Source of the DNA: a virus
DNA length: 62,247 nucleotides
Strand: one strand, 5' to 3'
Virus record (IMG/VR): IMGVR_UViG_3300036832_000189
Span: 1 to 62,247 of that record
Below the pieces are notes generated by a model. It was not told the DNA's origin. It saw only the letters and a program-made list of their open reading frames with translations, and did no database searches. Made by a program: the position numbers and the translations under genes. Positions 1 through 62,247 of the stretch are shown here, in pieces. Each line of letters starts with the position of its first letter. Position 1 is the first letter of the stretch.

Positions 1-213
1 GCTCGGTACCAACTACCAACTACAGCTACAACCTGGATAGTGCAGGATGGGTGTCTACTGGGTTTGCAAAGACGGCTTCTCCGGGGACACTCGCGCCTGG
101 TCTACACACGATGGAAGTGGAGGCCATCGACAGTGTAACCGGCACATCGGATGAAGCGCAGTATGCGTGGATGGTGTCCGGGGTTGGGCCTTCAAGTCCC
201 GCCATTGTAAGTG
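1..213 (+). repeat. Terminal direct repeat, left copy (matches 62035-62247)
   Basis: Bases 1-213 match the last 213 bases of the window except at 110, 125, 134, 137, 146, 149, 152 and 155. All eight differences are at third codon positions of the tail gene and are synonymous. The first 109 and last 58 bases are identical. The simplest reading is a circular or circularly permuted genome of about 62,034 bp; a true internal gene duplication is the alternative. Confidence 0.9.
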
Positions 214-2042
214 TGAAAGACACCTTCGGCAATAACATTGCCGAAGGAGGGTCTACGTTTGACACCAACTTGATTGTGAACTTCACTACAGACCCAGGGA
301 CGACGGTTAGAGCGATTGTCGATTCGCATATTGACCAGCCTATCACATCACCCTATTCAATTTCGGGGCTCAGTACAGCACCACACTTGCTGCAGCTGAT
401 TGCCATTGACGTCAATGGAATAGCATCGCCGGCTACGGAGTTCTCATGGACTGTGGCTGCGTCTCCTACTGGGCCTGGTAGTGGTACGTACTCAAGGCAG
501 ATTGTGCTGCCAAATGGAGTTGCAGGGAGTGACGTGCTTGAGACGATTTACGTGCGGGCTACCGACCTGCAGAATCCCCCGCAGACAACGGTTCAGGTGC
601 GGAACATAGTGCTTCACCTACCATTGAGCGGTGGAAACCCACCCTCTGTGGGGATCACATATCCTGATGATGGAAGCACACTGTATGCGCTGGACACAAC
701 TACCATCGTAGATGTGGTTCCAGATCCCACAGGGTCAATAGTGAGTGTCGTTCTAACCTCAGACACAGGGACAACTGTGGACATCACAGCCAATGTTTCT
801 GGGCCTGTGGGGGGTGTCTACACATACACCGGCGACATTGACGTGCTGCAGGATGACGCGACAGGGATTGCATGCACAGTCACGGACAGCAACGGGAACG
901 TGGGCAGCGATAGTGTCACTGTGAACGAGACTTCTGTGCAGCCACCGCTTGAGACTGCGGTGTCACCACTGCCGATGACGTTCTTAGCAGCAATTGCTGA
1001 GTACAAGATCGTCCACTATGACTACAACGGCAATGCTGTTGGTCAGATCAAGGGAAACGAACTCGGTGTGAGCATGATACTGGACGACATTCCATCTGCT
1101 ACATACAGCATCTCACTGGAATCGCAGATGTCCAAGAAGGCGTACTGTGACCCAGATAGACACGATTGGAAACTGTTCCGCAACAACAAGCTGATTACTG
1201 GTGGATACATTGCCTCTGCAGAAGTGAATACAGACAATCGTGTACTGGCAGTGACAGCTCAGGGCTACCTTGGATACCTGGCGAAACGGGTCATGCCGTT
1301 CGACCCGTCCGGGAACCTGACTGCACAGTACAAGGTCTACAACAACGTGGATTTGTTCGAGGCGGTGCGTCGCATTCTGGACTACGTGGTTGGTACGTCC
1401 AACAGCATTCCTCTCACGTTTAGTCCAGGGAACAGTGGCGTGGTAGATACATACAATTTCGACCCGTCAAACCGAGATGATATGCTGACGATCCTGCAGA
1501 ACCTGGCACAGAGTCATCCAGGATTCGACTATGAAATCGACGGCAACTGCACGCTGCATATGTATGCTCCACAAAAGGGTGTACAGAGTCAGTTGACATT
1601 GGGACTACACACGAACGTCGTCAGCGTGGACTTGACGAACATCGGGATACGTGGGAATAGAGTTCTAAGCTCTGGAGCAGGCACCGGCAACAGCACAGCA
1701 ATCAGGTTCAAGGAGGATGTGACAAGTCAGAACGCCGGCCGGATTGTTGATGACGTGATGGATTTCGGTACGGTAGCTAGTTTGACGCAGTTGAACAGTC
1801 TCGCCAATGCAGAGCTGGCGCTAGCGATCCAGCCACAACTCAGCTTCACAATCACCGGCAAGCCAGACCTCGGAGAGAACTGGTGGGAGCTCGCAGGCGT
1901 GGGCGATTGGATTTACGTTGACGTCGATTTGGAGTATGAGGTCGTTCAGGACTGGTACCGCTGTACTCAGATCGACATGGCACAGACAGCTCAGGGTGAT
2001 GAGTTGTTCACGTATACCTTTGCTCCGAATGTGGTTGGGTGA
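1..2042 (+). CDS. Giant tail protein, C-terminal part (Ig/FN3-like repeats then gp37-like tail hub domain)
   Basis: This is the 3' part of the gene that begins at 58143 and crosses the window join. The frame enters at base 3 and ends at TGA 2040-2042; joined, the protein would be about 1977 residues. The first ~300 residues here are Thr/Ser/Gly-rich beta-sandwich repeats (LAPGLHTMEVEAID, APHLLQLIAIDVNG). From about base 970 the composition changes to a compact domain (YKIVHYDYNGNAVGQIKGN, then WKLFRNNKLITGGYI) that resembles the siphovirus ReqiPepy6 gp37-like tail protein, a baseplate hub component. Finding this domain at the C-terminus of a giant fusion is unusual. The small gene at 2046 follows 3 nt after the stop. 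Confidence 0.8.
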   Translation, partial: SVPTTNYSYNLDSAGWVSTGFAKTASPGTLAPGLHTMEVEAIDSVTGTSDEAQYAWMVSGVGPSSPAIVSVKDTFGNNIAEGGSTFDTNLIVNFTTDPGTTVRAIVDSHIDQPITSPYSISGLSTAPHLLQLIAIDVNGIASPATEFSWTVAASPTGPGSGTYSRQIVLPNGVAGSDVLETIYVRATDLQNPPQTTVQVRNIVLHLPLSGGNPPSVGITYPDDGSTLYALDTTTIVDVVPDPTGSIVSVVLTSDTGTTVDITANVSGPVGGVYTYTGDIDVLQDDATGIACTVTDSNGNVGSDSVTVNETSVQPPLETAVSPLPMTFLAAIAEYKIVHYDYNGNAVGQIKGNELGVSMILDDIPSATYSISLESQMSKKAYCDPDRHDWKLFRNNKLITGGYIASAEVNTDNRVLAVTAQGYLGYLAKRVMPFDPSGNLTAQYKVYNNVDLFEAVRRILDYVVGTSNSIPLTFSPGNSGVVDTYNFDPSNRDDMLTILQNLAQSHPGFDYEIDGNCTLHMYAPQKGVQSQLTLGLHTNVVSVDLTNIGIRGNRVLSSGAGTGNSTAIRFKEDVTSQNAGRIVDDVMDFGTVASLTQLNSLANAELALAIQPQLSFTITGKPDLGENWWELAGVGDWIYVDVDLEYEVVQDWYRCTQIDMAQTAQGDELFTYTFAPNVVG
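804..814 (+). repeat. Dispersed 11-base motif CCTGTGGGGGG
   Basis: One of seven exact copies in the window (804, 8662, 21458, 34264 and 59997 forward; 24387 and 56754 reverse). Here it is read as Pro-Val-Gly-Gly inside the giant tail gene. Confidence 0.6.
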
Positions 2043-2045
2043 CAC

Positions 2046-2279
2046 ATGGCTAGGGTAGCACGAATCTGTAAAGACCCGATCGCCGATCTGTACGATTGGG
2101 CGAGTCGATTGGAGACACGCATTTCTCAGTTGAAGGGGAACAGTATCACGGTGGACGTGACGAATGCAGATGCACTCGCGGATGGGGCAGGCCAGGTGTG
2201 GATCGACGCTAGCGACCACACGCTTCACTATGTCTCAGCAGATGGGAGTGAATATAAGCTCACAGGTACGCTAGTGTAG
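2046..2279 (+). CDS. Small tail-associated protein, unknown function
   Basis: This 77-residue protein starts at ATG 2046, three bases after the stop of the giant tail gene. The N-terminal half is a predicted amphipathic helix (DLYDWASRLETRISQLKG). The C-terminal half looks like a small beta unit (GQVWIDASDHTLHYVSADG), a style common in short proteins that close tail modules and may trimerise or attach to fibres. It overlaps the next gene by one base (TAGTG). No family is recognised. Confidence 0.7.
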   Translation: MARVARICKDPIADLYDWASRLETRISQLKGNSITVDVTNADALADGAGQVWIDASDHTLHYVSADGSEYKLTGTLV

Positions 2280-2476
2280 TGGCTAAATGGGTGCCTACAT
2301 TTGTTATAGTTGCCGTCGTCGTCATTTTCATTTTGAATTTCCTTTTGGAAGCGACATTTTCTGGCTACATGTCCCGTGATGAGATTCTAACACCACTTAT
2401 GGGGGCGGTGACTGGAGCTATGTCAGCCGTCATTCTTGCCCGCAGGAAGAACGGCAACAACAACACACATGACTAG
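2279..2476 (+). CDS. Small membrane protein, holin-like candidate
   Basis: This 65-residue protein starts at GTG 2279, overlapping the previous stop by one base. It has a strong transmembrane segment at about residues 7-25 (FVIVAVVVIFILNFLLEAT) and a second weaker hydrophobic stretch at 40-54 (LMGAVTGAMSAVILARR), followed by a basic Asn-rich tail. Its place just before an endolysin fits a holin or antiholin role, but that is inferred from position and topology. The next small gene overlaps it by 8 nt. Confidence 0.7.
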   Translation: MAKWVPTFVIVAVVVIFILNFLLEATFSGYMSRDEILTPLMGAVTGAMSAVILARRKNGNNNTHD

Positions 2477-2570
2477 GCTCGCGCATTTAGCGTGGGAGTT
2501 TTACTCGGCATTCACGGCTGCATTTGTGCCCGTATGGGCCATCATCAAGAGAAAGGGCCAAGATGAGTGA
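2469..2570 (+). CDS. 33-residue membrane miniprotein in lysis cassette
   Basis: ATG 2469 opens a 33-codon frame ending at TGA 2568-2570. It overlaps the upstream stop by 8 nt and the endolysin ATG (2563) by 8 nt, so it exactly bridges its neighbours. The sequence has one hydrophobic, aromatic segment (EFYSAFTAAFVPVWAII) with a basic tail (KRKGQDE). This layout suggests a translationally coupled accessory lysis protein; function is inferred only from position and topology. Confidence 0.55.
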   Translation: MTRLAHLAWEFYSAFTAAFVPVWAIIKRKGQDE

Positions 2571-3426
2571 GGAAGATCCACCTGTATCGGACGAGCCTGT
2601 ACCGGGTGATGTACCAGTAACACCGGATGAGGAGAATGAACGATTAGCTGTAAGCGAGGCAAGAACCCACTTGCCTGGTACGAGAACACTCGACCTCACA
2701 ACACCGATGATGCATGGCGCGGACGTGTTCGAGTGCCAATATCTCCTGAATACCAACAGGTTCAAGCAGAACTACAGGCCGGGTGAGCGTGACGGTGTGT
2801 TCGGGCCAGAGACAGCCGGTGCGTGTCGGCGGGCCAAGTATTGGATGGGCTATCCGATGGGGCATATGACTCCACAGTTCGGCAAGCAACTTCGGAGTTA
2901 TCTGATCCCTTCGGATCACAAGCTCGCTCGTCGTTTGCCTGCAGATTACAGAGTCAGGCGTTCCAATAGAATGCGGCGATACACGTCGAGCTGGCGAGAC
3001 AAGGTCGTAGACTATGCAATCTCACAAGAGGGCTACAAGGAGTGGGGCTACGACCACACCAAGTACAACATCTGGTACTATGGGTTTGACAATCCGGCTC
3101 CGTGGTGTCTGATCTTCGTGAGCTACTGCATCTCCAACTACGGTGGCCGGCACTTCCACCAAGCCTATGTGCCTGCGCTTGTGGACTTGGCTAAAGGCGG
3201 ACAATTGGGCTACCACATCGTAACCTACGGCGAAGCTATACGTGGAGACATCGTCTGTTACGATTGGGATCACAACGGTACCGCTGACCATGCAGAATTC
3301 CTGGCTAAGAAGGAGAATAGCTCAACATTCAACGGTGTGGGAGGCAACACAGGCGCCAACTCCAACGAGGTAGCCTCAAGCACGAGATACTTGAGTGAAG
3401 TACAACACTTCGTCCGAGTGCCATAG
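2563..3426 (+). CDS. Endolysin: peptidoglycan-binding-like N-terminus and CHAP-type catalytic domain
   Basis: This 287-residue protein probably cleaves host peptidoglycan at lysis. ATG 2563 is chosen because AGAAAGGG lies just upstream and it overlaps the miniprotein stop; a TTG at 2524 would add 13 residues. Residues 1-30 are acidic and Pro-rich. Residues ~50-98 resemble a peptidoglycan-binding repeat (YRPGERDGVFGPETAGACRR). Residues ~145-285 look like a CHAP amidase/endopeptidase, with candidate catalytic Cys182 (APWCLIFVSYC), His243 (TADHAEF) and a later Asn (GGNTGANSNE). There is no signal peptide, so export would rely on the holin. A holin gene follows 12 nt downstream. Confidence 0.85.
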   Translation: MSEEDPPVSDEPVPGDVPVTPDEENERLAVSEARTHLPGTRTLDLTTPMMHGADVFECQYLLNTNRFKQNYRPGERDGVFGPETAGACRRAKYWMGYPMGHMTPQFGKQLRSYLIPSDHKLARRLPADYRVRRSNRMRRYTSSWRDKVVDYAISQEGYKEWGYDHTKYNIWYYGFDNPAPWCLIFVSYCISNYGGRHFHQAYVPALVDLAKGGQLGYHIVTYGEAIRGDIVCYDWDHNGTADHAEFLAKKENSSTFNGVGGNTGANSNEVASSTRYLSEVQHFVRVP

Positions 3427-3438
3427 AAAGGAGGGTAG

Positions 3439-3735
3439 ATGGTACTGTTAGATACGTCAATCGTTGATCCGAATGCAGCAATGTGGGCTGGACTCGTAGG
3501 GTTCCTGACTCCGCCTGTTATCCAGATCATCACTAGGAACATCGGAAGCAAGCAACTACAGGCGATTACAGCCTTCATCTTCGAGCTGCTCGTAGCGATT
3601 CCAACAGCGTACTTCGCTGCAGACCTGACGGTACAGGACTACGTCAAGAGCGCGTTGATCGTATTCACGCTAGCGATGGTGTCCTACCAGAGCGTTTGGA
3701 AGCCGACAGGTGTAACGCCGTCATCCGGCACATAA
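3439..3735 (+). CDS. Holin
   Basis: This 98-residue protein has an AAAGGAGGG ribosome site 4 nt before ATG 3439. It has three hydrophobic segments at about residues 14-32, 41-60 and 68-85, a short soluble N-terminus and a polar C-terminus, which fits a three-helix class I holin. It is the last rightward gene before the bidirectional terminator and lies directly after the endolysin. No sequence family is claimed; the call rests on topology and position. Confidence 0.75.
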   Translation: MVLLDTSIVDPNAAMWAGLVGFLTPPVIQIITRNIGSKQLQAITAFIFELLVAIPTAYFAADLTVQDYVKSALIVFTLAMVSYQSVWKPTGVTPSSGT

Positions 3736-3786
3736 GACCTGCCGCACTACACCCGCACGTTCTGGCCCTGACGTGTGGCGGCAGCA

Positions 3787-3822
3787 GAAAGCCCCCGGTG
3801 AGTGGCCTTACCGGGGGCTTTC
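3787..3822. terminator. Bidirectional intrinsic terminator between the two arms
   Basis: A perfect 13-bp stem (3787-3799 with 3810-3822, GAAAGCCCCCGGT) and a 10-base loop lie between the holin stop (3735) and the stop of the leftward gene (3851). T-rich bases follow on the plus strand and the AAA at the left base gives Ts on the minus strand, so it can end both converging transcripts. Confidence 0.85.
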
Positions 3823-3850
3823 GTGTTCTATTTAGTTGTTCGTTGTGTAC

Positions 3851-4735
3851 CTACAGATGCAGCGCCTGCTCGATTGCACCCAGCTCGTCACTGAGCAGAT
3901 CGAGCGCCCGACGCAGGCTGATGATACGAGGCTTGACCTTGTCCAGCTCGTACCCCGGAGTTAGAAGCTCCGGCGCGTGGATTCGAACAAGGGCGATGAT
4001 GGCCTCCTTGCCCGCAGTTTCCCCTCCTGTGTATGCTGCAACCTCGTCTACCACTTCTTCCACTCCGTGGACAACTGCCACCAGCCCTGGGTCTGTAGGC
4101 GGGTGCTCGTCCACTTCCGGAGTCCACCAGCCTTCATCTACCGCTTCACTGCGGTGGATGCCGTCGTGATCCGGCGGCTGGTCACACCACACGGCAGGGA
4201 ACTTCGGATGCTGTGCGCCACAGATGGGCTCGGACTTCTTGGCCTCTGTACCGACAGGAGATGCAGGCACTCGCGGAGCAGGCTTGTCTCCGTTCATCTC
4301 CGGTGCGTAATCCGTCCCGTAGATTTCGATGGTGGACGGGTTCCTGGCCTGTCCTGGCTTGAGGATGTCGATGTAGCCCTTCTTGCTGATCCCTGGCGCA
4401 AGTCCACCCGTGATCTGCTTTCTCTCTAGACGAGCCCACTCCTTGACTTCACCCTGTAGTGTGGTTTGGACGACCTTGCTGCCGAGAGCAGGTACTTCGT
4501 ACTTGCCTCGCAGCCAGACCATGAAGCTCTCGGCGTTGGCATCTGCCTGGCCGACCATTCTGCGGCCCTGTGCTATGAGCCGCTTGCCCATCTTGGAGCC
4601 ATCCCCGAGGCTGCGGCTGACGACGATCCTGCCGGCGAACGGGTGCTCCATGATGATATGGCTCGTGCCTTCGATCCTGTGGAAGTTGAGTTCTTCCAAG
4701 TCCTTGACGATTTGATCCGTCATCTTCGTGGTCAT
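3851..4735 (-). CDS. Protein with HicA-like N-terminal domain, last gene of the leftward arm
   Basis: ATG 4735 has a strong GAGGAG 8 nt upstream and gives 294 residues. Residues ~5-60 (NFHRIEGTSHIIME, then GRIVVSRSLGDG and KMGKRLIAQG) resemble the small double-stranded-RNA-binding-like HicA fold, with Gly-Thr-Ser-His matching the usual Gly-Ser-His. The middle holds a possible Cys/His site (ICGAQHPKFPAVWCDQPPDHDGIH), and the C-terminus is helical and acidic. The frame stays open upstream to GTG 4954, which would add a zinc-finger segment. No antitoxin partner is obvious. HicA relation is a by-eye guess. Confidence 0.6.
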   Translation of the reverse strand: MTTKMTDQIVKDLEELNFHRIEGTSHIIMEHPFAGRIVVSRSLGDGSKMGKRLIAQGRRMVGQADANAESFMVWLRGKYEVPALGSKVVQTTLQGEVKEWARLERKQITGGLAPGISKKGYIDILKPGQARNPSTIEIYGTDYAPEMNGDKPAPRVPASPVGTEAKKSEPICGAQHPKFPAVWCDQPPDHDGIHRSEAVDEGWWTPEVDEHPPTDPGLVAVVHGVEEVVDEVAAYTGGETAGKEAIIALVRIHAPELLTPGYELDKVKPRIISLRRALDLLSDELGAIEQALHL

Positions 4736-4954
4736 TTTGTGTTCTCCTCGTAGAGTAACTGCGTGCGATGCACATATGTACTCGTTTTTCCTTCTGTACC
4801 TCGAGAGTGCAGCCCCGCATATCGTGCATTTTGCGGGTGGCTGCGGTGGGTCTGGAACCCACCCTATTGAGCTGCTATGTCTGCCCCCCTTTCTGGCCTT
4901 GTGCCGAGTACGTTTGCGAATTGTGGCAGAAACGGCAAGTTTGTTGTTGTCCAC
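4736..4954 (-). other. In-frame upstream extension with a zinc-finger motif (possible longer start of the 3851 gene)
   Basis: From GTG 4954 the frame runs 73 codons without a stop into ATG 4735. It encodes a basic segment and a C-x2-C-x14-C-x2-H motif (CTICGAAL... YICASHA). GTG 4954 has only a weak GAGG site and lies 91 nt inside the resolvase gene. Either the real protein is 367 residues with a zinc finger, or this is an unspliced leftover of a separate zinc-finger gene. Confidence 0.4.
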
Positions 4955-5385
4955 AGTCTACTACCTCGATGGAACGTCAGCCATGTAAGGAGATGTCGCG
5001 TAGCATCTCTTGCATGCTCTTTACCGACGTTATAGCACCCTGCTTTACGGAGCTTCGCGTCACTCCAGAAAGCAAATCCTTGTGACGCAGATTGTTGACT
5101 GAAGCTACAGTTGTGTAATGCTGTCCACACTTCACACACTCCCAGAAGGTTACGCGAGTAAAGCACGAGTCCGGGTCTTGAATCATTCCTGTAATCAAAT
5201 TGCTCTGCAACGAGGTGTAGAGGGCTAACCGCTGCCAACATGCACCACAACTGCACGGGACTGAGACGAGATTGGCTGCTGTCAATAGATACGAGTCGTC
5301 GCCCATCTATAGTGGCCCTCGCTATTCCTGTTGTTTCTCCTGGGTCTATGGCTAGGCATGTTGTAATGCTATTCACCACCGCCAT
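4864..5385 (-). CDS. RuvC-like Holliday junction resolvase (RNase H fold)
   Basis: The 173-residue protein begins with a typical RuvC/RNase H first strand carrying the metal-binding Asp (CLAIDPGETTGIA, Asp14). A later strand with an acidic residue (LHLVAEQFDY) and a C-terminal Asp-containing helix (KEHARDATRHLLTWL) fit the remaining acidic sites. It would resolve branched DNA before packaging. AAGGG precedes ATG 5385, and the upstream zinc-ribbon gene overlaps this start by 13 nt. Confidence 0.75.
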   Translation of the reverse strand: MAVVNSITTCLAIDPGETTGIARATIDGRRLVSIDSSQSRLSPVQLWCMLAAVSPLHLVAEQFDYRNDSRPGLVLYSRNLLGVCEVWTALHNCSFSQQSASQGFAFWSDAKLRKAGCYNVGKEHARDATRHLLTWLTFHRGSRLWTTTNLPFLPQFANVLGTRPERGADIAAQ

Positions 5386-5720
5386 ATGTAGTGCCCTTGG
5401 TCATCTCGAATCCGTGGCATGGGTTCCTGTAATGCTAACACAAGTGCTCGTGCCTCGCCAATGCACCGAGTTTGCTTGAAGTAGTGCATGCGTTGTTTGA
5501 TTCTGTGACACTCATGCTTGCCGCAGAACTTCTTCCTGTACCGTCTGACGAGTATCGGTTCTCCACAGGCTAGACAAATGTCTGAGCCTCGTGCGGTGGC
5601 CTGTGACACTCTGTACTCGGCGGCACATGGGATACACCATCCCGTGTTGTCGTCAATCTCTACGTTGTCCTCACCGCAGTTCGGACATATGTTCACGATC
5701 GGGATGGCGTCAGCACTCAT
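5373..5720 (-). CDS. Double zinc-ribbon small protein
   Basis: ATG 5720 follows AGGAG and gives 115 residues. Two Cys-rich units are visible: CPNCGEDN...WCIPC near the N-terminus and CLACGEP...FCGKHEC in the middle, the second followed by basic helices. Such paired ribbons commonly bind DNA or act as transcription or nuclease accessory factors, but no specific role is known. It overlaps ATG 5385 of the resolvase gene by 13 nt and the previous gene by 4 nt. Confidence 0.65.
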   Translation of the reverse strand: MSADAIPIVNICPNCGEDNVEIDDNTGWCIPCAAEYRVSQATARGSDICLACGEPILVRRYRKKFCGKHECHRIKQRMHYFKQTRCIGEARALVLALQEPMPRIRDDQGHYIWRW

Positions 5721-5941
5721 ATCTTCTTGACTCCTACCAAGAGTGCTTCCATACCATCGGTGAGCTGATCCCTGAACTCGTAGGGATCTTCTAACATCAT
5801 GTTGAAGTGAAACGTACACAATGCTAGATTCGTCGGCTTGCCGAGGATTGTTACATTTCCGTATGCATGGAACTCGTTACCGCACCGATCACCGTTCTTC
5901 TTTCTGAATATGCACCTCGTCGGCTTTCTTGGCGCCGTCAT
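5717..5941 (-). CDS. Small Cys/His protein, unknown
   Basis: This 74-residue protein has possible zinc ligands CIFRKKNGDRCGNEFHAYG and LCTFHF, and an acidic C-terminal helix. AAGGAAG lies 8 nt before ATG 5941, and its TGA overlaps the next ATG (ATGA). No family is recognised. Confidence 0.6.
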   Translation of the reverse strand: MTAPRKPTRCIFRKKNGDRCGNEFHAYGNVTILGKPTNLALCTFHFNMMLEDPYEFRDQLTDGMEALLVGVKKI

Positions 5942-5952
5942 GTAGCACTTCC

Positions 5953-6216
5953 TTAGACCCGGTTTTGTGTAGGCCCAGGATTACCTCGGAAGTTGTCCGG
6001 TGGCCGCATCAGAACTCTGAATGTTGCACCTGATCCTATCGTCAGTCCTGAGAGGAATGCGTTGACCTCACCACGAGTCTTCGCTGAGTATCTTCGCATT
6101 CCGTCATGTGTATCTGAACCTTTGAAGCGAAAGTAGACATCGAATCCATCCAGCGTAGACGAGAAATCACTCTCAACTTCCTGGACGAAGACCTCTGCTA
6201 GTTCTGACAGATCCAC
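5953..6216 (-). CDS. Small hypothetical protein next to DNA polymerase
   Basis: GTG 6216 lies 3 nt after the polymerase stop and gives 87 residues. The sequence has an acidic N-terminal helix and a mixed alpha/beta C-terminus ending PPDNFRGNPGPTQNRV. It has no clear ribosome site of its own, so translation is probably coupled to the polymerase gene. Function unknown. Confidence 0.6.
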   Translation of the reverse strand: MDLSELAEVFVQEVESDFSSTLDGFDVYFRFKGSDTHDGMRRYSAKTRGEVNAFLSGLTIGSGATFRVLMRPPDNFRGNPGPTQNRV

Positions 6217-6219
6217 GTT

Positions 6220-8649
6220 CTACCCGAGCACATGCTCATATCCTTTCTCCACGTGACCCCAATCATATCCAGTGGCAATGTCTGCCGAGAATGGAATCTC
6301 ATCCCAACCAAGTAACTCCGCTGGTCTTGTCTCCATGACCTCCTTGATCGTGTTGGCTACTTCTCGAGTGTGTCCTTGCCTACAAATAGCAACAACAGAG
6401 TCATGCACAGAAAGAACGACTCCAGCATCCAGCTCTGGGAGAACTGGCTCAAGAGCAACAACAGACATAGTGGTAAAATCCGAAGCCGTACCCTGAACAT
6501 ACGTGTTGACACCCTCCTTGAGTGCATGGTCGTAGTTGGTATCCGTGAGTAAATGGAATCTACGCTTGTGCCCGAATGGTGTCTGGATGAATCCGTCGTC
6601 CTCTACTTGTGAGTGAACTACCTTGACCCACTCGGCCAGCTTCGGGAAGCGTTTCCACCACTTCCTGATAAGGCCGGGAGCCTCATCCAGTGGCACCTTG
6701 TACATCAGGTAGAGTGTGTATGGCCCAACACCATACAGCGCACTGAAGTTGACGTTCTTGGCTATCTGCCGCTGCTCGTATGTGAAATGGGGGCCGTAGA
6801 GTTCACGTGCAACCTCGGAGTGCAGGTCACGCTTCTCGTGGTAACAGGTTAGGAGAAATTCATCCCCGGAAAGCATCGCCGCTGTACGCAGCTCACACTG
6901 GCTGTAGTCGGACTGGACGATCACATAGCCAGCCGGCGCGTAGTAGAGCTGGCGGATGTTCACATAACCTTCACCGTTTGCAATGTCCTCGTCGCGTGTG
7001 CGTGGCTGGTTCTGCAGGTTCGGGCCACGTGAAGAAGTTCTATCAGTTTCAGTACCATGCAACAGGAAGTCACAGTGGATGCGTCCTGTGTGTGGGTTTA
7101 TCTTCGGGATCAGGCCGTCGAGATACGTTGACCGCAGTTTGTCCAGCTTCTTGAACTTGTGTAAGGTGTCTACGAAGGCGAGAACCTCTGGATTGCTGAC
7201 GTTGTCTCGTATCCAGTCCCGGTGCTTCTCATCACAGCTACGCTCCCGCTCGCGGTTCAGCCTTGGGTCTGGAATCTCCATTACATCGTACAGGTATTTA
7301 GCTACCTGTACGTGACTGTTGAGATTGATCCGCTTGCCGACGATGAAGCTGGCTTCTGCCGAGAACTCCCGTAGTCGGGGTTTGACCTCCATCTCTGTTA
7401 TCTGCTGGGCACGTTTGGCGTCGAATGGGATTCCTCGAGCCTCTACTTCTGCATAGGCGTTTGCCGCTGGAATAAGTACGTTAGTGTAACGCCCCAGCAC
7501 ATTATCTTCCACTGCTCGTTCCCGCAGGAGCTGGAACAGTTGATAGCTGCCGGCGCAATCGAATGCGTTGTACTTGTAGAGCTCGTCGAACTGTGTGAAA
7601 GGCAGACCCAGATCATCATACTGGAATCCATTCTTTTTGCCCGCTTCGACTGCAGGCGGTGTGTAGTAGGGCCACTCCAGTTCGTTCTGCAGTAGGTAGT
7701 CCAGGCTGTGGACGCCAGGACGCTCATCACAGGCGTAACTGAGTAGGAGTGTGTCCTCATGGACGACGGCTGGTATGTCCTGCGACCGTAGGATTCGCAC
7801 GTCAAACTTGCCGTTGTGCCAAATGGTGCGTCCTGTATATTCCTCGAAGAACTGCTTTAGGAGTGCAAGTCCCTCAGTAGTTCGACAGACTCTCTGACCC
7901 AAGACGATTGCGTTCGTATTGCTTGTTCCAAATCCGATGCAGACGAGTGTACTGCCGACAATGAGTCCAGTAGTCTCTGTGTCGCAGGCGAGTCTGTCAT
8001 ACATGTGAAGGGTATCAAGCCATCCTTTGGCTTCATCAAGGTCTTCGGTGTAACCATAATCTGGCTCCCTAAACGGGGGAGCTGGATTGTGGGCTCTTCG
8101 GAAGTCGTCGCTGATTGAGGGGAACTTGTCTTGTTCTCGGAGGGCAAAGGCTGGATTGAAGCTGGCAATTGCTGTGTGACTGGCTCCGCCGTACCTGTTG
8201 GGAATTCGCCTGCCGCGATTTTGTTGTACCGTTCCACCCATAACTTCTCTAACTGCTTCTGCTCCTCCGCATATGATATCTGTTGCGTCGTTGAGGTCGT
8301 GCTCCAAACGCGGCCGGCAACACGCGATGGCCTCTTTAGACGGTTTATCAGCCCTGCAAAGAACCACATTTGTGAGGATCATCTCCTGACGTTTACCACC
8401 ATGCTGTTCTGCAAGGTAGTTGACTACCTCACCAGATGGCCCTGAGAACGGTTGTCCGTTGTACGTGTCATGTGGCCCTGGTGACCTACTGCACAATGCT
8501 ATCACTCTGCCGTCTGCACGTTTTGCAGTTGGGAACTGTGTGTCGGCGAACGGACGCGCCCGGAGCGGGCAGCGGTCGCAGTCAGCCCCACGGGCCATCG
8601 CGCCACGCTTCACAGGAGCCGTTCTCCCGGCCACGGAGGGGTCGGTCAT
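6220..8649 (-). CDS. DNA polymerase family A with N-terminal uracil-DNA-glycosylase-family-4-like domain and 3'-5' exonuclease
   Basis: This 809-residue protein replicates the phage genome. Residues ~20-190 look like family 4 uracil-DNA glycosylase: Cys24, Cys27, Cys98 and Cys110/111 fit the iron-sulphur ligands. However, the usual GEAPG motif is SRSPG and the usual HPA motif is NPA (164-168), so excision activity is doubtful. The proofreading motifs are intact: DTE 223-225, NGKFD 279-283, YNAFD 360-364. Polymerase motif A is DYSQCELR 581-588, motif B runs R627, K631, F635, Y639, and motif C is HDS 749-751 rather than the common HDE. Phage SPO1 polymerase is a known precedent for the UDG fusion. 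A G/C-rich hairpin leader precedes ATG 8649. Confidence 0.9.
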   Translation of the reverse strand: MTDPSVAGRTAPVKRGAMARGADCDRCPLRARPFADTQFPTAKRADGRVIALCSRSPGPHDTYNGQPFSGPSGEVVNYLAEQHGGKRQEMILTNVVLCRADKPSKEAIACCRPRLEHDLNDATDIICGGAEAVREVMGGTVQQNRGRRIPNRYGGASHTAIASFNPAFALREQDKFPSISDDFRRAHNPAPPFREPDYGYTEDLDEAKGWLDTLHMYDRLACDTETTGLIVGSTLVCIGFGTSNTNAIVLGQRVCRTTEGLALLKQFFEEYTGRTIWHNGKFDVRILRSQDIPAVVHEDTLLLSYACDERPGVHSLDYLLQNELEWPYYTPPAVEAGKKNGFQYDDLGLPFTQFDELYKYNAFDCAGSYQLFQLLRERAVEDNVLGRYTNVLIPAANAYAEVEARGIPFDAKRAQQITEMEVKPRLREFSAEASFIVGKRINLNSHVQVAKYLYDVMEIPDPRLNRERERSCDEKHRDWIRDNVSNPEVLAFVDTLHKFKKLDKLRSTYLDGLIPKINPHTGRIHCDFLLHGTETDRTSSRGPNLQNQPRTRDEDIANGEGYVNIRQLYYAPAGYVIVQSDYSQCELRTAAMLSGDEFLLTCYHEKRDLHSEVARELYGPHFTYEQRQIAKNVNFSALYGVGPYTLYLMYKVPLDEAPGLIRKWWKRFPKLAEWVKVVHSQVEDDGFIQTPFGHKRRFHLLTDTNYDHALKEGVNTYVQGTASDFTTMSVVALEPVLPELDAGVVLSVHDSVVAICRQGHTREVANTIKEVMETRPAELLGWDEIPFSADIATGYDWGHVEKGYEHVLG

Positions 8650-8655
8650 AGGTTG

Positions 8656-8674
8656 CCCCGCCCTGTGGGGGGTT
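8656..8674 (-). promoter_or_regulatory. G/C-run leader hairpin upstream of the polymerase start
   Basis: On the minus strand the intergenic bases read AACCCCCCACAGGGCGGGG, six bases before ATG 8649. The C-run can pair with the G-run that occupies the ribosome-site position. Nearly the same leader precedes the gene starting at 21444. It contains one exact copy of the dispersed 11-mer (8662-8672). Translational control is inferred. Confidence 0.45.
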
Positions 8675-8703
8675 GGCGCACAGGCCCGCGTTGCCAGAAC
8701 AGG

Positions 8704-10872
8704 CTACCTTCCTGGTACTGCATAGTACAGTTCAGCCTTTCCACTCTTGCTGATTTGTATTTGCATGCGTTGTTCGAGTGTGTCTACGATTAGCCGGAAC
8801 ACTCTTGAATCCAAACGCATACTTACAAGCAGTTCCGAGCGTGACACGCCTGGTTGTCGCCGAATGCGATGAAGTACCCGATCGAGCAGCCTTTCATTCG
8901 CAGTTATGCCCGTGCGTTCTACGACCTGGATAGAATACGGTATCCACGGCTCCCAGTAGTGGACTGCATGAGCTATGTCCTCTGACTCTACACTGATGCG
9001 ATCCACTATATCGGGCTCTTGTCTTGCCGCTGCCAACAACGTCGCCATTTTGAGCATGGACATGCAACTGCGATTCATTATTGGCATGAATGTGTCATCC
9101 ATAGGGTGATCGCTGGCCCACTTTATGTATGTGGAGTAAATGTCATTCCACAAGACCCACGCGTCGTCAGTCAGATCAGCCATCACTGGCACCAACCGAC
9201 CAAGGGTCTGCGACCCTATTTGAATATTTTGCATCCGTGTGTAGTTGTCGTATATCTTCTTGAAGTCTTCGTAGAGTTCATTCTCGAGAGACTCATCTCT
9301 TTGCCTTTTAGGGCCAAGAGGCTTCATTTGATCTATGCTTGAACTACCCATGACAAATAGAAACCGTGGAAAGAATCCACTGAACAGGTGTTCATCTGTA
9401 CTCTCTGCATGGAATGCGTTCCTGATTCCACCAGCCAGGATACTAAATACCGGGTCACGCACGGTGATCGTTTCCTTGCGTAGGTGACGCTTTACGTCGT
9501 CTCCGTCGTACAGCTTGGTCATCAACTCAAGCAACCCAGCGAGATAATCTTTCTTAGCGGTGCCTTTGATTAGACCTAGCACCTCGTCGCGGTAGAACAG
9601 GCTTGTCCTTCCTGGACGTGAACGCAGAGCCTCAAGAATGCCCTCCGGTGATCCTTCTTCTGTTGCCAAGATGATATCCTCATCAATTTTGTCCATTATC
9701 TTCTTGGCATATCTCATGGCTGTAGACTTGCGTGTGATTGTAGTCTCACCGAGAATGATAATCCACAAGTTTGTTTTGAGGTCACCCATTGAGGTTTCCA
9801 GTTTGAGGCTCGAGCTACACATGGTCGATAACAGCATGAATGCTGCTGCCTCATGGTATTGCTTTGGTGCATCTGTAACTCTCTGACCCCATTCAACATA
9901 CTTTTCAACAATCCCAGGTGTGAACTTCATATCAATGTTGAGTTCAGGTGGGGTGTTACCACCAATGATCCCGACACTGAATGTGTTCTCACCCAGGATC
10001 TTCTTCTCAGCTCGGAGAACATCCCACCACAGACGTTCCGGATGTCCGTCCCGTGCGAATTTGTTGCACGGAGTTCCTGTGACGACGGCGTAGACTTCTT
10101 CTCTACTGAGGCCGACCTCAAACAAACTTCTTTCTATGTGCCACAGAGCACTTGACCAATCACCGTCCCTGATGATTGGATCTTCTATAGCCTTTACAAG
10201 CCAAGGCTCCAGCTTGTGCAGGTTGTCCTGTAACACCGTTTGTGGGTCAAAAATGCGGTCTGGAGGATCAATCCAATCTATAGACCTGTTCTCTACCTTT
10301 GGTAGACCCAGGAAAGATTCAAGGTCACAGACTATAGGCTGTATGTCCAGAGATACTAGAGGTCGCTCAGGGTACTTGTAGTTGTGCGTGTATGGAACAC
10401 GCAGAAGCTGACTCAAGTCCCAGCCGCTTTGATCGACGCCGCGTTCTGCGTTCGCGCGAGCGATTCTGCAGCTCAAATCCTCCGCGATAAGTGCGGGTGT
10501 AGAATCTTTCAGGGGCCAGAATCCCTGCCATCTACCGTTACTGGTTTGGAGGGTGACCGGGGGATTTATAGGTTCAACCGCTCCCGGCACGCACTCATCC
10601 AGATCAGCCCACAGCGCGTAGCACTCCTGGACGTTTATCTTATTGCGTTTGGGTTCCCACAGCAGTTGACCCCCAAACCATACGTTATGCCCGACTGCAA
10701 CGCTGTTGATGTGGGCGATGATATCTGCGGCTTGCGCAGGCCACTTGAAGTATGTTTCCAGAAAGGCCCGCTTTGTCGCGGGGGCGTGTGCTATGCAGAG
10801 ATACCCCTCGTGTGTGCCGAATATCGCCTCAAAAAACTCGATGCGTTGAACATCCGTGTTGATTGATGACAT
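8704..10872 (-). CDS. Primase-helicase: AEP/PrimPol-like primase and DUF3987-type ATPase
   Basis: The 722-residue protein has an N-terminal primase-polymerase-like region: YALWADLDE gives Asp90 and Asp92, SNGRWQGFWPL (111-121) fits the nucleotide site, and DLSQLLRVPYTHNYK (152-166) fits the third motif. The C-terminal half has a P-loop variant GETTITRKST (375-384) and a Walker B-like TSLFYRDEV (423-431), as in DUF3987 helicase-like proteins. ATG 10872 is preferred over ATG 10905 because the latter lies in the loop of a strong hairpin. It probably primes and unwinds for the neighbouring polymerase. Confidence 0.8.
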   Translation of the reverse strand: MSSINTDVQRIEFFEAIFGTHEGYLCIAHAPATKRAFLETYFKWPAQAADIIAHINSVAVGHNVWFGGQLLWEPKRNKINVQECYALWADLDECVPGAVEPINPPVTLQTSNGRWQGFWPLKDSTPALIAEDLSCRIARANAERGVDQSGWDLSQLLRVPYTHNYKYPERPLVSLDIQPIVCDLESFLGLPKVENRSIDWIDPPDRIFDPQTVLQDNLHKLEPWLVKAIEDPIIRDGDWSSALWHIERSLFEVGLSREEVYAVVTGTPCNKFARDGHPERLWWDVLRAEKKILGENTFSVGIIGGNTPPELNIDMKFTPGIVEKYVEWGQRVTDAPKQYHEAAAFMLLSTMCSSSLKLETSMGDLKTNLWIIILGETTITRKSTAMRYAKKIMDKIDEDIILATEEGSPEGILEALRSRPGRTSLFYRDEVLGLIKGTAKKDYLAGLLELMTKLYDGDDVKRHLRKETITVRDPVFSILAGGIRNAFHAESTDEHLFSGFFPRFLFVMGSSSIDQMKPLGPKRQRDESLENELYEDFKKIYDNYTRMQNIQIGSQTLGRLVPVMADLTDDAWVLWNDIYSTYIKWASDHPMDDTFMPIMNRSCMSMLKMATLLAAARQEPDIVDRISVESEDIAHAVHYWEPWIPYSIQVVERTGITANERLLDRVLHRIRRQPGVSRSELLVSMRLDSRVFRLIVDTLEQRMQIQISKSGKAELYYAVPGR

Positions 10873-10893
10873 CCACCCTGCCTGTAAATGGAA

Positions 10894-10919
10894 GGTGGAG
10901 GGCATTTCTGCCCTCCACC
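10894..10919 (-). terminator. Hairpin with GAAA tetraloop upstream of primase-helicase gene
   Basis: An 11-bp perfect stem (10894-10904 with 10909-10919) encloses GAAA on the minus strand. It follows the DUF669-like gene stop (10930) by 11 nt and is followed by a modest T-rich stretch. It could end the upstream transcript, or mask the GGAGG/ATG pair that lies inside it at 10905. Confidence 0.6.
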
Positions 10920-10929
10920 CTTGGTGGTA

Positions 10930-11421
10930 CTACAACGAGGCGAGTCCGCTGCTTGCACCTGCAGTCTGTGCAGGCTTCACTCGCTTGACGACGTTCTGGA
11001 AGTCTCCAGAACCCTTCGGGTATTCTCGCAGTCCGAGGACAACGCGACATTCCCGTCCGGCCAACTCCTCGTAGTCAGGCAGCTCTTTCCAACCCCGAAT
11101 CTCATCCGGTGAGAATCCGATGGCCGCGAAGTACGTGAACACGCTGTCCATCATCGTCTGATAGTGCTCGTACGGTTGACCGTCGATCTTCTCCGGCGGA
11201 ATCACCATCTGATCGAACACACGCCTGTTCTCGTACTCGCCACTCTCGTCGTTGATCTTGAACTGAGTGGCGATCATCGGTGTATCTGCAGGCAGCTTGG
11301 CGTTGTCGCCACCCTTCGTCTTCTTCTCCTTGACCTCGAAGACAGTGGCGTCGTACGTACCCGCCGGCAAAGGCTCGAAGTTCTGCTCCTTGGCGTTCTT
11401 GAGGTTGACCTTGAGAGGCAT
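10930..11421 (-). CDS. DUF669-like protein, possible single-strand DNA-binding role
   Basis: This 163-residue protein opens with a beta-rich pattern (FEPLPAGTYDATVFEVKEKK, then IATQFKINDESGEYENRRVF) seen in DUF669 proteins that often lie beside Sak4/AAA recombinases in phages. The middle has a helical segment with EHYQTMMDSVFTYFAAIGF, and the C-terminus returns to a strand (CRVVLGLREYPKG). AAGGAG lies 5 nt before ATG 11421. A role in coating single-stranded DNA for the neighbouring recombinase is inferred from context. Confidence 0.65.
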   Translation of the reverse strand: MPLKVNLKNAKEQNFEPLPAGTYDATVFEVKEKKTKGGDNAKLPADTPMIATQFKINDESGEYENRRVFDQMVIPPEKIDGQPYEHYQTMMDSVFTYFAAIGFSPDEIRGWKELPDYEELAGRECRVVLGLREYPKGSGDFQNVVKRVKPAQTAGASSGLASL

Positions 11422-11458
11422 CTTGCTCCTTGTGTTTTCGCTTTATCGTTTAGGTGGC

Positions 11459-12214
11459 CTAAGCCGCAAGTGCGTTCCATATCATTGGAACGTTGGGGTT
11501 CTCGATTATAGGCCCGAACTGATCCTCGAGCTGCAACCGATCCTTACCCCGGTACTTCGGGTGATTCCCAATAACTAACCTCCTTTCGATGCGATCCTTC
11601 TCTACCACAGTGTAGAGATAGCCGACGGTGTCCAGGAACGCAGGCACTTCTGCAGCCAGCTTTCCTGTCAGGTTTGGCACGTAGGTTACCTTGCCCGTGG
11701 ATTCATCTTGGTCACGCTTGGCGAGAGAAGTAAATATCGTGTTACACGGTAAGTCCCTGAATGCACGGACGATCTTGCGCATATGCGCTGTAGACTTGCC
11801 GTACTCCCGCTGTGCGGGAACGTCAACATCTCGATCTGAGTGCTCACGCACAACCTCCCGCATGATATCAGCCAGGTCGAGTTTCTGCAGCTCGCTGACG
11901 CTGTCAATGATGACTGTTCGGTACGTCTTGCCTTGATCGGCTTCGAGCTCGTCGTAGATTGATACAAGCTGGTTGATGCTGCGAACTTGTACTACTTCGA
12001 TCTCGGGACGTTTACGAATCGTTGCTGTACCGCCTTCGATGTCTAGGAAGAGGACAGGTGTTGTACTCGGATGATCCTGTGCGGTGCTGGCGAAGTACGT
12101 TTTGCCGGCACCGTAGTCACCATAGATCAGCAGGTTGAACCATCCGATTGCCCTGTCCGCAGACACAGCTCCAATCCGTTCAGCGAGTGGTGCTTCTTTC
12201 GTTGCTGTTGCCAA
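11459..12214 (-). CDS. Sak4-like RecA-fold ATPase (single-strand annealing recombinase)
   Basis: The 251-residue protein has a clear Walker A GDYGAGKT (32-39) and Walker B VIIDSVSEL with Asp104. LFLDIEGG and the later FTSLAKRDQDE follow the RecA core order of Sak4/AAA_24 phage proteins. It probably supports recombination with the RecB-type nuclease encoded just upstream. The start is TTG 12214 with AGGAG at good spacing. The 36-residue membrane gene ends 10 nt before it. Confidence 0.85.
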   Translation of the reverse strand: MATATKEAPLAERIGAVSADRAIGWFNLLIYGDYGAGKTYFASTAQDHPSTTPVLFLDIEGGTATIRKRPEIEVVQVRSINQLVSIYDELEADQGKTYRTVIIDSVSELQKLDLADIMREVVREHSDRDVDVPAQREYGKSTAHMRKIVRAFRDLPCNTIFTSLAKRDQDESTGKVTYVPNLTGKLAAEVPAFLDTVGYLYTVVEKDRIERRLVIGNHPKYRGKDRLQLEDQFGPIIENPNVPMIWNALAA

Positions 12215-12224
12215 CGCACTCCTT

Positions 12225-12335
12225 TCAGTGAGCTATTGCTAGGCCGATTATCCACACGATGACTACAATGGTAATCAACCCTGTGAACAGTCCGAAGAAC
12301 AGCCCAAAGAAGCTGTCTGGGTGTCTCTGATTCAT
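12225..12335 (-). CDS. 36-residue membrane miniprotein
   Basis: ATG 12335 has AGGAG 6 nt upstream. The product has a polar N-terminus (MNQRHPDS) and then an almost continuous hydrophobic stretch (FFGLFFGLFTGLITIVVIV), consistent with one or two membrane passes. It overlaps the upstream basic miniprotein by 4 nt (ATGA). Function unknown; holin-like size and topology are noted, but it lies far from the endolysin. Confidence 0.6.
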   Translation of the reverse strand: MNQRHPDSFFGLFFGLFTGLITIVVIVWIIGLAIAH

Positions 12336-12421
12336 GTAAATCTCCTGTCGCGTGTGGTCGCAGGATCATCTGCTATCCATTCACGTAATCTACGCCACCA
12401 CCTACGCAGTCGTTTAGTCAT
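12332..12421 (-). CDS. 29-residue basic miniprotein
   Basis: ATG 12421 overlaps the stop of the RecB-type nuclease by 8 nt, and the TGA overlaps the next ATG by 4 nt. The product is Arg/Trp-rich (MTKRLRRWWRRLREWIADDP). Coupling to both neighbours supports translation, but its small size leaves doubt. No function is assigned. Confidence 0.45.
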   Translation of the reverse strand: MTKRLRRWWRRLREWIADDPATTRDRRFT

Positions 12422-13553
12422 TTCCCACCACGGCTATGCTTGTGTAGTGACCTTCTGAGTCCATGTTGGGCTCGTAGTTGATGTCGAGCATGTACTGCAC
12501 GTCTGTGCCGTCGTTTGTAGCCAGACATGGGCCACGGAACGGACACTTGATGCAATACCACTCGCCTGTGGCGTTCGGGTAGATGTTGAGATTCGGCGAG
12601 AGCATATCCTCAATCTCCATCTTGATACGATCACCGCATGCCCTGAGTTCGTAGTCGTTGCGCTTCACGAGCTCTCTGTGGATGAACCTCTTATCACCGA
12701 TTTCCTTGAGCCACTCATAGTACGATTGTGCCTTCTCGTTCTCGATGAACCACTGTTTGAGTGCTTCATCTCGCATGATGACCTCTGAGAACAGCCCAGA
12801 AGTTGTCATCTCTTTCTGTCGATCAAGTGACGGCAGGTCACGTGTGGTCATCGTCGGTGGTTTTGGATACGCCTTGAACAGCACGTTGTAGAGCACGAAG
12901 TCGATCTTCTTGTACGGTAGATCGTACAGGTCGGCTTCCTCCTGTGCGGCCCACATGTACCGTGTAACCTGCTCGTCCATGTCGAGCTTGAGCAGGAAGT
13001 CCTCGTCGTCGTGTCGGGACGAGGTCTTATGATCCATAACACCGTACCTGTCGGTGCGTTTGTCGCGTACCACCATATCCATGCGTCCACGGTAATATAC
13101 GGGGAGGTTCTTCCGCGGGCCAATGTCACACGCCTGCCCTGTTGGAACAGAGAAGAGATGTTCTGTGTTGACAACCTCGAAGTCATCATTCAGTTTCGCC
13201 CACTCGGTGTAGAATCTGAGCATACCTTGCCCCAGATCCATGTGATAGGCAAATTGCTCCTCGTTCTCGTAGAAAAACCCTTCATTGAGTTTCTTTACCG
13301 TGTTTGTGAGCTGAGTCCACTCGCCCACAAATACATCTACTGCCTTTGGGTCTCCCGTTTTGTACATGTACTCGAGAGCTGCATGTACTGCAGTCCCAAA
13401 GCTGAGGTTGAAGTTGATACCCTGGCTCGAGACTTTCGGACGCAGGTTGTGTCGCATTGGGCTTGTCCAGTCCCAACGTCGCCGACACCGCTTGAACGTG
13501 GCTGTGTCCGACGTGTGGACGTATAATCCATGTTCAGTTATTGTTTCTGGCAT
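12414..13553 (-). CDS. RecB/Cas4-type PD-(D/E)xK nuclease with iron-sulphur cysteines
   Basis: This 379-residue protein has the nuclease core GRMDMVV (Asp159) followed by VMDHKTS (Asp174, Lys176), and a downstream Q-x3-Y motif (EQVTRYMWA, 194-202). Cys23 (TFKRCRRRWDW) together with Cys334, Cys337 and Cys343 (YCIKCPFRGPC) matches the four-Cys iron-sulphur arrangement of Cas4 and AddB. It likely resects DNA ends for recombination by the Sak4-like ATPase downstream. ATG 13553 has GGAG at good spacing; an upstream in-frame start at 13715 would overlap the glycosidase gene. Confidence 0.85.
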   Translation of the reverse strand: MPETITEHGLYVHTSDTATFKRCRRRWDWTSPMRHNLRPKVSSQGINFNLSFGTAVHAALEYMYKTGDPKAVDVFVGEWTQLTNTVKKLNEGFFYENEEQFAYHMDLGQGMLRFYTEWAKLNDDFEVVNTEHLFSVPTGQACDIGPRKNLPVYYRGRMDMVVRDKRTDRYGVMDHKTSSRHDDEDFLLKLDMDEQVTRYMWAAQEEADLYDLPYKKIDFVLYNVLFKAYPKPPTMTTRDLPSLDRQKEMTTSGLFSEVIMRDEALKQWFIENEKAQSYYEWLKEIGDKRFIHRELVKRNDYELRACGDRIKMEIEDMLSPNLNIYPNATGEWYCIKCPFRGPCLATNDGTDVQYMLDINYEPNMDSEGHYTSIAVVGND

Positions 13554-13635
13554 TTCGCTCCAAATTTTGAGCCTGAAAATGTAGTTGTCAAAACTGCCAA
13601 CACAGGCTCCATTTACACGAAAACCCCACAGGCTG

Positions 13636-14589
13636 TTAGGCGCTGTAGAACGGGTCGAGTGCCAACTTCTTGAATGCAGCCAATGTTGTAGGTGATGAAT
13701 CCATGCGGTAGTCACCGCCCACAGCAGCTACTCGACTCGTCCAACAGATTGCAAACACCTGACCTGGGCCTGTTCCTGCACCGAAGCCCTTTAGCGCCTT
13801 GTCCAGTTGGGCTAGCTGCGATGCTGGGTTCTTGTTGCTGGCGATGCCTGTCTCACCCGTCATAAACGGCTTGCCAACCGCCTTGGCCCAGTTATGCAGC
13901 GCAGTGAACATTGTGGTGATACTGGTGCCGGTTGTTGACTTCACGTACAGGTCGCCACCGGCCAGGTCGTAATACTGCGGGCCTGGGTCGATCTTGGAGA
14001 TTTGGTATGGTGCCACAGTTGCGTTCGGTTTGCCTGATCCGTATTTGGGGTCTTTGATGAGCTGGTTTGCGTCCGGTACCAAGCAAAGTGCAACACAGCC
14101 GCCCTTGGAGATGTGATATCCACGTGATACACAGAGGTCGTGGATGTGCTTGAAGAACGCGGTGAAGTCAGCGGGCGTCCCTGCATTCTTACCGCCTGGG
14201 GCCTCGCTGAGTGTTGTTTGCTCATGGTGAGGCGAGTAGTAGAACGGCCTGTTGGTCGTCCAGTTACCGGACTTGGTGACCGCATCCCACAAGGTCACGA
14301 AGATGGTGTCGTAGTGGCCGGCTGCGCCCGACTTCCAGAAGGTGCCGCTGGTGTTCGTGTCTGGCTTGATGACGTTCGGCTTGCCGTTCTGGTAGATGAA
14401 CCTTGACCTGCCACGCGCAAGTGCGTTGAGAATCTCTGGTGAGATAGTAGGCTTGTTGTCTGGGCCGTAGTTCTTGCGGATACCTGCGAACTTCCGTCCG
14501 AGCTTGGTCTCGAGAGCTTCTGTATCCTGCTCCGAGTCTCCGGCTGCGGACATGTTCTGCGTTGACTGGATACACCAGTAACAGGGCAT
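13636..14589 (-). CDS. Glycoside hydrolase, GH26-like barrel
   Basis: The 317-residue protein has the order of a GH26-like TIM barrel: a strand ending FYYSPHHEQ (acid/base candidate Glu123), a middle strand DLAGGDLYV (Asp213, Tyr215), and a late strand PFMTGETG (nucleophile candidate Glu246). An odd Cys pair opens the protein (MPCYWCIQ). There is no signal peptide. It lies among leftward replication genes, unlike the tail glycosidases on the other arm, so it may act inside the cell, be released at lysis, or be a moron. AAAGG precedes ATG 14589. Confidence 0.6.
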   Translation of the reverse strand: MPCYWCIQSTQNMSAAGDSEQDTEALETKLGRKFAGIRKNYGPDNKPTISPEILNALARGRSRFIYQNGKPNVIKPDTNTSGTFWKSGAAGHYDTIFVTLWDAVTKSGNWTTNRPFYYSPHHEQTTLSEAPGGKNAGTPADFTAFFKHIHDLCVSRGYHISKGGCVALCLVPDANQLIKDPKYGSGKPNATVAPYQISKIDPGPQYYDLAGGDLYVKSTTGTSITTMFTALHNWAKAVGKPFMTGETGIASNKNPASQLAQLDKALKGFGAGTGPGQVFAICWTSRVAAVGGDYRMDSSPTTLAAFKKLALDPFYSA

Positions 14590-14610
14590 AGTAACCTTTC
14601 GTAGTTAGGC

Positions 14611-14660
14611 GGCGCGTTCACCGCTCCGTGGGCAGGTTACGGGCACGCGGTGAACGCGCC
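14611..14660 (-). promoter_or_regulatory. Leader hairpin upstream of the glycosidase gene
   Basis: A perfect 13-bp inverted repeat (14611-14623 with 14648-14660, GGCGCGTTCACCG) has a 24-base loop and ends about 22 nt before ATG 14589. A second small hairpin, CTCCCC/GGGGAG at 14672-14686, lies beside it. No T-run follows, so attenuation or RNA processing is as likely as termination. Confidence 0.5.
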
Positions 14661-14694
14661 TTGCACCAGGACTCCCCACGGGGGAGCATGGGGT

Positions 14695-15438
14695 TCATTC
14701 TGGTGCGTCTTCTGAATCTGCAACAACACGCTCGATGTCCTGCCAGTTCTCCTGTCCTGCCATGCGAGCTCGTTCGGCGATCCTGTGTGACGTTGGTGCC
14801 TTGTCAGACTGGATGAGCTGGTACCAACCGCGAGATGGAGTCCACGCTCCGATGTATCCACCACTGAGCAGTTGGTGTGGCTTGGAGATGTGGCTCATAT
14901 AGTCATACGGGTATGGATCACCGCTGAACCACGCGGGCGTGACGAAATCTGAGACTATCACCACATTGCCATTTGCGAGCTTGATGGGATAGCCGAACTC
15001 ATCTGCTTCACACGCATCACACGCCTCATAGGCGTGGAACATCGTGTTCCCCACCTGGGCACAGTTGACGCACTGTGCATCTCCAAGCGTCTCGAGGATT
15101 TCGTGGCTCATCGTGATACTGACAAGTCCACCATCCTCTTGTGTGAGCTGTGCATCGACCCTCATAATCGGCTTGCCTGACTCATCATCGTGGTAGCCGA
15201 GCGCACCGGAAATGTCGATAGTGTCAGCGATGTAGCAGGGCCACACGTGCTTCTGCGCTAGAAATGCATCCGTGATTCCATCTGGGTAGAAGGTGACACT
15301 TGCGCCTGCTCCCCATGAGGGTCGAAAGTGGTAGTTGACCTGACGTGCGATTGCCGTACAGTAGTCCTGTACTTCTACGTCGGTCACGACCTTTGAGCTG
15401 TTGATGACCGCAATATGCGGCAGGTAATATGTCGTCAC
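14695..15438 (-). CDS. Zincin-like metallopeptidase candidate
   Basis: This 247-residue protein carries a helix SITMSHEILETLGD (His112, Glu113), the H-E signature of zinc peptidases, in a form seen in phage proteins with an SHE-x-LE motif. Four Cys follow (CVNCAQ, CDAC), which may bind another metal or form disulphides. No signal peptide is seen. GTG 15438 has GGAGG upstream. Substrate unknown; the glycosidase gene follows after a structured leader, so both may act on the envelope, but this is inference. Confidence 0.6.
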   Translation of the reverse strand: MTTYYLPHIAVINSSKVVTDVEVQDYCTAIARQVNYHFRPSWGAGASVTFYPDGITDAFLAQKHVWPCYIADTIDISGALGYHDDESGKPIMRVDAQLTQEDGGLVSITMSHEILETLGDAQCVNCAQVGNTMFHAYEACDACEADEFGYPIKLANGNVVIVSDFVTPAWFSGDPYPYDYMSHISKPHQLLSGGYIGAWTPSRGWYQLIQSDKAPTSHRIAERARMAGQENWQDIERVVADSEDAPE

Positions 15439-15447
15439 AATCCCTCC

Positions 15448-15636
15448 TTATGAAATACGTCGCAGGACACGTCGAGCAATGTCCTCGTCCGCGATGGCTG
15501 CTGTTCTTGCACCAGATGATGTGGCGTACTTGAGAACGCCAGGCTGCTTTGCGATGAGATCCGCGAGAGCCCTGCTCACGACTTCTGCTTCTTCATCGGT
15601 TAGACCGATAGTCCGTTCTTGTGTTTCGGTGCTCAC
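15448..15636 (-). CDS. Small helical protein, unknown
   Basis: GTG 15636 with AAGGAGG at good spacing gives 62 residues, starting VSTETQERTIGLTDEEAE. The sequence is helical and charged throughout, ending RRVLRRIS. It overlaps the upstream zinc protein by 4 nt. No function is recognised. Confidence 0.6.
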   Translation of the reverse strand: MSTETQERTIGLTDEEAEVVSRALADLIAKQPGVLKYATSSGARTAAIADEDIARRVLRRIS

Positions 15637-15806
15637 ATTGCCTCCTTGAGTTGTAGGACTATTTCCATTGCACGATCTGGGCCTACTTCTTTCCGTTTTC
15701 GATGGTAGTAGGACTTGTAGGACTGACATCTCGAGCTGCTGCAGAACTTTCCTGCGCGTGTGAGGCGTGTGTTGCAAATGCAGCATCGGTAGAGTATGCG
15801 GTTCAT
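15633..15806 (-). CDS. Small zinc-finger protein
   Basis: ATG 15806 gives 57 residues with CCICNTRL...FCSSSRCQSY, a four-Cys arrangement followed by a basic helix (YKSYYHRKRKEVG). A nucleic-acid-binding role is plausible. It sits between the SNF2-type helicase gene and a small gene, with 4-nt overlaps on both sides. Confidence 0.6.
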   Translation of the reverse strand: MNRILYRCCICNTRLTRAGKFCSSSRCQSYKSYYHRKRKEVGPDRAMEIVLQLKEAM

Positions 15807-17173
15807 ACTTGGAATATCTCCTTGAACCAACCCTGTTTCCGAGCTACCTTAGCTCGAACATAACCGTCGATGGTGCCACGGGCATAGATGTCAACGATGT
15901 TGGTGGGGAGCGTTTGGCCCGGTCTGTGTACTCGATCCTCAGCTTGGTTGTTGTCCTTTGGCGTCCATGCCCGATCCACAAAGATCGCTGAATCCGCCCG
16001 TGTAAGAGTAATGCTTTCACTTCCCAACGCAGCAGTACAATGAAAGACCTTAGCGTTCCCGCGTTGGAAGGAGTTGACCTTAGATAGACGAACTTGTTCG
16101 GAGTCTCGTTCCAGCATGTTGTGGTATGAGACAGACGCACGTTCTAGCCTCCGATTCAGGAGCTTGCCGGTGTCTCTGTGCTGGTAGAAGATGACGACGG
16201 GGTTTGTGGTGTCGGCGAGCACGTCCATTACAGCGTCCAACTTGGAGCTAGGTTCTATGAGCTCGATGTCGTAGACCCATCTCTCTTCGCGCTCAAGCCA
16301 ACGACGACCCCTAACCTGTGGCGTTGCTGCAGTGATTTGGCGCAGGCGAGACAATGCCGATAACACATTTGGAGAGTAAAAGGGCACTCCCGCTTGGTCA
16401 AGGGACATAAGTTCTGCCTTGATTTCATTGTACATCCTTTGCTGCACGCGGTTCAAACTGACTTCGTGCGTGTAGCGAATCTTTGGCGGCAGCTCAGGAA
16501 ATACTTCTCGCTTTGTGCGCCTACGTGCGAAGCTGTAGATCAGGTCTTTGAGCTCTTGCTTGTGCTCCTGGTTGATGCCGATGATCTTTCTGTAGCCACG
16601 ACGTACAGATTCTTCATCATCTACGTCGAACTCGCAGAAATAGCTGGCGAACTCCCAGAAGCCTGGCATGTCCTTTGTGAGAAAGCGGATTTGTGACCAC
16701 AGGTCTGACGGATCATTCACGTATGGTGAACCCGTCATTATGTGCCTTACATCTGCTTTGATGTACCAGAGTTGCTGAGAACACTGAGCGTTACGGTTCT
16801 TGATACGGTGCGACTCGTCGAGGATCGCCAAGTCGAAAGATGCAGATCGTATCGCCTTTGCAACAGCCGATCGCCTCGTAAAGAGGTTATAATGAGCGAG
16901 AAACACACCTCGTTCTGCCTTCTCTCTACGATGGTGTGTATGCCCAAGGGCAGGTGGCGTATTCTGACTTTCGATTCTGTAGACTGGTATGTCTCCGAGG
17001 ACATACGGAAGAGTTTGTTCATAGGTGATTTTCCCCGTTTTTGAGGTTACGACCAGGATGCGTTGAGCTCCGATATCTTCTGCCAGGAACTCAGCAGTCG
17101 TGGTCTTGAAACAGCCCATGTCGCTGAAATTGGCAGATGCGTCCAACGGCACAAAGAACTCTAGATCCTCCAT
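15803..17173 (-). CDS. SNF2-family DNA helicase/translocase
   Basis: The 456-residue protein has a P-loop variant DMGCFKT (18-24) in place of the usual DMGLGKT, a Walker B box DESH (119-122), and motif III-like MTGSPYVN. The C-terminal lobe ends with the family signature QAEDRVHRPGQ. It is the short two-lobe form typical of phages and likely remodels DNA or aids replication. ATG 17173 is preferred; an earlier in-frame ATG at 17230 lies inside the upstream gene. Confidence 0.85.
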   Translation of the reverse strand: MEDLEFFVPLDASANFSDMGCFKTTTAEFLAEDIGAQRILVVTSKTGKITYEQTLPYVLGDIPVYRIESQNTPPALGHTHHRREKAERGVFLAHYNLFTRRSAVAKAIRSASFDLAILDESHRIKNRNAQCSQQLWYIKADVRHIMTGSPYVNDPSDLWSQIRFLTKDMPGFWEFASYFCEFDVDDEESVRRGYRKIIGINQEHKQELKDLIYSFARRRTKREVFPELPPKIRYTHEVSLNRVQQRMYNEIKAELMSLDQAGVPFYSPNVLSALSRLRQITAATPQVRGRRWLEREERWVYDIELIEPSSKLDAVMDVLADTTNPVVIFYQHRDTGKLLNRRLERASVSYHNMLERDSEQVRLSKVNSFQRGNAKVFHCTAALGSESITLTRADSAIFVDRAWTPKDNNQAEDRVHRPGQTLPTNIVDIYARGTIDGYVRAKVARKQGWFKEIFQV

Positions 17174-17198
17174 CTGAAATTCTTTCCGCGTGTAGACG

Positions 17199-17456
17199 TT
17201 AGAAGCAGGCGAAGTCAGGATCACAGTCATAGATTAGACCTACGTGTGTGACGTCCCACTGGATGCCGCGGGCCAACTCGTACGTGATTGTTTCCAACTT
17301 CGAGACTTGGTGAGAGAACGGCACAATTTCTATTGCCGTATCCCGTAGTACAGGCACATAGATGGTCGGCTTTGGCTCCTCTACGGCCACCCGCTTTCCA
17401 TCCAGAGGCCCACCACAGAAATACGCTATGTATTTCAACTCCGAGAGTGTTGCCAA
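17199..17456 (-). CDS. Small hypothetical protein
   Basis: TTG 17456, with AGGGA 9 nt upstream, gives 85 residues. The start (YIAYFCGGPLDGKRVAVEEP) looks like a common phage module of unknown function with a Gly-Gly-Pro-Leu-Asp-Gly turn. The C-terminus ends in acidic and aromatic residues (DCDPDFACF). It starts 2 nt after the upstream stop. Confidence 0.6.
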   Translation of the reverse strand: MATLSELKYIAYFCGGPLDGKRVAVEEPKPTIYVPVLRDTAIEIVPFSHQVSKLETITYELARGIQWDVTHVGLIYDCDPDFACF

Positions 17457-17458
17457 TG

Positions 17459-17710
17459 TTATGATTCCCTGGCACGGCGAGCTGTGTTGTACTGTTCGAT
17501 CTTCTTGAGGAACTCTGCGAAGTGTAGGCCATCGTTGAACGGGAACACGAGTGTCTCTGTGCCGTCCACGCTGTTGATGACGATTGCCGGCGACCCATCT
17601 GGGTTGAATCCAAAGTCCGGTGTGAACCACCCCATATCTAGGATAGTTGTACGATGCGAACGTGGTAGAGGATCTGCCGGTGGTCTGTTGTTCTCGATGG
17701 GGCTATGCAT
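17459..17710 (-). CDS. Small hypothetical protein
   Basis: ATG 17710 gives 83 residues with a beta-rich centre (GWFTPDFGFNPDGSPAIVIN) and a charged C-terminal helix (HFAEFLKKIEQYNTARRA). The start overlaps the stop of the upstream miniprotein by 8 nt. Function unknown. Confidence 0.6.
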   Translation of the reverse strand: MHSPIENNRPPADPLPRSHRTTILDMGWFTPDFGFNPDGSPAIVINSVDGTETLVFPFNDGLHFAEFLKKIEQYNTARRARES

Positions 17711-17876
17711 TCTGTTGCCCCCAGAAGTAGATGGCAATAGGCTGGCCCGTATCTATCATGTTCGCGTGTACGTCACAGACAGGTACGGTCAGCATCTGTC
17801 CAAATCCTGTTACCTGCCGCTGCTGGTTACCCACGTTGGAGCATGCAACGTACGCGCAACCCTGTTGGTCTACCAT
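17703..17876 (-). CDS. 57-residue Cys-containing protein
   Basis: ATG 17876 has GAGGAG 8 nt upstream. The product carries CAYVAC and a later CDVHANMID, possible zinc ligands, and ends IAIYFWGQQNA. It overlaps its neighbours by 7-8 nt on both sides, which supports translation. Function unknown. Confidence 0.6.
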   Translation of the reverse strand: MVDQQGCAYVACSNVGNQQRQVTGFGQMLTVPVCDVHANMIDTGQPIAIYFWGQQNA

Positions 17877-18223
17877 AGAAGTAACTCCTCATTCTCGACC
17901 GTTACTAGCTCACGAAACGACGAATCCCACCACTTGCGGGTGGGACGTCCACAGGGCATATGTGTGATCCAGCCATTTTCCCAGTGATATGCGTATTCGT
18001 GCTTGGAATCTGCTGGGAACTCGCAGTTGGTTGACGTGTCGGTCGGACAGAAATCTCCGGGAACCTCTATCCGACCCACAGTCCTCCCGTCCTGCGTTGT
18101 TACTATGTAATACTCATCGGCTGGTGCAACTCGTGATGTTTTCCGTGTGTCTAGCGGTTCAGGCTTCGCGGCGTGAACCTCGTTCACGTCTGCGGTCGTG
18201 AGTTGTGAGAGCAAATCGCTCAT
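17870..18223 (-). CDS. Hypothetical protein
   Basis: ATG 18223 has AGGAG 6 nt upstream and gives 117 residues. The middle is beta-rich (EYYIVTTQDGRTVGRIEVPG) with Cys and His residues (CPTDTSTNC, HMPCGRPTRKWW). It is the first gene after a strong hairpin at 18279-18324, so it likely opens a new transcript or translation block. No family recognised. Confidence 0.65.
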   Translation of the reverse strand: MSDLLSQLTTADVNEVHAAKPEPLDTRKTSRVAPADEYYIVTTQDGRTVGRIEVPGDFCPTDTSTNCEFPADSKHEYAYHWENGWITHMPCGRPTRKWWDSSFRELVTVENEELLLW

Positions 18224-18278
18224 GTAACTCCTAGTTCGGTGGGCGGTGAACCCCGCCTATGTTTCGGTGATAGAGGTA

Positions 18279-18324
18279 GGTGGTGCAGGCTCTTCCGACC
18301 CCTACGTGGTGAGCCTGCACCACC
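18279..18324 (-). terminator. 14-bp hairpin between early gene blocks
   Basis: A perfect 14-bp stem (18279-18292 with 18311-18324, GGTGGTGCAGGCTC) with an 18-base loop lies in the 162-bp gap between genes starting at 18223 and ending at 18386. No clear T-run follows on the minus strand, so it may be a factor-assisted terminator or a processing site. Nothing else was seen in the gap. Confidence 0.55.
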
Positions 18325-18385
18325 CGTCTGCGCTCCCCGCGTCACCGTCGCGGAAAGATCAGCCTATCAAACTACGCGCGTGAAG

Positions 18386-18658
18386 TCAACCCCCCTTATG
18401 TAAATGCCGGCGGTGTCGAGACAGGAAACGCGCCCTGTCTGTGGTGAACGTCACCGACCGCATAATCCACGGGTCGATTGGTACAGGGTCTTCGCGTGTG
18501 TACTGGAGACCATACTCAGTTACGAGCTGGTCGGAGAATCCCATTGCACGCCAACATGCAGCGTGGTTGACGTTCCTCCGAGGGCCATAGCAATACGCAC
18601 ACCGACCCCATACGGGTCTGTTGATTGGTTTTGCATAGCGGAGTGTGGGTAGTCTCAT
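18386..18658 (-). CDS. Small Cys/His protein, unknown
   Basis: ATG 18658 overlaps the upstream membrane-protein stop by one base (TAATG) and gives 90 residues. It contains CAYCYGPRRNVNHAACW, a likely zinc site, and a basic C-terminus (FLSRHRRHLHKGG). Function unknown. Confidence 0.6.
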   Translation of the reverse strand: MRLPTLRYAKPINRPVWGRCAYCYGPRRNVNHAACWRAMGFSDQLVTEYGLQYTREDPVPIDPWIMRSVTFTTDRARFLSRHRRHLHKGG

Positions 18659-18765
18659 TACCCACTCGTTCTGAGCAGGAGAAGTGGAAGGATGACGAAC
18701 ACGATGATGAACACGATGAACGCCACGATGAGCCAACCGGCTAGTCTATTCAGCATGTTGACCAT
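18658..18765 (-). CDS. 35-residue membrane protein
   Basis: ATG 18765 follows two bases after the upstream stop and gives a short protein dominated by one hydrophobic helix (WLIVAFIVFIIVFVILPLLL) flanked by Arg. ATG 18774 is an alternative start. It sits between an exported protein and a zinc protein in one overlapping chain. Function unknown. Confidence 0.6.
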   Translation of the reverse strand: MVNMLNRLAGWLIVAFIVFIIVFVILPLLLLRTSG

Positions 18766-18767
18766 TC

Positions 18768-19337
18768 CTACCATCCCGAGTTCTCGAACTGGGTGAAGCA
18801 TGGGAACTTGCTGTCTCCTGGGTACGTGTAGATAGCTCCATTGCCTCGAATCTGGATACGACCACTCATGTTCCAGTTCGCAGCTCCACCGCTTGACACG
18901 AGGTAGATATTCGCCAGAGCACACGAGTTACGTCGTACGTTCTGGTATCCAGGCGGATAGCCGAGTGTCACATAGCGGTTCTGACTTGAAAAGTCAGGCC
19001 AGTGTCCAAGGCTAGGAACAACGGTGAACGAGCCATGTACGATGTAGTGGCCGGTGTAACACCCCCACGTGTCGTTCTTGACCCATGCGACTCTCGAGCC
19101 GATGCCAACGACGTTCAGTGTTTCTTCTACCCACTCGTGGACACAGTGTGAACCACGAGCTGCAGCCTCGACAACAGAACCACGTTTTGCGAGGTATGCC
19201 TTCTGCTGTGCCGGGGTGAGTACCCCACCACCGCGCGTGTAACTAAATGTGGCCTTGAGTGGTGCAGATGACCCTGCTGCTGCTGCCGCTGGTATAACCA
19301 GTGCCGCCGCTGCAAGGATTGGGATTGCTCTTTTCAC
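18768..19337 (-). CDS. Exported protein with signal peptide
   Basis: GTG 19337 has AGGGAG 8 nt upstream and overlaps the upstream stop by 4 nt. The 189-residue product starts with a textbook signal peptide (VKRAIPILAAAALVIPAAAA), then a mature part with several Cys (SHCVHEWVEE, WGCYTGHY, SCALANIYL, PCFTQF) likely forming disulphides outside the cell, and aromatic beta segments. No family recognised. An exported early protein suggests envelope modification or superinfection exclusion, as inference only. Confidence 0.7.
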   Translation of the reverse strand: MKRAIPILAAAALVIPAAAAAGSSAPLKATFSYTRGGGVLTPAQQKAYLAKRGSVVEAAARGSHCVHEWVEETLNVVGIGSRVAWVKNDTWGCYTGHYIVHGSFTVVPSLGHWPDFSSQNRYVTLGYPPGYQNVRRNSCALANIYLVSSGGAANWNMSGRIQIRGNGAIYTYPGDSKFPCFTQFENSGW

Positions 19338-19729
19338 GTTTGTCGCTCCCTGATGAGATGTTCCCATTCGCGCTGGAGATGATCCCACTCGTTCTCTTCG
19401 GCCCGAATGGGGATCTCCTTTTTGGTGGTGAACCCCAACTCACGGGCCTTTTCCAGGCCATATGTGTTCTCGAAGTAGCTCCAACCGTCCTGCTCGTTGT
19501 TGTCGAACACCTGCCCACAGACACAGGCAGAGCCTATGCGAATGTCGAAGTAGTCCAGGTTGATTGAGTCTGCCCAACCCGGCTCGTTCTCGTCCAACCA
19601 TTCTGCACCCTTCTGGGGTGCAGAGATTTCCACGATGGTGGATGCGAGCTGCATCTCGATCTCTCGATTCAGACGGATTGCCTCTTTCATCTGCTCGAGA
19701 GTTTTTGCAGGCTTCTCAATGACGCTCAT
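19334..19729 (-). CDS. Hypothetical soluble protein
   Basis: ATG 19729 has AAGGAG 7 nt upstream and gives 131 residues. It is acidic and helical at both ends (KTLEQMKEAIRLNREIEMQL; WDHLQREWEHLIRERQ) with a CVCG pair in the middle. It lies between two genes for exported proteins and overlaps the downstream start by 4 nt. Function unknown. Confidence 0.65.
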   Translation of the reverse strand: MSVIEKPAKTLEQMKEAIRLNREIEMQLASTIVEISAPQKGAEWLDENEPGWADSINLDYFDIRIGSACVCGQVFDNNEQDGWSYFENTYGLEKARELGFTTKKEIPIRAEENEWDHLQREWEHLIRERQT

Positions 19730-19742
19730 TTTGTACTCCTTG

Positions 19743-20252
19743 TTAGACACCACATGCAGGGCCAGATACAGGCCACTGCGAATCATATGATGCGTGTAGG
19801 TTGTTCACTAAGTATTCGGCTGTTGCGATCTGCTCGTCCGGCGTGGCAAGATCAGCCCGCGCCGCGTATTGCAGACCACCAGCGGCTTCCCACGTTGACT
19901 GTGAGAACTGCAAGCCACCGTAGTAGCCATTGCCCGTGTCAGCGTTCCAGTCGCCCTCCTTACCGTGAATGCAGATGAAGATTGCATACTGCGATCCACT
20001 GGATGTTGGTACAGGGGTTGGTGCCGGTGCTATAGGTGCCGGCAGAGGTATCACCGCCGCTGCACGCTTACGTGCGGCACGTTGACGGTGCAGCTTACGG
20101 ATTTCATGGTACCGTAGCAAGAACTCGTTGCTGTGTCCATGTAATCCATCGGCGTCGTGCGTGATGCTAACTACTGGTTGAGATGGTGCTGCGTGTGCTG
20201 TCGATAGAGTTGTGGTCAGGAACAGTAGCGTAGTGACCGTGGCTACCTTGAT
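19743..20252 (-). CDS. Rpf/transglycosylase-like cell-wall protein with signal peptide but no standard start codon
   Basis: The C-terminal domain (HGKEGDWNADTGNGYYGGLQ, then FSQSTWEAAGG and TPDEQIATAEYL) matches the resuscitation-promoting-factor/lysozyme-like fold of Actinobacteria, with Glu of KEGDWN as the catalytic candidate. In the same frame upstream lies a clear signal peptide (IKVATVTTLLFLTTTLSTAH), but it begins at ATC 20252; no ATG, GTG or TTG precedes it before an in-frame TGA at 20265. A GGAGG sits 7 nt before ATC, and an ATG one base out of frame is at 20254-20256. Either a non-AUG start or a one-base indel is implied. TTG 20120 would give a version without a signal. Confidence 0.65.
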   Translation of the reverse strand: MKVATVTTLLFLTTTLSTAHAAPSQPVVSITHDADGLHGHSNEFLLRYHEIRKLHRQRAARKRAAAVIPLPAPIAPAPTPVPTSSGSQYAIFICIHGKEGDWNADTGNGYYGGLQFSQSTWEAAGGLQYAARADLATPDEQIATAEYLVNNLHASYDSQWPVSGPACGV

Positions 20253-20442
20253 ACATAGACCTCCTCAATTGTTTCGCCCCGTCAGTTGCGAGGCTCCGTA
20301 GGTGAACGTGCCCGTTTGTTGGCGTTGCCAACACCAACACTTTGTAGTTGTCAACAACACTTTGACGGCGACGGGGAGCTGCGATCTGATTTCGGTGCCC
20401 ACACGAAAACACCTACTTTCACCGCGCTCTCCCGTCGCCTCT

Positions 20443-20465
20443 GCCCGCGTTGAGTGGTCGCGGGC
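20443..20465 (+). terminator. Short hairpin followed by T-run on the plus strand
   Basis: A 7-bp stem (GCCCGCG 20443-20449 with CGCGGGC 20459-20465) is followed by ATTTTAT on the plus strand. It would stop rightward, antisense transcription; there is no rightward gene nearby. Confidence 0.4.
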
Positions 20466-20491
20466 ATTTTATATGGTGTAACCAAAACTCA

Positions 20492-20524
20492 GAGCCCCCT
20501 GTGCCATGTTGACACAGGGGGCTC
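20492..20524 (-). terminator. Intrinsic terminator after the 20532 gene
   Basis: A perfect 12-bp stem (20492-20503 with 20513-20524, GAGCCCCCTGTG) and 9-base loop lie 8 nt downstream of the leftward stop at 20532. The minus strand continues TGAGTTTTGG. The stem itself contains the CCCCTGTG core related to the dispersed G-run motif. Confidence 0.8.
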
Positions 20525-20531
20525 ATGGAGG

Positions 20532-20936
20532 CTATGCCTCGACAGGTTCCGCTTCGGCCTCTGCCTCGGCCTCTTCTGTCTCGGCCTCTGGAGCGAGATC
20601 CGTGTTCACCAGGAACACCTCACGCCGTGACTTGTTGCTCTTGGTGATAACCGGGTACAGTTCTGCTGTACCGGCCTCGGCAGCGTCACGGTTGTTTCGC
20701 AGGACGGTGGAAAGTCCTGCAGTTGCCGCCGAGAACGTCGGGTCGCTGTTGTCGTCCAAGTTGGAGAACTTCATGTATGGCTGACCCTGAGCGATGAAAT
20801 GCTCCACGACCATACGCCACTTGGACTCCTTCGGGCCACCACCCTTTTTGAGCGTGGTGACTTCTTGTGCGTCCGCATCCATCAGTAGACTGATGAGAGC
20901 GTCGGCCTCTGTCTGCGTATTTGTGCCCTTCGGCAT
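20532..20936 (-). CDS. Acidic-tailed hypothetical protein
   Basis: ATG 20936 has AAGGAG 5 nt upstream and gives 134 residues. The body has a strand-rich region (KWRMVVEHFIAQGQPYMKFS; YPVITKSNKSRREVFLV) and the C-terminus is a Glu/Ala repeat (EAETEEAEAEAEAEPVEA), a low-complexity acidic tail. A terminator follows, so this ends a transcript. A DNA mimic or chaperone-like function is conceivable but not shown. Confidence 0.65.
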   Translation of the reverse strand: MPKGTNTQTEADALISLLMDADAQEVTTLKKGGGPKESKWRMVVEHFIAQGQPYMKFSNLDDNSDPTFSAATAGLSTVLRNNRDAAEAGTAELYPVITKSNKSRREVFLVNTDLAPEAETEEAEAEAEAEPVEA

Positions 20937-20937
20937 A

Positions 20938-21444
20938 TTACTCCTTGTTGTCGTTGTCTTTCAGTGAATCTTCTACAACGGTGATGCGTTCATCTAAAGC
21001 ATTGAGTTGACCTTGCAACTCACCTATGGCCCTGACTACATTCATACCTCCTAGTTGTTCACCGATATCCTTGACCCGAGACTGGACGAGCTTGATAGCC
21101 GTGTCCGTGCTCGTGTCAGCCACTAGACTATCAGGATCGGCGTCCCGGATCAAGTCCTCGGTCGGACGTTGTATGAGATGCCACACGCTGTCACTATAGC
21201 GTGCCCCACGACTCACTTGCACGATACATTCTGTGGCCAGCAAGTACCGACGCAGTTTGGCGTAGTAGGGCTGCGGTAGCGGCGGACGTAGTTCCAAGAA
21301 CACTTTGGTGACGTGTCCACGGAACACCACTACGCCCTGGTCATCTGTTGTAGCTGCATCATGCAACGCATCATAGAAGCGTTGCAAGTTGACCAAGAGC
21401 GTTGGCATCTGGGACAGGCTATCAACTTTTTCGGTACCTGTCAA
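20938..21444 (-). CDS. Possible winged-helix protein with C-terminal coiled coil
   Basis: TTG 21444 gives 168 residues. Residues ~20-95 (VFRGHVTKVFLELRPPLPQP through HLIQRP) look like a winged-helix DNA-binding unit, and residues ~130-165 form a heptad-rich coiled coil (AIGELQGQLNALDERITVVE). It may regulate transcription. Its leader, AACCCCCCACAGGGG then TCGGGGGCATC directly before TTG, nearly repeats the leader of the polymerase gene. ATG 21408 is an alternative start but lacks a ribosome site. Confidence 0.55.
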   Translation of the reverse strand: MTGTEKVDSLSQMPTLLVNLQRFYDALHDAATTDDQGVVVFRGHVTKVFLELRPPLPQPYYAKLRRYLLATECIVQVSRGARYSDSVWHLIQRPTEDLIRDADPDSLVADTSTDTAIKLVQSRVKDIGEQLGGMNVVRAIGELQGQLNALDERITVVEDSLKDNDNKE

Positions 21445-21448
21445 GATG

Positions 21449-21470
21449 CCCCCGACCCCTGTGGGGGGTT
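21449..21470 (-). promoter_or_regulatory. G/C-run leader hairpin upstream of TTG 21444
   Basis: The minus strand here reads AACCCCCCACAGGGG followed by TCGGGGG, ending 4 nt before the start codon. The same arrangement precedes the DNA polymerase gene at 8656-8674. It contains an exact copy of the dispersed 11-mer (21458-21468). Confidence 0.45.
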
Positions 21471-21507
21471 GATCTGGATAGTGACAGCTTGCATTTCTTG
21501 CTTTGTA

Positions 21508-21786
21508 CTAGCGTTGCACGGCGTACTTGGAGACGATATCCTCGTCTATTTTCCACGTTCGACCATACACCAAGAAGTTGCCCCCTGATTCTGACCGCAG
21601 AAGCGTATGACCCTTCTTGTTGATGGTGTTCACGAGGTTGTCTTTCTGCTTGCCACTCACTTTCCGTGATCGGCCTTTGTTCGGTTGTCCTACACGCCAC
21701 ACCTGCTCGTCAGTTTTTCCTCTGCGAGTTACTGACTGCAGTTCGATGACGTAGTCATGTGTCTCGATTCGGATGATCTGCCCCAT
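21508..21786 (-). CDS. Small hypothetical protein
   Basis: ATG 21786 has GGAGG just upstream and gives 92 residues. The product is basic with beta strands (IIRIETHDYVIELQSVTRRG; NFLVYGRTWKIDEDIVSKY). It overlaps the upstream gene by 32 nt. No family recognised. Confidence 0.6.
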   Translation of the reverse strand: MGQIIRIETHDYVIELQSVTRRGKTDEQVWRVGQPNKGRSRKVSGKQKDNLVNTINKKGHTLLRSESGGNFLVYGRTWKIDEDIVSKYAVQR

Positions 21787-22048
21787 TGCCCTCCGGTGGA
21801 ATAATGCAACTTGCGAGTGCATCTGATACGACGATCAGAAGCGGTGTCATTATGTAGTCATCGCCCTCCTGTGAGACAGTGACGATAACGTCCACAGGTA
21901 TTGTCAGCTTCTTGCTGACCCGGAACGCTGTCGCCATGATTGCAAGGTTCGCGTAGTCATCGAGCCCGAGGTTCATAAATACCTCTCGAGCGTGTTGGGA
22001 GATTACGTGGTTTGCAACCTCTAGTTCTTTCTTCGTCGGCTTAGACAT
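21755..22048 (-). CDS. Small hypothetical protein
   Basis: ATG 22048 overlaps the upstream stop by 8 nt and gives 97 residues. It has an N-terminal helix (KKELEVANHVISQHAREVF) and hydrophobic strands (KLTIPVDVIVTVSQEGDD). No ribosome site is clear, so coupling to the upstream gene is likely. Function unknown. Confidence 0.6.
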   Translation of the reverse strand: MSKPTKKELEVANHVISQHAREVFMNLGLDDYANLAIMATAFRVSKKLTIPVDVIVTVSQEGDDYIMTPLLIVVSDALASCIIPPEGNGADHPNRDT

Positions 22049-23168
22049 ATGAAGATGGTGCAACATATGTCGTCTGATAGGGCAGGTACGCCGGCAGTGT
22101 GGGATACCACTGCAACACATGTTGCATTTTGTTGGCCTTGGTCTCTTTTTCGGGTCTTGGTACTGTCTGACCGCCCATGAGTTGAGTACCATACGGCAGA
22201 TGTAACCGCTCAACGCCAAAAACATCTTCATCCACTGTGGGCTTGCTGTAGCGGAACAGTGGAGCTACACGATCCCACTGCTGCGCATAGTTGCTACCAC
22301 CTTGACCCCAACCACCTGACGAGTGGTAGGTTTCTGGATAGTTCTCCGCGTGGAGGATGAATCCATCAGGCATGAGCTCTGCCAGGAGTGTTGAACCGTG
22401 GTACAGGTCTACGCGGTGTTCATTTCTCGCGACGAGATATGTATCTCTCATCGTCGCTCTGTAGCTGAGATGTTCGCCCCACCTGGAGAGTGGTTGTGTG
22501 CCTTTCCCGGCCATCGCGTAGTTGTACCACGTCTGGAACGTGCCATCACGGAGCAGCCGACCATGCCAGTATCTTTCCGGTCGTGGCATAGGTGTTGGTA
22601 GTATGCCGGCCCTGAGGGCAGCCTGTGCTTCTTCATGCACACGTTTGTTGTATTTTGCCCTGAGTACGTTCGTAATAGCTGCTGCTTTGCGCTGATTGAA
22701 CTCCCTGACGAACCAGGGATGTTCTGGGCCGTGGACTGGCACGTTGTAACGTGCAGCCAACGCATCACGGACATCCTTGTGGTGAGTTGGTGCGTACAGC
22801 TCAAGGATGGTCACGTCATGCGCACGCACGCCTGTGTCTCCACGCAGGAAGTTACGTGCAGATACCTTCGCGGTGATGCCCTGTGCGCTCAGGAAGTTCC
22901 AGATGCCGGGCTCTTCTGTTACCGCGTAAATGCCACAGTTGCAGTTAGCTTTTGGTGCCTCATGCTCTGGTGGATACAGGGTGGGATCACGCCTGTTTTT
23001 CATACACACAGCCTCAAGTGTTGCTGCATCCCATTCCTGGCCGTATGCGCCCTTGAGCTTCAGTATTGGTGGCACGTCATCCGTGTGAAGGAGATTGTAC
23101 GAGCGCCAACCGACGAACTCGTTCTCGGTGTCAAGTACAGCGTCGTGTGGTACGCCTACCGTACACAT
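22041..23168 (-). CDS. Conserved-style phage protein with CNCGIYA motif, unknown function
   Basis: ATG 23168 with GGAGGAG upstream gives 375 residues. The N-terminal ~150 residues contain the pattern GWRSYNLL, ILKLKGAYGQEWDAATLEA and CNCGIYAVTE, which I have seen in phage proteins of unknown role. The rest is helical then Trp/Tyr-rich (RYWHGRLLRDGTFQTWYNYA) and ends Pro/Tyr-rich. It is the largest gene in the promoter-proximal half of the leftward arm. No catalytic motif is evident. Confidence 0.65.
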   Translation of the reverse strand: MCTVGVPHDAVLDTENEFVGWRSYNLLHTDDVPPILKLKGAYGQEWDAATLEAVCMKNRRDPTLYPPEHEAPKANCNCGIYAVTEEPGIWNFLSAQGITAKVSARNFLRGDTGVRAHDVTILELYAPTHHKDVRDALAARYNVPVHGPEHPWFVREFNQRKAAAITNVLRAKYNKRVHEEAQAALRAGILPTPMPRPERYWHGRLLRDGTFQTWYNYAMAGKGTQPLSRWGEHLSYRATMRDTYLVARNEHRVDLYHGSTLLAELMPDGFILHAENYPETYHSSGGWGQGGSNYAQQWDRVAPLFRYSKPTVDEDVFGVERLHLPYGTQLMGGQTVPRPEKETKANKMQHVLQWYPTLPAYLPYQTTYVAPSSYV

Positions 23169-23169
23169 T

Positions 23170-23421
23170 CTATTTGACTCCTCCCCGAACTCGCACAACC
23201 TCAATCTGCGAGTATTCCTTGCTGAGTTTGATGTAGCCCTTGTTGTTGAGCCGTGTGCCAGGCTTCATCTCGAATGTGGCTGCGACGACGTAGGCCATCG
23301 AGTCGCTTATGTCGAACGCGTAATCCTCTTCGGCCATGTCGTCGTCATCCACCTCGAGAATCATACATCCCTCAAGTGATGTCCACGTCTCACGATCATT
23401 CAACACCATTATAAGTGCCAT
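23170..23421 (-). CDS. Small acidic protein
   Basis: ATG 23421 gives 83 residues, with an acidic loop (LEVDDDDMAEEDYAFDISD) and C-terminal strands (KLSKEYSQIEVVRVRGGVK). It shares one base with the stop of the upstream C2H2 gene. Function unknown. Confidence 0.6.
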   Translation of the reverse strand: MALIMVLNDRETWTSLEGCMILEVDDDDMAEEDYAFDISDSMAYVVAATFEMKPGTRLNNKGYIKLSKEYSQIEVVRVRGGVK

Positions 23422-23618
23422 TATGGTGTCTCTCCCTTCTTCTTGCGTCCTACAACGTCTCCACGAATTGCCCACCATGAATACGTGTGTACATGGACTT
23501 TGTTGATGTGTTTGTTGAGTCTTTTGGACGTTGTAAACTCTTTCTGGCAGTAGTAGCAAAACGTGCCAATGTCCTCGAACGGCCCGTTTGGTCTGGGGTC
23601 GTGCGCCGCGACAGTCAT
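23421..23618 (-). CDS. C2H2 zinc-finger protein
   Basis: The 65-residue protein has a textbook classical finger, C-x2-C-x12-H-x4-H (CYYCQKEFTTSKRLNKHINK then VH), rare in phage genomes, followed by a basic tail (GRKKKGE). It probably binds nucleic acid. It overlaps the upstream zinc-ribbon gene by 4 nt. Only one finger is present, so partners or dimerisation would be needed for specific DNA binding. Confidence 0.75.
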   Translation of the reverse strand: MTVAAHDPRPNGPFEDIGTFCYYCQKEFTTSKRLNKHINKVHVHTYSWWAIRGDVVGRKKKGETP

Positions 23619-23875
23619 TCTGGGAGTGGTTCCTGTGCTGCAGCGTTGTTCTCGACCCTATTCACAAACAGGGCCTCTTCGGCGTTTTGCCGGCGCTTAC
23701 GCAAGCAAGAGCTGCACGTGTCGAACGTGTGGGCATGTGCTTGCTCCGCTGTTTGGCTAGCCGGGTAGCTCGCCATTGTGAATACAAACCGCTGTGACGG
23801 TTGCTCAAAGCGGTTGCCTTTCGGCTTGTCTATGATTTCCTTGTCGCAGAAATCACACGTGTACTTGATAGCCAT
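23615..23875 (-). CDS. Zinc-ribbon protein
   Basis: The 86-residue protein has two C-x2-C knuckles (YTCDFCDKEI and DTCSSCLRKRRQ) separated by about 40 residues, a typical zinc ribbon. ATG 23875 and a GGAGG upstream support the start. It forms a pair with the C2H2 gene downstream. Confidence 0.65.
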   Translation of the reverse strand: MAIKYTCDFCDKEIIDKPKGNRFEQPSQRFVFTMASYPASQTAEQAHAHTFDTCSSCLRKRRQNAEEALFVNRVENNAAAQEPLPE

Positions 23876-23890
23876 GTTACCTCCGTGTTG

Positions 23891-24250
23891 TTACGACTTG
23901 TACGAGCGGTATGCATGCAACACGTCACCAGGCTGGAGTATGAATACCTCGAGGTCCTGGCAGTCTACGAACGTGTAGCTGTGTTTGAGCTTATAGCTGC
24001 CGTCGTTGAGTGGTGTCATGGCGAGAGTTCCGTAGCTCATCACCTTCCACACGTCACTCGGCGCGATGAAGTGGCCGGTGTACGTTTTGTCGTCAACGAC
24101 CTCTGTTTGGACTGGTGGCTCTGTGTTGTCCTCGAATGGGCCTTTACCGCTATCCCATGCGGCAGCACACACCATTGCAACAACGTGGAAACCACCCCAT
24201 TCGAGGGTGAGTGGCTTGCCGTCACGGATTATCTCTGTGTTGAGGGGCAT
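23891..24250 (-). CDS. Hypothetical beta-rich protein
   Basis: ATG 24250 overlaps the upstream stop by one base and gives 119 residues. Beta-type segments dominate (TYTGHFIAPSDVWKVMSYG; SYKLKHSYTFVDCQDLEVFI). No family recognised. Confidence 0.6.
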   Translation of the reverse strand: MPLNTEIIRDGKPLTLEWGGFHVVAMVCAAAWDSGKGPFEDNTEPPVQTEVVDDKTYTGHFIAPSDVWKVMSYGTLAMTPLNDGSYKLKHSYTFVDCQDLEVFILQPGDVLHAYRSYKS

Positions 24251-24432
24251 TATTTACCTCTGTATTTGCGCATGTGTGGGAATGGGCCGAAGATGCTTTC
24301 CATCATCTGGCGCATTGCCCTACGGTAGTAATGGCGGGTGGTTGCCGCGCCGATGGCAAATCCGACAACGAGGCCCCCTACCCACACCCCCCACAGGAGG
24401 GCGATCACGATGTAGTACAGGTCTAGGTTCAT
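24250..24432 (-). CDS. Small membrane protein
   Basis: ATG 24432 with AAGGAG upstream gives 60 residues. One long or two short membrane helices occupy residues 5-32 (YYIVIALLWGVWVGGLVVGF), followed by a basic tail (RKYRGK). The dispersed 11-mer lies inside it, read in a different frame (Leu-Trp-Gly-Val). Confidence 0.65.
   Translation of the reverse strand: MNLDLYYIVIALLWGVWVGGLVVGFAIGAATTRHYYRRAMRQMMESIFGPFPHMRKYRGK
24387..24397 (-). repeat. Dispersed 11-base motif (reverse orientation)
   Basis: Exact copy of CCTGTGGGGGG on the minus strand, inside a membrane-protein gene and read as CTG TGG GGG rather than CCT GTG GGG. Confidence 0.6.
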
Positions 24433-24441
24433 GGCTCCTTT

Positions 24442-24672
24442 CTAGGTGCGCCTGATTCGTGCAGCTCCAAGTGGTGGTGCGCCTGTCCTCGTGACATACG
24501 CTCGGTCACCTTCATAAAAAGCAATGATGATGGCGTGGGACTCATCCATCTCGGCAGAGATCATATCCAGAACCTCTTGCTTGGTACGTCCTTTTGGTCT
24601 GCCGTGACCAATGTTTCTCCACGTCCGGTTGGAGTTCTTGACGAACTTGTACCTGAGTGTCTGTTTGAGCAC
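24442..24672 (-). CDS. Small basic hypothetical protein
   Basis: GTG 24672 directly follows AAAAGGAGT and gives 76 residues. The N-terminus is basic (RYKFVKNSNRTWRNIGHGRP), the rest mixed. It is the last leftward gene before the lone rightward Ig-like gene interrupts the arm. Function unknown. Confidence 0.6.
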   Translation of the reverse strand: MLKQTLRYKFVKNSNRTWRNIGHGRPKGRTKQEVLDMISAEMDESHAIIIAFYEGDRAYVTRTGAPPLGAARIRRT

Positions 24673-24843
24673 TCCTTTTCCTTTTTAGTCGGGATGTTAT
24701 CGGTATGTAAAGTGTGGTAGTGTTGGGGCATGCGCCTTGACCGACTGAACGGGATTCTGCTTGAGCAGTGGCTTTCGGGCCTGTGTGCAGGAGATGTACG
24801 ATACGTTTCGGGTGTTATCTTCAAGCCAGGAGAAGGGAGTACG

Positions 24844-25155
24844 ATGGGTGAAATCACCGTCAAAGACTCGGATGCACCTTTCGGTGCAACTGTGACGTTC
24901 ATGGATGCCAAGGGCGCACAGACTACACCGGATGATGTTCCACAGTGGGTATCCGACAATGAAGATGCAGCTACCGTCGAGGCTGCGGACGACGGTATGT
25001 CTGCGACTGTTACACCGGGGCTTCCGGGTGCAGCGGTCATCTCGGTGGATTCCACCGACACGGACGGCACGCAGCTCACGTCGCAGGGCACCGTTACTGT
25101 GCAGCCTGGTGAGGCTGTCATTGGTGACGTGGAGTTCCAGCCTGCTTCTGCGTAG
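24844..25155 (+). CDS. Lone rightward Ig-like (BIG2-type) protein, moron candidate
   Basis: ATG 24844 with GGGAG upstream gives 103 residues, wholly a small bacterial Ig-like domain (GATVTFMDAKGAQTTPDDVP; WVSDNEDAATVEA; GLPGAAVISVDSTDTDGT; GTVTVQPGEA). It is the only rightward gene in the 26-kb leftward arm and has its own terminator at 25173-25195. It could decorate the virion or coat the host surface. An in-frame ATG 24730 would add 38 residues but lacks a good ribosome site. Its promoter was not identified. Confidence 0.75.
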   Translation: MGEITVKDSDAPFGATVTFMDAKGAQTTPDDVPQWVSDNEDAATVEAADDGMSATVTPGLPGAAVISVDSTDTDGTQLTSQGTVTVQPGEAVIGDVEFQPASA

Positions 25156-25172
25156 AGCATAAGCACAGCAAA

Positions 25173-25195
25173 GCCCCCGGCGTAAAGCCGGGGGC
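25173..25195. terminator. Bidirectional terminator after the lone rightward gene
   Basis: A 9-bp G/C stem (GCCCCCGGC 25173-25181 with 25187-25195) and 5-base loop lie between converging stops at 25155 and 25206. The minus strand continues TTTGCTG. It resembles the terminator at 3787-3822 in sequence (AGCCCCCGG). Confidence 0.8.
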
Positions 25196-25205
25196 AATGC
25201 TCTAC

Positions 25206-25394
25206 CTAGACGGCAACGCGATGTTGTCGAGTTGTTTTCTTGCCTGACCACACAAGGTTCAGGTGCTCGTACTCCAGCTCGCATGCCGAGATGGCATCCT
25301 GTTGTGTACGCGCAATCACGAGTGTGGACACAACCATGAGTCCACTCCGGAACCCCTTGACACGATACTCGGAGTAGTCAACGAGTCGTGTCAC
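25206..25394 (-). CDS. Small hypothetical protein
   Basis: GTG 25394 overlaps the upstream stop by 4 nt (GTGA) and gives 62 residues, with a beta segment (SGLMVVSTLVIARTQQDAI) and a basic C-terminus (GKKTTRQHRVAV). Function unknown. Confidence 0.6.
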   Translation of the reverse strand: MTRLVDYSEYRVKGFRSGLMVVSTLVIARTQQDAISACELEYEHLNLVWSGKKTTRQHRVAV

Positions 25395-25516
25395 GCAGGT
25401 ACCTTTTGTGGCTCCGGCACAGGCGCGGGTGGCGCTGGCGTAGGCTCAGGTGTTTCCGCTGGTGCGGTTATAGGTTCAACGATGATGATGCGCTTCGGCT
25501 TGCCGATGTCCGTCAT
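25391..25516 (-). CDS. 41-residue Pro-rich protein
   Basis: ATG 25516 has GGAGG 5 nt upstream. The N-terminus is basic and hydrophobic (GKPKRIIIVEPI) and the rest is a Pro/Ala/Glu repeat (PAETPEPTPAPPAPVPEPQ), an extended linker-like chain. It overlaps both neighbours by 4 nt. Function unknown. Confidence 0.6.
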   Translation of the reverse strand: MTDIGKPKRIIIVEPITAPAETPEPTPAPPAPVPEPQKVPA

Positions 25517-26127
25517 GGTGCCTCCAGTTCGTGGATTTTGTCCCAATTGGGTGCCCAACTTTTAGTTGCGCCGTATCGTGATGGCTTCCAGATAGGCACG
25601 GTTGTGGAGATGTTCTTGAGGATTATCACGCGTGGTACGTGTGTGGCGAACCCGAGTGGTGTATCCACAGACAGGATCGGGTATGTGAGCTCCAGGAATG
25701 CTAATGCCTCTGACAGCTTCCCGTACTCACGCCGGGAGGTTTCGGTTGTGTCTGGGTCTCTGGGCATAGCAATGCCACAGATGCCGATGACACGTGCATA
25801 TTGCGCACGGTAGCCATGCTCACATTCTACGACCTGACCTTTCAGGCCAACCTTGCCGATGATGCAGACTTCGCTCTCTGCTCCTGTGGAGCTCATTGCC
25901 GGCAACAGGTAATCCAGGTGTGAGATAGACCAGAACCCGTAGGAGTTGCGGAGTGTTGGTGATTGCGGGTAGCAGAGGATGTACTCGTGTGTGTTCGTAG
26001 GCCAGATGCCAATGTTCTTGTAGTTCCACGAACGCAGCTCATATCCTGCTGCTGGACTACACCGCCAGAACCGGAATGCCTCAATCTCCGTTGGGACCAG
26101 CGGTGTTGCAGGGTCAAAACTCTGCAT
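25513..26127 (-). CDS. Hypothetical protein
   Basis: ATG 26127 overlaps the upstream stop by 14 nt and gives 204 residues. It has aromatic-rich beta segments (EAFRFWRCSPAAGYELRSWN), CxxC-free, with a helical C-terminal half (REYGKLSEALAFLELTYPIL). An earlier ATG 26151 is possible. No family recognised. Confidence 0.6.
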   Translation of the reverse strand: MQSFDPATPLVPTEIEAFRFWRCSPAAGYELRSWNYKNIGIWPTNTHEYILCYPQSPTLRNSYGFWSISHLDYLLPAMSSTGAESEVCIIGKVGLKGQVVECEHGYRAQYARVIGICGIAMPRDPDTTETSRREYGKLSEALAFLELTYPILSVDTPLGFATHVPRVIILKNISTTVPIWKPSRYGATKSWAPNWDKIHELEAP

Positions 26128-26599
26128 TGTCTGGGTCTTTCTCAATCTCATGCAGAAGCACCCTGCGGAGGTCTACGATCCTCTGCATACGCATGAGCCT
26201 GGTGTTGTAGTCTCCCATCTCGAGAACTTGAATGGTTGCTCCAGACCCACTCAAGTACCAAAGCATGGTCAACATCTGTACCACGTGTGGTTGTGGGCTC
26301 AAAATGCGGAAGTAGTTGTCGCTACCACTGTTGTACTGTTCTGCTGATATGTTCAACGCGACATCTGACAGGTCGATGCTGAACACGACGGTCTCACGCA
26401 CAAGTGAATACCACTCGGATGAGCTGGGCCGTTCGAGGTTACGCCTGTCGAACAGTGTCGAGTAGTGTTCCTCGATGGTGTCGGCCTCGAGTGCTGTCGA
26501 TTCCAGCTTGTTGCTGAACCCGTAATCGGTATCCAGCATTACCTCTCTGAGTTGGACTGTCATCTCATCGAGGATGATGTAATGCTTCGTGTGTGTCAT
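26114..26599 (-). CDS. Hypothetical protein
   Basis: ATG 26599 with AAGGAG upstream gives 161 residues: N-terminal strands (HYIILDEMTVQLREVMLDTD), a central Ser-rich region and a C-terminal helix rich in Arg and Met (RLMRMQRIVDLRRVLLHEI). Function unknown. Confidence 0.6.
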   Translation of the reverse strand: MTHTKHYIILDEMTVQLREVMLDTDYGFSNKLESTALEADTIEEHYSTLFDRRNLERPSSSEWYSLVRETVVFSIDLSDVALNISAEQYNSGSDNYFRILSPQPHVVQMLTMLWYLSGSGATIQVLEMGDYNTRLMRMQRIVDLRRVLLHEIEKDPDNAEF

Positions 26600-26607
26600 G
26601 CTTCTCC

Positions 26608-26832
26608 TTACAGGAACCAGATGATGAGACATATCACAAACGCTACGAACGCGAGAAACAACATACTGTTGCTGAAGCTGTTCAATGCGTTGACTGTCTG
26701 CTGGCGCTGTGCGTTCTTCTCACGCTGTTTCGCCATCTGCGTGTCACGGTACGCTCGCTTGGATGCCTCGCGTTCATGCTTGATGCTTGTGCGTTCGGCC
26801 TCTGCGATCTCTGCCTGTTCGTCAAGTGTCAT
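26608..26832 (-). CDS. Tail-anchored coiled-coil membrane protein
   Basis: ATG 26832 is chosen because AGGAGG lies 8 nt upstream. The 74-residue product has a charged coiled coil (QAEIAEAERTSIKHEREASK) and a single C-terminal membrane helix (MLFLAFVAFVICLIIWFL). This topology suits a membrane-associated regulator or spanin-like factor, but it lies in the early arm. Its ribosome-site context is nearly the same as that of the gene at 28882. Confidence 0.65.
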   Translation of the reverse strand: MTLDEQAEIAEAERTSIKHEREASKRAYRDTQMAKQREKNAQRQQTVNALNSFSNSMLFLAFVAFVICLIIWFL

Positions 26833-26870
26833 GTTATTCACCTCCTTTCATGTGGTTGAAGGGCACACTA

Positions 26871-26898
26871 GAGCCCTACGTCGTGTGACGTAGGGCTC
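26871..26898 (-). terminator. Intergenic hairpin of the GAGCC/GGCTC family, copy 1
   Basis: A 12-bp stem (GAGCCCTACGTC 26871-26882 with 26887-26898) and 4-base loop lie directly after the stop at 26903 and before the next gene's ribosome site. Two related hairpins are at 27952 and 28910. No T-run follows. Confidence 0.6.
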
Positions 26899-26902
26899 CG
26901 GT

Positions 26903-27130
26903 CTACACTTCTTCTTGTTCGGCCTCGACCTCGTCCTGCCATGCCGAGTGGAGCTCTTCGATCCTCTCATGTGGCAATGCCCGCAGGTCTGCACCGTTTG
27001 TGTGCTTCTCGACGTAGCCCAGGAAGTCCTCGGCGTCCATGTCGTCATCAAACACAGGCCCGAACGCCGTCATGCTGACGCTATCGTACAGCGCGACCTT
27101 GCCCTCGATGCTCGTGATGCGTACTCCCAT
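26903..27130 (-). CDS. Acidic small protein
   Basis: ATG 27130 gives 75 residues, with short N-terminal strands (VRITSIEGKVALYDSVSM) and an acidic C-terminus (WQDEVEAEQEEV). AAGGAG lies 12 nt upstream, inside the end of the previous gene. Function unknown. Confidence 0.6.
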   Translation of the reverse strand: MGVRITSIEGKVALYDSVSMTAFGPVFDDDMDAEDFLGYVEKHTNGADLRALPHERIEELHSAWQDEVEAEQEEV

Positions 27131-27138
27131 GTGTGGTG

Positions 27139-27282
27139 TTACTCCTTCCCGTTTGCAAGTTGACGGTTGCGCTTGCGTGCCATACGCGCACGCTTGTTCT
27201 TGGCACGGCGGCGCTTGCGCTCCTTCTGTGGGGTATCTGAAGGGTCACCGCTGCTGGGCCAGTTGTACTTGCTGTTGCTCAT
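27139..27282 (-). CDS. 47-residue highly basic protein
   Basis: ATG 27282 overlaps the upstream stop by 4 nt. The second half is an Arg/Lys run (KERKRRRAKNKRARMARKRN), suggesting nucleic-acid binding. No family recognised. Confidence 0.6.
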   Translation of the reverse strand: MSNSKYNWPSSGDPSDTPQKERKRRRAKNKRARMARKRNRQLANGKE

Positions 27283-27680
27283 TCATCCTCCTCGTCTGGG
27301 TCATCATGGGCGTCAGGGGCAGGGATGTTGTCGATCAACATTTCGATCGGCATGCCGAGGGTCTGCATGTGGCGTGCGATCTTCTGAACACACGTGAACA
27401 ACTGGTCACTGAACCTGTTGCACATATCATCCACGTGCGTCATGTACATCACGTTTTGCCGGCCAACACACACCGTCGTGACGAGTAGATCCACGAACAG
27501 TTCTTCTGGATACTGGAGAACACCAGGGTCTTCCAGAATCTCGTAGAGCTCATTCGCGTAGAGTGCGATGTTGAGCATGATCTGCTGCTCTGCTTTGCGA
27601 TCCTCCGGCAGCGGTGTGGACAGCTCATGGATTGCATCATGGTGATCCATGAGGTTCTGGAGTGCGCGTTCGTGGTTCAT
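27279..27680 (-). CDS. Helical acidic protein
   Basis: ATG 27680 overlaps the upstream stop by 4 nt and gives 133 residues, mostly helical (RALQNLMDHHDAIHELSTPL; MLNIALYANELYEILEDPG) with an acidic tail (DAHDDPDEEDE). Function unknown. Confidence 0.6.
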   Translation of the reverse strand: MNHERALQNLMDHHDAIHELSTPLPEDRKAEQQIMLNIALYANELYEILEDPGVLQYPEELFVDLLVTTVCVGRQNVMYMTHVDDMCNRFSDQLFTCVQKIARHMQTLGMPIEMLIDNIPAPDAHDDPDEEDE

Positions 27681-27922
27681 GCGTGTGTGGTTTCAACCAG
27701 CAGGCGATCCAACAGCTCATCGTGTGTGAAGAACGTGCCGAGGTATGCCTGCTGCTGTGGCTGTGCAGCGGCCCCGGTGTCTAGCAACCCCCACAGCCTC
27801 CAGTGTTCCGGCACGCGTGGGTAGGTGCAAGTTTCCGGGTTGTGTCGTACCATGAACGGTTTGCCGTTGACTGTGAACTCTGTCAACGTGCCGTTGTCGA
27901 GTAACGTAGCCATGTCGGTCAT
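27677..27922 (-). CDS. Small hypothetical protein
   Basis: ATG 27922 follows GGGAGG closely (ATG 27913 is an alternative with better spacing). The 81-residue product has strands (NGTLTEFTVNGKPFMVRHNP) and a C-terminal helix (FTHDELLDRLLVETTHA). It is preceded by the hairpin at 27952-28005. Function unknown. Confidence 0.6.
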   Translation of the reverse strand: MTDMATLLDNGTLTEFTVNGKPFMVRHNPETCTYPRVPEHWRLWGLLDTGAAAQPQQQAYLGTFFTHDELLDRLLVETTHA

Positions 27923-27951
27923 GGCCTCCCTTCTTGTGGTGTGGTTTTGGA

Positions 27952-28005
27952 GCTAGGCTCCATAGAGCCGGTGGCGTGTGGGTCACCGGCTCCGTGCAAC
28001 CTAGC
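27952..28005 (-). terminator. Intergenic hairpin of the GAGCC/GGCTC family, copy 2
   Basis: Inner arms GAGCCGGTG (27965-27973) and CACCGGCTC (27984-27992) are wrapped by outer arms GCTAGG/CCTAGC. Flanks CTCCATAGAGCC and GGCTCCGTGCAACCTA are shared with the copy at 28910. The upstream gene's TAG stop lies in the outer arm. Confidence 0.6.
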
Positions 28006-28165
28006 GTGCGCTCGCCGAGGGCGGCGTGTGATCCGTCCTGGCGGCTTCGGCGGCTGCCTTGAGTGCAGCGCCCACGGCACCGATGCGGGCGGCAGAGAGC
28101 GGGCTGTGCTGCTTGTAGCTGAGAACTGCAACTGCGACCTGCTTGTTATCGTACGTGGTGGTCAT
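28001..28165 (-). CDS. 54-residue Ala-rich protein
   Basis: ATG 28165 has GGAGG 4 nt upstream. The product has a strand then an Ala-rich helix (SAARIGAVGAALKAAAEAAR) and a polar tail. It overlaps the upstream gene by 20 nt. Function unknown. Confidence 0.6.
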   Translation of the reverse strand: MTTTYDNKQVAVAVLSYKQHSPLSAARIGAVGAALKAAAEAARTDHTPPSASAR

Positions 28166-28316
28166 GTTCCTCCTGTCGAGTGCGGTCGATTTGATCCTGA
28201 ATGTAACGCTTGGTTTGTGACTTGTTCAAACCATAGCGCCGTGCGTTGCTCACCCACGTGGGCATCTTGTGGGTGATGACCTTCTGGATGTGCTGCTCGT
28301 GTGGGTTCATGGGCAT
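28146..28316 (-). CDS. 56-residue basic protein
   Basis: ATG 28316 (or ATG 28310) gives a basic helical product (HIQKVITHKMPTWVSNARRY; NKSQTKRYIQDQIDRTRQEE) with a His-rich end. No ribosome site is clear; the upstream stop lies 7 nt away, so coupling is likely. Function unknown. Confidence 0.5.
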   Translation of the reverse strand: MPMNPHEQHIQKVITHKMPTWVSNARRYGLNKSQTKRYIQDQIDRTRQEEHDHHVR

Positions 28317-28323
28317 GATTGTA

Positions 28324-28422
28324 TCAAGCGCCAAGCATGAAGTCAATGCCGGGCCAGTGATGGAACTGCAGCATGTAGGTGACAAGCCACGTCGAGTGGC
28401 ACAGCATGATGAAGTAGTTCAT
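28324..28422 (-). CDS. 32-residue hydrophobic miniprotein
   Basis: ATG 28422 overlaps the upstream stop by 4 nt (ATGA). The product is hydrophobic and aromatic (MNYFIMLCHSTWLVTYMLQF) and may associate with membrane. Small size leaves doubt, but it fits the overlapping gene chain. Confidence 0.45.
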   Translation of the reverse strand: MNYFIMLCHSTWLVTYMLQFHHWPGIDFMLGA

Positions 28423-28688
28423 CGGATGTCCATGAGCTGCCAGGGCACGCGCTGCGTGCCACCCCAACGGCTGATGAGCTGGTCGATGCCCCAGGCATCA
28501 TCTGCCATGTACGTGAAGCCGATGCGGTGTGCGATCTCGAGGACGTGTTCGTAGTTCTCGGCGGTCGCGTGCGCCGCACGCTTGAGGCTGTAGAGGTAGT
28601 TGACGTTGCGCGGGTTATCCGCATGTTTCTGGGCACGCTCCGCCAAGTTATTGGCGATCGCGTGCCACGTCTGCTGGTCGGTGGTCAT
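28419..28688 (-). CDS. Small helical protein
   Basis: ATG 28688 with GGAGG upstream gives 89 residues, mostly helical (QTWHAIANNLAERAQKHADN; ENYEHVLEIAHRIGFTYMAD). It overlaps both neighbours by 4 nt. Function unknown. Confidence 0.6.
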   Translation of the reverse strand: MTTDQQTWHAIANNLAERAQKHADNPRNVNYLYSLKRAAHATAENYEHVLEIAHRIGFTYMADDAWGIDQLISRWGGTQRVPWQLMDIR

Positions 28689-28882
28689 GCTGTCCTCCTG
28701 TTGCGTTTCCACGGCATAACAGTGCCGTTGCGGATGGACAAGACACGGTCTGCGGTGTCACGCAGTTCCTGTGCCAAGTCTGGGAATGTGGCCTCGATTG
28801 CATTTGCTGATGCCTCGAGCTCCTGCCGTGCCTTCCACAGGCTACCAACGGCCTTGATGTATTCTTCGTGGGTCATGGTCAT
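28685..28882 (-). CDS. Small helical protein
   Basis: ATG 28882 has AGGAGG 8 nt upstream; the bases GGAGGTGAACAACATGAC nearly repeat the start context of the 26832 gene. The 65-residue product is helical (EYIKAVGSLWKARQELEASA) with a basic end (MPWKRNRRTA). Function unknown. Confidence 0.6.
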   Translation of the reverse strand: MTMTHEEYIKAVGSLWKARQELEASANAIEATFPDLAQELRDTADRVLSIRNGTVMPWKRNRRTA

Positions 28883-28909
28883 GTTGTTCACCTCCTTGGT
28901 ATGTGGGAC

Positions 28910-28960
28910 GTAGACTCCATAGAGCCACACGTCGTGGACGTGTGGCTCCGTGCAACCTAC
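28910..28960 (-). terminator. Intergenic hairpin of the GAGCC/GGCTC family, copy 3
   Basis: A 12-bp stem (GAGCCACACGTC 28922-28933 with 28937-28948) with a 3-base loop has outer arms GTAG/CTAC. The flanks match those of the copy at 27952, while the stem body differs by compensating changes, which points to selection on RNA structure. Confidence 0.65.
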
Positions 28961-28970
28961 CTGTTGGTTG

Positions 28971-29231
28971 TTACCGCGTGCGAGACATGTGCGTGACGAG
29001 TGACCAGTCGTTAGACCACGCCATGTTATTGATGGTGATGCAGGCTACTGGTGCCTGCATGAGGACTTCGTCCTCGATGTAGCCCATGTGCCTGTCCGTG
29101 CGATGGATCATGCCATTGGGCTGTTCTGCGAAGTCCACGGCGCGATCCTCACTCGTGTGTACGAATACCCAATGCCTGCGGCACAGTTGGGCTGGTGTGG
29201 GCATGTTGTTTGGCGATGCCATTTTGGTCAT
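28971..29231 (-). CDS. Small hypothetical protein
   Basis: ATG 29231 with AAAGGGAG upstream gives 86 residues, with mixed alpha/beta character (CRRHWVFVHTSEDRAVDFAE). The hairpin at 28910-28960 follows its stop. Function unknown. Confidence 0.6.
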   Translation of the reverse strand: MTKMASPNNMPTPAQLCRRHWVFVHTSEDRAVDFAEQPNGMIHRTDRHMGYIEDEVLMQAPVACITINNMAWSNDWSLVTHMSRTR

Positions 29232-29249
29232 GCTCCCTTTCAGTTGTTT

Positions 29250-29387
29250 TTAGGACAGGTGGGTTACGGAACGGATTGCACGGTCGCGCATGATGACGTG
29301 ATAGCGAATGCGCAACCGGCGGAACGGCGTGAACTTGGTTGACGTTGTCAAGCGGAGCACGCGGATTTGGTGGTCAATGGCGTACAT
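29250..29387 (-). CDS. 45-residue basic protein
   Basis: ATG 29387 gives an Arg-rich product (IRVLRLTTSTKFTPFRRLRI). AGGAGG lies 12 nt upstream, somewhat far. It fits the gap between neighbours exactly, but evidence is modest. Confidence 0.45.
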   Translation of the reverse strand: MYAIDHQIRVLRLTTSTKFTPFRRLRIRYHVIMRDRAIRSVTHLS

Positions 29388-29412
29388 GTTGAGTCATTGC
29401 CTCCTGGTGTTG

Positions 29413-29637
29413 TTAGAACATCTGGTTGGGTTGTGCGTTGCTGGTGTCGGCAGTGTTGCCGGCGCTGCTGTCGGTGTTGATCCAGCTCTCGACCAGGTCG
29501 AGTGCTGCTGCCATGTTTGGCAGTGTGTCTGTGGGGTTCTGCGTGGGATCATCGAGGTTGAATACTACGCAGCTTCCGTCATCGAGAATGTCGAGGCGGT
29601 ACTTAGCTGCAGGTGGTGTGGCTGGCTGTTGTGGCAT
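29413..29637 (-). CDS. Small acidic protein, first gene after the AT-rich region
   Basis: ATG 29637 has AAAGGAGG 7 nt upstream and gives 74 residues (KYRLDILDDGSCVVFNLDDP) ending in a polar tail. It lies directly downstream of the AT-rich region 29700-29930, so it is probably read from a promoter there. Function unknown. Confidence 0.6.
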   Translation of the reverse strand: MPQQPATPPAAKYRLDILDDGSCVVFNLDDPTQNPTDTLPNMAAALDLVESWINTDSSAGNTADTSNAQPNQMF

Positions 29638-29699
29638 TGAGTCACCTCCTTTCGTGTGGTGTGTCTTGTGTTATGTAAATCACGTTGAGTTGTCTGCAG

Positions 29700-29930
29700 G
29701 GTAGGGAGTAAACTGCATGCGAGCAAAGTAAACTTTGGTTACAATATTTGTGAATGTCGTTGACAAGAGGGAGTATCTTAGGAATCAAGAGAAACTTTGA
29801 GTATATAACTTATTATCGAAACGATTTCGGGTATTCGTTATTCGTTTCTGACACCTTACTCAAACTTTCTAATTTGCGTGCGCAACTGCTTTTGTTGAAT
29901 ATGTTATATTGCACGGAGGTTTTCCCCGGA
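29700..29930. promoter_or_regulatory. AT-rich island with nested inverted repeats (candidate origin or early control region)
   Basis: This 230-bp gene-free stretch is much richer in A/T than its surroundings. It holds an outer inverted repeat (AGAAACTTTGAGT 29790-29802 with ACTCAAACTTTCT 29858-29870, one mismatch), an inner one (GAAACGA 29818-29824 with TCGTTTC 29842-29848), and CAAAGT-AA-ACTTTG at 29724-29737. TATACT and GATAAT occur on the minus strand near 29800-29815, without a clear -35. An origin of replication, an operator region, or both is inferred. Confidence 0.5.
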
Positions 29931-30004
29931 GGTTTTGAATGTCATGCCCAGGATCACCACAAAGCCTGCCGCCGGCAGGTTCTGTGCTGTGCCCACGCAC
30001 GCGT

Positions 30005-30037
30005 GCGCCCACCCCCTGCTCTGCAGGGGGTGGGCGC
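30005..30037 (-). terminator. 15-bp hairpin after the 30050 gene
   Basis: A perfect 15-bp stem (GCGCCCACCCCCTGC 30005-30019 with 30023-30037) and 3-base loop lie 12 nt downstream of the leftward stop at 30050. No T-run follows, but the stem is very stable. Confidence 0.7.
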
Positions 30038-30049
30038 GTGGTCGTGCCG

Positions 30050-30655
30050 TTATTCGGTTGTGTCGGCGTCCGCCTCAGCGATGGCCGCTGCCGCGTCTGC
30101 CTCGTCCGCTGCCGCTGCCGCTGCCGCCTCGAATGCGGCAGTGTAGCGTTCCACGGTGTCCACCATGAAACCGCCGTTGCGGCCGTTGGCGTCCAGTCCG
30201 CATGCGGATGCGGTCGTGTCCACGTAGCCGAGTCCATCCGGCCGGTTCTCGTCCACGTTCCAGGGGATGAACACGTAGAGGGCTGGCAGCTTCTCAGCCT
30301 GCCGCATCTGATTCACACGCTGCAGTGCGGCCAGAACGGCCCGTGGGCTAGCAACGTGTGCCTTTGCCCCGAGGATTTCCAGGGCGTCAGACGACGGCGC
30401 TTTTCCGGGCCGGATGCCCAGCTTACGCAGTGTGTCGTCTGTGACGAGGGTTGCGCCCGCGTCGATAGCCGTCCGCAGTCCACGGATCTTCGCGCCGAAG
30501 TTGGTGGCGTATCCGCTGCCGCTACGTGCGGCTGTCCCGCGTGGCCGCTCCAGCGTTACCTGATCCAGTCCGCTTTTGGCGAACAGCACCGACATGTAGC
30601 TGTCGGTAGCGCTGTCGGTGGTGACGTCGGGCGTGTCGTTGGTCGTGCGTGGCAT
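30050..30655 (-). CDS. First gene of the leftward arm, Ala-rich tail, unknown function
   Basis: ATG 30655 with AAGGAG 5 nt upstream gives 201 residues. The N-terminus is Thr/Asp-rich, the middle mixed (SGYATNFGAKIRGLRTAIDA; LPALYVFIPWNVDENRPDGL), and the last ~40 residues are an Ala/Glu/Asp repeat. The frame is open upstream for 89 codons, but that part lacks a start context. The hairpin at 30005-30037 ends its transcript. Function unknown. Confidence 0.65.
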   Translation of the reverse strand: MPRTTNDTPDVTTDSATDSYMSVLFAKSGLDQVTLERPRGTAARSGSGYATNFGAKIRGLRTAIDAGATLVTDDTLRKLGIRPGKAPSSDALEILGAKAHVASPRAVLAALQRVNQMRQAEKLPALYVFIPWNVDENRPDGLGYVDTTASACGLDANGRNGGFMVDTVERYTAAFEAAAAAAADEADAAAAIAEADADTTE

Positions 30656-31063
30656 TGTGTCTCCTTGTGTGTGTGCGTGGCTCTCACGCGCAGGTACAGT
30701 TGTCACCTCCTTTCCCCCTGCGACGGCCGCTGCCACAGACGACGGCCGCGCGTGCGTGTGCAAGCGTGGGCCGTTGTCGCCGTTGGCGTTGCTGCCGTAC
30801 TCGTGTGCGTGATCGCTCACGACGGCAGCGTACACCCAAAATCCATTCGGATGCAAGCCCATTTCACAGAGGTTTGTATGGCGTTTGGCCCTCCTGGATT
30901 GATAAACCGGGGGCAAAAGCATTCTTTACCCCCAATCCGTCAGGCCGGCTAGAGGGTGTCTGACACAGATCGAGTGCTCCACCAAGCGTTGCCAACATAG
31001 CTAACGTCTAGCGGACTGGTATGCTCGCGCGTACGGAGTACCACTGCCTGTAAGGACGCGCAC
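30656..31063. promoter_or_regulatory. Divergent intergenic region between the two arms
   Basis: This 408-bp gap separates leftward and rightward transcription, so promoters for both arms are expected. On the plus strand TGGTATGCT (31018-31026) could be an extended -10 for the late arm, with no good -35. Near 30794-30829 there is an 8-bp inverted repeat (GCTGCCGT/ACGGCAGC). On the minus strand AAAGGAGGTGAC at 30702-30713 is a strong ribosome-site look-alike without a gene. Confidence 0.45.
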
Positions 31064-31348
31064 ATGGCAACAGACGATGCTAACAAGAACCTTGCCGAGT
31101 ACAAGAAGGCACTACAAGAGGAATACGAGCAGGCAAAACCTGACAGTGACGCCCGAGCTCATATGCGCGAACATCTCTTGGACTGTGCCAAGACCATCAC
31201 GTCCATTGCTCTAACTAGCCCATCAGACAGCCTACGCCTCAAGGCTGCAACATACGTGTTGGACAGGATCGAGTTCGCAGAAGGCGACCAGTCAGACCTC
31301 GAGAAGTTCCTAGACGCGATGAAAGCAAAGCCGGCGGATGCCAGCTAG
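31064..31348 (+). CDS. First late-arm gene, possible terminase small subunit
   Basis: The 94-residue protein is helical and acidic (LAEYKKALQEEYEQAKPDSD; RLKAATYVLDRIEFAEGDQS). Its place at the head of the structural arm and its helical make-up suit a small terminase or DNA-binding packaging factor, but the large subunit lies 6 kb away and no family match is visible. AAGGACG precedes ATG 31064. Confidence 0.55.
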   Translation: MATDDANKNLAEYKKALQEEYEQAKPDSDARAHMREHLLDCAKTITSIALTSPSDSLRLKAATYVLDRIEFAEGDQSDLEKFLDAMKAKPADAS

Positions 31349-31374
31349 CCTGAACACAGTTACATGGGACGACT

Positions 31375-31770
31375 GTGCCAGCTAGCGTCTACGTCGAAGC
31401 TGGCACCATCGGCCTAAGTTCAACTGAGTGCCCTTTCGACGCAGCATATCCCTACAGCTATTGCCGCATTTGCGGCATGGTGTATCAGCCACAGTTCCAA
31501 CGGGCGACACCAGGCGACAACGCGCTCAAGAAACTGCAGCGCCGGGATGCAATGGTGGCACATGAAGTACGCCACCGGGCAGATGGTAGCCTCCGAGAGT
31601 ACCAGCTCTCACCAACCTACCTTAGCCCAGAAGCTCAATACAGGCTAGCTCCATTCGGCATTGCAAGTCTCTCTGATATCGCACTCAACGAGGGCGCACG
31701 CCACGCTGCCATGACAGCGCCACGCAAGCCCGCCCTCGAATACCACAGGTTCCCTCACGTCTTGGCCTAA
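31375..31770 (+). CDS. Hypothetical protein with CxxC motif
   Basis: GTG 31375 gives 131 residues with a possible zinc site (TECPFDAAYPYSYCRICG) and a helical, basic middle (KKLQRRDAMVAHEVRHRADG). It shares one base with the next start (TAATG). Function unknown. Confidence 0.6.
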   Translation: MPASVYVEAGTIGLSSTECPFDAAYPYSYCRICGMVYQPQFQRATPGDNALKKLQRRDAMVAHEVRHRADGSLREYQLSPTYLSPEAQYRLAPFGIASLSDIALNEGARHAAMTAPRKPALEYHRFPHVLA

Positions 31771-31964
31771 TGCCTAAGCGCAAAACCACACGCAAGCGCA
31801 AGAAGCCATTTGGCAAGCTCAAGAAGGGCCAGCTCCACAGGGATCTTCACATCCCACAAGGCAAGAAGATCCCTGTTTCACGTCTACGTGCAGCGGCCAA
31901 GCGCAAAGGCGTCGTAGGCCGCAGGGCTCGGTTTGCGCTGAACGCCAGGAAATTCAAGCATTAG
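31770..31964 (+). CDS. Small basic protein with IPxGKKIP motif
   Basis: The 64-residue protein is Lys/Arg-rich (KRKTTRKRKKPFGKLKKG) with HIPQGKKIPVSRLRAAAKRK, a pattern I recognise from small basic proteins encoded in actinophage late arms. DNA or RNA binding is likely. It overlaps the upstream stop by one base. Confidence 0.65.
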   Translation: MPKRKTTRKRKKPFGKLKKGQLHRDLHIPQGKKIPVSRLRAAAKRKGVVGRRARFALNARKFKH

Positions 31965-31992
31965 AATGCACCCCCAGTTTTAGGAGCACAAA

Positions 31993-32406
31993 TTGTCATA
32001 TTTTGAGGTTGTCTACGAACCAGGGGGCATGTCTGTAGTAGACGCCTCAGACCGGCGAGATGCCATCCTGGGCATCCGCGAGCATCACCAACGCGCCATG
32101 CACGGTCAACCTGCACATCCTGAGCCTAGTGGCGGGTTGCGGCCAGCGGAACGAATTGTCCTGGTCATGGAGTACGAAGACCACCCACATGAACTGAGTG
32201 CTCCAACAAGCCTATCCAACGAAGTGGCACAAGCCCACGTTGCTGACCTCCTAGAACTCTACACAGAGGACGGGGTTGTAGACCTCATCCAGGTTGCAGC
32301 ACACCTTGTGCCACAGCCACTTGCGGAGTTTGTTGAGCCACATGACTCCAAGTACACTGCTGAGGGTAAAGACATTACGGATGAAGTCCTGGTGGGAATG
32401 GGCTAG
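31993..32406 (+). CDS. Hypothetical protein
   Basis: TTG 31993 with AGGAG 7 nt upstream gives 137 residues. It has beta strands at the start (YFEVVYEPGGMSVVDASDRR) and a helical acidic second half (AQAHVADLLELYTEDGVVDL). It overlaps the next gene by one base (TAGTG). Function unknown. Confidence 0.6.
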   Translation: MSYFEVVYEPGGMSVVDASDRRDAILGIREHHQRAMHGQPAHPEPSGGLRPAERIVLVMEYEDHPHELSAPTSLSNEVAQAHVADLLELYTEDGVVDLIQVAAHLVPQPLAEFVEPHDSKYTAEGKDITDEVLVGMG

Positions 32407-32879
32407 TGGCCGTTATCACCTTCAACCGTATGGATCAATTGGTCACGGACTATGTACTTGGTGGCTCCGGGACTGTAACACCCCCCTCCAGTTGGACTGT
32501 AGCTTTAGCCACAACGGGGGCCGCCACATACAACAAGGCGTTGTCTGTTTGGTCTCCAAGCGTATCAGGAGCGAACGTCAATGAAATCGGTACCTCAGTT
32601 GCGGCCTCCTATGCCCGGCAAACAATCAACCGGGATCAAACAGCCAACGGATGGACGAGTAGCAGTAACGACGCTACAGGATCGTCTACTACCGGCAAGC
32701 AGGTTACTTTTGGGCCTTTCGGAACTGGACTCACGCCGAACGGCGCTAACACGTGGGTCGTTACCGACGGAACCACGCTCAACGCCGGGCAGCTCTACTT
32801 CGGAGCAGACACAGCCTCAACTAGAACCTTCAACATCGGCGATACCGAAAAGGTCATCCCGATAATGAAGGTGGCATAA
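32406..32879 (+). CDS. Beta-sandwich virion protein, minor tail/fibre-like
   Basis: GTG 32406 gives 157 residues, Thr/Ser/Gly-rich and beta-type throughout (PPSSWTVALATTGAATYNKA; KQVTFGPFGTGLTPNGANTW). Such small jelly-roll-like proteins commonly accompany fibre genes in actinophages. It precedes two larger fibre-type proteins. Confidence 0.65.
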   Translation: MAVITFNRMDQLVTDYVLGGSGTVTPPSSWTVALATTGAATYNKALSVWSPSVSGANVNEIGTSVAASYARQTINRDQTANGWTSSSNDATGSSTTGKQVTFGPFGTGLTPNGANTWVVTDGTTLNAGQLYFGADTASTRTFNIGDTEKVIPIMKVA

Positions 32880-32908
32880 TGTTATCTATATCCAAGGTAG
32901 CCTGACCT

Positions 32909-34180
32909 ATGCCAGCCGAACAGTTTGCGACGCTAGCACAGAGTACACTCAACGCTGGTATTTCAAATACGGATGTGTCTTTGACTCTGGTTTCGGCTAC
33001 AGGGTTCCCTACTGTCCCACAGTTCCGCATCCGGATTGATAATGAGCTCATTCTGGTGGGTGCGGTGGCTGGGGCGGTATTCTCGAGCCTCACACGAGGG
33101 ATTGAAGGTACAACTGCAGCGTCACATTCGGCTGGTGCTCAGGTCACGGATGCGTTGACAGCAGCAGCACTCGGTGGCTCATCTGATGCAGCAGCGGCTA
33201 CACCTTCTCCACGCACTCTTGACCAAGTAACTTCTGGCAGCGCCGCCAGCTACGCAGCCTTGCAGGCACGTGTACCAGCGGCAACAGCCTCCAACAAGTT
33301 CCTCAGAGACAAGACCGGCGGTGTAGCTTGGGACACCGTACTCCCTGGAGACGTCGTTGCAGGTGCCGACGGGCAGACACTCCAGACGTTGTCCGGCGTG
33401 TCTCAGTGGGTGAATCTGGACTCAACAGCTCTGGTAGGGACAGTCACCAATGGCTCCCTGTACTGGAATGGTACAGCATGGGTCAACGCGAAGCTCACGG
33501 GTACGCAGCTTGACGCTGCGGCTGCAATCGCAAAGTCACAGCTAGCCTCGCTTGCCATTGTAGACGCAGACGTATCTGCAATCTCGGAGGCGAAGATCAC
33601 CAACCTGACGGCTGACCTTGCTGCATCGCAAATCTATGCTGCAGAGCTAGCACAGCGTGGTTGGAAGGCGTGGACAGGCAGCCCCTTCACGGCAGCAGCG
33701 GCAAACCCACTCACTTCCCAAGCCGAGATTGTCGTCAAGGTGTGGCTGCCACTGGCTAGTTACAGCTTCACCGGGTGTGTCGTACAGGTCACAACTGCGG
33801 GTGGCACGTTGACTGCTGCGCAGAACCTTATGACACTCTACAACCAGGCTGGGACAAAGCAGGGCTCAACTGCAGACCAGTCTGCGATCTGGACTGCAAC
33901 AGGGCCGTTCTACGCTTCCTTCGTCGGTGGGCCATACTCCCTAACTGGTGGTGTAGGTGCGTATTGCTGGGTTGGGTTCCTGTCGAATGGAACAACTCCG
34001 GCGGCGTTCCGCTGCCATATGGCGTCAAACACGATGGCAAACGCTGGTGCAGGTGCAATCCTCACGGGTGCAGCTCTCATGGCAGGGCGCACAGGCACAA
34101 CAGTTACAACACCCGCGACGTTCACCCCGAGTGCTCTGAACGTCACTGCTGCATCATACTACTTTGTGGGTCTGTACTAG
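32909..34180 (+). CDS. Fibre-type protein with FPTxxQFRIRIDNE module
   Basis: The 423-residue protein starts with a module common in phage fibres and baseplate proteins (LVSATGFPTVPQFRIRIDNE, then LTRGIEGTTAASHSAGAQVT). The centre is Ala-rich repeats, likely trimeric, and the C-terminus is beta-rich (AAFRCHMASNTMANAGAGAI). ATG 32909 is clear. A shortened relative of the first module is inserted in the next gene's glycosidase. Confidence 0.7.
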   Translation: MPAEQFATLAQSTLNAGISNTDVSLTLVSATGFPTVPQFRIRIDNELILVGAVAGAVFSSLTRGIEGTTAASHSAGAQVTDALTAAALGGSSDAAAATPSPRTLDQVTSGSAASYAALQARVPAATASNKFLRDKTGGVAWDTVLPGDVVAGADGQTLQTLSGVSQWVNLDSTALVGTVTNGSLYWNGTAWVNAKLTGTQLDAAAAIAKSQLASLAIVDADVSAISEAKITNLTADLAASQIYAAELAQRGWKAWTGSPFTAAAANPLTSQAEIVVKVWLPLASYSFTGCVVQVTTAGGTLTAAQNLMTLYNQAGTKQGSTADQSAIWTATGPFYASFVGGPYSLTGGVGAYCWVGFLSNGTTPAAFRCHMASNTMANAGAGAILTGAALMAGRTGTTVTTPATFTPSALNVTAASYYFVGLY

Positions 34181-34194
34181 ATGAGTGCTATTAG

Positions 34195-36633
34195 ATGACC
34201 GTTGTCGCCTCCGACCTCTGCGAACGAACTGTAGCTGCGGGCAGCGTCGGCACGATGGATCTCCCTGTGGGGGGCACGTATACGTTGCGCCCTGGCGGTA
34301 CCGGCAGCAACAGCCGGTACTCCTGCGATGGTCACAACATTCAGATTCACGGTATAGGCCAGCCGGCGTCAACAGACATCATGTCCCTCTCCACGGATGG
34401 TACCTTCGGCTGTCAGAATCAAAACTTCCTTACGGTGTTCGCATTGGACGCAGCGGCAGTTGGAGCTACGCAGACCTTGAGCTCCTATGGGCGATTCATC
34501 CCCACAAGTAGCGGTACGGCTTACATCGCACGACTCGCATTTGCCACCAGCGGCACCGTAACTCTCTTCTTGGACAAGGTAGTGGTAGGCACCAGTTCAC
34601 TGGACTTGGTGGGAGCTGGTGGTGTGGTGTTGACTTCGAGCTACGTACCGGGGACGAAGATCAGTGTAAGACTCACGTGTAATGGATCTGCGATTGCTGC
34701 CAAGGCTTGGTTCACGGCGAACGCCGAGACAACCGCAGTAACACAGTCCGTCACGGATACAGCCATCCCCGGAGAAGGCGCTACACAGTGGCGTTTGAAC
34801 CTGGCAACTGGGTCTACAGCAACCCCAAACTTGCTCATCGACTCGTGGTCTTGCGACAACATCAGCTACAGTCCGACCGTAGACACGATCACCAGGTATG
34901 GTGTCTCCAAGGGTCACCTCAACACGTATGATACTAACTTGCAGCAGCGGTACGTAAACACGGCTGCACTGATCTACGGGCCGAACAGCTACTTCCGCAC
35001 GGATATCACAACATCCACCACAAATGGCAGTTGGGATTCCCGGCTGGCTGATTTCGAGACGTTCTGTGGGTACATGGCAGCGGCAGGAATCACCTTGTTC
35101 CCATGCCTGCACATGATTACGGGCACTACACAGCAGATTCCACTGCGGAATGGGCTCGTAACTGACCCTGTAGGGCTCAACGGTATGATGCCATTCTACA
35201 CGATGTGTTACAACGCCGTACAGCTCCTGGGGCCAGGAGGGACAATGGCAACCACTCTCGGTAGTAGCTGGAAGCCTTGCTACCGATACGAGATTTGGAA
35301 CGAGCCGAACACGACCTCTGGGAACGCCAACCGTCAGGACGACGCGTCTGGCACTATAAGTAATGGGTTCGCCACTGGTGGGCCGTTTGCACAGTTGGAT
35401 ATGTCCTACGCCGACATCGCGGAAATCCTCCGCTGTGGGGTGTTAGGCATCAGGGCCGCCGCGACGGCAATGGGCTTCTCAGCCTACATCTACGGGTTGG
35501 GTATGGGTGGTGTAGACGTCAGTTATCTCAAGGGCATAGTTGATTGGTGCGCATCTAACGGGTACACAAACCCTCTGACTACACTGGATGCTGTTAGCAC
35601 GCACGTCTACCCAACGAATCCACCTATTGGGCCTGCAGGAACATACCCACCAGGAACGGACAACCCCACAGCTCAAAGCTCTGGACAGACTCGCCCGCGA
35701 GATTGGGCCACGCTAGCGACGTTGAGGCAGTATCTAGCCGCCTCTGGTGGGAGTGCATGCAAGATCGGCGTAACAGAGGGTGGCTACAGAGGGAATGATC
35801 TTCGGAATATAAACCGCACCGCGACTGTTACTGGCAGCAACTTCACGTTACCGGCCTCATCTATTCCTGTGGCGAGTACAGCTCTGTTCCCGGCTGCGAA
35901 TGGGACGTTGTATCTAGAGCCTGCAACTGTGGTGTCTAATAGTGGATCTAGTATTACATTGCCAGCTTCGACAATCCCGTTGGCGGACGCCCGTGGGTTC
36001 CCTGCAAGTGGGAGTGTGTCGATCACAGCAGACACACGGTCGTGGACACAGACGGTGTCTTACACGAGTATCGTCGGCAATGTTCTGCAGGGTTGCTCTG
36101 GTGGCACAGGAACAATCCCTGATGGTTCGGCTGTCACCGGCAACCAACAGGTCTCATACAAAACTGTAGATCCTACGCATTTCCTGGGATGTGTTGGAGG
36201 CTCAGGAACGATTGGTGCCGGTACTGTATTGGAAACATGTACCGCAGGCAATATCTTCTACGCATCTCCTGACCGTGCGGCTGCGGATTCAAGTCCAGAC
36301 CAGGCTACATGGAACATGCAGGCGCTCGACATGATTCAGCAGCATAACAGCTATTGGAATGTTGACATCCATATCCTCTACGAGCTTTTCGATGAGCTCT
36401 TCCCAACGGATGCTAACCTCGTCAACGTCGCTCTTGGAAAGTGCTATGACACCACAGATACCTCGAGGACTACTGCGCTCACGATGGGGTTCTGGAAGTC
36501 AACTGCGGTGCAAATGTCCCGCAAGATGGTGGAATACGGCCTGCATTCCTGGGGTGGTTCAACGCCAACACCTGCCGGCACTGTCAAGATCAACGTTAGT
36601 GGCAGCACGTTGAGAATCCATACTCCCACGTGA
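34195..36633 (+). CDS. Virion glycosidase: jelly-roll N-terminus and clan-A TIM barrel with an inserted module
   Basis: The 812-residue protein probably degrades a host surface glycan. Residues ~40-230 look like a concanavalin-type sheet (IARLAFATSGTVTLFLDKVV). Residues ~235-760 form a clan-A barrel: acid/base candidate Glu370 in YEIWNEPN and nucleophile candidate Glu528 in IGVTEGGY, with the last strand at DIHILYELFDE (724-734). Between Glu528 and that strand sits a ~140-residue Gly/Ser-rich insert with two repeats (TLPASSIPVASTALFPAANG; TLPASTIPLADARGFPASGS), related to the fibre module in the previous gene. Exact GH family not assigned. Confidence 0.75.
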   Translation: MTVVASDLCERTVAAGSVGTMDLPVGGTYTLRPGGTGSNSRYSCDGHNIQIHGIGQPASTDIMSLSTDGTFGCQNQNFLTVFALDAAAVGATQTLSSYGRFIPTSSGTAYIARLAFATSGTVTLFLDKVVVGTSSLDLVGAGGVVLTSSYVPGTKISVRLTCNGSAIAAKAWFTANAETTAVTQSVTDTAIPGEGATQWRLNLATGSTATPNLLIDSWSCDNISYSPTVDTITRYGVSKGHLNTYDTNLQQRYVNTAALIYGPNSYFRTDITTSTTNGSWDSRLADFETFCGYMAAAGITLFPCLHMITGTTQQIPLRNGLVTDPVGLNGMMPFYTMCYNAVQLLGPGGTMATTLGSSWKPCYRYEIWNEPNTTSGNANRQDDASGTISNGFATGGPFAQLDMSYADIAEILRCGVLGIRAAATAMGFSAYIYGLGMGGVDVSYLKGIVDWCASNGYTNPLTTLDAVSTHVYPTNPPIGPAGTYPPGTDNPTAQSSGQTRPRDWATLATLRQYLAASGGSACKIGVTEGGYRGNDLRNINRTATVTGSNFTLPASSIPVASTALFPAANGTLYLEPATVVSNSGSSITLPASTIPLADARGFPASGSVSITADTRSWTQTVSYTSIVGNVLQGCSGGTGTIPDGSAVTGNQQVSYKTVDPTHFLGCVGGSGTIGAGTVLETCTAGNIFYASPDRAAADSSPDQATWNMQALDMIQQHNSYWNVDIHILYELFDELFPTDANLVNVALGKCYDTTDTSRTTALTMGFWKSTAVQMSRKMVEYGLHSWGGSTPTPAGTVKINVSGSTLRIHTPT
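34264..34274 (+). repeat. Dispersed 11-base motif CCTGTGGGGGG
   Basis: Exact copy near the 5' end of the glycosidase gene, read as Pro-Val-Gly-Gly. Confidence 0.6.
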
Positions 36634-36649
36634 GTGATATACCAGTATA

Positions 36650-37009
36650 GTGGCTACGCCTGTAGGAACATCAGAGCTCGGGTTCGCCAGACTTGGAGAA
36701 ATAGTCCTGGGCTGGGTACCCCCGCTGCTGTTCGAGACTGCAACAGCGTTTATGACGCTGACTCCAGGAGTCATCAAAGAAGGGCCTGTAGGCGCGGACA
36801 CAGCAACAGCGACGATGACACTCAGACCTAGTGGGTTGATTTCCGGACACGTCTTCGACACACTATTAGATGGTGCGCTTGTTGCACACTACAACGGAGA
36901 CATCGCAAATGAATTTGCAGCCACGATTGCTGGGCCACGCCCGCTTTCTGCCGTCCCAACGGCCAGGTATGCTGTGGGATACTTCGGCAGGGGTCATCCT
37001 GCTTCTTGA
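36650..37009 (+). CDS. Hypothetical virion-associated protein
   Basis: GTG 36650 gives 119 residues, with a hydrophobic stretch (GFARLGEIVLGWVPPLLFET) and a Thr-rich middle (TATAFMTLTPGVIKEGPVGA). The start lacks a strong ribosome site. It lies between the glycosidase and a small beta protein. Function unknown. Confidence 0.55.
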   Translation: MATPVGTSELGFARLGEIVLGWVPPLLFETATAFMTLTPGVIKEGPVGADTATATMTLRPSGLISGHVFDTLLDGALVAHYNGDIANEFAATIAGPRPLSAVPTARYAVGYFGRGHPAS

Positions 37010-37021
37010 TCGGACTGAATA

Positions 37022-37360
37022 GTGGAACCAATCCTCACACAAGGTACCGTCGAATATCTGTGGGTAGACGTTACAGATGAACTTGGTGTCCTCACAGACC
37101 TAAGCGCCGCGAGCCCCCGTTGTGATGTTGTACGCATGAGTGACAATGTCAAGCTGGTGACGGCACACGCTGCAGACAATATCGACGGTATGAGGGTGTA
37201 CTTCCTGATTGATACAACCACAGGGTCTGGGCTGGTTACACCAGTAGTGCCGGTCAATGGCTGGTGGAGCGGTGGAGAATACAAGATGTACACGACCTTC
37301 TCGGTTGGCGCAGAGGTTCCACGCCTCGGGCCATTGAACTTTAGAGTGGACGCGAGTTGA
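37022..37360 (+). CDS. Small beta-sandwich protein
   Basis: GTG 37022 gives 112 residues, beta-rich (QGTVEYLWVDVTDELGVLTD; GGEYKMYTTFSVGAEVPRLG). It resembles short Ig-fold accessory proteins of tails and baseplates. Function unknown; translation start is not strongly supported. Confidence 0.6.
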   Translation: MEPILTQGTVEYLWVDVTDELGVLTDLSAASPRCDVVRMSDNVKLVTAHAADNIDGMRVYFLIDTTTGSGLVTPVVPVNGWWSGGEYKMYTTFSVGAEVPRLGPLNFRVDAS

Positions 37361-37363
37361 CCT

Positions 37364-37501
37364 ATGCCAGCGAAATCACAGAAGCAGCGCGGGTTTATCT
37401 ACGCAAGATTCGGCAAGGCATGGGCCAAGAAGCACCACTTCAACAACAAAGGCAAGCTCCCGGTGCGGGTGCGGCGGAAGCGCAGGCGCAAGTCTAAGTG
37501 A
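37364..37501 (+). CDS. 45-residue basic protein upstream of terminase
   Basis: ATG 37364 lies 3 nt after the previous stop. The product is Lys/Arg-rich (MPAKSQKQRGFIYARFGKAW; VRVRRKRRRKSK) and overlaps the terminase GTG by 4 nt (GTGA). Tight coupling to terminase and a basic sequence make it a small packaging or DNA-binding factor candidate. Confidence 0.65.
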   Translation: MPAKSQKQRGFIYARFGKAWAKKHHFNNKGKLPVRVRRKRRRKSK

Positions 37502-38979
37502 GTACGATCAACGCGACCACAGGCTACAGCCGAGAGACACTGTGGGATATGGTGGGTTACGAGCCACACGAGGCTCAAATGCTCATCCATGACTCGGCTG
37601 CACGTTTCAAAGTGCCCTGTTGCGGTCGCAGGTTTGGCAAGTCAACGAGTGCGATCCGGGACTTCTGGCCGGACTTCATGGAACGTGGCAGAACCTTCTG
37701 GCTAGTTGGGCCTACATACGAGCTGGGAGAGCGTGAGTTCGAGGTTCTGTATGACGACGTGATGAACTTCCCGGCAGCAATCAGGAATCGTTGTCAAATC
37801 TCATATTCACCAGCCGCCGGCAACATGAAGGTGCTGTTCCCGTGGCGTACGTTGGTGAAGGTGGTATCCGCAGAGAAGCCCAAGTCCTTGCTGGGCAAGG
37901 GGTTGTCTGGGGCTATTATGTGTGAGGCTGCGGAGCATGAAGAGATTACATGGACGAAGTACATTCGTCCTGCATTGGCGGATAGGCGTGGACGCGCTAT
38001 TTTCCCCTCAACACCAAAGGGCTTCAACTTCTACTACCACTACCACAGGCGTGGTCTGCCTGGTTCCAACACATACGTCAGGGAAGCTCGAGAGTCTACG
38101 ATCAACGCTGCAAAGGGTGCATACAGCGCGGGCTGGGAGAGCTGGCAGTTCCCGTCATGGGCAAACACACACGTGTTCTCTGGGCCTGATGATCCGGAGT
38201 TCGATGAGATCCGGGCCAACACGTCACAGGTCATTTGGGAACAGGAATACGAGGCCAAGTTCACGTCCTTCGAGGGGCGCGTCTACGATGAGTTCGATGA
38301 GCGTATTCACGTGACTGACCTCAGAGATGTAGTACGAAAGTGGCTGCCATTCTGGAAGAACTACTGGGGTGTGGACTTCGGATTCAAAAACCCGTTTGCG
38401 TGCCTTGACGTGATGGTCGATCCAGAGGACAACGTCTATGTCTGGCGAGAATATTACGTGTCCGGTGTGCCGACAATCATTCACTGCGACCGTCTACGAC
38501 AAAGAGACAACCCTCCAGGCTTCCACGTTGATTGCATTTTCGCAGATCCCGCAGGTGCAGATGGAGTTGCTACATTGCAGCTCAAACTCGGACAAGTGTT
38601 TGCTCGCAAGGTCGGATGGCTTCAGGGTGTTGAGCAGTTGAAGGTACTGTTCCGCGGGCACAAGACCGACGATGGGGAGACGATCCCACGTATCTTCATT
38701 GATAGATCATGTGTGAACCTGATTGGAGAACTGAACACGCTACACATGGTCGAGAACAAGAAGCCGAGCTCACAGAACTCGAAAGAGCAGCAGCATACAC
38801 ACAACGACCACGCCTGTGACGCTCTGCGGTACTTCTGCAATGAATATTTCGTCCTGGGAGCAGGCACGAGGTTGAGCGACATCAACAAGTACGCAGATCA
38901 GATGGGCAAGGTTGGAGATACCATCTTCACGTATGACCAGGCACCATTCACGATGGACGCGGAGCCAATCAGGTGGTAA
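37498..38979 (+). CDS. Terminase large subunit
   Basis: The 493-residue protein packages DNA into the prohead. It has a Walker A variant GRRFGKST (43-50), Walker B AIMCEAAE (139-146), and the coupling motif STPKG (171-175). The C-terminal nuclease has RNase H-type acids at GVDFGFKNP (Asp293), FADPAGAD (Asp350) and HACDALRY (Asp441). GTG 37498 overlaps the upstream stop. The packaging mode (cos, pac or direct repeats) cannot be read from the sequence alone; the circular overlap of the window fits permuted or circularised ends. Confidence 0.9.
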   Translation: MSTINATTGYSRETLWDMVGYEPHEAQMLIHDSAARFKVPCCGRRFGKSTSAIRDFWPDFMERGRTFWLVGPTYELGEREFEVLYDDVMNFPAAIRNRCQISYSPAAGNMKVLFPWRTLVKVVSAEKPKSLLGKGLSGAIMCEAAEHEEITWTKYIRPALADRRGRAIFPSTPKGFNFYYHYHRRGLPGSNTYVREARESTINAAKGAYSAGWESWQFPSWANTHVFSGPDDPEFDEIRANTSQVIWEQEYEAKFTSFEGRVYDEFDERIHVTDLRDVVRKWLPFWKNYWGVDFGFKNPFACLDVMVDPEDNVYVWREYYVSGVPTIIHCDRLRQRDNPPGFHVDCIFADPAGADGVATLQLKLGQVFARKVGWLQGVEQLKVLFRGHKTDDGETIPRIFIDRSCVNLIGELNTLHMVENKKPSSQNSKEQQHTHNDHACDALRYFCNEYFVLGAGTRLSDINKYADQMGKVGDTIFTYDQAPFTMDAEPIRW

Positions 38980-38998
38980 GCGTGTCTAAGAGCACAAA

Positions 38999-40534
38999 AT
39001 GGTAGTTGTAGAATCATCTCAACAGGTTGCACAGCGGTTTGTGCATGACGCGCAAGGGGATCTGGTTCCAAGTCCGTCCGCGTTCCTGGAGCGTGGTGTC
39101 AATTCACCATTCCCGGCGACGCCGATCGAATACAACGGTGACCTGTTCCCACGAATCATAGCTCTACGCACATACGAGAAGATGAAGCGCAACGACGCAC
39201 AGATACGTGCGACTCTGCGTGCGGTGAAGATCCCGGTGTTGGGTGGCGACTGGTACGTCGAGCCGGCAGATACATCCGACGCCGAGAAGCAGTTGAACGC
39301 TGACGCTGCCGAGTTTGTCGAGTTCAACCTGTTTGAAAACCTGACGATCACGTGGCAGCAGCTCATGCACCATATCCTCACGATGCTGGACTATGGTTCC
39401 TCGTGGGTTGAAACTGTGTATGAAGTGAAGGGTTGGCGTCCACAGCGCCAGTCCAGTAATTCACGAAATTTTGTGATGCTACGAAAGCTGGCACCACGGC
39501 CTGCAGTCACGATTGCAGAATTCCTCTACGACCCGGAGGGTGGGCCTGACGGGATCGTACATGAGGCTGTAGATCCTTCCCAGGCCGAGCTACCAGGGCT
39601 GGGATTCCCAGGAGCTAGCACCGAGAATCAGGTATATATCCCGATTGAGGATATGCTGGGGTTCGTCTTCGATCAAGAGGGCGGCAACCTGGAAGGCATG
39701 AGTATCCTCCGGACGGCCTACCAGCATTGGTACTACAAGTCCAACCTGTACAAGATCGACGCCATCCAGAAGGAACGTCATGGTATCGGTATCCCAGATA
39801 TCGAGCTGCCTCCAGGATACGACCAGAACGACCTGCAATATGCAGCCAACATGGCCAGGAACATTAGGACTAATGAGCGTGCCTTCATCCTGCGCCCGCA
39901 AGGTTGGGTTGTGGGGTTCGCCAAGGTCGAAGGACAGCTCACGGATGCATTGAAGAGTGCAGAACACCACGACATGATGATCGCACGCAACGTGCTTGCG
40001 TCGTTTATCAACGCGACTGGTGGGTCATCTGGAGCGGGCGCTGGAGGCAGCAGAAGCAATAGCGCAGTGGCGATGGATCTGTTCTTGAAGTCTCTGCGAG
40101 AAATTGGTAACTTGGTCTGTGATGTCATCAACAAGTATTTGATCCCCAAGCTCGTCAGCTACAACTTCCAAGTTACGCGGTACCCGAAGCTGAAAGTACG
40201 TGGCATCGGTGAAGCACGGAACCAGCAAGAGCTCTCCACAGTGGTTCGGAACCTGGTATCGGTGAACGCACTCAGCATGGACGACTCCACAGAGAAGTAC
40301 CTGCGAGAAGTCTTCGATTTGCCGGCGGTGTGGGATAAATCTAATGTTAGAATCAATGACGCGCTACTGCACGTCTGGGGTCAGCTCAACGCTGCAGATC
40401 CAAGTGGAGGCACAGCACAAGCACCGAAGCCACAGCCCACAGCGAAGCAGCCCACACCAGCGACGGTGCCAAAGCCTAACGCCACACGCGGAGCAACGAC
40501 AGGCAACATGCCAAAGGGGACGACTCAGGGATGA
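38999..40534 (+). CDS. Portal protein, DUF935 (Mu gp29-like)
   Basis: The 511-residue protein follows terminase and shows the DUF935 pattern: YEKMKRNDAQIRATLRAVKI, then VLGGDWYVEPA, TMLDYGSSWVETVYE and GFVFDQEGGNLEGMSILRTA. The C-terminus is Pro/Ala/Thr-rich and probably disordered. It forms the dodecameric ring through which DNA enters. The next gene's ATG overlaps its stop by 4 nt. Confidence 0.85.
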   Translation: MVVVESSQQVAQRFVHDAQGDLVPSPSAFLERGVNSPFPATPIEYNGDLFPRIIALRTYEKMKRNDAQIRATLRAVKIPVLGGDWYVEPADTSDAEKQLNADAAEFVEFNLFENLTITWQQLMHHILTMLDYGSSWVETVYEVKGWRPQRQSSNSRNFVMLRKLAPRPAVTIAEFLYDPEGGPDGIVHEAVDPSQAELPGLGFPGASTENQVYIPIEDMLGFVFDQEGGNLEGMSILRTAYQHWYYKSNLYKIDAIQKERHGIGIPDIELPPGYDQNDLQYAANMARNIRTNERAFILRPQGWVVGFAKVEGQLTDALKSAEHHDMMIARNVLASFINATGGSSGAGAGGSRSNSAVAMDLFLKSLREIGNLVCDVINKYLIPKLVSYNFQVTRYPKLKVRGIGEARNQQELSTVVRNLVSVNALSMDDSTEKYLREVFDLPAVWDKSNVRINDALLHVWGQLNAADPSGGTAQAPKPQPTAKQPTPATVPKPNATRGATTGNMPKGTTQG

Positions 40535-40734
40535 CGTACATGTATCCATACGACGCAATCCAGATGGGCATGAACGACATCCCGGAAGGGTACTTGATTG
40601 CGCGTACACAGGAGCCTATCCCGTTCCTGCCTATTCATCCATTGAAAAACGACGTGGACAGGAGCGTGTTCGATGATGTTCCGCCACCGCCAGACATCAG
40701 ACCTTGGTATGTCAAAGATGGCTTCGGAGTTTAG
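40531..40734 (+). CDS. Small hypothetical protein
   Basis: ATG 40531 overlaps the portal stop by 4 nt and gives 67 residues, Pro-rich and acidic (IPEGYLIARTQEPIPFLPIH; FDDVPPPPDIRPWY). Function unknown. Confidence 0.6.
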   Translation: MTYMYPYDAIQMGMNDIPEGYLIARTQEPIPFLPIHPLKNDVDRSVFDDVPPPPDIRPWYVKDGFGV

Positions 40735-40763
40735 CATTTAGAGTATAACCTAAAGGAGGACGC

Positions 40764-41120
40764 ATGGCGCGACAAGCAGGTAACAGGCTCACGGGGATTC
40801 CGTCTACAGACAAGGGCGGGAGTGTGAAGCGCGGGAGTGCGCCTGCGGGTCTGCGTCCTACCAAGGATGCACGCATGCCCGGAGGCAGTGGGAACGCCGA
40901 TCTGAGGCCGGATCACTTCTCCGGTGGAGTGCCAACAGGGAACTCAGCTTCACCACGGCTGGGTGGTTCGACTACGGGCCCGCTTGCAGGAGCGAAGGCA
41001 GTTCCACCGGCAGCAGGACTTGGCGGAGCCACCCGTGTGGGGGGTGCTGCACGGAGTTCCGGCTCTGGAGGCAAGAACAAGATTCAGCCGCCAGCAACGG
41101 GATTGGGGAAGGGCTATTAG
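40764..41120 (+). CDS. Low-complexity Gly/Ala/Pro protein
   Basis: ATG 40764 with AAAGGAGGACGC just upstream gives 118 residues dominated by Gly, Ala, Pro and basic residues (LAGAKAVPPAAGLGGATRVG). It is likely disordered. Its place between portal and protease fits a head-assembly accessory, but nothing specific is recognised. Confidence 0.6.
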   Translation: MARQAGNRLTGIPSTDKGGSVKRGSAPAGLRPTKDARMPGGSGNADLRPDHFSGGVPTGNSASPRLGGSTTGPLAGAKAVPPAAGLGGATRVGGAARSSGSGGKNKIQPPATGLGKGY

Positions 41121-41123
41121 CCT

Positions 41124-42281
41124 ATGGATGAGATCCTCTTCACGATGCAGAAGTTCACCGTCGATGACTCCGAACGAGTCTGGGTGCATGCGTTCCCGTA
41201 TAGGACGTATGAGCACCCACTGTATGGCACCGTCACCTTCACCCGTGAGGACGCCAAGGAGATGCAGGAGAACTTCACGGCGAACGTGATGGAGCAGGAG
41301 CTGTCTTTCAACTACGAACATGGGTTGGATAAGGCCAAAGGCAACATGGCTTCCGGTTCGGTTACTGCTGTTGACGTCAGGGATGACGGCATGTGGATTG
41401 AGGTAGAGCCGACCAAGACCGCGTTGCAGGAAATCAGAGAAAGGGCGTGGAAGTATGCGTCGGTAGAGAGGTTCAAGGAGTGGGTGCATCCAGCATCCAA
41501 GAAGGTGTTCAAGAACGTGTTGCGCGGAGGTGCGTTTACCAACTACCCGTTCAACAAGGGTGTGGCACCGCTCAACTTCTCAGAACTGGCGCTACTCGAA
41601 AAGGAGCCAAGCGTTGTACCAGACAAGGAGCAGAAGATGGATCTGAAAGAACTGGCCAAGAGGCTTGGTCTTCCGGAGGCTGCAACAGAGGCAGATGTCA
41701 ACGCCAAGCTCGAAGAGCTGGCAAAGATGCCTGCTGCGGTCGAGACACTGACGCAGGAGTTCTCCGACTACAAGACCAAGCACAAGGATGCGGGCATCAA
41801 GACCGAAGACATCCAGAAGTTCAAGGATGTCGAGCCTGAGCTGTACGCGGAGATTCTGGCTTCGCGGCACGAAAGGCTGGACAGGGAGGCCGAGAAGTTC
41901 TCCGACAACTTCACCACTGAGGACGGGCGTGTGCTTTCGCCTGAGTGGTCGGAGCGGGTCAAGCAGGCGTATCTCAAGCACAGCGCCGGCGAGATGACCA
42001 TGCAGGAGTTCTCGGCGACGATGCTCGAGGCCAACACCAAGGGACTCGTCAAGATCGGTCGTGAGCGTGGATCTGCTCGGCGTGAGCAGAGCGGTGACCA
42101 GGAGTTCGCGGACGTGCAGAAGATGGTGCAGCAGTTTGCGGATCTGTCGCTGGCCTACTCCAGAGAGCACAAGGTCAGCTACGACGAAGCCATGCGGGCT
42201 GTGGGTCTGGAGAAGCCAGAGCTGGCAGACGCATACGACAGGATCGAGATTCCGGTGCTGACGGGAGGGGGTGACGAATAA
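41124..42281 (+). CDS. Prohead protease (Mu gpI-like) fused to scaffold-like domain
   Basis: The 385-residue protein starts with a Mu gpI-like protease region: ERVWVHAFPYRTYEHPLYGT, NFTANVMEQELSFNYEH and MASGSVTAVDVRDDGMWIEV, with SVERFKEW further on. From about residue 170 it becomes a charged, helical segment (MDLKELAKRLGLPEAATEAD) typical of a scaffold. No separate scaffold gene is seen, so the two functions are probably combined, as in Mu I/Z. Confidence 0.8.
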   Translation: MDEILFTMQKFTVDDSERVWVHAFPYRTYEHPLYGTVTFTREDAKEMQENFTANVMEQELSFNYEHGLDKAKGNMASGSVTAVDVRDDGMWIEVEPTKTALQEIRERAWKYASVERFKEWVHPASKKVFKNVLRGGAFTNYPFNKGVAPLNFSELALLEKEPSVVPDKEQKMDLKELAKRLGLPEAATEADVNAKLEELAKMPAAVETLTQEFSDYKTKHKDAGIKTEDIQKFKDVEPELYAEILASRHERLDREAEKFSDNFTTEDGRVLSPEWSERVKQAYLKHSAGEMTMQEFSATMLEANTKGLVKIGRERGSARREQSGDQEFADVQKMVQQFADLSLAYSREHKVSYDEAMRAVGLEKPELADAYDRIEIPVLTGGGDE

Positions 42282-42673
42282 TGCCGAATGATACCTTCAA
42301 TCCAGTGATGGCGAAGGGCTATGACGCTGCCGCAGCCATCACCAAGTACCGCGCTGTCAAGTTCTCCGCAGATCAGACCGTTACACCTGTGACCGCAATT
42401 ACGGACAAGGTTGCAGGCATCGCTGTGGACGGCGTGACGGCCACTGAGATTACCAAGGGCAAAGGTTGCCCGGTCATCTCCAACGGGCGTGTGCCTTTCG
42501 AGGCAGATGCAGCTTGCGCCGCGGGTCAGCAGCTTGCAGTTTCAGCCTCGGTCAACGGTACGCTTACCCCTCTGGGTACTGCTGGTGCAGGAACAATCGT
42601 CGTCGGACTGTGTGTTCTGGGTGCAGCAGCACAGGGCGCACGCGGAACCGTCGAACTCACACCTGGCGCATAG
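42281..42673 (+). CDS. Capsid decoration protein (DUF2190-like)
   Basis: The 130-residue protein is Ala/Gly/Val-rich (AAAITKYRAVKFSADQTVTP; VAGIAVDGVTATEITKGKGC), a DUF2190-like pattern found immediately before major capsid genes. It overlaps the protease stop by one base (TAATG). A head-stabilising role is inferred. Confidence 0.75.
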   Translation: MPNDTFNPVMAKGYDAAAAITKYRAVKFSADQTVTPVTAITDKVAGIAVDGVTATEITKGKGCPVISNGRVPFEADAACAAGQQLAVSASVNGTLTPLGTAGAGTIVVGLCVLGAAAQGARGTVELTPGA

Positions 42674-42691
42674 GAAGGAGGCGAAAACTAA

Positions 42692-43675
42692 ATGCCATTC
42701 TACGACGCAAGAGCAATCTACGCTGACCCTATCCTCACCAACTTCTCGTTGGGGTTCCAGGATCAGCAGTACGTTGCTTCTAGGCTGTTCCCGATTACTC
42801 CTGTAACTCTGCCTTCGGGTAGGTACAGGACTTTCGACCGCAGCAACTGGGTTGCCTTCCCGGATCGACGTGAGCCGGGTACGTGGGCCAACGAGGTTCG
42901 CGGTGGAAAGTGGTCTGAGGACACGTTCTCCACCAAGCAGCACATGTTGCAGGCTGCAGTGGACGACCAGGAAATCGAGAACTACAACGCCGCCGGCCAG
43001 AACGCACAGGCAAACCTGTTCGCTGGCATCGACCCTGCGCGTGACGCTGTGAATCTGGTCACGCGGTCACTGCTCATCAGCTACGAGGTCGCGTGTGCCA
43101 ACATGGCACGTAACGCGGCCAACTACGCTGGTTCGCATACGACCACCAAGTCAGGTACAGGTCAGTGGACAGATCCGGGCTCAGATCCGATGGCGGACGT
43201 CATCGCCGGGATGCGGGCGATCTACACCGACATCAACTACTACCCGAACGTGATGATCTTCCCTTGGGACGCTTGGATCACGCTTGCGAACCACCCGAAG
43301 CTCATTGCAAGGTACCAGTACACCCAGGCACAGTATGACCCGGAAGCTGCACTTCGGCTCTTCACCGGGTTCGATGGCGACATTGTCGTCACAAATGCTG
43401 TGTACAACACCGCGGACAACATCGACACCACTGCAGTGATGACGAAAATCTGGGGTAAGGACGTCATCATGGCCAAGGTGGACGATGTTCCTGGACAGCA
43501 GACGCAGACGTATGCCAAGACCTTCTGTCAAATCTTCCCGGACGGCAACGTTCGGCAGGCTTGGCAGTGGCGTGAAGAGGCACGAACGTCCACCGTCTAC
43601 CGTGTCGGTTGGCGTTGGGATCTCAAGCTGACGCAGGCGCTGGCAGGATACCTCATCAAGAACGCCGTTCCGTGA
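42692..43675 (+). CDS. Major capsid protein
   Basis: The 327-residue protein has a HK97-type order: an N-terminal region with RLFPITPVTLPSGRYRTF, a helical spine (AARDAVNLVTRSLLISYEVA-like DAVNLVTRSLLISYEVACA), and a C-terminal strand region (WQWREEARTSTVYRVGWRWD). The DVIAGMRAIYTDINYYPNVM to DAWITLANHPK segment matches capsid proteins with Mu-like head modules. AAGGAGG lies 10 nt before ATG 42692. Confidence 0.85.
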   Translation: MPFYDARAIYADPILTNFSLGFQDQQYVASRLFPITPVTLPSGRYRTFDRSNWVAFPDRREPGTWANEVRGGKWSEDTFSTKQHMLQAAVDDQEIENYNAAGQNAQANLFAGIDPARDAVNLVTRSLLISYEVACANMARNAANYAGSHTTTKSGTGQWTDPGSDPMADVIAGMRAIYTDINYYPNVMIFPWDAWITLANHPKLIARYQYTQAQYDPEAALRLFTGFDGDIVVTNAVYNTADNIDTTAVMTKIWGKDVIMAKVDDVPGQQTQTYAKTFCQIFPDGNVRQAWQWREEARTSTVYRVGWRWDLKLTQALAGYLIKNAVP

Positions 43676-43695
43676 GAAAGGAGGGATGAACCAAC

Positions 43696-44124
43696 ATGGC
43701 TGATGAAGAACTCGTACTCGCGTCCAAGATCGAGGACAGCGAGGAGGATCCACATTCGGTTACAGGTGTATCTCCACGTGTGATCGCAGAACGAGGCGAT
43801 CCCCTGCCGTCGGAGCTGTCGGATCAGGAAGAGCAGTTCAAGAAGGATGGACTGCTTGTGCCGAAGTCCATGCTTCCGCTTGAACCCGGGGAGACGACTG
43901 ACGACATCATGTCCTCGTCGCTGACAGAGCAGGAGGCTCTCGAGCACATTCGGGAAGTGGAAGAAGACGAGGGTGGAGAGACAGACGGCACCAAGGAAGT
44001 GAAACAGGCTCTCGGTGTTCCTACTGAGGACGAGCTGAAGCAGCAGGACAAGGACAAGGCAAAGCCTGCACCAACGCAGACTGCTGCCAAGCCGGCTGCA
44101 GGAGCCAAGAAGGAAAACGGCTGA
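43696..44124 (+). CDS. Acidic disordered head-module protein
   Basis: ATG 43696 gives 142 residues, strongly acidic (SSSLTEQEALEHIREVEEDE) with a Lys/Ala/Pro tail (KPAPTQTAAKPAAGAKKENG). It sits between capsid and connector genes. No function is recognised. Confidence 0.6.
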   Translation: MADEELVLASKIEDSEEDPHSVTGVSPRVIAERGDPLPSELSDQEEQFKKDGLLVPKSMLPLEPGETTDDIMSSSLTEQEALEHIREVEEDEGGETDGTKEVKQALGVPTEDELKQQDKDKAKPAPTQTAAKPAAGAKKENG

Positions 44125-44588
44125 TGCCAACGCCATCGGCACTCGCTAATGCTTCTGATGCCAATATGTTTCTGGACAGTGATACTCTGAGTGTCACCGA
44201 CCAGAACGACCAGAAGGAGCAACAGGAAGCTGCAAACATGATTACGGGCTACCTGTATGGGCGAGTGCCGGTGGCGGCGATCAACGCATGGACTGCCAAC
44301 CTGGGAGCGGTGCCACCTATCATCCGTGGCATCGCTGGGCGGTTGGTGGCTGCGTTTCGTTATAGGGCGAAGTATTCTGAGAGTGAAAATGAAGTGTCGC
44401 CTTATGCCTCGAAGCTCTACAACGAGGCGATCGCCATGCTGAATGCCATCGTGCGTGGTGACCTCATCATCCCGGAGCTGGTGGATGCAGGTCAAGATGT
44501 GAGTGATGTCCACATCACCGAGGCGTACTTCTATCCGAATGACAGTAGTGGACTCGATCCCATCTTCAATGTGGAGCGCACGTTCTAG
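44124..44588 (+). CDS. Head-tail connector (DUF1320/Mu gp36-like)
   Basis: The 154-residue helical protein (KEQQEAANMITGYLYGRVPV; AGRLVAAFRYRAKYSESENE) sits in the usual connector place after the capsid gene. The pattern of a helical core and short C-terminal strands fits DUF1320-type connectors. It overlaps both neighbours by one base. Confidence 0.65.
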   Translation: MPTPSALANASDANMFLDSDTLSVTDQNDQKEQQEAANMITGYLYGRVPVAAINAWTANLGAVPPIIRGIAGRLVAAFRYRAKYSESENEVSPYASKLYNEAIAMLNAIVRGDLIIPELVDAGQDVSDVHITEAYFYPNDSSGLDPIFNVERTF

Positions 44589-45202
44589 TGACGGCTTTTG
44601 AACCTACCCATACGACGCCAGGTGGCGTAGAACTCGACCTCCACTGGCAGCCTGACCTGCGGATTGTGGCTGCGCAGTTCGACCAGTATGCGGAAATGGT
44701 CAGCAACTTCGCGGTGCCACTGGCAGAGGTAGCTGTGCTTGCGTCTAAGGACGCAAGAGCAAGGTTTGAGCGTGAAGGGTATGCGTCCCCTGGTGATTGG
44801 CCCGATTGGAGTGACGATTACAAAGCAATACGTGACCAGCTCCCAGGTGAAGGCACGACGATCCTCGATTTGACTGGTCGCATGCGTGCGCACGCATCAG
44901 ATCCGGCTTCATATGAAGTGGATGTTGCTGGAGGCTTCTCCGCTGGCTTCGGAGAGCTGCACTACGTGCCGGACTCTGAGCTTGATTACTACCACCAAGA
45001 AGGCACGAGCAAGATGCCTGCACGTCCGTTTATTGGGTTGGCGTCTATTTCACAGTCCATGATTGCCTTCGAGCAATGGCTTGATGCCGTCTTTGCGGAC
45101 TTCGGTACAGGAGTTCGGCCTGGGGAATCTATGGTCGTATTGCCGGGTGTCGGTATCAGGTTCAGGGGTGCTGGCGGCAAATTTGTTTCGAGCAAACGGT
45201 GA
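44588..45202 (+). CDS. Tail completion/virion morphogenesis protein (Mu gpG-like)
   Basis: GTG 44588 gives 204 residues. FEREGYASPGDWPDWSDDY followed by TILDLTGRMRAHA is the recognisable signature of the phage virion morphogenesis family (Mu gpG). The C-terminal half has MPARPFIGLASISQSMIAF. It probably joins tail tube to head. Confidence 0.75.
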   Translation: MTAFEPTHTTPGGVELDLHWQPDLRIVAAQFDQYAEMVSNFAVPLAEVAVLASKDARARFEREGYASPGDWPDWSDDYKAIRDQLPGEGTTILDLTGRMRAHASDPASYEVDVAGGFSAGFGELHYVPDSELDYYHQEGTSKMPARPFIGLASISQSMIAFEQWLDAVFADFGTGVRPGESMVVLPGVGIRFRGAGGKFVSSKR

Positions 45203-45664
45203 ATGGCATATTTCACAGACATCGACCAGGTCGGAACGTACTTGGAAACGCTGTTGAAGGCGCACATGAACACGTTCACGCCGCCAGTCAAGAACGTCGA
45301 GTTCGCACGAGACTCGTCAACGCTGGGCTGGCCGTGCATCACGATCCTGGCAGGCGTTTTGAGGCGCACGCCTTTGGCCACAGGACTACAGGTAGACTTG
45401 GCGTTCAACATGGCGATTTACGTGATGCATGCACCATTGGGCATGGGATTAGAGGCGCGATCCTACGAGGATTTGAAACTCGCAGCACAGGTTCGGAACC
45501 TCCTACACGCGAACACGAGGCTTCCTGATGTTGGAGGTAACCCACAAGTGGTGCAGTCCTGGATTGGTGACGAGTCACCGAGAACCTTGGCAACACGGAA
45601 AGCACCACAGGTTGTCTCAACACAACTGTTGTGGTACGCAACTTCACGAGGGAGAATAGCCTAA
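45203..45664 (+). CDS. Tail terminator-like protein
   Basis: ATG 45203 follows the previous stop directly and gives 153 residues, with an N-terminal helix (QVGTYLETLLKAHMNTFTPP) and a beta-rich core (LQVDLAFNMAIYVMHAPLGM). Position before the tail tube gene suggests a tail terminator or minor tail protein. It shares one base with the next gene (TAATG). Confidence 0.6.
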   Translation: MAYFTDIDQVGTYLETLLKAHMNTFTPPVKNVEFARDSSTLGWPCITILAGVLRRTPLATGLQVDLAFNMAIYVMHAPLGMGLEARSYEDLKLAAQVRNLLHANTRLPDVGGNPQVVQSWIGDESPRTLATRKAPQVVSTQLLWYATSRGRIA

Positions 45665-45870
45665 TGTACAGCATCGCGTTTCACAATGAGGCGTTTGACA
45701 AAGATGTAGAGGTGTCTGTTCCTATGTTCCCCGTCACACTCAAGAACGGGCACACCGTCAGCATCAGCAAGGAGCAGGTCGAGGAGTACGAGGCAAAGAC
45801 GGGAAACAAATTCGAGGAAGTGGCGTCAGGCATCTACGGCGCAAAGGTCACCAAGAAGGAGGGTAAATAA
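45664..45870 (+). CDS. Small tail-module protein
   Basis: The 68-residue protein has SVPMFPVTLKNGHTVSISKE and a charged C-terminus (YEAKTGNKFEEVASGIYGAK). It overlaps both neighbours by one base. Function unknown; it is probably a tail accessory. Confidence 0.65.
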   Translation: MYSIAFHNEAFDKDVEVSVPMFPVTLKNGHTVSISKEQVEEYEAKTGNKFEEVASGIYGAKVTKKEGK

Positions 45871-46880
45871 TGCCTGCTGGACTCGGTGCAGGTGGTGCCA
45901 TTGGCGTCGCGCTAGAGACTGCCGCCGCGCCCGGCACCTGGGTTACACCCGCGATTTGGGTACCTGTTCTCAACGAGAACATCAACTACACAGAAGCACG
46001 ATACTTCTCGGAGGCGATTCGTCAGCAGACGATTGACCAGGCCGCCAAGAGAGGTTACTACCACGTCGAGGGAACATTGGGCTTGGAACTCGACACGAGG
46101 ACTTTGCCATACTTCCTTCATGCATCACGGATGGGAGTTGTAAAGACGGGTGCAGCCACACCCTGGACGTACAACTATTCTCCCGCGTCGGGCGCAACGA
46201 TCCCGGCGACCAACAGGACGCTGTCCATTACCCTGCTGCGAAATCAGACGTGGTTTGCATACACGGGCTGCGTGGTCACGAACTTCGACATTACCATCAA
46301 CAACGGCATCCTCGAGTTCAACCCGACCATCATGGGTACCACAGATGTGGCGGCGGGTGTAATTACTCCGACGCCAACGCCGGCCTGGACTCCTGCACAG
46401 ATTCTCGGTGCAGAAGCGCATTCCATCGCTGTTGGTGATGGCGCTCTGTTGTCGCCCGTAGCTGGTGTCACGGCAATGGCTAGCGCGACTGTCGATCAGA
46501 CGTTCAACGGCTTCACGTTCACGTCCAACGACAACGGTGCGGCCCAGAATCGTATCAACCAGTCACGTGGGGCAGCATACATCAGCTTCGGCAAGACCGA
46601 GGCGTCAGTGACTACTCAGTTGGATTTCGCCAACAGGACGGACTACGACCACTTCGAGAATGCAGACAGCAAGCGGTTGCAGTTCATCTCCAGCAACGGC
46701 GCAAGCGACAAGGTTGTCATCAACATCTACAACTCCGTGTTTGAAAGCTACGGTGTCCACTTGGGGGCAATGGCTGATCTGGTCATGGCTGACAGCGTGT
46801 TCCACGTTCTCGCATCTGGGGGAGCCAACCCTGGATTCGACATGAACGTCGTCAGCACTACCAGCCTCATTGTTTCCTAA
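45870..46880 (+). CDS. Major tail tube protein
   Basis: The 336-residue protein has the arrangement of a siphovirus tube protein: IGVALETAAAPGTWVTPAIW and VPVLNENINYTEARYFSEA at the start, then GYYHVEGTLGLELDTRTLPY, and a second beta half with FTFTSNDNGAAQNRINQS. Position before the chaperone pair and tape measure supports the call. Confidence 0.85.
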   Translation: MPAGLGAGGAIGVALETAAAPGTWVTPAIWVPVLNENINYTEARYFSEAIRQQTIDQAAKRGYYHVEGTLGLELDTRTLPYFLHASRMGVVKTGAATPWTYNYSPASGATIPATNRTLSITLLRNQTWFAYTGCVVTNFDITINNGILEFNPTIMGTTDVAAGVITPTPTPAWTPAQILGAEAHSIAVGDGALLSPVAGVTAMASATVDQTFNGFTFTSNDNGAAQNRINQSRGAAYISFGKTEASVTTQLDFANRTDYDHFENADSKRLQFISSNGASDKVVINIYNSVFESYGVHLGAMADLVMADSVFHVLASGGANPGFDMNVVSTTSLIVS

Positions 46881-46898
46881 CAAGAGAAAGGGCTAGCA

Positions 46899-47354
46899 AT
46901 GCCAAAGGCCACAGTTTCCACCGACGCGACAACGTACGAGCTCAAGAGTTTGCCCGGAGGCTACGTCAAGATCCGGGCACTCTCATATGGGAAGAAGAAG
47001 GAACGCGCAGACTTGGCGGGTCGCATGTATTCATCGCTGCCTGAGCGTCCTGGGATGAAGTCCAAGGACGACAACAAGCTATTCATGGAAGCGGTGAACA
47101 GAGCATCAACACACTTCGACTTCTCCAACTGCGTCGTTGAACACAACTTGGAGAATGACGACGGCTCTATGCTGAACTTCCAGTTGGAGGGCACGCTGGA
47201 TATCCTCGACCCCCGTGTGGGGGGTGAGATTGAGAACCTGCTTGCTCGTATCAATGGTGACGATGAGGACTTGCGGGATTTTACCGCATTGCTTTCCACC
47301 TCGTCTCCAGCCAACGACGGAGAAGCGAAGCCTCAGCCGGCCTCGAAAGACTAG
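46899..47354 (+). CDS. Tail assembly chaperone, upstream frame (gpG type)
   Basis: The 151-residue protein (TYELKSLPGGYVKIRALSYG; ISTHFDFSNCVVEHNL-like ASTHFDFSNCVVEHNLENDD) sits between tail tube and tape measure, the standard place for the gpG-type chaperone. A second frame continues past its stop (47282-47566) and is open back to 47267, so a -1 frameshift is expected. Confidence 0.75.
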   Translation: MPKATVSTDATTYELKSLPGGYVKIRALSYGKKKERADLAGRMYSSLPERPGMKSKDDNKLFMEAVNRASTHFDFSNCVVEHNLENDDGSMLNFQLEGTLDILDPRVGGEIENLLARINGDDEDLRDFTALLSTSSPANDGEAKPQPASKD

Positions 47355-47566
47355 ACGTTCTCCTGACAGCAGAAGAAGCGGAGGTACAGTGGTGGGTGAA
47401 CCTCGGGGTTACCTGCAGAACCCTCCACTGTTTGCCGTACGCGGGAGGCTGGCTTGACCAGCCTTCATACACGGCTAGGCGATTGGAAACGGTGTTCAGT
47501 GTCCTCGACGCTGTTGACAGCATCGAACATCGGAAGCAGATGGCAGAGGCCAAACGTGGTCATTGA
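47282..47566 (+). CDS. Tail assembly chaperone, frameshift extension (gpGT type)
   Basis: This -1 frame has no start of its own in a good context but encodes a convincing product of ~94 residues (LLTAEEAEVQWWVNLGV; WLDQPSYTARRLETVF; HRKQMAEAKRGH). It is open from just after TGA 47264-47266, so the slip must lie between 47267 and 47354. GGATTTTACC at 47276-47285 is the best site seen: tRNA-Phe on TTT can re-pair on TTT. Standard XXXYYYZ heptamers were not found. Confidence 0.7.
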   Translation, partial: YRIAFHLVSSQRRRSEASAGLERLDVLLTAEEAEVQWWVNLGVTCRTLHCLPYAGGWLDQPSYTARRLETVFSVLDAVDSIEHRKQMAEAKRGH

Positions 47567-47583
47567 AGTGAGCAGAGCAGAAA

Positions 47584-50500
47584 ATGCCTAGCGCACGAGA
47601 GCTGTTCATCATCGTACGCGCGAATGACGAGGCCAGCCGTCAGCTCCGGCAGGTCGGCAGTAACTTGCGTTTCCTGTCGAAAGAGACAGACTTCGCGGCC
47701 GCACGCACTCGACAATTCGCAGCACAGCAGCAGTTCTCCGCTCGTCAACTGGCATTGCAAGCACGCCAGGCTAACCTGAACCGACAGCTTTTTGAACACG
47801 TCAACGAGGCAGGGCAGAAGGTACCTGCCCTTCTTGACGTGCAGACGGGCCTCGCCCAACAGAAACTGGATCGTCTAGGGAAGGCACGTATCCTCGCAGA
47901 GCAGAGGTACACGTCCTTTGTGCAGCGCCGTGGTGAGATGGAACAGGCGGTGTATGCGGCCTCGGCGAAAGCACAAGAGGAACAGCTTGCTCAGTTCAAG
48001 AAATCAGAAGAATACATGGCAGCGGCACCAGGCTCTCGTGGTGGCCTGGTTGCTGGGGCTAAGGGACGTCTTGCACAACAGGCTGCATTGTTTGAGGGTA
48101 GAGCTCTGCAGAAGATCGCCCAGGACGAAACACGGCTACAATTGGCGTCGGAGAGAGCTGGTGAAGCCTTTATCCAGCAAGGCATTGCATCGGAGAAGCT
48201 AGCTCTATCGGTAGATGCTGCCAAGGCTTCCTTGAGCCAAACGACATCACAAATGAGACAGAACTCCATTGCTGCAGAAGAAAATGCAGCAGTGCTGAGA
48301 AAGCTGCGCCAGCAGGAACTCATGGTGTTGCCGAACAAGTTGGCGGGTGCGGGACGAGCTGCATCATTCCTTGGTCAGAACCTCCAGTTTGCTGGTGGTA
48401 TTGGTCTTGCAGGACTAGGCTTCGCTGCTAACTCGGCGGCTGCTCTGCAGACTAGCACACAGCTTGCAGCTACGCAGGCTGGTTCATCCTTGGCGACAAT
48501 TGAGAAAAAGGGTAACCAGGCGTTTGATGCCATCATCAAGCAGATGCAGCGGTTCCCGGCGACTTCTCAGGAGATGAGCCAGTCGCTGTATGACATCTTC
48601 TCTGGCACGAACGTGCAGGGTATCGCCAAAGGCACGGCCCTGCTCGCACTGTTCAACAAAGCTGCCGTTGGTGGCCAGGCATCACTGAACACGGTCACGC
48701 AGGCAGGACTGACAGTGATGAACGCCTACGGGCTCAAGGTCAGTCAGATGCCGAAGATTATGAACCAGATGTTCTCGGCTGTGCGTTTCGGACGTACCAA
48801 CATGGAGGACTTCGGAAATTCACTGAATCAGTTGGTGCCTGCATTTGAGTCTGCAAACCAGTCCACAATGGTCATGTTCGGCTCACTGGCGTTCCTAACG
48901 AGACGTATGCCATCTGTCCGTATGGCTGCAACTTCGCTTGCACGGGCGACGGAGGTTCTCGGCAACGCAGCATTTGTCAAGGGTATGCACCAAGCTGGCG
49001 TGGAGATAACCAACGCTCATCATGCGCTGTTGCCGCTGCCAGAGGTCATCGGACGCATCTTGCAGAAGTTCCCACAGCTTGGCAGGGATGCCAACATCCA
49101 GAACTTCATCAAGACTATCAGTGGTATGAGTGGCACTATCCAGGCCCGCCGTGCGTTGACGTTCCTGTTCCGGGACTTTGGAGCCTACCAGAAGATGTTG
49201 CACCAGGTTTCTGGAGACACGAACGAGTTTGGTCGCTCATTCTCGGCAATGACCAAGACACAGGGCAACCAGTGGAAAGTGTTCATCAACAGCATGAAGG
49301 CTCTGTGGCTGGAGCTGGGTAAAGCTGCGATTCCAACACTGGTCGGCATGAGCAAGCCTATAGTTGCTATAACACACCAGCTCGAGAACATGAGTCCTCA
49401 AACTAAAAGCATGATTGGTCAATGGGCGGCCTTGTCGGCTGCAGGCTTGCTTCTAATGGGTACGTTTAGCCGCATTGTCGGTATCATTTTGAGCTTTAGT
49501 AGCACTATGATGATTCTCAACCAGCGGTTGGCAATCTCAGCATCAATAGGACGGTTGGTTACGTTTCTAAGAATGGCACAAGTAGCCTTTGTGTCTGCTG
49601 GTGGTGGGGCTGCTGGACTTAGAGCAGGGTTGGCGACGTTAGCAACTACGATTGGGCCTGGATCGCTTCTTCTAGTTGGACTTGCAGCCGTAGGTGCTGC
49701 TGTATACATTCTGAGCACGGAATCTGACGACGTGCAGAAACACCTTGAGGCGCTGGGTAACACGATGAAGAGAATCAACCAGCTACCTCCACTAAGGGCT
49801 GGCCCTGCAGTTGATAGAGGACTCATCCAGGCTGGTGCGAACGCACAGTATTTCCATGAACAGCTCGGACAAGTCCATGAGCAAATGCAGAACTTCCAGC
49901 CCGCGGTCGGTGGTCGTCTAGGTGCCACACAAGCACAGTTGGCGACTGTTAGCATGGTTGGGAGAGCGAAAGAACTCGACCAGGCCATCAAGTTGACGTG
50001 GAAACAGCAGGAAGAACTCAACAAGAAGGTCATCCAGGGTGCGAGTGCCTACAACAGGTTGCATGATGCCGCTAAGAAGGCATTGGAGCCCCAACGAAGT
50101 CAGTTGCAGACGAATGTGCTCAACATGTTCAAGATTTCGGATCAGGGTGTAAGATCCACTGTACAATCGCTGTCTCAGATGACTGACACGGTACTCGGCG
50201 CAAAGGTGATCGCGCGAGTTCAAGAGTTAGGCTCAAAGGGTAGGATCACGCTCCAGCAGATAGCATTCGCTACACACCAGCTAGCTTCACGAGATTACCT
50301 GGCTCATTTCCTACGTCTGGATCCGAAGCAGGCTCTAAAGGCAATGGCAGAGATTCAGGCCAAAGGCCGGATGATAAAGTTGCCCCCGGTCAAGGTTCAT
50401 GCCGATACAAGAACTGCCAACAAGAATTTAGACGCTCTCAAGCAACAATACACACGGAATGCTGGCATAATGAGTAAGCCTATTGGTATCCATGTGTACC

Positions 50501-51498
50501 TGGACACGGCCACACTTGCCGGAGACTTCGCCACGATGGAGTCTGATGCCGCTGCAGCAGCAGGGATAGCTGCTGCAAATATGAAGACCGTGTTCAACGA
50601 ACGATTCAAGCGAGGGTCACCATCCAAGTGGATGATTCGGCTCGGCCAAGATTTGATGACTGGGCTTGTACAGGGTATTGCAAGCAAGAAGGCGGACTTC
50701 AAGTCTCAGGTGCAATCCGTGGCACAGGCTATCTCTACAGCATTTGACGATGTCAAAAGCACGGCTGTAAGTGCTATGGGTACGCTATTTAGTGGTCCGC
50801 TGTTCGGGCCAGGAGCGGGGACACCTAGCTTCCAAACCAAAATGGACTTCGGTGCGAAGCTCTCATTTGGGGATGTAAGTGGCGACTTGAGAACACAAGT
50901 CTCTCAGTTCCGCTCTTGGCGGCTTGCACTGCAGCGGTTAGCTGCGGACGGGTTCCCACCAGGACTCATTCAACAGCTCATGGCACTTGGTCCTGCAGCA
51001 ATGCCAGAGGTTCTTGCACTCGTCCACGCCACACGGGGACAGCGGAAGTCGTTCGTCAGGCTGTACAGACAGCAACAGGGAGAAATCAACAGCATGACTC
51101 GCTTCGGTATGTCGGAGCAGATGAAAGTGTGGAAGCAGATGGGCAAGAGCGTAGCTTTCGGCTTCTTGGCTGGGCTTAGGAGTGAGTCACCAGCTATTGT
51201 GCGCTACCTGCGGAAGCTGATGCAGGAGTTGTTCCACACGGTGCAGCATCACAACAAGTCACATTCGCCTTCCAGGCTGTACTTCCAGGAGGGCGTGAAC
51301 ATGATGACTGGCCTGCAGATGGGTATGGATAGCGTCGGCGTCGTTGTCCCCGGTGTGGGGTTTGGATCACGGGGGGCCGGGGGCGTCCAGTACCATTACC
51401 ATCAACACCTCCAGAGGTCACCAGATACATCTGAGCGTGCGTTCCTGCGTATGGCTCGCTGGGATTATGAGCGGCATATTCCAAGGCGGCGTGGGTGA
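47584..51498 (+). CDS. Tape measure protein
   Basis: At 1304 residues this is the longest single tail gene outside the fibre region. Residues ~15-250 are coiled coil (AARTRQFAAQQQFSARQLAL; GKARILAEQRYTSFVQRRGE). Hydrophobic segments occur near 270-290, 615-645 and 690-710 (WAALSAAGLLLMGTFSRIVG; GPGSLLLVGLAAVGAAVYIL), as usual for tape measures. At ~0.15 nm per residue, a tail near 195 nm would be expected. The C-terminal half is more helical and ends basic (ERHIPRRRG). Confidence 0.9.
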   Translation: MPSARELFIIVRANDEASRQLRQVGSNLRFLSKETDFAAARTRQFAAQQQFSARQLALQARQANLNRQLFEHVNEAGQKVPALLDVQTGLAQQKLDRLGKARILAEQRYTSFVQRRGEMEQAVYAASAKAQEEQLAQFKKSEEYMAAAPGSRGGLVAGAKGRLAQQAALFEGRALQKIAQDETRLQLASERAGEAFIQQGIASEKLALSVDAAKASLSQTTSQMRQNSIAAEENAAVLRKLRQQELMVLPNKLAGAGRAASFLGQNLQFAGGIGLAGLGFAANSAAALQTSTQLAATQAGSSLATIEKKGNQAFDAIIKQMQRFPATSQEMSQSLYDIFSGTNVQGIAKGTALLALFNKAAVGGQASLNTVTQAGLTVMNAYGLKVSQMPKIMNQMFSAVRFGRTNMEDFGNSLNQLVPAFESANQSTMVMFGSLAFLTRRMPSVRMAATSLARATEVLGNAAFVKGMHQAGVEITNAHHALLPLPEVIGRILQKFPQLGRDANIQNFIKTISGMSGTIQARRALTFLFRDFGAYQKMLHQVSGDTNEFGRSFSAMTKTQGNQWKVFINSMKALWLELGKAAIPTLVGMSKPIVAITHQLENMSPQTKSMIGQWAALSAAGLLLMGTFSRIVGIILSFSSTMMILNQRLAISASIGRLVTFLRMAQVAFVSAGGGAAGLRAGLATLATTIGPGSLLLVGLAAVGAAVYILSTESDDVQKHLEALGNTMKRINQLPPLRAGPAVDRGLIQAGANAQYFHEQLGQVHEQMQNFQPAVGGRLGATQAQLATVSMVGRAKELDQAIKLTWKQQEELNKKVIQGASAYNRLHDAAKKALEPQRSQLQTNVLNMFKISDQGVRSTVQSLSQMTDTVLGAKVIARVQELGSKGRITLQQIAFATHQLASRDYLAHFLRLDPKQALKAMAEIQAKGRMIKLPPVKVHADTRTANKNLDALKQQYTRNAGIMSKPIGIHVYLDTATLAGDFATMESDAAAAAGIAAANMKTVFNERFKRGSPSKWMIRLGQDLMTGLVQGIASKKADFKSQVQSVAQAISTAFDDVKSTAVSAMGTLFSGPLFGPGAGTPSFQTKMDFGAKLSFGDVSGDLRTQVSQFRSWRLALQRLAADGFPPGLIQQLMALGPAAMPEVLALVHATRGQRKSFVRLYRQQQGEINSMTRFGMSEQMKVWKQMGKSVAFGFLAGLRSESPAIVRYLRKLMQELFHTVQHHNKSHSPSRLYFQEGVNMMTGLQMGMDSVGVVVPGVGFGSRGAGGVQYHYHQHLQRSPDTSERAFLRMARWDYERHIPRRRG

Positions 51499-52382
51499 TC
51501 GAGTCCATCACAGTGTTGGGCACGAACGGCTCCCAGGTGCAATTGAATCTAGCGGATAATGTTTACACGATCGAGACCTTCGACGTGACGTACGACGCAC
51601 GAAGTGACGACACCGACAGAGTACAGGAGCATGGTACGTGGCCGGCCTTCGATTATATCGAGACAATGCATGTGAGCATCGAGGGCAAGATCAATGCGAA
51701 CAACGCTGGTGACTATTGGGCTAAGCGGCGCACGTTCTTGGCTCCATTTACGCCTGTGCCTGAGAAGGGTATTCGGACTACGTGTAGGCTGTTGGCAGCG
51801 TTCACGGATTTCCCAGAGGTTGTCCAGTTGGACTGCAACCTCGATGGCAGCCGCCCGGCTGTGCCGATGACTGTAGATATCCCTGCAGTTACACAGTATC
51901 AGATCAACTTGAAGGCTCGTGACCCTCGGTGGCTTGGAGAGCTGGTACAAACTCTGAGTCTTGGGATACCTGCTAGCGGTGCTCCTGGGTTCACTGTTCC
52001 ATTTACACTGCCGATCACACTTACGGGTGGCAACAGCCCTGTGAACTCTGTGATGAATGCTGGTGACGTGGTCACGTACCCAGATATCATCATTCCAGGG
52101 CCGTGTTCAGACCCATCACTAACTGTGTTTCGGCCTGATGGCAGCAGTGAACAGTGGGCTCTGCAGAACATCTTCATCCCACAGGGGCAGGTTATTGAGG
52201 CAGATTTCCAGGCTACAACTGTCATTTTGAACGGGCAGTTCAATCTGTACTCGAAGCTGGCACCATCATCCGTGTGGTGGCGTTTAGATCCTGGTATCAA
52301 CCAGGTTGAGTACAACGCCGTGAACACGACCACGGACACTCCGCCAGCGCAGATCAACTGGCAAAATGCGTACATGCTTTAG
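51495..52382 (+). CDS. Distal tail (Dit-like) protein
   Basis: GTG 51495 overlaps the tape measure stop by 4 nt. The 295-residue protein begins IESITVLGTNGSQVQLN, then MHVSIEGKINANNAGDYWAK, which is the Dit pattern of a belt domain followed by KRRTFLAPF. The C-terminal half is a beta galectin-like part (YPDIIIPGPCSDPSLTVFRP). It joins the tube to the hub and fibres. Confidence 0.8.
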   Translation: MIESITVLGTNGSQVQLNLADNVYTIETFDVTYDARSDDTDRVQEHGTWPAFDYIETMHVSIEGKINANNAGDYWAKRRTFLAPFTPVPEKGIRTTCRLLAAFTDFPEVVQLDCNLDGSRPAVPMTVDIPAVTQYQINLKARDPRWLGELVQTLSLGIPASGAPGFTVPFTLPITLTGGNSPVNSVMNAGDVVTYPDIIIPGPCSDPSLTVFRPDGSSEQWALQNIFIPQGQVIEADFQATTVILNGQFNLYSKLAPSSVWWRLDPGINQVEYNAVNTTTDTPPAQINWQNAYML

Positions 52383-52395
52383 CTAAGGAGACTTC

Positions 52396-53541
52396 ATGGC
52401 CTCACCAGCAACGGTGAACGGAGACATCAACTTCCTTGGGTCGGGAACGTATACCGGCGAGGACTTGCGCTCCGTTCTATCGGACAACGTGGCGATTGGA
52501 GCTGTTGATCGGGGTAGCTTCAAGGTTCTATCCTCTGCAGGACTGACCCTTACTATCAGCCCTGGCACTGCATATGTGCGCCAGCCTGGAGATGGCACAG
52601 CATATGTGGTTTCGCAGTTCAACACGCCTCTCCAGATCACGTTAGATACTCCTGCGCCCTCGGGCAACCCAAGAGTGGACTCGTTGTACTTGCAGATAGC
52701 CGATGGCTCTGCCTCTGGAGACACGAGCAACCAGTTCACAGGACAGGTAATCCCGCTCACGGGAGCTCAGGCAGCTTCGGCTACGTTGGACAACAGGAAC
52801 GGTGCGCTAGACCCACGTACTAACCTCGCAGCATCACCGGCGTACATTCCGTTGGCGGATATCATCGTGAATGCAGGCGCAACGTCTGTGTCGAATGCGA
52901 ACATCCGTGATCGCCGGCCAGTTTCACTTGGTGTGCCGACGCCTACGACTGACGTAGACCAAGCAAATATGGCATTCTCTCCAGCAATCCCCTTCGGGCG
53001 GCACACGATTGTAGGGGCGGACTACGCGCAGAACCAGGTAGCTGTGTTGACGACGTTGAACCGTAGGATTCCGGCTACCAAGCTCCGATGGTGCTATTGG
53101 GAAGATCCAACAACGCCTATCTCGAGCGGTGTAGGCTGGCGGTTCGTTATCTGTGGGGGTGATGGCTACAAGATCGCAGACACTGGAATTGTGCTTTTCA
53201 CTGGCACGGCTGGTACCGCCCCACACATTGTCCAGAACCTGACGCTTCCATATGCAGGCTACGTGTTTGAACCTGGTCAGTATTACACGTGGTTTGGACT
53301 CGGCGGAGCTACATCGGGCATGACTGCCTATTGGGTCGGTACGTCTCTCGGCTTCACTGGTGGCTCCAACGACCAGACTGTAAGAGGCTCGACAGTTCCT
53401 GCGACGAATCACGCCTTCGCAGCAAATACGGGTGGAACTGCATTCCCGACATCTGGCAACATCCTGGGTATGGCGGATCTGGCTGTGTCGGGGATTTCCA
53501 ATCCTGTGCTGCCTTGCCCGGTGTATACACTCAGCACATAG
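52396..53541 (+). CDS. Minor tail/baseplate protein (fibre adaptor-like)
   Basis: The 381-residue protein opens with ATVNGDINFLGSGTYTGEDL and TLTISPGTAYVRQPGDGTAY, then GNPRVDSLYLQIADGSASGD and YIPLADIIVNAGATSVSNAN. This order is common in baseplate or fibre-adaptor proteins of actinophages. The C-terminal half is beta-rich (GWRFVICGGDGYKIADTGIV). AAGGAG precedes ATG 52396. Confidence 0.7.
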   Translation: MASPATVNGDINFLGSGTYTGEDLRSVLSDNVAIGAVDRGSFKVLSSAGLTLTISPGTAYVRQPGDGTAYVVSQFNTPLQITLDTPAPSGNPRVDSLYLQIADGSASGDTSNQFTGQVIPLTGAQAASATLDNRNGALDPRTNLAASPAYIPLADIIVNAGATSVSNANIRDRRPVSLGVPTPTTDVDQANMAFSPAIPFGRHTIVGADYAQNQVAVLTTLNRRIPATKLRWCYWEDPTTPISSGVGWRFVICGGDGYKIADTGIVLFTGTAGTAPHIVQNLTLPYAGYVFEPGQYYTWFGLGGATSGMTAYWVGTSLGFTGGSNDQTVRGSTVPATNHAFAANTGGTAFPTSGNILGMADLAVSGISNPVLPCPVYTLST

Positions 53542-53542
53542 T

Positions 53543-54022
53543 GTGGCAATTACAATCACCATCACGAACCCGGTACCGAATGAGTCTGTACAACAGGCTA
53601 CAATTCCGGTTCTTTGTACGATCACAACTGATGCCCCTGGCGCAACGATCACGGCATCGACGGTATCCACCAATGGTGGTACCCCGCTCGGGCTCATCTA
53701 CAACGCGAGCTCAGGATTGTACTCGAAAACTGTTGCAATTCCTAATGGTGCAGTTACGTGCGTCGTCAGGGCAACAGATAGTACGAGTGCAACTCAGTCG
53801 GCAACAGTACGCTTCACGAATGGTGGAGGCGCTGCGTTACAGCCCCCACCGCTGGTCAACATAACCAGCCCTGGTGAGGGCGATGTATTTGGACAGGCAC
53901 AGCTCACAGCATCAGCAGACGTAGGGAGTCCCGTTGGTGTGGACAGCAGTAAGGTAGAAATCTCGGTAGATGGCATCAGTTGGGTGTCGATGGCTCTACC
54001 GCCACCGGGAGGTAGCGGATAG
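53543..54022 (+). CDS. Ig-like tail protein
   Basis: GTG 53543 lies directly after the previous stop and gives 159 residues, with two Ig-type domains (ITNPVPNESVQQATIPVLCT; NITSPGEGDVFGQAQLTASA). It overlaps the next GTG by one base. A surface-adhesion role is typical for this fold; no specific ligand is inferred. Confidence 0.7.
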   Translation: MAITITITNPVPNESVQQATIPVLCTITTDAPGATITASTVSTNGGTPLGLIYNASSGLYSKTVAIPNGAVTCVVRATDSTSATQSATVRFTNGGGAALQPPPLVNITSPGEGDVFGQAQLTASADVGSPVGVDSSKVEISVDGISWVSMALPPPGGSG

Positions 54023-57000
54023 TGGCAACACGCGCGGCGAACTTGGTAGGTAATCTCAGAGGCTTGACGATCCCGGCATCTGGCGTCTACGCGGGTGCAG
54101 AAGATGCAGATGCAAACAGAAACTTCACGGGCACGCTGGGTATCGAGACACAGACCGGACGACGTATGGCGATCCGACGACACCACTACTCATGGCTCAC
54201 AGTAGCTCCTGGTGGAACAGAGAATGCAGTTGCTACGCTAAGGAACCCACGCGTTCTTAGCATGGTAGGGTACAGTGGTGCTGGGAGTTTCCCAATCAAG
54301 CAGACCAATGACGGGCATGGCAGCACGCATAGTGGAGATACAGCTACGGTTGCAGGACACCAGGGCATGGATAGGATCACCGCTGGTGAGTTCGACACAA
54401 AGTATTTCATTCCATGCGCCAAGGCAGTAGCAGCTATTGGTGACCCGGTACTGGTAAACCTGTGGTATGAGTCCAACGGCTCACACAATCCGTATTGGCC
54501 TGGCTTCCAGGGGACAATAGGAACTGTACTTGGCACTAGAGGAACTGGCGAGACGACCTATGTGAATGCTTGGCGGCACGTCGTAAGTGTGTTCAGAGCA
54601 CAGGGTGCCAGCAACGCAATCTTTGTGTTTGCACAGCAGACAGTACAGAACTACGGATTCTATCAGAACTTGTGGCCTGGAGATGATGTTGTTGACGTGA
54701 TGATGGTGGATCTGTACCGCAACACGTTCAGGTCTAGGTGTCTCAACCCTGGTACCACCGGCGGTGGTGTCAACTCCCAGGATTACTACCTGTTCTCGCA
54801 GGGAACAGCTCTAACTACTGGACAAGCCACGTCGCTCAACAGGGCGCACAACGTCGCAATCTGCTTCGGCATCGCAGAGGCAGGACTGCGTGACGGTCAG
54901 GGCTACCAGGATGTAGCTGCTGCTGGCGGCGATGGTCAAACATACTACAAGAACGCAGACAACGGGAACGATGGCGTCGCCAAGCTGCAGCAGGACATGA
55001 AGGACTTCCCGAACACGTGTTTTTATATCCACTGGAACGAGCTGGGGTCACCGGCGCTGTCTGGTACGGGTAACTACATCGACAAGCCTGCCGGTGCGTT
55101 GCCACGGTACAAGGCGCTGTATAACGACTCGTACTATGGACTGTTCTACGGCGGTACGGCTGTAAATCAGCCTCCGACGTTGGTGACGGCCCCCGTGACA
55201 GACAAAAACCCCACAGTGGGGACGGCCACGACAACAACTCCGGGCACGTGGAATGGGTCGCCAGTCCCCACCGAGACATACCAGTGGCAGTCCTCGGCGA
55301 CACAGAACGGTACGTACGCGAACATCTCAGGGGCTACGTCGCAGAGCTACACGCCGGTTACAGGAGATGTGAGTAAATTCCTGAGATGCCAGGTGACTGC
55401 AGCAAACGGGGTGAGTCCGAACGGGGTGGCTGTAACAGACCCTACCAATGCCGTCGTCGCCGCAGGCACTAGCGGGGCGTTACAAACAGCGCCGACGGCT
55501 AACGTCCCCGACTACAGCAGCACCGCATGGACACCAAACAACAATCTAGCCGGTCGTGTGCATGGCATTGTTGAGCTCAATAACGTCGTCTACGTGAGTG
55601 GCGACTATGACACGGTGACAGATCCAAATGGCACGGTGCATAGCAACATGCCATATTTGTCGGCGTATAGGATGGATACGGGCGCTGCGATTGCAACGTG
55701 GCGTCCGAATCCATCCGCAACGTGTTTCAAGCTGGCATTGTCGGCTGATGGAACTAAGCTGTATGTCGGCTATGCAGGAACCACAGTGGCAGGCGTGACA
55801 CGTCATTACGTGTTTGCTGTGAACACGCTCTCTGGGCCTACAGATGCCACGGCAGCTACAGCGCAGAGCATCCTGCCAGACCTGAGCACGTTGGACGGCA
55901 CGGTCAGAAAGGTGCTGTTGGATGAGGCTAACAGCCGCGCCTGGATTTTCGGTTCCTTTACGGGCTTCGTGAAGCGACTGACACTGTCAGGAACATGGAG
56001 CATTTCCAGCGGGTTCAATCCACCTGTATTCAGCCAGGGATCTGGGTCTGCACCACCACGGTTGCATGCGGCCTTGCTAACCCACGACGGATCGAAAATC
56101 GTCATGGGCGGGGCGAACATCTCACCCACAGGGATTGCTCTCGACCCGAATACAGGACTTACTGCGAGCTGGTCATACTCACCTAGCAATACGGTACCAG
56201 GGATTTTCGACATTCAGACAACTGGTACTGTGGTCTACGTTGCCGGCGGCGATCAGAGTGGAGATATGCTGTTCTGCTGCAACGAGTCGGGTGGTGGGCC
56301 GAATGCGCTGACATTCCCGAACGGCAATACACACCAAGGCAACTGGTACCATGTGTGCGATGGCAACGTCCAGGTGATTGCACCGGACAACGCACACTCG
56401 AGGATCTACTACGGCCACCTCGGAGATAATGCGGCCACGCATATCAACAGTGGGACACTGGATCAAGTGCGGCATGGGCTCGTGACTATGCCAAGTGGAC
56501 TCACTGGTGGAGATATGTTGCCGTTTGGGCATCCACCAGATTTCACCAACCCCACTGTGGGGGGTCAAGCAACGGGGTCGCCGCAGAAGCTGTTCGCCAT
56601 GCATATTGGGCCTTCTGGTGCATTGCACGTCGGTGGAGACTTCACGGGTGTAAATGGGAGCGCCGGCAATGCGTTCCAACGATATGCACGATTTGATCCT
56701 GTAACTTCCGGCGTGCCAACAAACACGACGATTCCGACCGTAACCGCGAACAACCCCCCACAGGTGGGGGACGTTGTTACTGGGAACGATGGTACATGGG
56801 GCGGTACGCCTACAAGTTACACGAGGCAGTGGTATCGCAAGGATGCGGTTGGCAACGTTGCTAGGATCACGGGAGCTACAAGCACGACGTACACTGTGGT
56901 GACCGGGGACGTAGGCTTCCAGTTGATTTACGGTGTGAAAGCTGTCAACGGCACTGGCTCGAGTGTTGAGGCTAGAAGCAACCCAACAGCAATAGTGCCA

Positions 57001-57654
57001 TCACCGCCGACAGGAGCGCCTGCAACGCCGGTGCTTGATCCTGGGAACCTACCGGCCAACCCCACACAGGTCACAACGTTCCAGTTCACGTGGACAGACC
57101 CCGATGTGCCTGACCACTGGCGGTACAGGCTACTCACGGATGGTACGCCGGGTGCATGGACGATCACGAATTCGCAGCTCGCAAATGTGAACACGCCGGG
57201 AGGGCATACCTACCAGTTCGAGGTACAAGCTGGGAGTGCTGGAAATCAGTACAGCGCGAGCGCAACATTCCCGTGGGTGGTACAAACGCCTTTGGTAGCT
57301 GCGCCGGTGCTGACGTTCAAGCCTCTGGCGAATACCTCAGCGAAGAGCGTAGCATTCGCATGGACAGTCGCCGGTGCGGATTCTGGCTACCGATACAAGT
57401 ACGCATTCGACACGCCAGCAGGAGTAGGAACGTGGTCGTCTGTGCAGAGAGAGCCGTGTGCTGACTTCGTGGGGCCACTTGTACCAGGAGCATACAGCTT
57501 CCATGTTCAGGCCATCGACGGGACAGGGATGCCGAGTATCGTGACTGACTGGCCGTTTGTGGTTGTATTGCCTGCGGGGACAATCGCACCGGCACTTGTT
57601 CAGTATCCACCGATCCAGGATTCTGATACAACACCAACCTTCGGATGGGCATAA
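54022..57654 (+). CDS. Multidomain tail protein: GH26-like barrel, Ig repeats and beta-propeller
   Basis: GTG 54022 gives 1210 residues. Residues ~15-370 resemble a GH26-like barrel: NLWYESNG (acid/base candidate Glu150), DVMMVDLYR (Asp230, Tyr232) and FGIAEAG (nucleophile candidate Glu286). Then an Ig-like module (PTVGTATTTTPGTWNGSPVP, YTPVTGDVSKFLRCQVTAAN), a propeller-like repeat region (IVELNNVVYVSGDYDTVTD; CFKLALSADGTKLYVGYAG), a second Ig module and two FN3-like domains follow. It is probably a receptor-binding protein that degrades a surface glycan. Another Ig module of the same type occurs in the next giant gene. Confidence 0.75.
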   Translation: MATRAANLVGNLRGLTIPASGVYAGAEDADANRNFTGTLGIETQTGRRMAIRRHHYSWLTVAPGGTENAVATLRNPRVLSMVGYSGAGSFPIKQTNDGHGSTHSGDTATVAGHQGMDRITAGEFDTKYFIPCAKAVAAIGDPVLVNLWYESNGSHNPYWPGFQGTIGTVLGTRGTGETTYVNAWRHVVSVFRAQGASNAIFVFAQQTVQNYGFYQNLWPGDDVVDVMMVDLYRNTFRSRCLNPGTTGGGVNSQDYYLFSQGTALTTGQATSLNRAHNVAICFGIAEAGLRDGQGYQDVAAAGGDGQTYYKNADNGNDGVAKLQQDMKDFPNTCFYIHWNELGSPALSGTGNYIDKPAGALPRYKALYNDSYYGLFYGGTAVNQPPTLVTAPVTDKNPTVGTATTTTPGTWNGSPVPTETYQWQSSATQNGTYANISGATSQSYTPVTGDVSKFLRCQVTAANGVSPNGVAVTDPTNAVVAAGTSGALQTAPTANVPDYSSTAWTPNNNLAGRVHGIVELNNVVYVSGDYDTVTDPNGTVHSNMPYLSAYRMDTGAAIATWRPNPSATCFKLALSADGTKLYVGYAGTTVAGVTRHYVFAVNTLSGPTDATAATAQSILPDLSTLDGTVRKVLLDEANSRAWIFGSFTGFVKRLTLSGTWSISSGFNPPVFSQGSGSAPPRLHAALLTHDGSKIVMGGANISPTGIALDPNTGLTASWSYSPSNTVPGIFDIQTTGTVVYVAGGDQSGDMLFCCNESGGGPNALTFPNGNTHQGNWYHVCDGNVQVIAPDNAHSRIYYGHLGDNAATHINSGTLDQVRHGLVTMPSGLTGGDMLPFGHPPDFTNPTVGGQATGSPQKLFAMHIGPSGALHVGGDFTGVNGSAGNAFQRYARFDPVTSGVPTNTTIPTVTANNPPQVGDVVTGNDGTWGGTPTSYTRQWYRKDAVGNVARITGATSTTYTVVTGDVGFQLIYGVKAVNGTGSSVEARSNPTAIVPSPPTGAPATPVLDPGNLPANPTQVTTFQFTWTDPDVPDHWRYRLLTDGTPGAWTITNSQLANVNTPGGHTYQFEVQAGSAGNQYSASATFPWVVQTPLVAAPVLTFKPLANTSAKSVAFAWTVAGADSGYRYKYAFDTPAGVGTWSSVQREPCADFVGPLVPGAYSFHVQAIDGTGMPSIVTDWPFVVVLPAGTIAPALVQYPPIQDSDTTPTFGWA
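56754..56764 (-). repeat. Dispersed 11-base motif (reverse orientation)
   Basis: Exact minus-strand copy of CCTGTGGGGGG inside an Ig module, with bases forming CCCCAC-AG-GTGGGG, so it can also fold on itself. Confidence 0.55.
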
Positions 57655-57655
57655 G

Positions 57656-57835
57656 GTGTCCTGGAGGAGATTCAACGGGTTGTTGGTAGTTGCAATGGTT
57701 GCCCTATGGGGTTTTGCTATGGCAACCGGCATTATCGGAAGCACCAAGTTCATCGGGCACGTGTCGATGTTAGCTTTGGTTTTGGCAGCTCTTGCAAGCT
57801 GGCGATCTGATGTTCCCACGGATTCGGAGGAATGA
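57656..57835 (+). CDS. Small two-helix membrane protein
   Basis: GTG 57656, one base after the previous stop, gives 59 residues with two hydrophobic helices (LLVVAMVALWGFAMATGII; FIGHVSMLALVLAALASW). It lies in the tail block, away from the lysis cassette, but its topology is holin-like. It overlaps the next gene by 4 nt (ATGA). Confidence 0.6.
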   Translation: MSWRRFNGLLVVAMVALWGFAMATGIIGSTKFIGHVSMLALVLAALASWRSDVPTDSEE

Positions 57836-58143
57836 TGGACGCACACACTGAGCGGTTATATACACTGCTAGAACACCAGAGTAACTGGTCTGAGGTTCGA
57901 GCTGCGCTGTATGAGGTCGTGAATGACCCGGACTTCCATGATGCCGAAATGTACAAGCGCGTGGCAGACGTTATCGACCGTCAGGTAGCAAAAGCCGAGG
58001 TCGGTGAGCTACAGACGATGAACGACATCTATCCTGCGATGGTGCAGGTGTTGCACGCCTTGGTGTCCATGAAGGCATACGCCGACAGGAAGGACTACCA
58101 GGTAAACGTCAACTTCCTCAAGGCACTACTGGGGTCGGTGTAA
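57832..58143 (+). CDS. Helical protein, unknown
   Basis: ATG 57832 gives 103 residues, helical throughout (TERLYTLLEHQSNWSEVRAA; QTMNDIYPAMVQVLHALVSM). It shares one base with the giant tail gene start (TAATG). Function unknown; coupling suggests a tail assembly or lysis partner. Confidence 0.65.
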   Translation: MMDAHTERLYTLLEHQSNWSEVRAALYEVVNDPDFHDAEMYKRVADVIDRQVAKAEVGELQTMNDIYPAMVQVLHALVSMKAYADRKDYQVNVNFLKALLGSV

Positions 58144-61100
58144 TGGCTGTAACAACAATCGCACGAATCGCAATGGTTGGCGACGCTGGTGGAGCGTCGG
58201 CGGCCAACAAGGCAGTCGCTCAGGCAATAAGTGCATCGTTTTCAAGGTTCGTGAACGCTGGTGGTAACCTCACGAATACGTGGCTGTTTGGCAACGGAGA
58301 CATGATCTATCCGCAGTCGCAGACCACCAATGAGGCACACGTCAACGCCACGTGGTATTACAGCGGCTCACTGATTTCTCGGGCACGCACGGTAGCTACA
58401 CCAGGGAACCACGACAACGGCACGGGGAGTGGGAGCACTCCAAATATCCAGTCTTGGATCAACCAGTTCATTACGAATGCGACTGCGTCCAGGATGAACG
58501 GGTGGATCACACAGGCTGAGGGCATTCCGAACACAGATCAGTTCGTAGACATCTCTGGGGTGAGGTTCCACTTCCTGAACTCCGGTGCTGTGGAGTCTGG
58601 AAATGCAACACCGGGTTGGCCTGTACCACACACGGGTGGCTCGGTTTCGGGGAACGCCAGGGTGGCACGGCTGCGCGGAGCATGGGCACCTGGACTGACG
58701 AATGTGGTAGTCACACACCACGGCAGGTATTCGTATTACGGGAACCACCACGACAATCCCACGATGCAGAACCTCGTGAACGAGTTCATGGGGGTGAACG
58801 ACAGCTCTGGGCCTCATGGCGTATTGTGGCTATCCTGCCATGACCACAACATGCAGCTCTTCCAGCCACAAGGAGCTGCAGGGACGTTCCCTGGGGTAAC
58901 GTACCTTGTCGGTGGCGAGTGTGGCAGCGGTAACTACACACCAGCAGGGCCTGCGAGCCAAACGTCACAGAAGAGCTGGCTGCAGTTCGCCAACATCAAC
59001 TTGGCGGGCGGATTCACACAGATTGACATTCAGTCTGACGGTACGATGTTGGTGCAGTTTATAGACGGCACCAACAACAACGGCAACCTGATGACAAACA
59101 CCTCGAGCACGGGTGTAACTGGGGCAGCCAAGACAACAGTACGGTTCGCATCTACGGTGAATGCTGCGCCAACACACGGCACGCCTGTTTTGACGGATAC
59201 GACTCCCACAGTGGGCTCAACCACGACAGCAGACCCACAGCCGTCAACGTGGGATGGAACACCCGCGCCGGCGTTCGCCTACCAATGGCAAATTGCCACC
59301 GCAAGTACAGGCCCGTGGAGCAACATCAGCGGAGCTACAGGAGCTTCATATACACCTGTAAGTGGAGATAGCACCAAGTTCCTACAGTGTGTTGTCACAG
59401 GGAGCAACGCTTCTGGCTCGCTGCCCGTAGCCACCGGCGCTAGCTCTGCCGTAGCGGCCACAGCATCCGTTCCTACGGCCTCGACGCCCCGACCGAGCAT
59501 CACGGCAGGGGTGCCCGCGACGGTCGGTGTGGCGCTGGTTTGCGATCACGGCACATGGAATCCCAACGGCACCATCGACGCCTACCACTATGCGTGGGTG
59601 AGAAAATCAGCATCAGGAACGACGAATGCTATAGGTACTGATTCGACAACGTACACGCCTGTACCAGCGGATGTTGGTTTCACGATCACATGCAATGTGA
59701 CAGCTCACAATGCAAGCGGGATGTCTGCTGCCGTGAGTACAGGCTACACCGGCGCGGTGCTTTCGGCCGGCGGGAACAACGTGCAGGACAGCTTCAACCG
59801 CACGGTGGCGAATGGCCTTGGAACTGCGGACTCCGGGCATGTCTACAATATTCTGCAGGGGAATGCGAACCAGTTCAGCGTCAACGGATCAGCGATGGTG
59901 ATGGCGGCGGTAGCGGGGAATTCACCACTTGTGGACATCGCTGGCTACGATACCGCCGACGGCTTTGCCATGATGAAATTCCGGCTGATGACTGCCCCTG
60001 TGGGGGGTTTGCAGAGCACGGGGCTCGATCTACGCGTGACAGATCAGCTTACATATATGCGGTGTGTGATTGAGTACCTTCCTGGCGGCACCAACACGCT
60101 GCGGGTTGACCGGCAGAACAACAACGTCAACTTCGCTATTGGGAACAAGACGGCACTGAGTGTGTTGACCATAGGTTCATGGTACTGGTGTCGGATGGAA
60201 GTCCAGGGACAGACATACAAGGTATGGGTTTGGCCTGACGGCACCGCACAGCCTGGTACACCTACCATGACTGCCGTTGATAACGGGCAGGGAGGGCCAT
60301 CGAGCTCGTACACCTCCGTCAAGCGCGGTGTGGACGGTGGTGGATTCTGTAACGCGATGGCTGCAGATCCACTTGTGCAGGGCAGGTACCTGTTCCACGG
60401 TGATGTGTACGGCTCACACGTTTCAGACAACGGCTGTAATTCATGTTACCCGGCCATGCGTAACTCGACCTACAGGTCAAGCAACCCGTATGGACGTGCA
60501 TGTATGGGTTCCAAGAACCCACACACGCCAGGACGTGCAATCTTTGGCTCGGGTGGGTTGAAGACCAGCGACGCTAGCGGTGAGCTAGCTTATGTTGACC
60601 CGGTCAACCCATTCGACTACATCACGGCAGATACTGCGCATGGACTCGGAACAGGATTAGCCTCGGGCACGAGTCCAGCGGGTAGATCACCACGGCCTGT
60701 GGGCAGGCTGATAGATTCGATCTATGATTCAGCGAGTGGGATCGAATACATCTTCTGGCTCTCGGGCGGGAACTTGTGTCGTACAAAGAACTCAGCCACG
60801 GAGACTCCGGGCACCACAGTGGATGTGATTCCACTGGGAACCACACAGTGTTGGAGCTCACTGTGTATTCTTGATGTGTCTACGATCGTGTTCACCAGCT
60901 GGAACTACGACCTGCCGAACATGAACGCGCAGAACTCGTACATTGGCAGGGTAACAGCAGCGAACATCAAGACCGGAGCTGTAGGTACATTCACAGCGAC
61001 GCACCTGACCTCGAGTGTGCCTAACAAGTGCTACGACATCAGGACTGGTAAGGACGGACACACCTATGCGGCCTGTGACACGCAGGGTGTGTATGAGGTC

Positions 61101-62247
61101 ACGTTTGTCAGCGGTACAAGTGTTACGTTCACGCCGATCAACAGCGCGTTCTTCGACGCAAAGGTTGTATCTGTAGACGCAGCCTCGGATCGCACGCTGT
61201 GGGTAGGCCAAGCGAATGACTCTGCTGGGCCTGGTAGTGGTGACATGGGTAGTTCTATCCACGTAATTGCCAAGGGTCACTGGACAGGTTCAGTATGGAC
61301 GTGGACGTGGGCGACAACGACTGCTACTACCGACGGCACCAAGACCTACCAGGACGGCGATGGTACAACTCCCACAGGGCCAAGATGGTGGCTGTGGGGT
61401 GCATTCCCGGACATCCAGTCTGCGGGTATGGATGTGTCGGTCATCTGTGTAGATCCGTTTGATGACAACACCATCACGCTCTGTGGACGTGGTGGCGCTT
61501 GGCAGACACGCGATGCTGGCGCACATTTCTATCCGTCGATGAAGGGCTTGGGTGGCGGCGAGGCTCATAACATCAAGATCACTGGCGGCGGGCACATCGC
61601 AGCAACAGACCAGGACTACACCGGGTCTATCACGACTGACCACTACTTGACAGCCGCCAAGGGGCCAGCCCCCACAGGGGGGCATGTAGCGACTGCAGGT
61701 ATCACCTTCACGGGGCTTGACGGAGCGACCTACAAGTGGACGCCGTCCTCAACCTCCCTGGCTAACTGTACGCTGCAGCGGAACGGCGTCAACATCCACG
61801 ATAACTACATGCAGAGCGCAGCGAGGCATCCTGAGTTCATCGACGCTGACCAGGATGGATACGTGTATATTAGCCTGTTCGGTGGAGGTATTTTGACAGT
61901 CGTGCCACCCGGCTCGAGTACCTCCACCGGGCAACAGCTCACACATGGTAGTGTGGGGATCAGGTCACAAACGTTAGCTGGTAATACATCCTTGGGTGCG
62001 TTCCAGATAGATGCATTCTCGGCGGGGCCTATCGGCTCGGTACCAACTACCAACTACAGCTACAACCTGGATAGTGCAGGATGGGTGTCTACTGGGTTTG
62101 CAAAGACGGCTTCTCCGGGGACACTCGCGCCTGGTCTACACACAATGGAAGTGGAGGCTATCGACAGCGTTACCGGCACGTCTGACGAGGCGCAGTATGC
62201 GTGGATGGTGTCCGGGGTTGGGCCTTCAAGTCCCGCCATTGTAAGTG
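58143..62247 (+). CDS. Giant tail protein, N-terminal part (metallophosphoesterase, Ig, jelly-roll and propeller domains)
   Basis: ATG 58143 overlaps the previous stop by one base. The frame is open to the window end and continues at base 3 of the window. Residues ~5-265 form a calcineurin-like, purple-acid-phosphatase-like metallophosphoesterase: VGDAGG (13-16), GNGDMIY (50-56), PGNHDN (87-92), VTHHG (190-194) and SCHDHN (231-236). Two Ig-like modules (~310-460), a jelly-roll (QDSFNRTVANGLGTADSGH), and propeller-type repeats with an Asp-box-like GAWQTRDAG follow. A phosphatase domain on a phage tail tip is unusual; its substrate could be a phosphorylated wall polymer such as teichoic acid, as inference. 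Confidence 0.8.
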   Translation, partial: MAVTTIARIAMVGDAGGASAANKAVAQAISASFSRFVNAGGNLTNTWLFGNGDMIYPQSQTTNEAHVNATWYYSGSLISRARTVATPGNHDNGTGSGSTPNIQSWINQFITNATASRMNGWITQAEGIPNTDQFVDISGVRFHFLNSGAVESGNATPGWPVPHTGGSVSGNARVARLRGAWAPGLTNVVVTHHGRYSYYGNHHDNPTMQNLVNEFMGVNDSSGPHGVLWLSCHDHNMQLFQPQGAAGTFPGVTYLVGGECGSGNYTPAGPASQTSQKSWLQFANINLAGGFTQIDIQSDGTMLVQFIDGTNNNGNLMTNTSSTGVTGAAKTTVRFASTVNAAPTHGTPVLTDTTPTVGSTTTADPQPSTWDGTPAPAFAYQWQIATASTGPWSNISGATGASYTPVSGDSTKFLQCVVTGSNASGSLPVATGASSAVAATASVPTASTPRPSITAGVPATVGVALVCDHGTWNPNGTIDAYHYAWVRKSASGTTNAIGTDSTTYTPVPADVGFTITCNVTAHNASGMSAAVSTGYTGAVLSAGGNNVQDSFNRTVANGLGTADSGHVYNILQGNANQFSVNGSAMVMAAVAGNSPLVDIAGYDTADGFAMMKFRLMTAPVGGLQSTGLDLRVTDQLTYMRCVIEYLPGGTNTLRVDRQNNNVNFAIGNKTALSVLTIGSWYWCRMEVQGQTYKVWVWPDGTAQPGTPTMTAVDNGQGGPSSSYTSVKRGVDGGGFCNAMAADPLVQGRYLFHGDVYGSHVSDNGCNSCYPAMRNSTYRSSNPYGRACMGSKNPHTPGRAIFGSGGLKTSDASGELAYVDPVNPFDYITADTAHGLGTGLASGTSPAGRSPRPVGRLIDSIYDSASGIEYIFWLSGGNLCRTKNSATETPGTTVDVIPLGTTQCWSSLCILDVSTIVFTSWNYDLPNMNAQNSYIGRVTAANIKTGAVGTFTATHLTSSVPNKCYDIRTGKDGHTYAACDTQGVYEVTFVSGTSVTFTPINSAFFDAKVVSVDAASDRTLWVGQANDSAGPGSGDMGSSIHVIAKGHWTGSVWTWTWATTTATTDGTKTYQDGDGTTPTGPRWWLWGAFPDIQSAGMDVSVICVDPFDDNTITLCGRGGAWQTRDAGAHFYPSMKGLGGGEAHNIKITGGGHIAATDQDYTGSITTDHYLTAAKGPAPTGGHVATAGITFTGLDGATYKWTPSSTSLANCTLQRNGVNIHDNYMQSAARHPEFIDADQDGYVYISLFGGGILTVVPPGSSTSTGQQLTHGSVGIRSQTLAGNTSLGAFQIDAFSAGPIGSVPTTNYSYNLDSAGWVSTGFAKTASPGTLAPGLHTMEVEAIDSVTGTSDEAQYAWMVSGVGPSSPAIVS
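59997..60007 (+). repeat. Dispersed 11-base motif CCTGTGGGGGG
   Basis: Exact copy inside the giant tail gene, read as Pro-Val-Gly-Gly in a jelly-roll region with no obvious link to the other Pro-Val-Gly-Gly sites. Confidence 0.6.
62035..62247 (+). repeat. Terminal direct repeat, right copy (matches 1-213)
   Basis: See the left copy at 1-213. This copy encodes exactly the same 70 residues despite eight base differences. Confidence 0.9.

Follow-up and report, generated by a model that had tools for sequence, protein, structure and literature searches.

The window, a stretch of 62,247 nucleotides that makes up IMG/VR record IMGVR_UViG_3300036832_000189, encodes a giant tail protein that begins with a predicted purple acid phosphatase (PAP) domain of the TRAP/ACP5 type and, when the two contig ends are joined, continues in frame to a tail-hub-like domain. 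We favor, at a probability of about 0.6, the reading that this is a tail-tip hub protein whose catalytic N-terminal PAP would cut phosphate esters of an envelope polymer during adsorption or penetration. Glycosidases, peptidases and GDPD phosphodiesterases make up most of the known tail enzymes, and the window PAP would add a di-metal phosphatase to this repertoire. The positions of all features are given in Table 1.

Table 1. Features of the giant tail protein and its surroundings, in positions of the window (residue numbers refer to the joined protein)
Feature	Positions	Strand	Evidence or remark
ORF of giant tail protein	58143 to right end of window	+	ATG start, 1368 aa without stop
PAP domain, residues 1-334	58143..59145	+	leave-one-out profile, AF2 model, structural match
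Motif I GDAG, residues 13-16, ligand D14	58179..58190	+	invariant in 15 PAPs
Motif II GDMIY, residues 52-56, ligands D53 and Y56	58296..58310	+	invariant in 15 PAPs
Motif III GNHD, residues 88-91, ligand N89, active-site H90	58404..58415	+	all 15 PAPs have N89 and H90
Motif IV THH, residues 191-193, ligand H192	58713..58721	+	invariant in 15 PAPs
Motif V CHDH, residues 232-235, ligands H233 and H235	58836..58847	+	the two His are the same in all 15 PAPs
Ig-like repeats, about residues 340-545	59160..59777	+	common to the neighboring 1210-aa protein
Middle, about residues 545-1290, jelly-roll-like then beta-propeller-like	59775..62012	+	sequence inference only
Right copy of 213-bp terminal overlap	62035..62247	+	8 differences from window 1-213
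Left copy of 213-bp terminal overlap	1..213	+
Continuation, residues 1299-1631, Ig-like repeats	3..1001	+	joined frame
Tail-hub domain, residues 1632-1977	1002..2042	+	phrog_1885, Shaeky hub, hhalign
Endolysin, shortly downstream of hub	2524..3426	+	phrog_21357, E 3.5e-14
Tape measure protein	47584..51498	+	phrog_1533, E 1e-22
Distal tail protein (Dit)	51495..52382	+	PF22768 SPP1_Dit, E 2.5e-7; phrog_33
1210-aa tail-module protein, GH26-like N-terminal domain, same Ig repeats	54022..57654	+

The N-terminal domain is a predicted TRAP-type purple acid phosphatase

To characterize the N-terminal domain, we aligned it with PAP-like proteins from viral contigs, which were gathered by a pattern scan; most matches to its pattern, GD..Y/GNHD, were discarded as chance frames or short ApaH-like phosphoesterases. 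An earlier note on this DNA had described five metal-binding motifs in the order GDAG, GDMIY, GNHD, THH and CHDH, and all five were located in that order. The seven metal ligands (D14, D53, Y56, N89, H192, H233, and H235) were invariant in the 15-sequence PAP alignment, as were H90 and H202. PAPs are characterized by the motifs DxG / GDxxY / GNH(D/E) / xxxH / GHxH together with seven metal ligands. The window domain has all of these, except that in motif V a Cys stands before the first His where Gly is usual. In motif IV, the His of GHYP in rat PAP lined up with the first of the two HH positions. The Tyr of motif II marks true PAPs and gives the Fe(III)-Tyr color, and the window domain has this ligand as Y56. 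By alignment, the metal-ligand set looks complete and the domain would be a putative di-metal phosphatase.

Single sequences were poor queries: neither phmmer against the PDB, nor tblastn against phages and plasmids, nor the first scans of viral contigs gave a useful match. Pfam Metallophos (PF00149) scored 19.7 bits (E 0.0013) on the window domain, just under its cut-off of 21.5 bits, so a search with this single library would miss the PAP; the relatives L009, L145, L123, and L180 passed the same cut-off. The PhoD-like Pfam profile PF09423 did not match the window domain. A profile of five PAPs, the window domain included, found rat, human and pig PAP in the PDB with E values from 9e-23 to 8e-20. 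In the leave-one-out search, a profile built from the 14 other PAPs scored the window domain at 98.6 bits (E 1.8e-27), compared with 8.7 bits for the best of 500 shuffled controls. The profile search that had been proposed as a check gave a strong match with the PAP profile, while Pfam Metallophos alone stayed below its cut-off.

The AlphaFold (AF2) model of the domain, computed from the 15-sequence alignment with the other PAPs in the input and without templates, reached a pTM of 0.80, with low confidence at the C-terminal edge (312-334) and in the loops 121-128 and 154-168. The best VIA structural matches were the type 5 PAPs of human and pig, with Z 26.9 and 2.6 A over 262 residues. By family, the Z scores were 26-27 for TRAPs, 24.1 for GAP50, 23 for plant PAPs, 21 for GpdQ, 19-20 for SMPDL3A/B, and 18 for PhoD, with Rv0805 also below human and pig PAP. 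The modeled fold was nearer to PAPs than to other metallophosphoesterases. Since the type 5 PAPs top this ranking, we read the domain as a PAP that is, in its modeled fold, nearest to the TRAP/ACP5 type. The claim of a PAP-like metallophosphoesterase at the N-terminus was confirmed by profile and by model; of the structure prediction that was proposed with it, the model supplied the fold, and the completeness of the metal ligands comes from the alignment. The window PAP shares with TRAP/ACP5 (1UTE, 1WAR, 2BQ8, and 1QHW) the fold, the five motifs, the seven ligands and the HDHN[LM]Q signature, but it has only about 20% identity with them, carries no signal peptide and is part of a phage tail protein.

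The giant protein probably runs across the contig ends into a hub-like domain

The ATG of the giant protein shares one base with the stop of the upstream gene (TAATG, 58141..58145, + strand). At the right end of the window, 213 bp recur at the left end. The 8 differences between the two copies all fall in third codon positions and both translations are identical. Joining the two ends produced a single continuous frame of 1977 aa. IMG/VR treats a record in which no end repeat was detected as linear, so we infer the join, although strongly, as one 1977-aa polypeptide. This agrees with the giant protein of about 1977 residues that the earlier note had joined across the window ends. Differences of this kind (8 in 213 bp, all third-position) look as if two strains meet at an assembly break; the end overlap could also be seen as a duplicated Ig-like unit.

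The Ig-like repeats that follow the PAP domain showed 45% identity over 96 aa (E 5e-15, BLASTP) to the 1210-aa neighbor, and the same region (340-545) gave weak SCAB-Ig and IG_AIR9 matches. The beta-rich middle (about 545-1290) matched no family at the cut-off. Residues 1299-1631 share a stretch with the ORF at 53432-54022 (E 0.002).

The last 346 residues matched the minor tail proteins of phrog_1885 with E 1e-16 over 291 residues and the hub gp15 of Streptomyces phage Shaeky with E 2e-4 (tblastn), and a profile of hub relatives aligned to the domain with a probability of 96.7 over 314 columns (hhalign). According to the record of Shaeky gp15, HHpred matched it to gp58, the distal tail protein of 80alpha. 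The Pfam profile Sipho_Gp37 (PF14594, ReqiPepy6 Gp37) did not match the window hub at E<=5, while it did match the Krampus hub. The sequence comparisons support a hub-like C-terminus, as had been claimed, but not its likeness to ReqiPepy6 Gp37. A model of the hub domain from its single sequence had a pLDDT of 38, and no solved structure was matched by the hub profile. The homology to phrog_1885 hubs such as Shaeky gp15 is full-length. However, the hub of the related phages is a separate protein (about 370 aa in the Shaeky type) encoded immediately 3' of Dit, and the N-terminal extension of 1600 residues in the window protein is therefore unusual.

Neighboring genes and host

The gene of the giant protein lies after those of the tape measure protein and Dit and before the endolysin. 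The isolated N-terminal domain of the 1210-aa neighbor scored 20.1 bits against PF02156 (cut-off 20.2), and candidate catalytic Glu residues were seen in WYESNG (148-153) and FGIAEAG (282-288). The same protein also has a propeller-like part, and no relative of it was found among annotated phages. The terminase has its relatives in Arthrobacter and Microbacterium phages and the hub in Streptomyces phages, so the host is likely an actinobacterium. Elsewhere, at 6220-8649 on the minus strand, the window encodes a family-A DNA polymerase whose N-terminus carries a uracil-DNA glycosylase domain of family 4 (TIGR00758, E 2.8e-15).

Proposed role and its alternatives

In the role that we favor, the hub domain would anchor the giant protein in the virion, and the Ig, jelly-roll-like and propeller-like parts may act as spacer and sugar-binding modules. 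The PAP would hydrolyze phosphate esters of an envelope polymer at the cell surface, timed with adsorption and penetration of the phage. Our guess for the substrate is a phosphorylated envelope polymer, either teichoic-acid-like or a phosphorylated glycan. The putative GH26-like glycosidase next door would probably work jointly with the PAP; its PF02156 score close to the cut-off and its plausible catalytic Glu suggest a joint attack on a phosphorylated glycan. The catalytic domain and the hub domain lie in one frame in the joined sequence. Judging from the genes, the PAP would be located in the virion and would be catalytic. Tail phosphodiesterases of the GDPD type are an accepted tool, which we counted in favor of a tail phosphatase, as we did the repeated occurrence of PAPs next to virion genes (see below).

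The PAP domain could instead be a binding module that keeps its metal site and recognizes a phosphate-bearing surface polymer, which we consider unlikely. Conserved metal ligands are possible in a domain that only binds, GAP50 is a PAP fold that serves as an anchor, and tail proteins often turn enzyme folds to binding, which speaks for such a module. The structural match to GAP50 and the missing canonical Gly in motif V point the same way. However, all seven ligands as well as H90 and H202 are kept although the window PAP is the most divergent sequence of the PAP tree (end branch 2.76), and ligands conserved despite such extreme divergence argue for selection on chemistry.

It is more doubtful still that the phosphatase acts after or outside adsorption, in phosphate scavenging, nucleotide dephosphorylation or a surface change against superinfection. 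Secretion and superinfection control were proposed by the authors for ORF22 of Thermobifida phage P1312, a 1096-aa "phosphodiesterase" (PMC4569894), and the PhoD-type phosphatase genes of some phages are located away from the tail operon, as in Jay2Jay, whose gene is in a tRNA-rich region. In contrast, the window protein begins directly with the PAP domain, without a signal peptide, and the PAP is joined to the hub domain in one frame. The joined protein could also be an artefact, with contig ends from different genes or strains that have an Ig-like domain in common, so that the PAP would sit on a tail protein other than the hub. The imperfect overlap and the linear treatment of such records fit an artefact, but the silent differences, the identical translation and the continuous frame do not, and a complete complement of phage modules is present in the remainder of the window. 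We regard an artefact as very improbable, and the PAP would even without the join share its protein with 1034 residues of Ig and beta-rich sequence of the tail type.

Recurrence of PAPs in viral contigs

The earlier note had proposed a search for other phages with the same domain order. Scans for PAPs found six other viral contigs with a PAP without signal peptide in or beside virion genes. In three of them (L145, L167, and L170) the PAP lies directly behind a tail-fibre-type gene and its start overlaps the stop of that gene, and in L009 and L179 it is syntenic, flanked in both by one and the same pair of structural-cluster genes. The sixth, L180 (5191-6783), is a fusion within a structural gene cluster, with the PAP behind a 260-aa N-terminal part that belongs to no known PHROG. 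An N-terminal hydrophobic, signal-peptide-like segment, which the window protein lacks, is present in most of the other PAPs from viral contigs. Those with a signal peptide (L122, L171-L176, L178, and others) were classed as secreted, bacterial-type PAPs and left out of the virion set. L035, L093, and L095, also without a hydrophobic segment, were left out of the count for their ambiguous context.

A single origin of the virion-linked PAPs was not supported, as the tree needs at least two changes; the window PAP sits on a long branch without a settled position. Two PAPs in viral contigs were fused to glycoside hydrolases, GH114 in L142 (886-2607) and GH99 in L182 (4864-6717). In the viral library, a fold search picked out metallophosphatase folds in phage proteins that are 554-1417 aa long. 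Among 50,697 annotated phage records, tblastn found no tail protein with a TRAP-type PAP, a search that distant relatives may escape. When the annotated collection was searched with a composed consensus PAP, the only matches were gp352 of Bacillus phage G and a single record of a faecal phage.

Phosphatases of cultured phages

Phosphatases have been annotated in several published phages. Microbacterium phage Rowlf encodes gp26, a 684-aa "purple acid phosphatase" whose function was unknown to its authors (PMC12352085), and a variable slot in the EK1 phages of Microbacterium contains either a PAP or a phosphoesterase, or is empty (PMC13014141). We checked whether Rowlf or P1312 already carries a PAP of the window type, and this was ruled out: Rowlf gp26 and P1312 ORF22 both matched the PhoD-type profile PF09423 and failed the PAP profile. 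They resemble the window PAP in belonging to the metallophosphatase superfamily and in having their gene within the virion structural region, and ORF22, directly 3' of a tail gene, also carries a carbohydrate-binding-like domain. A search with Rowlf gp26 returned 63 phage records, labeled PAP, hydrolase, phosphoesterase or alkaline phosphatase D, and in Rowlf, Tandem, and ArMaWen the gene is among structural genes. Metallophosphatases in tail or head modules are already annotated in cultured actinophages, and the claim of novelty is weaker than first thought. The earlier note knew of no fused tail phosphatase; this has to be narrowed in view of the structural-module genes annotated in P1312, Rowlf, and the EK1 phages, although the two that we tested are PhoD-type and are not known to be joined to a hub.

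The structural region of many cultured actinophages holds phosphatase genes, and the in-frame fusion to a hub points to the virion tip. A complete-looking PAP borne by a hub suggests a role on the host cell surface in infection for phosphatases of several phages that have so far lacked an explanation. Tentatively, and at less than even odds, TRAP-type PAPs may be a class of virion enzymes that has escaped notice, borne on the hub as a fusion or encoded separately behind tail fibres, and the orphan "PAP" and "phosphoesterase" genes of actinophages might by analogy act on phosphorylated surface polymers in entry and influence host range. Such a role can now be tested in laboratory phages, since some EK1 phages have the gene and others lack it and Microbacterium foliorum can serve as their host.

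Phosphoesterases of another kind also occur on tail proteins. GDPD domains are found in tail modules of enterococcal phages, where an attack on teichoic acid was proposed (PMC10194240). Those of enterococcal phage 9183 and of Streptomyces phage Yara gp27 resemble the window protein in placing a phosphoesterase on a tail protein, with teichoic acid as the proposed target (PMC10194240), but they belong to an unrelated enzyme family with another metal site. Yara gp27 (L127, 15472-19350), a hypothetical protein of 1293 aa, combines a GDPD domain (E 6e-23) with a baseplate domain, BppL_N. In P1312 (L184, 6389-11649), ORF21 and the rear half of ORF22 both fall under phrog_5313, which looks like a single tail protein interrupted by insertion of the phosphatase domain.
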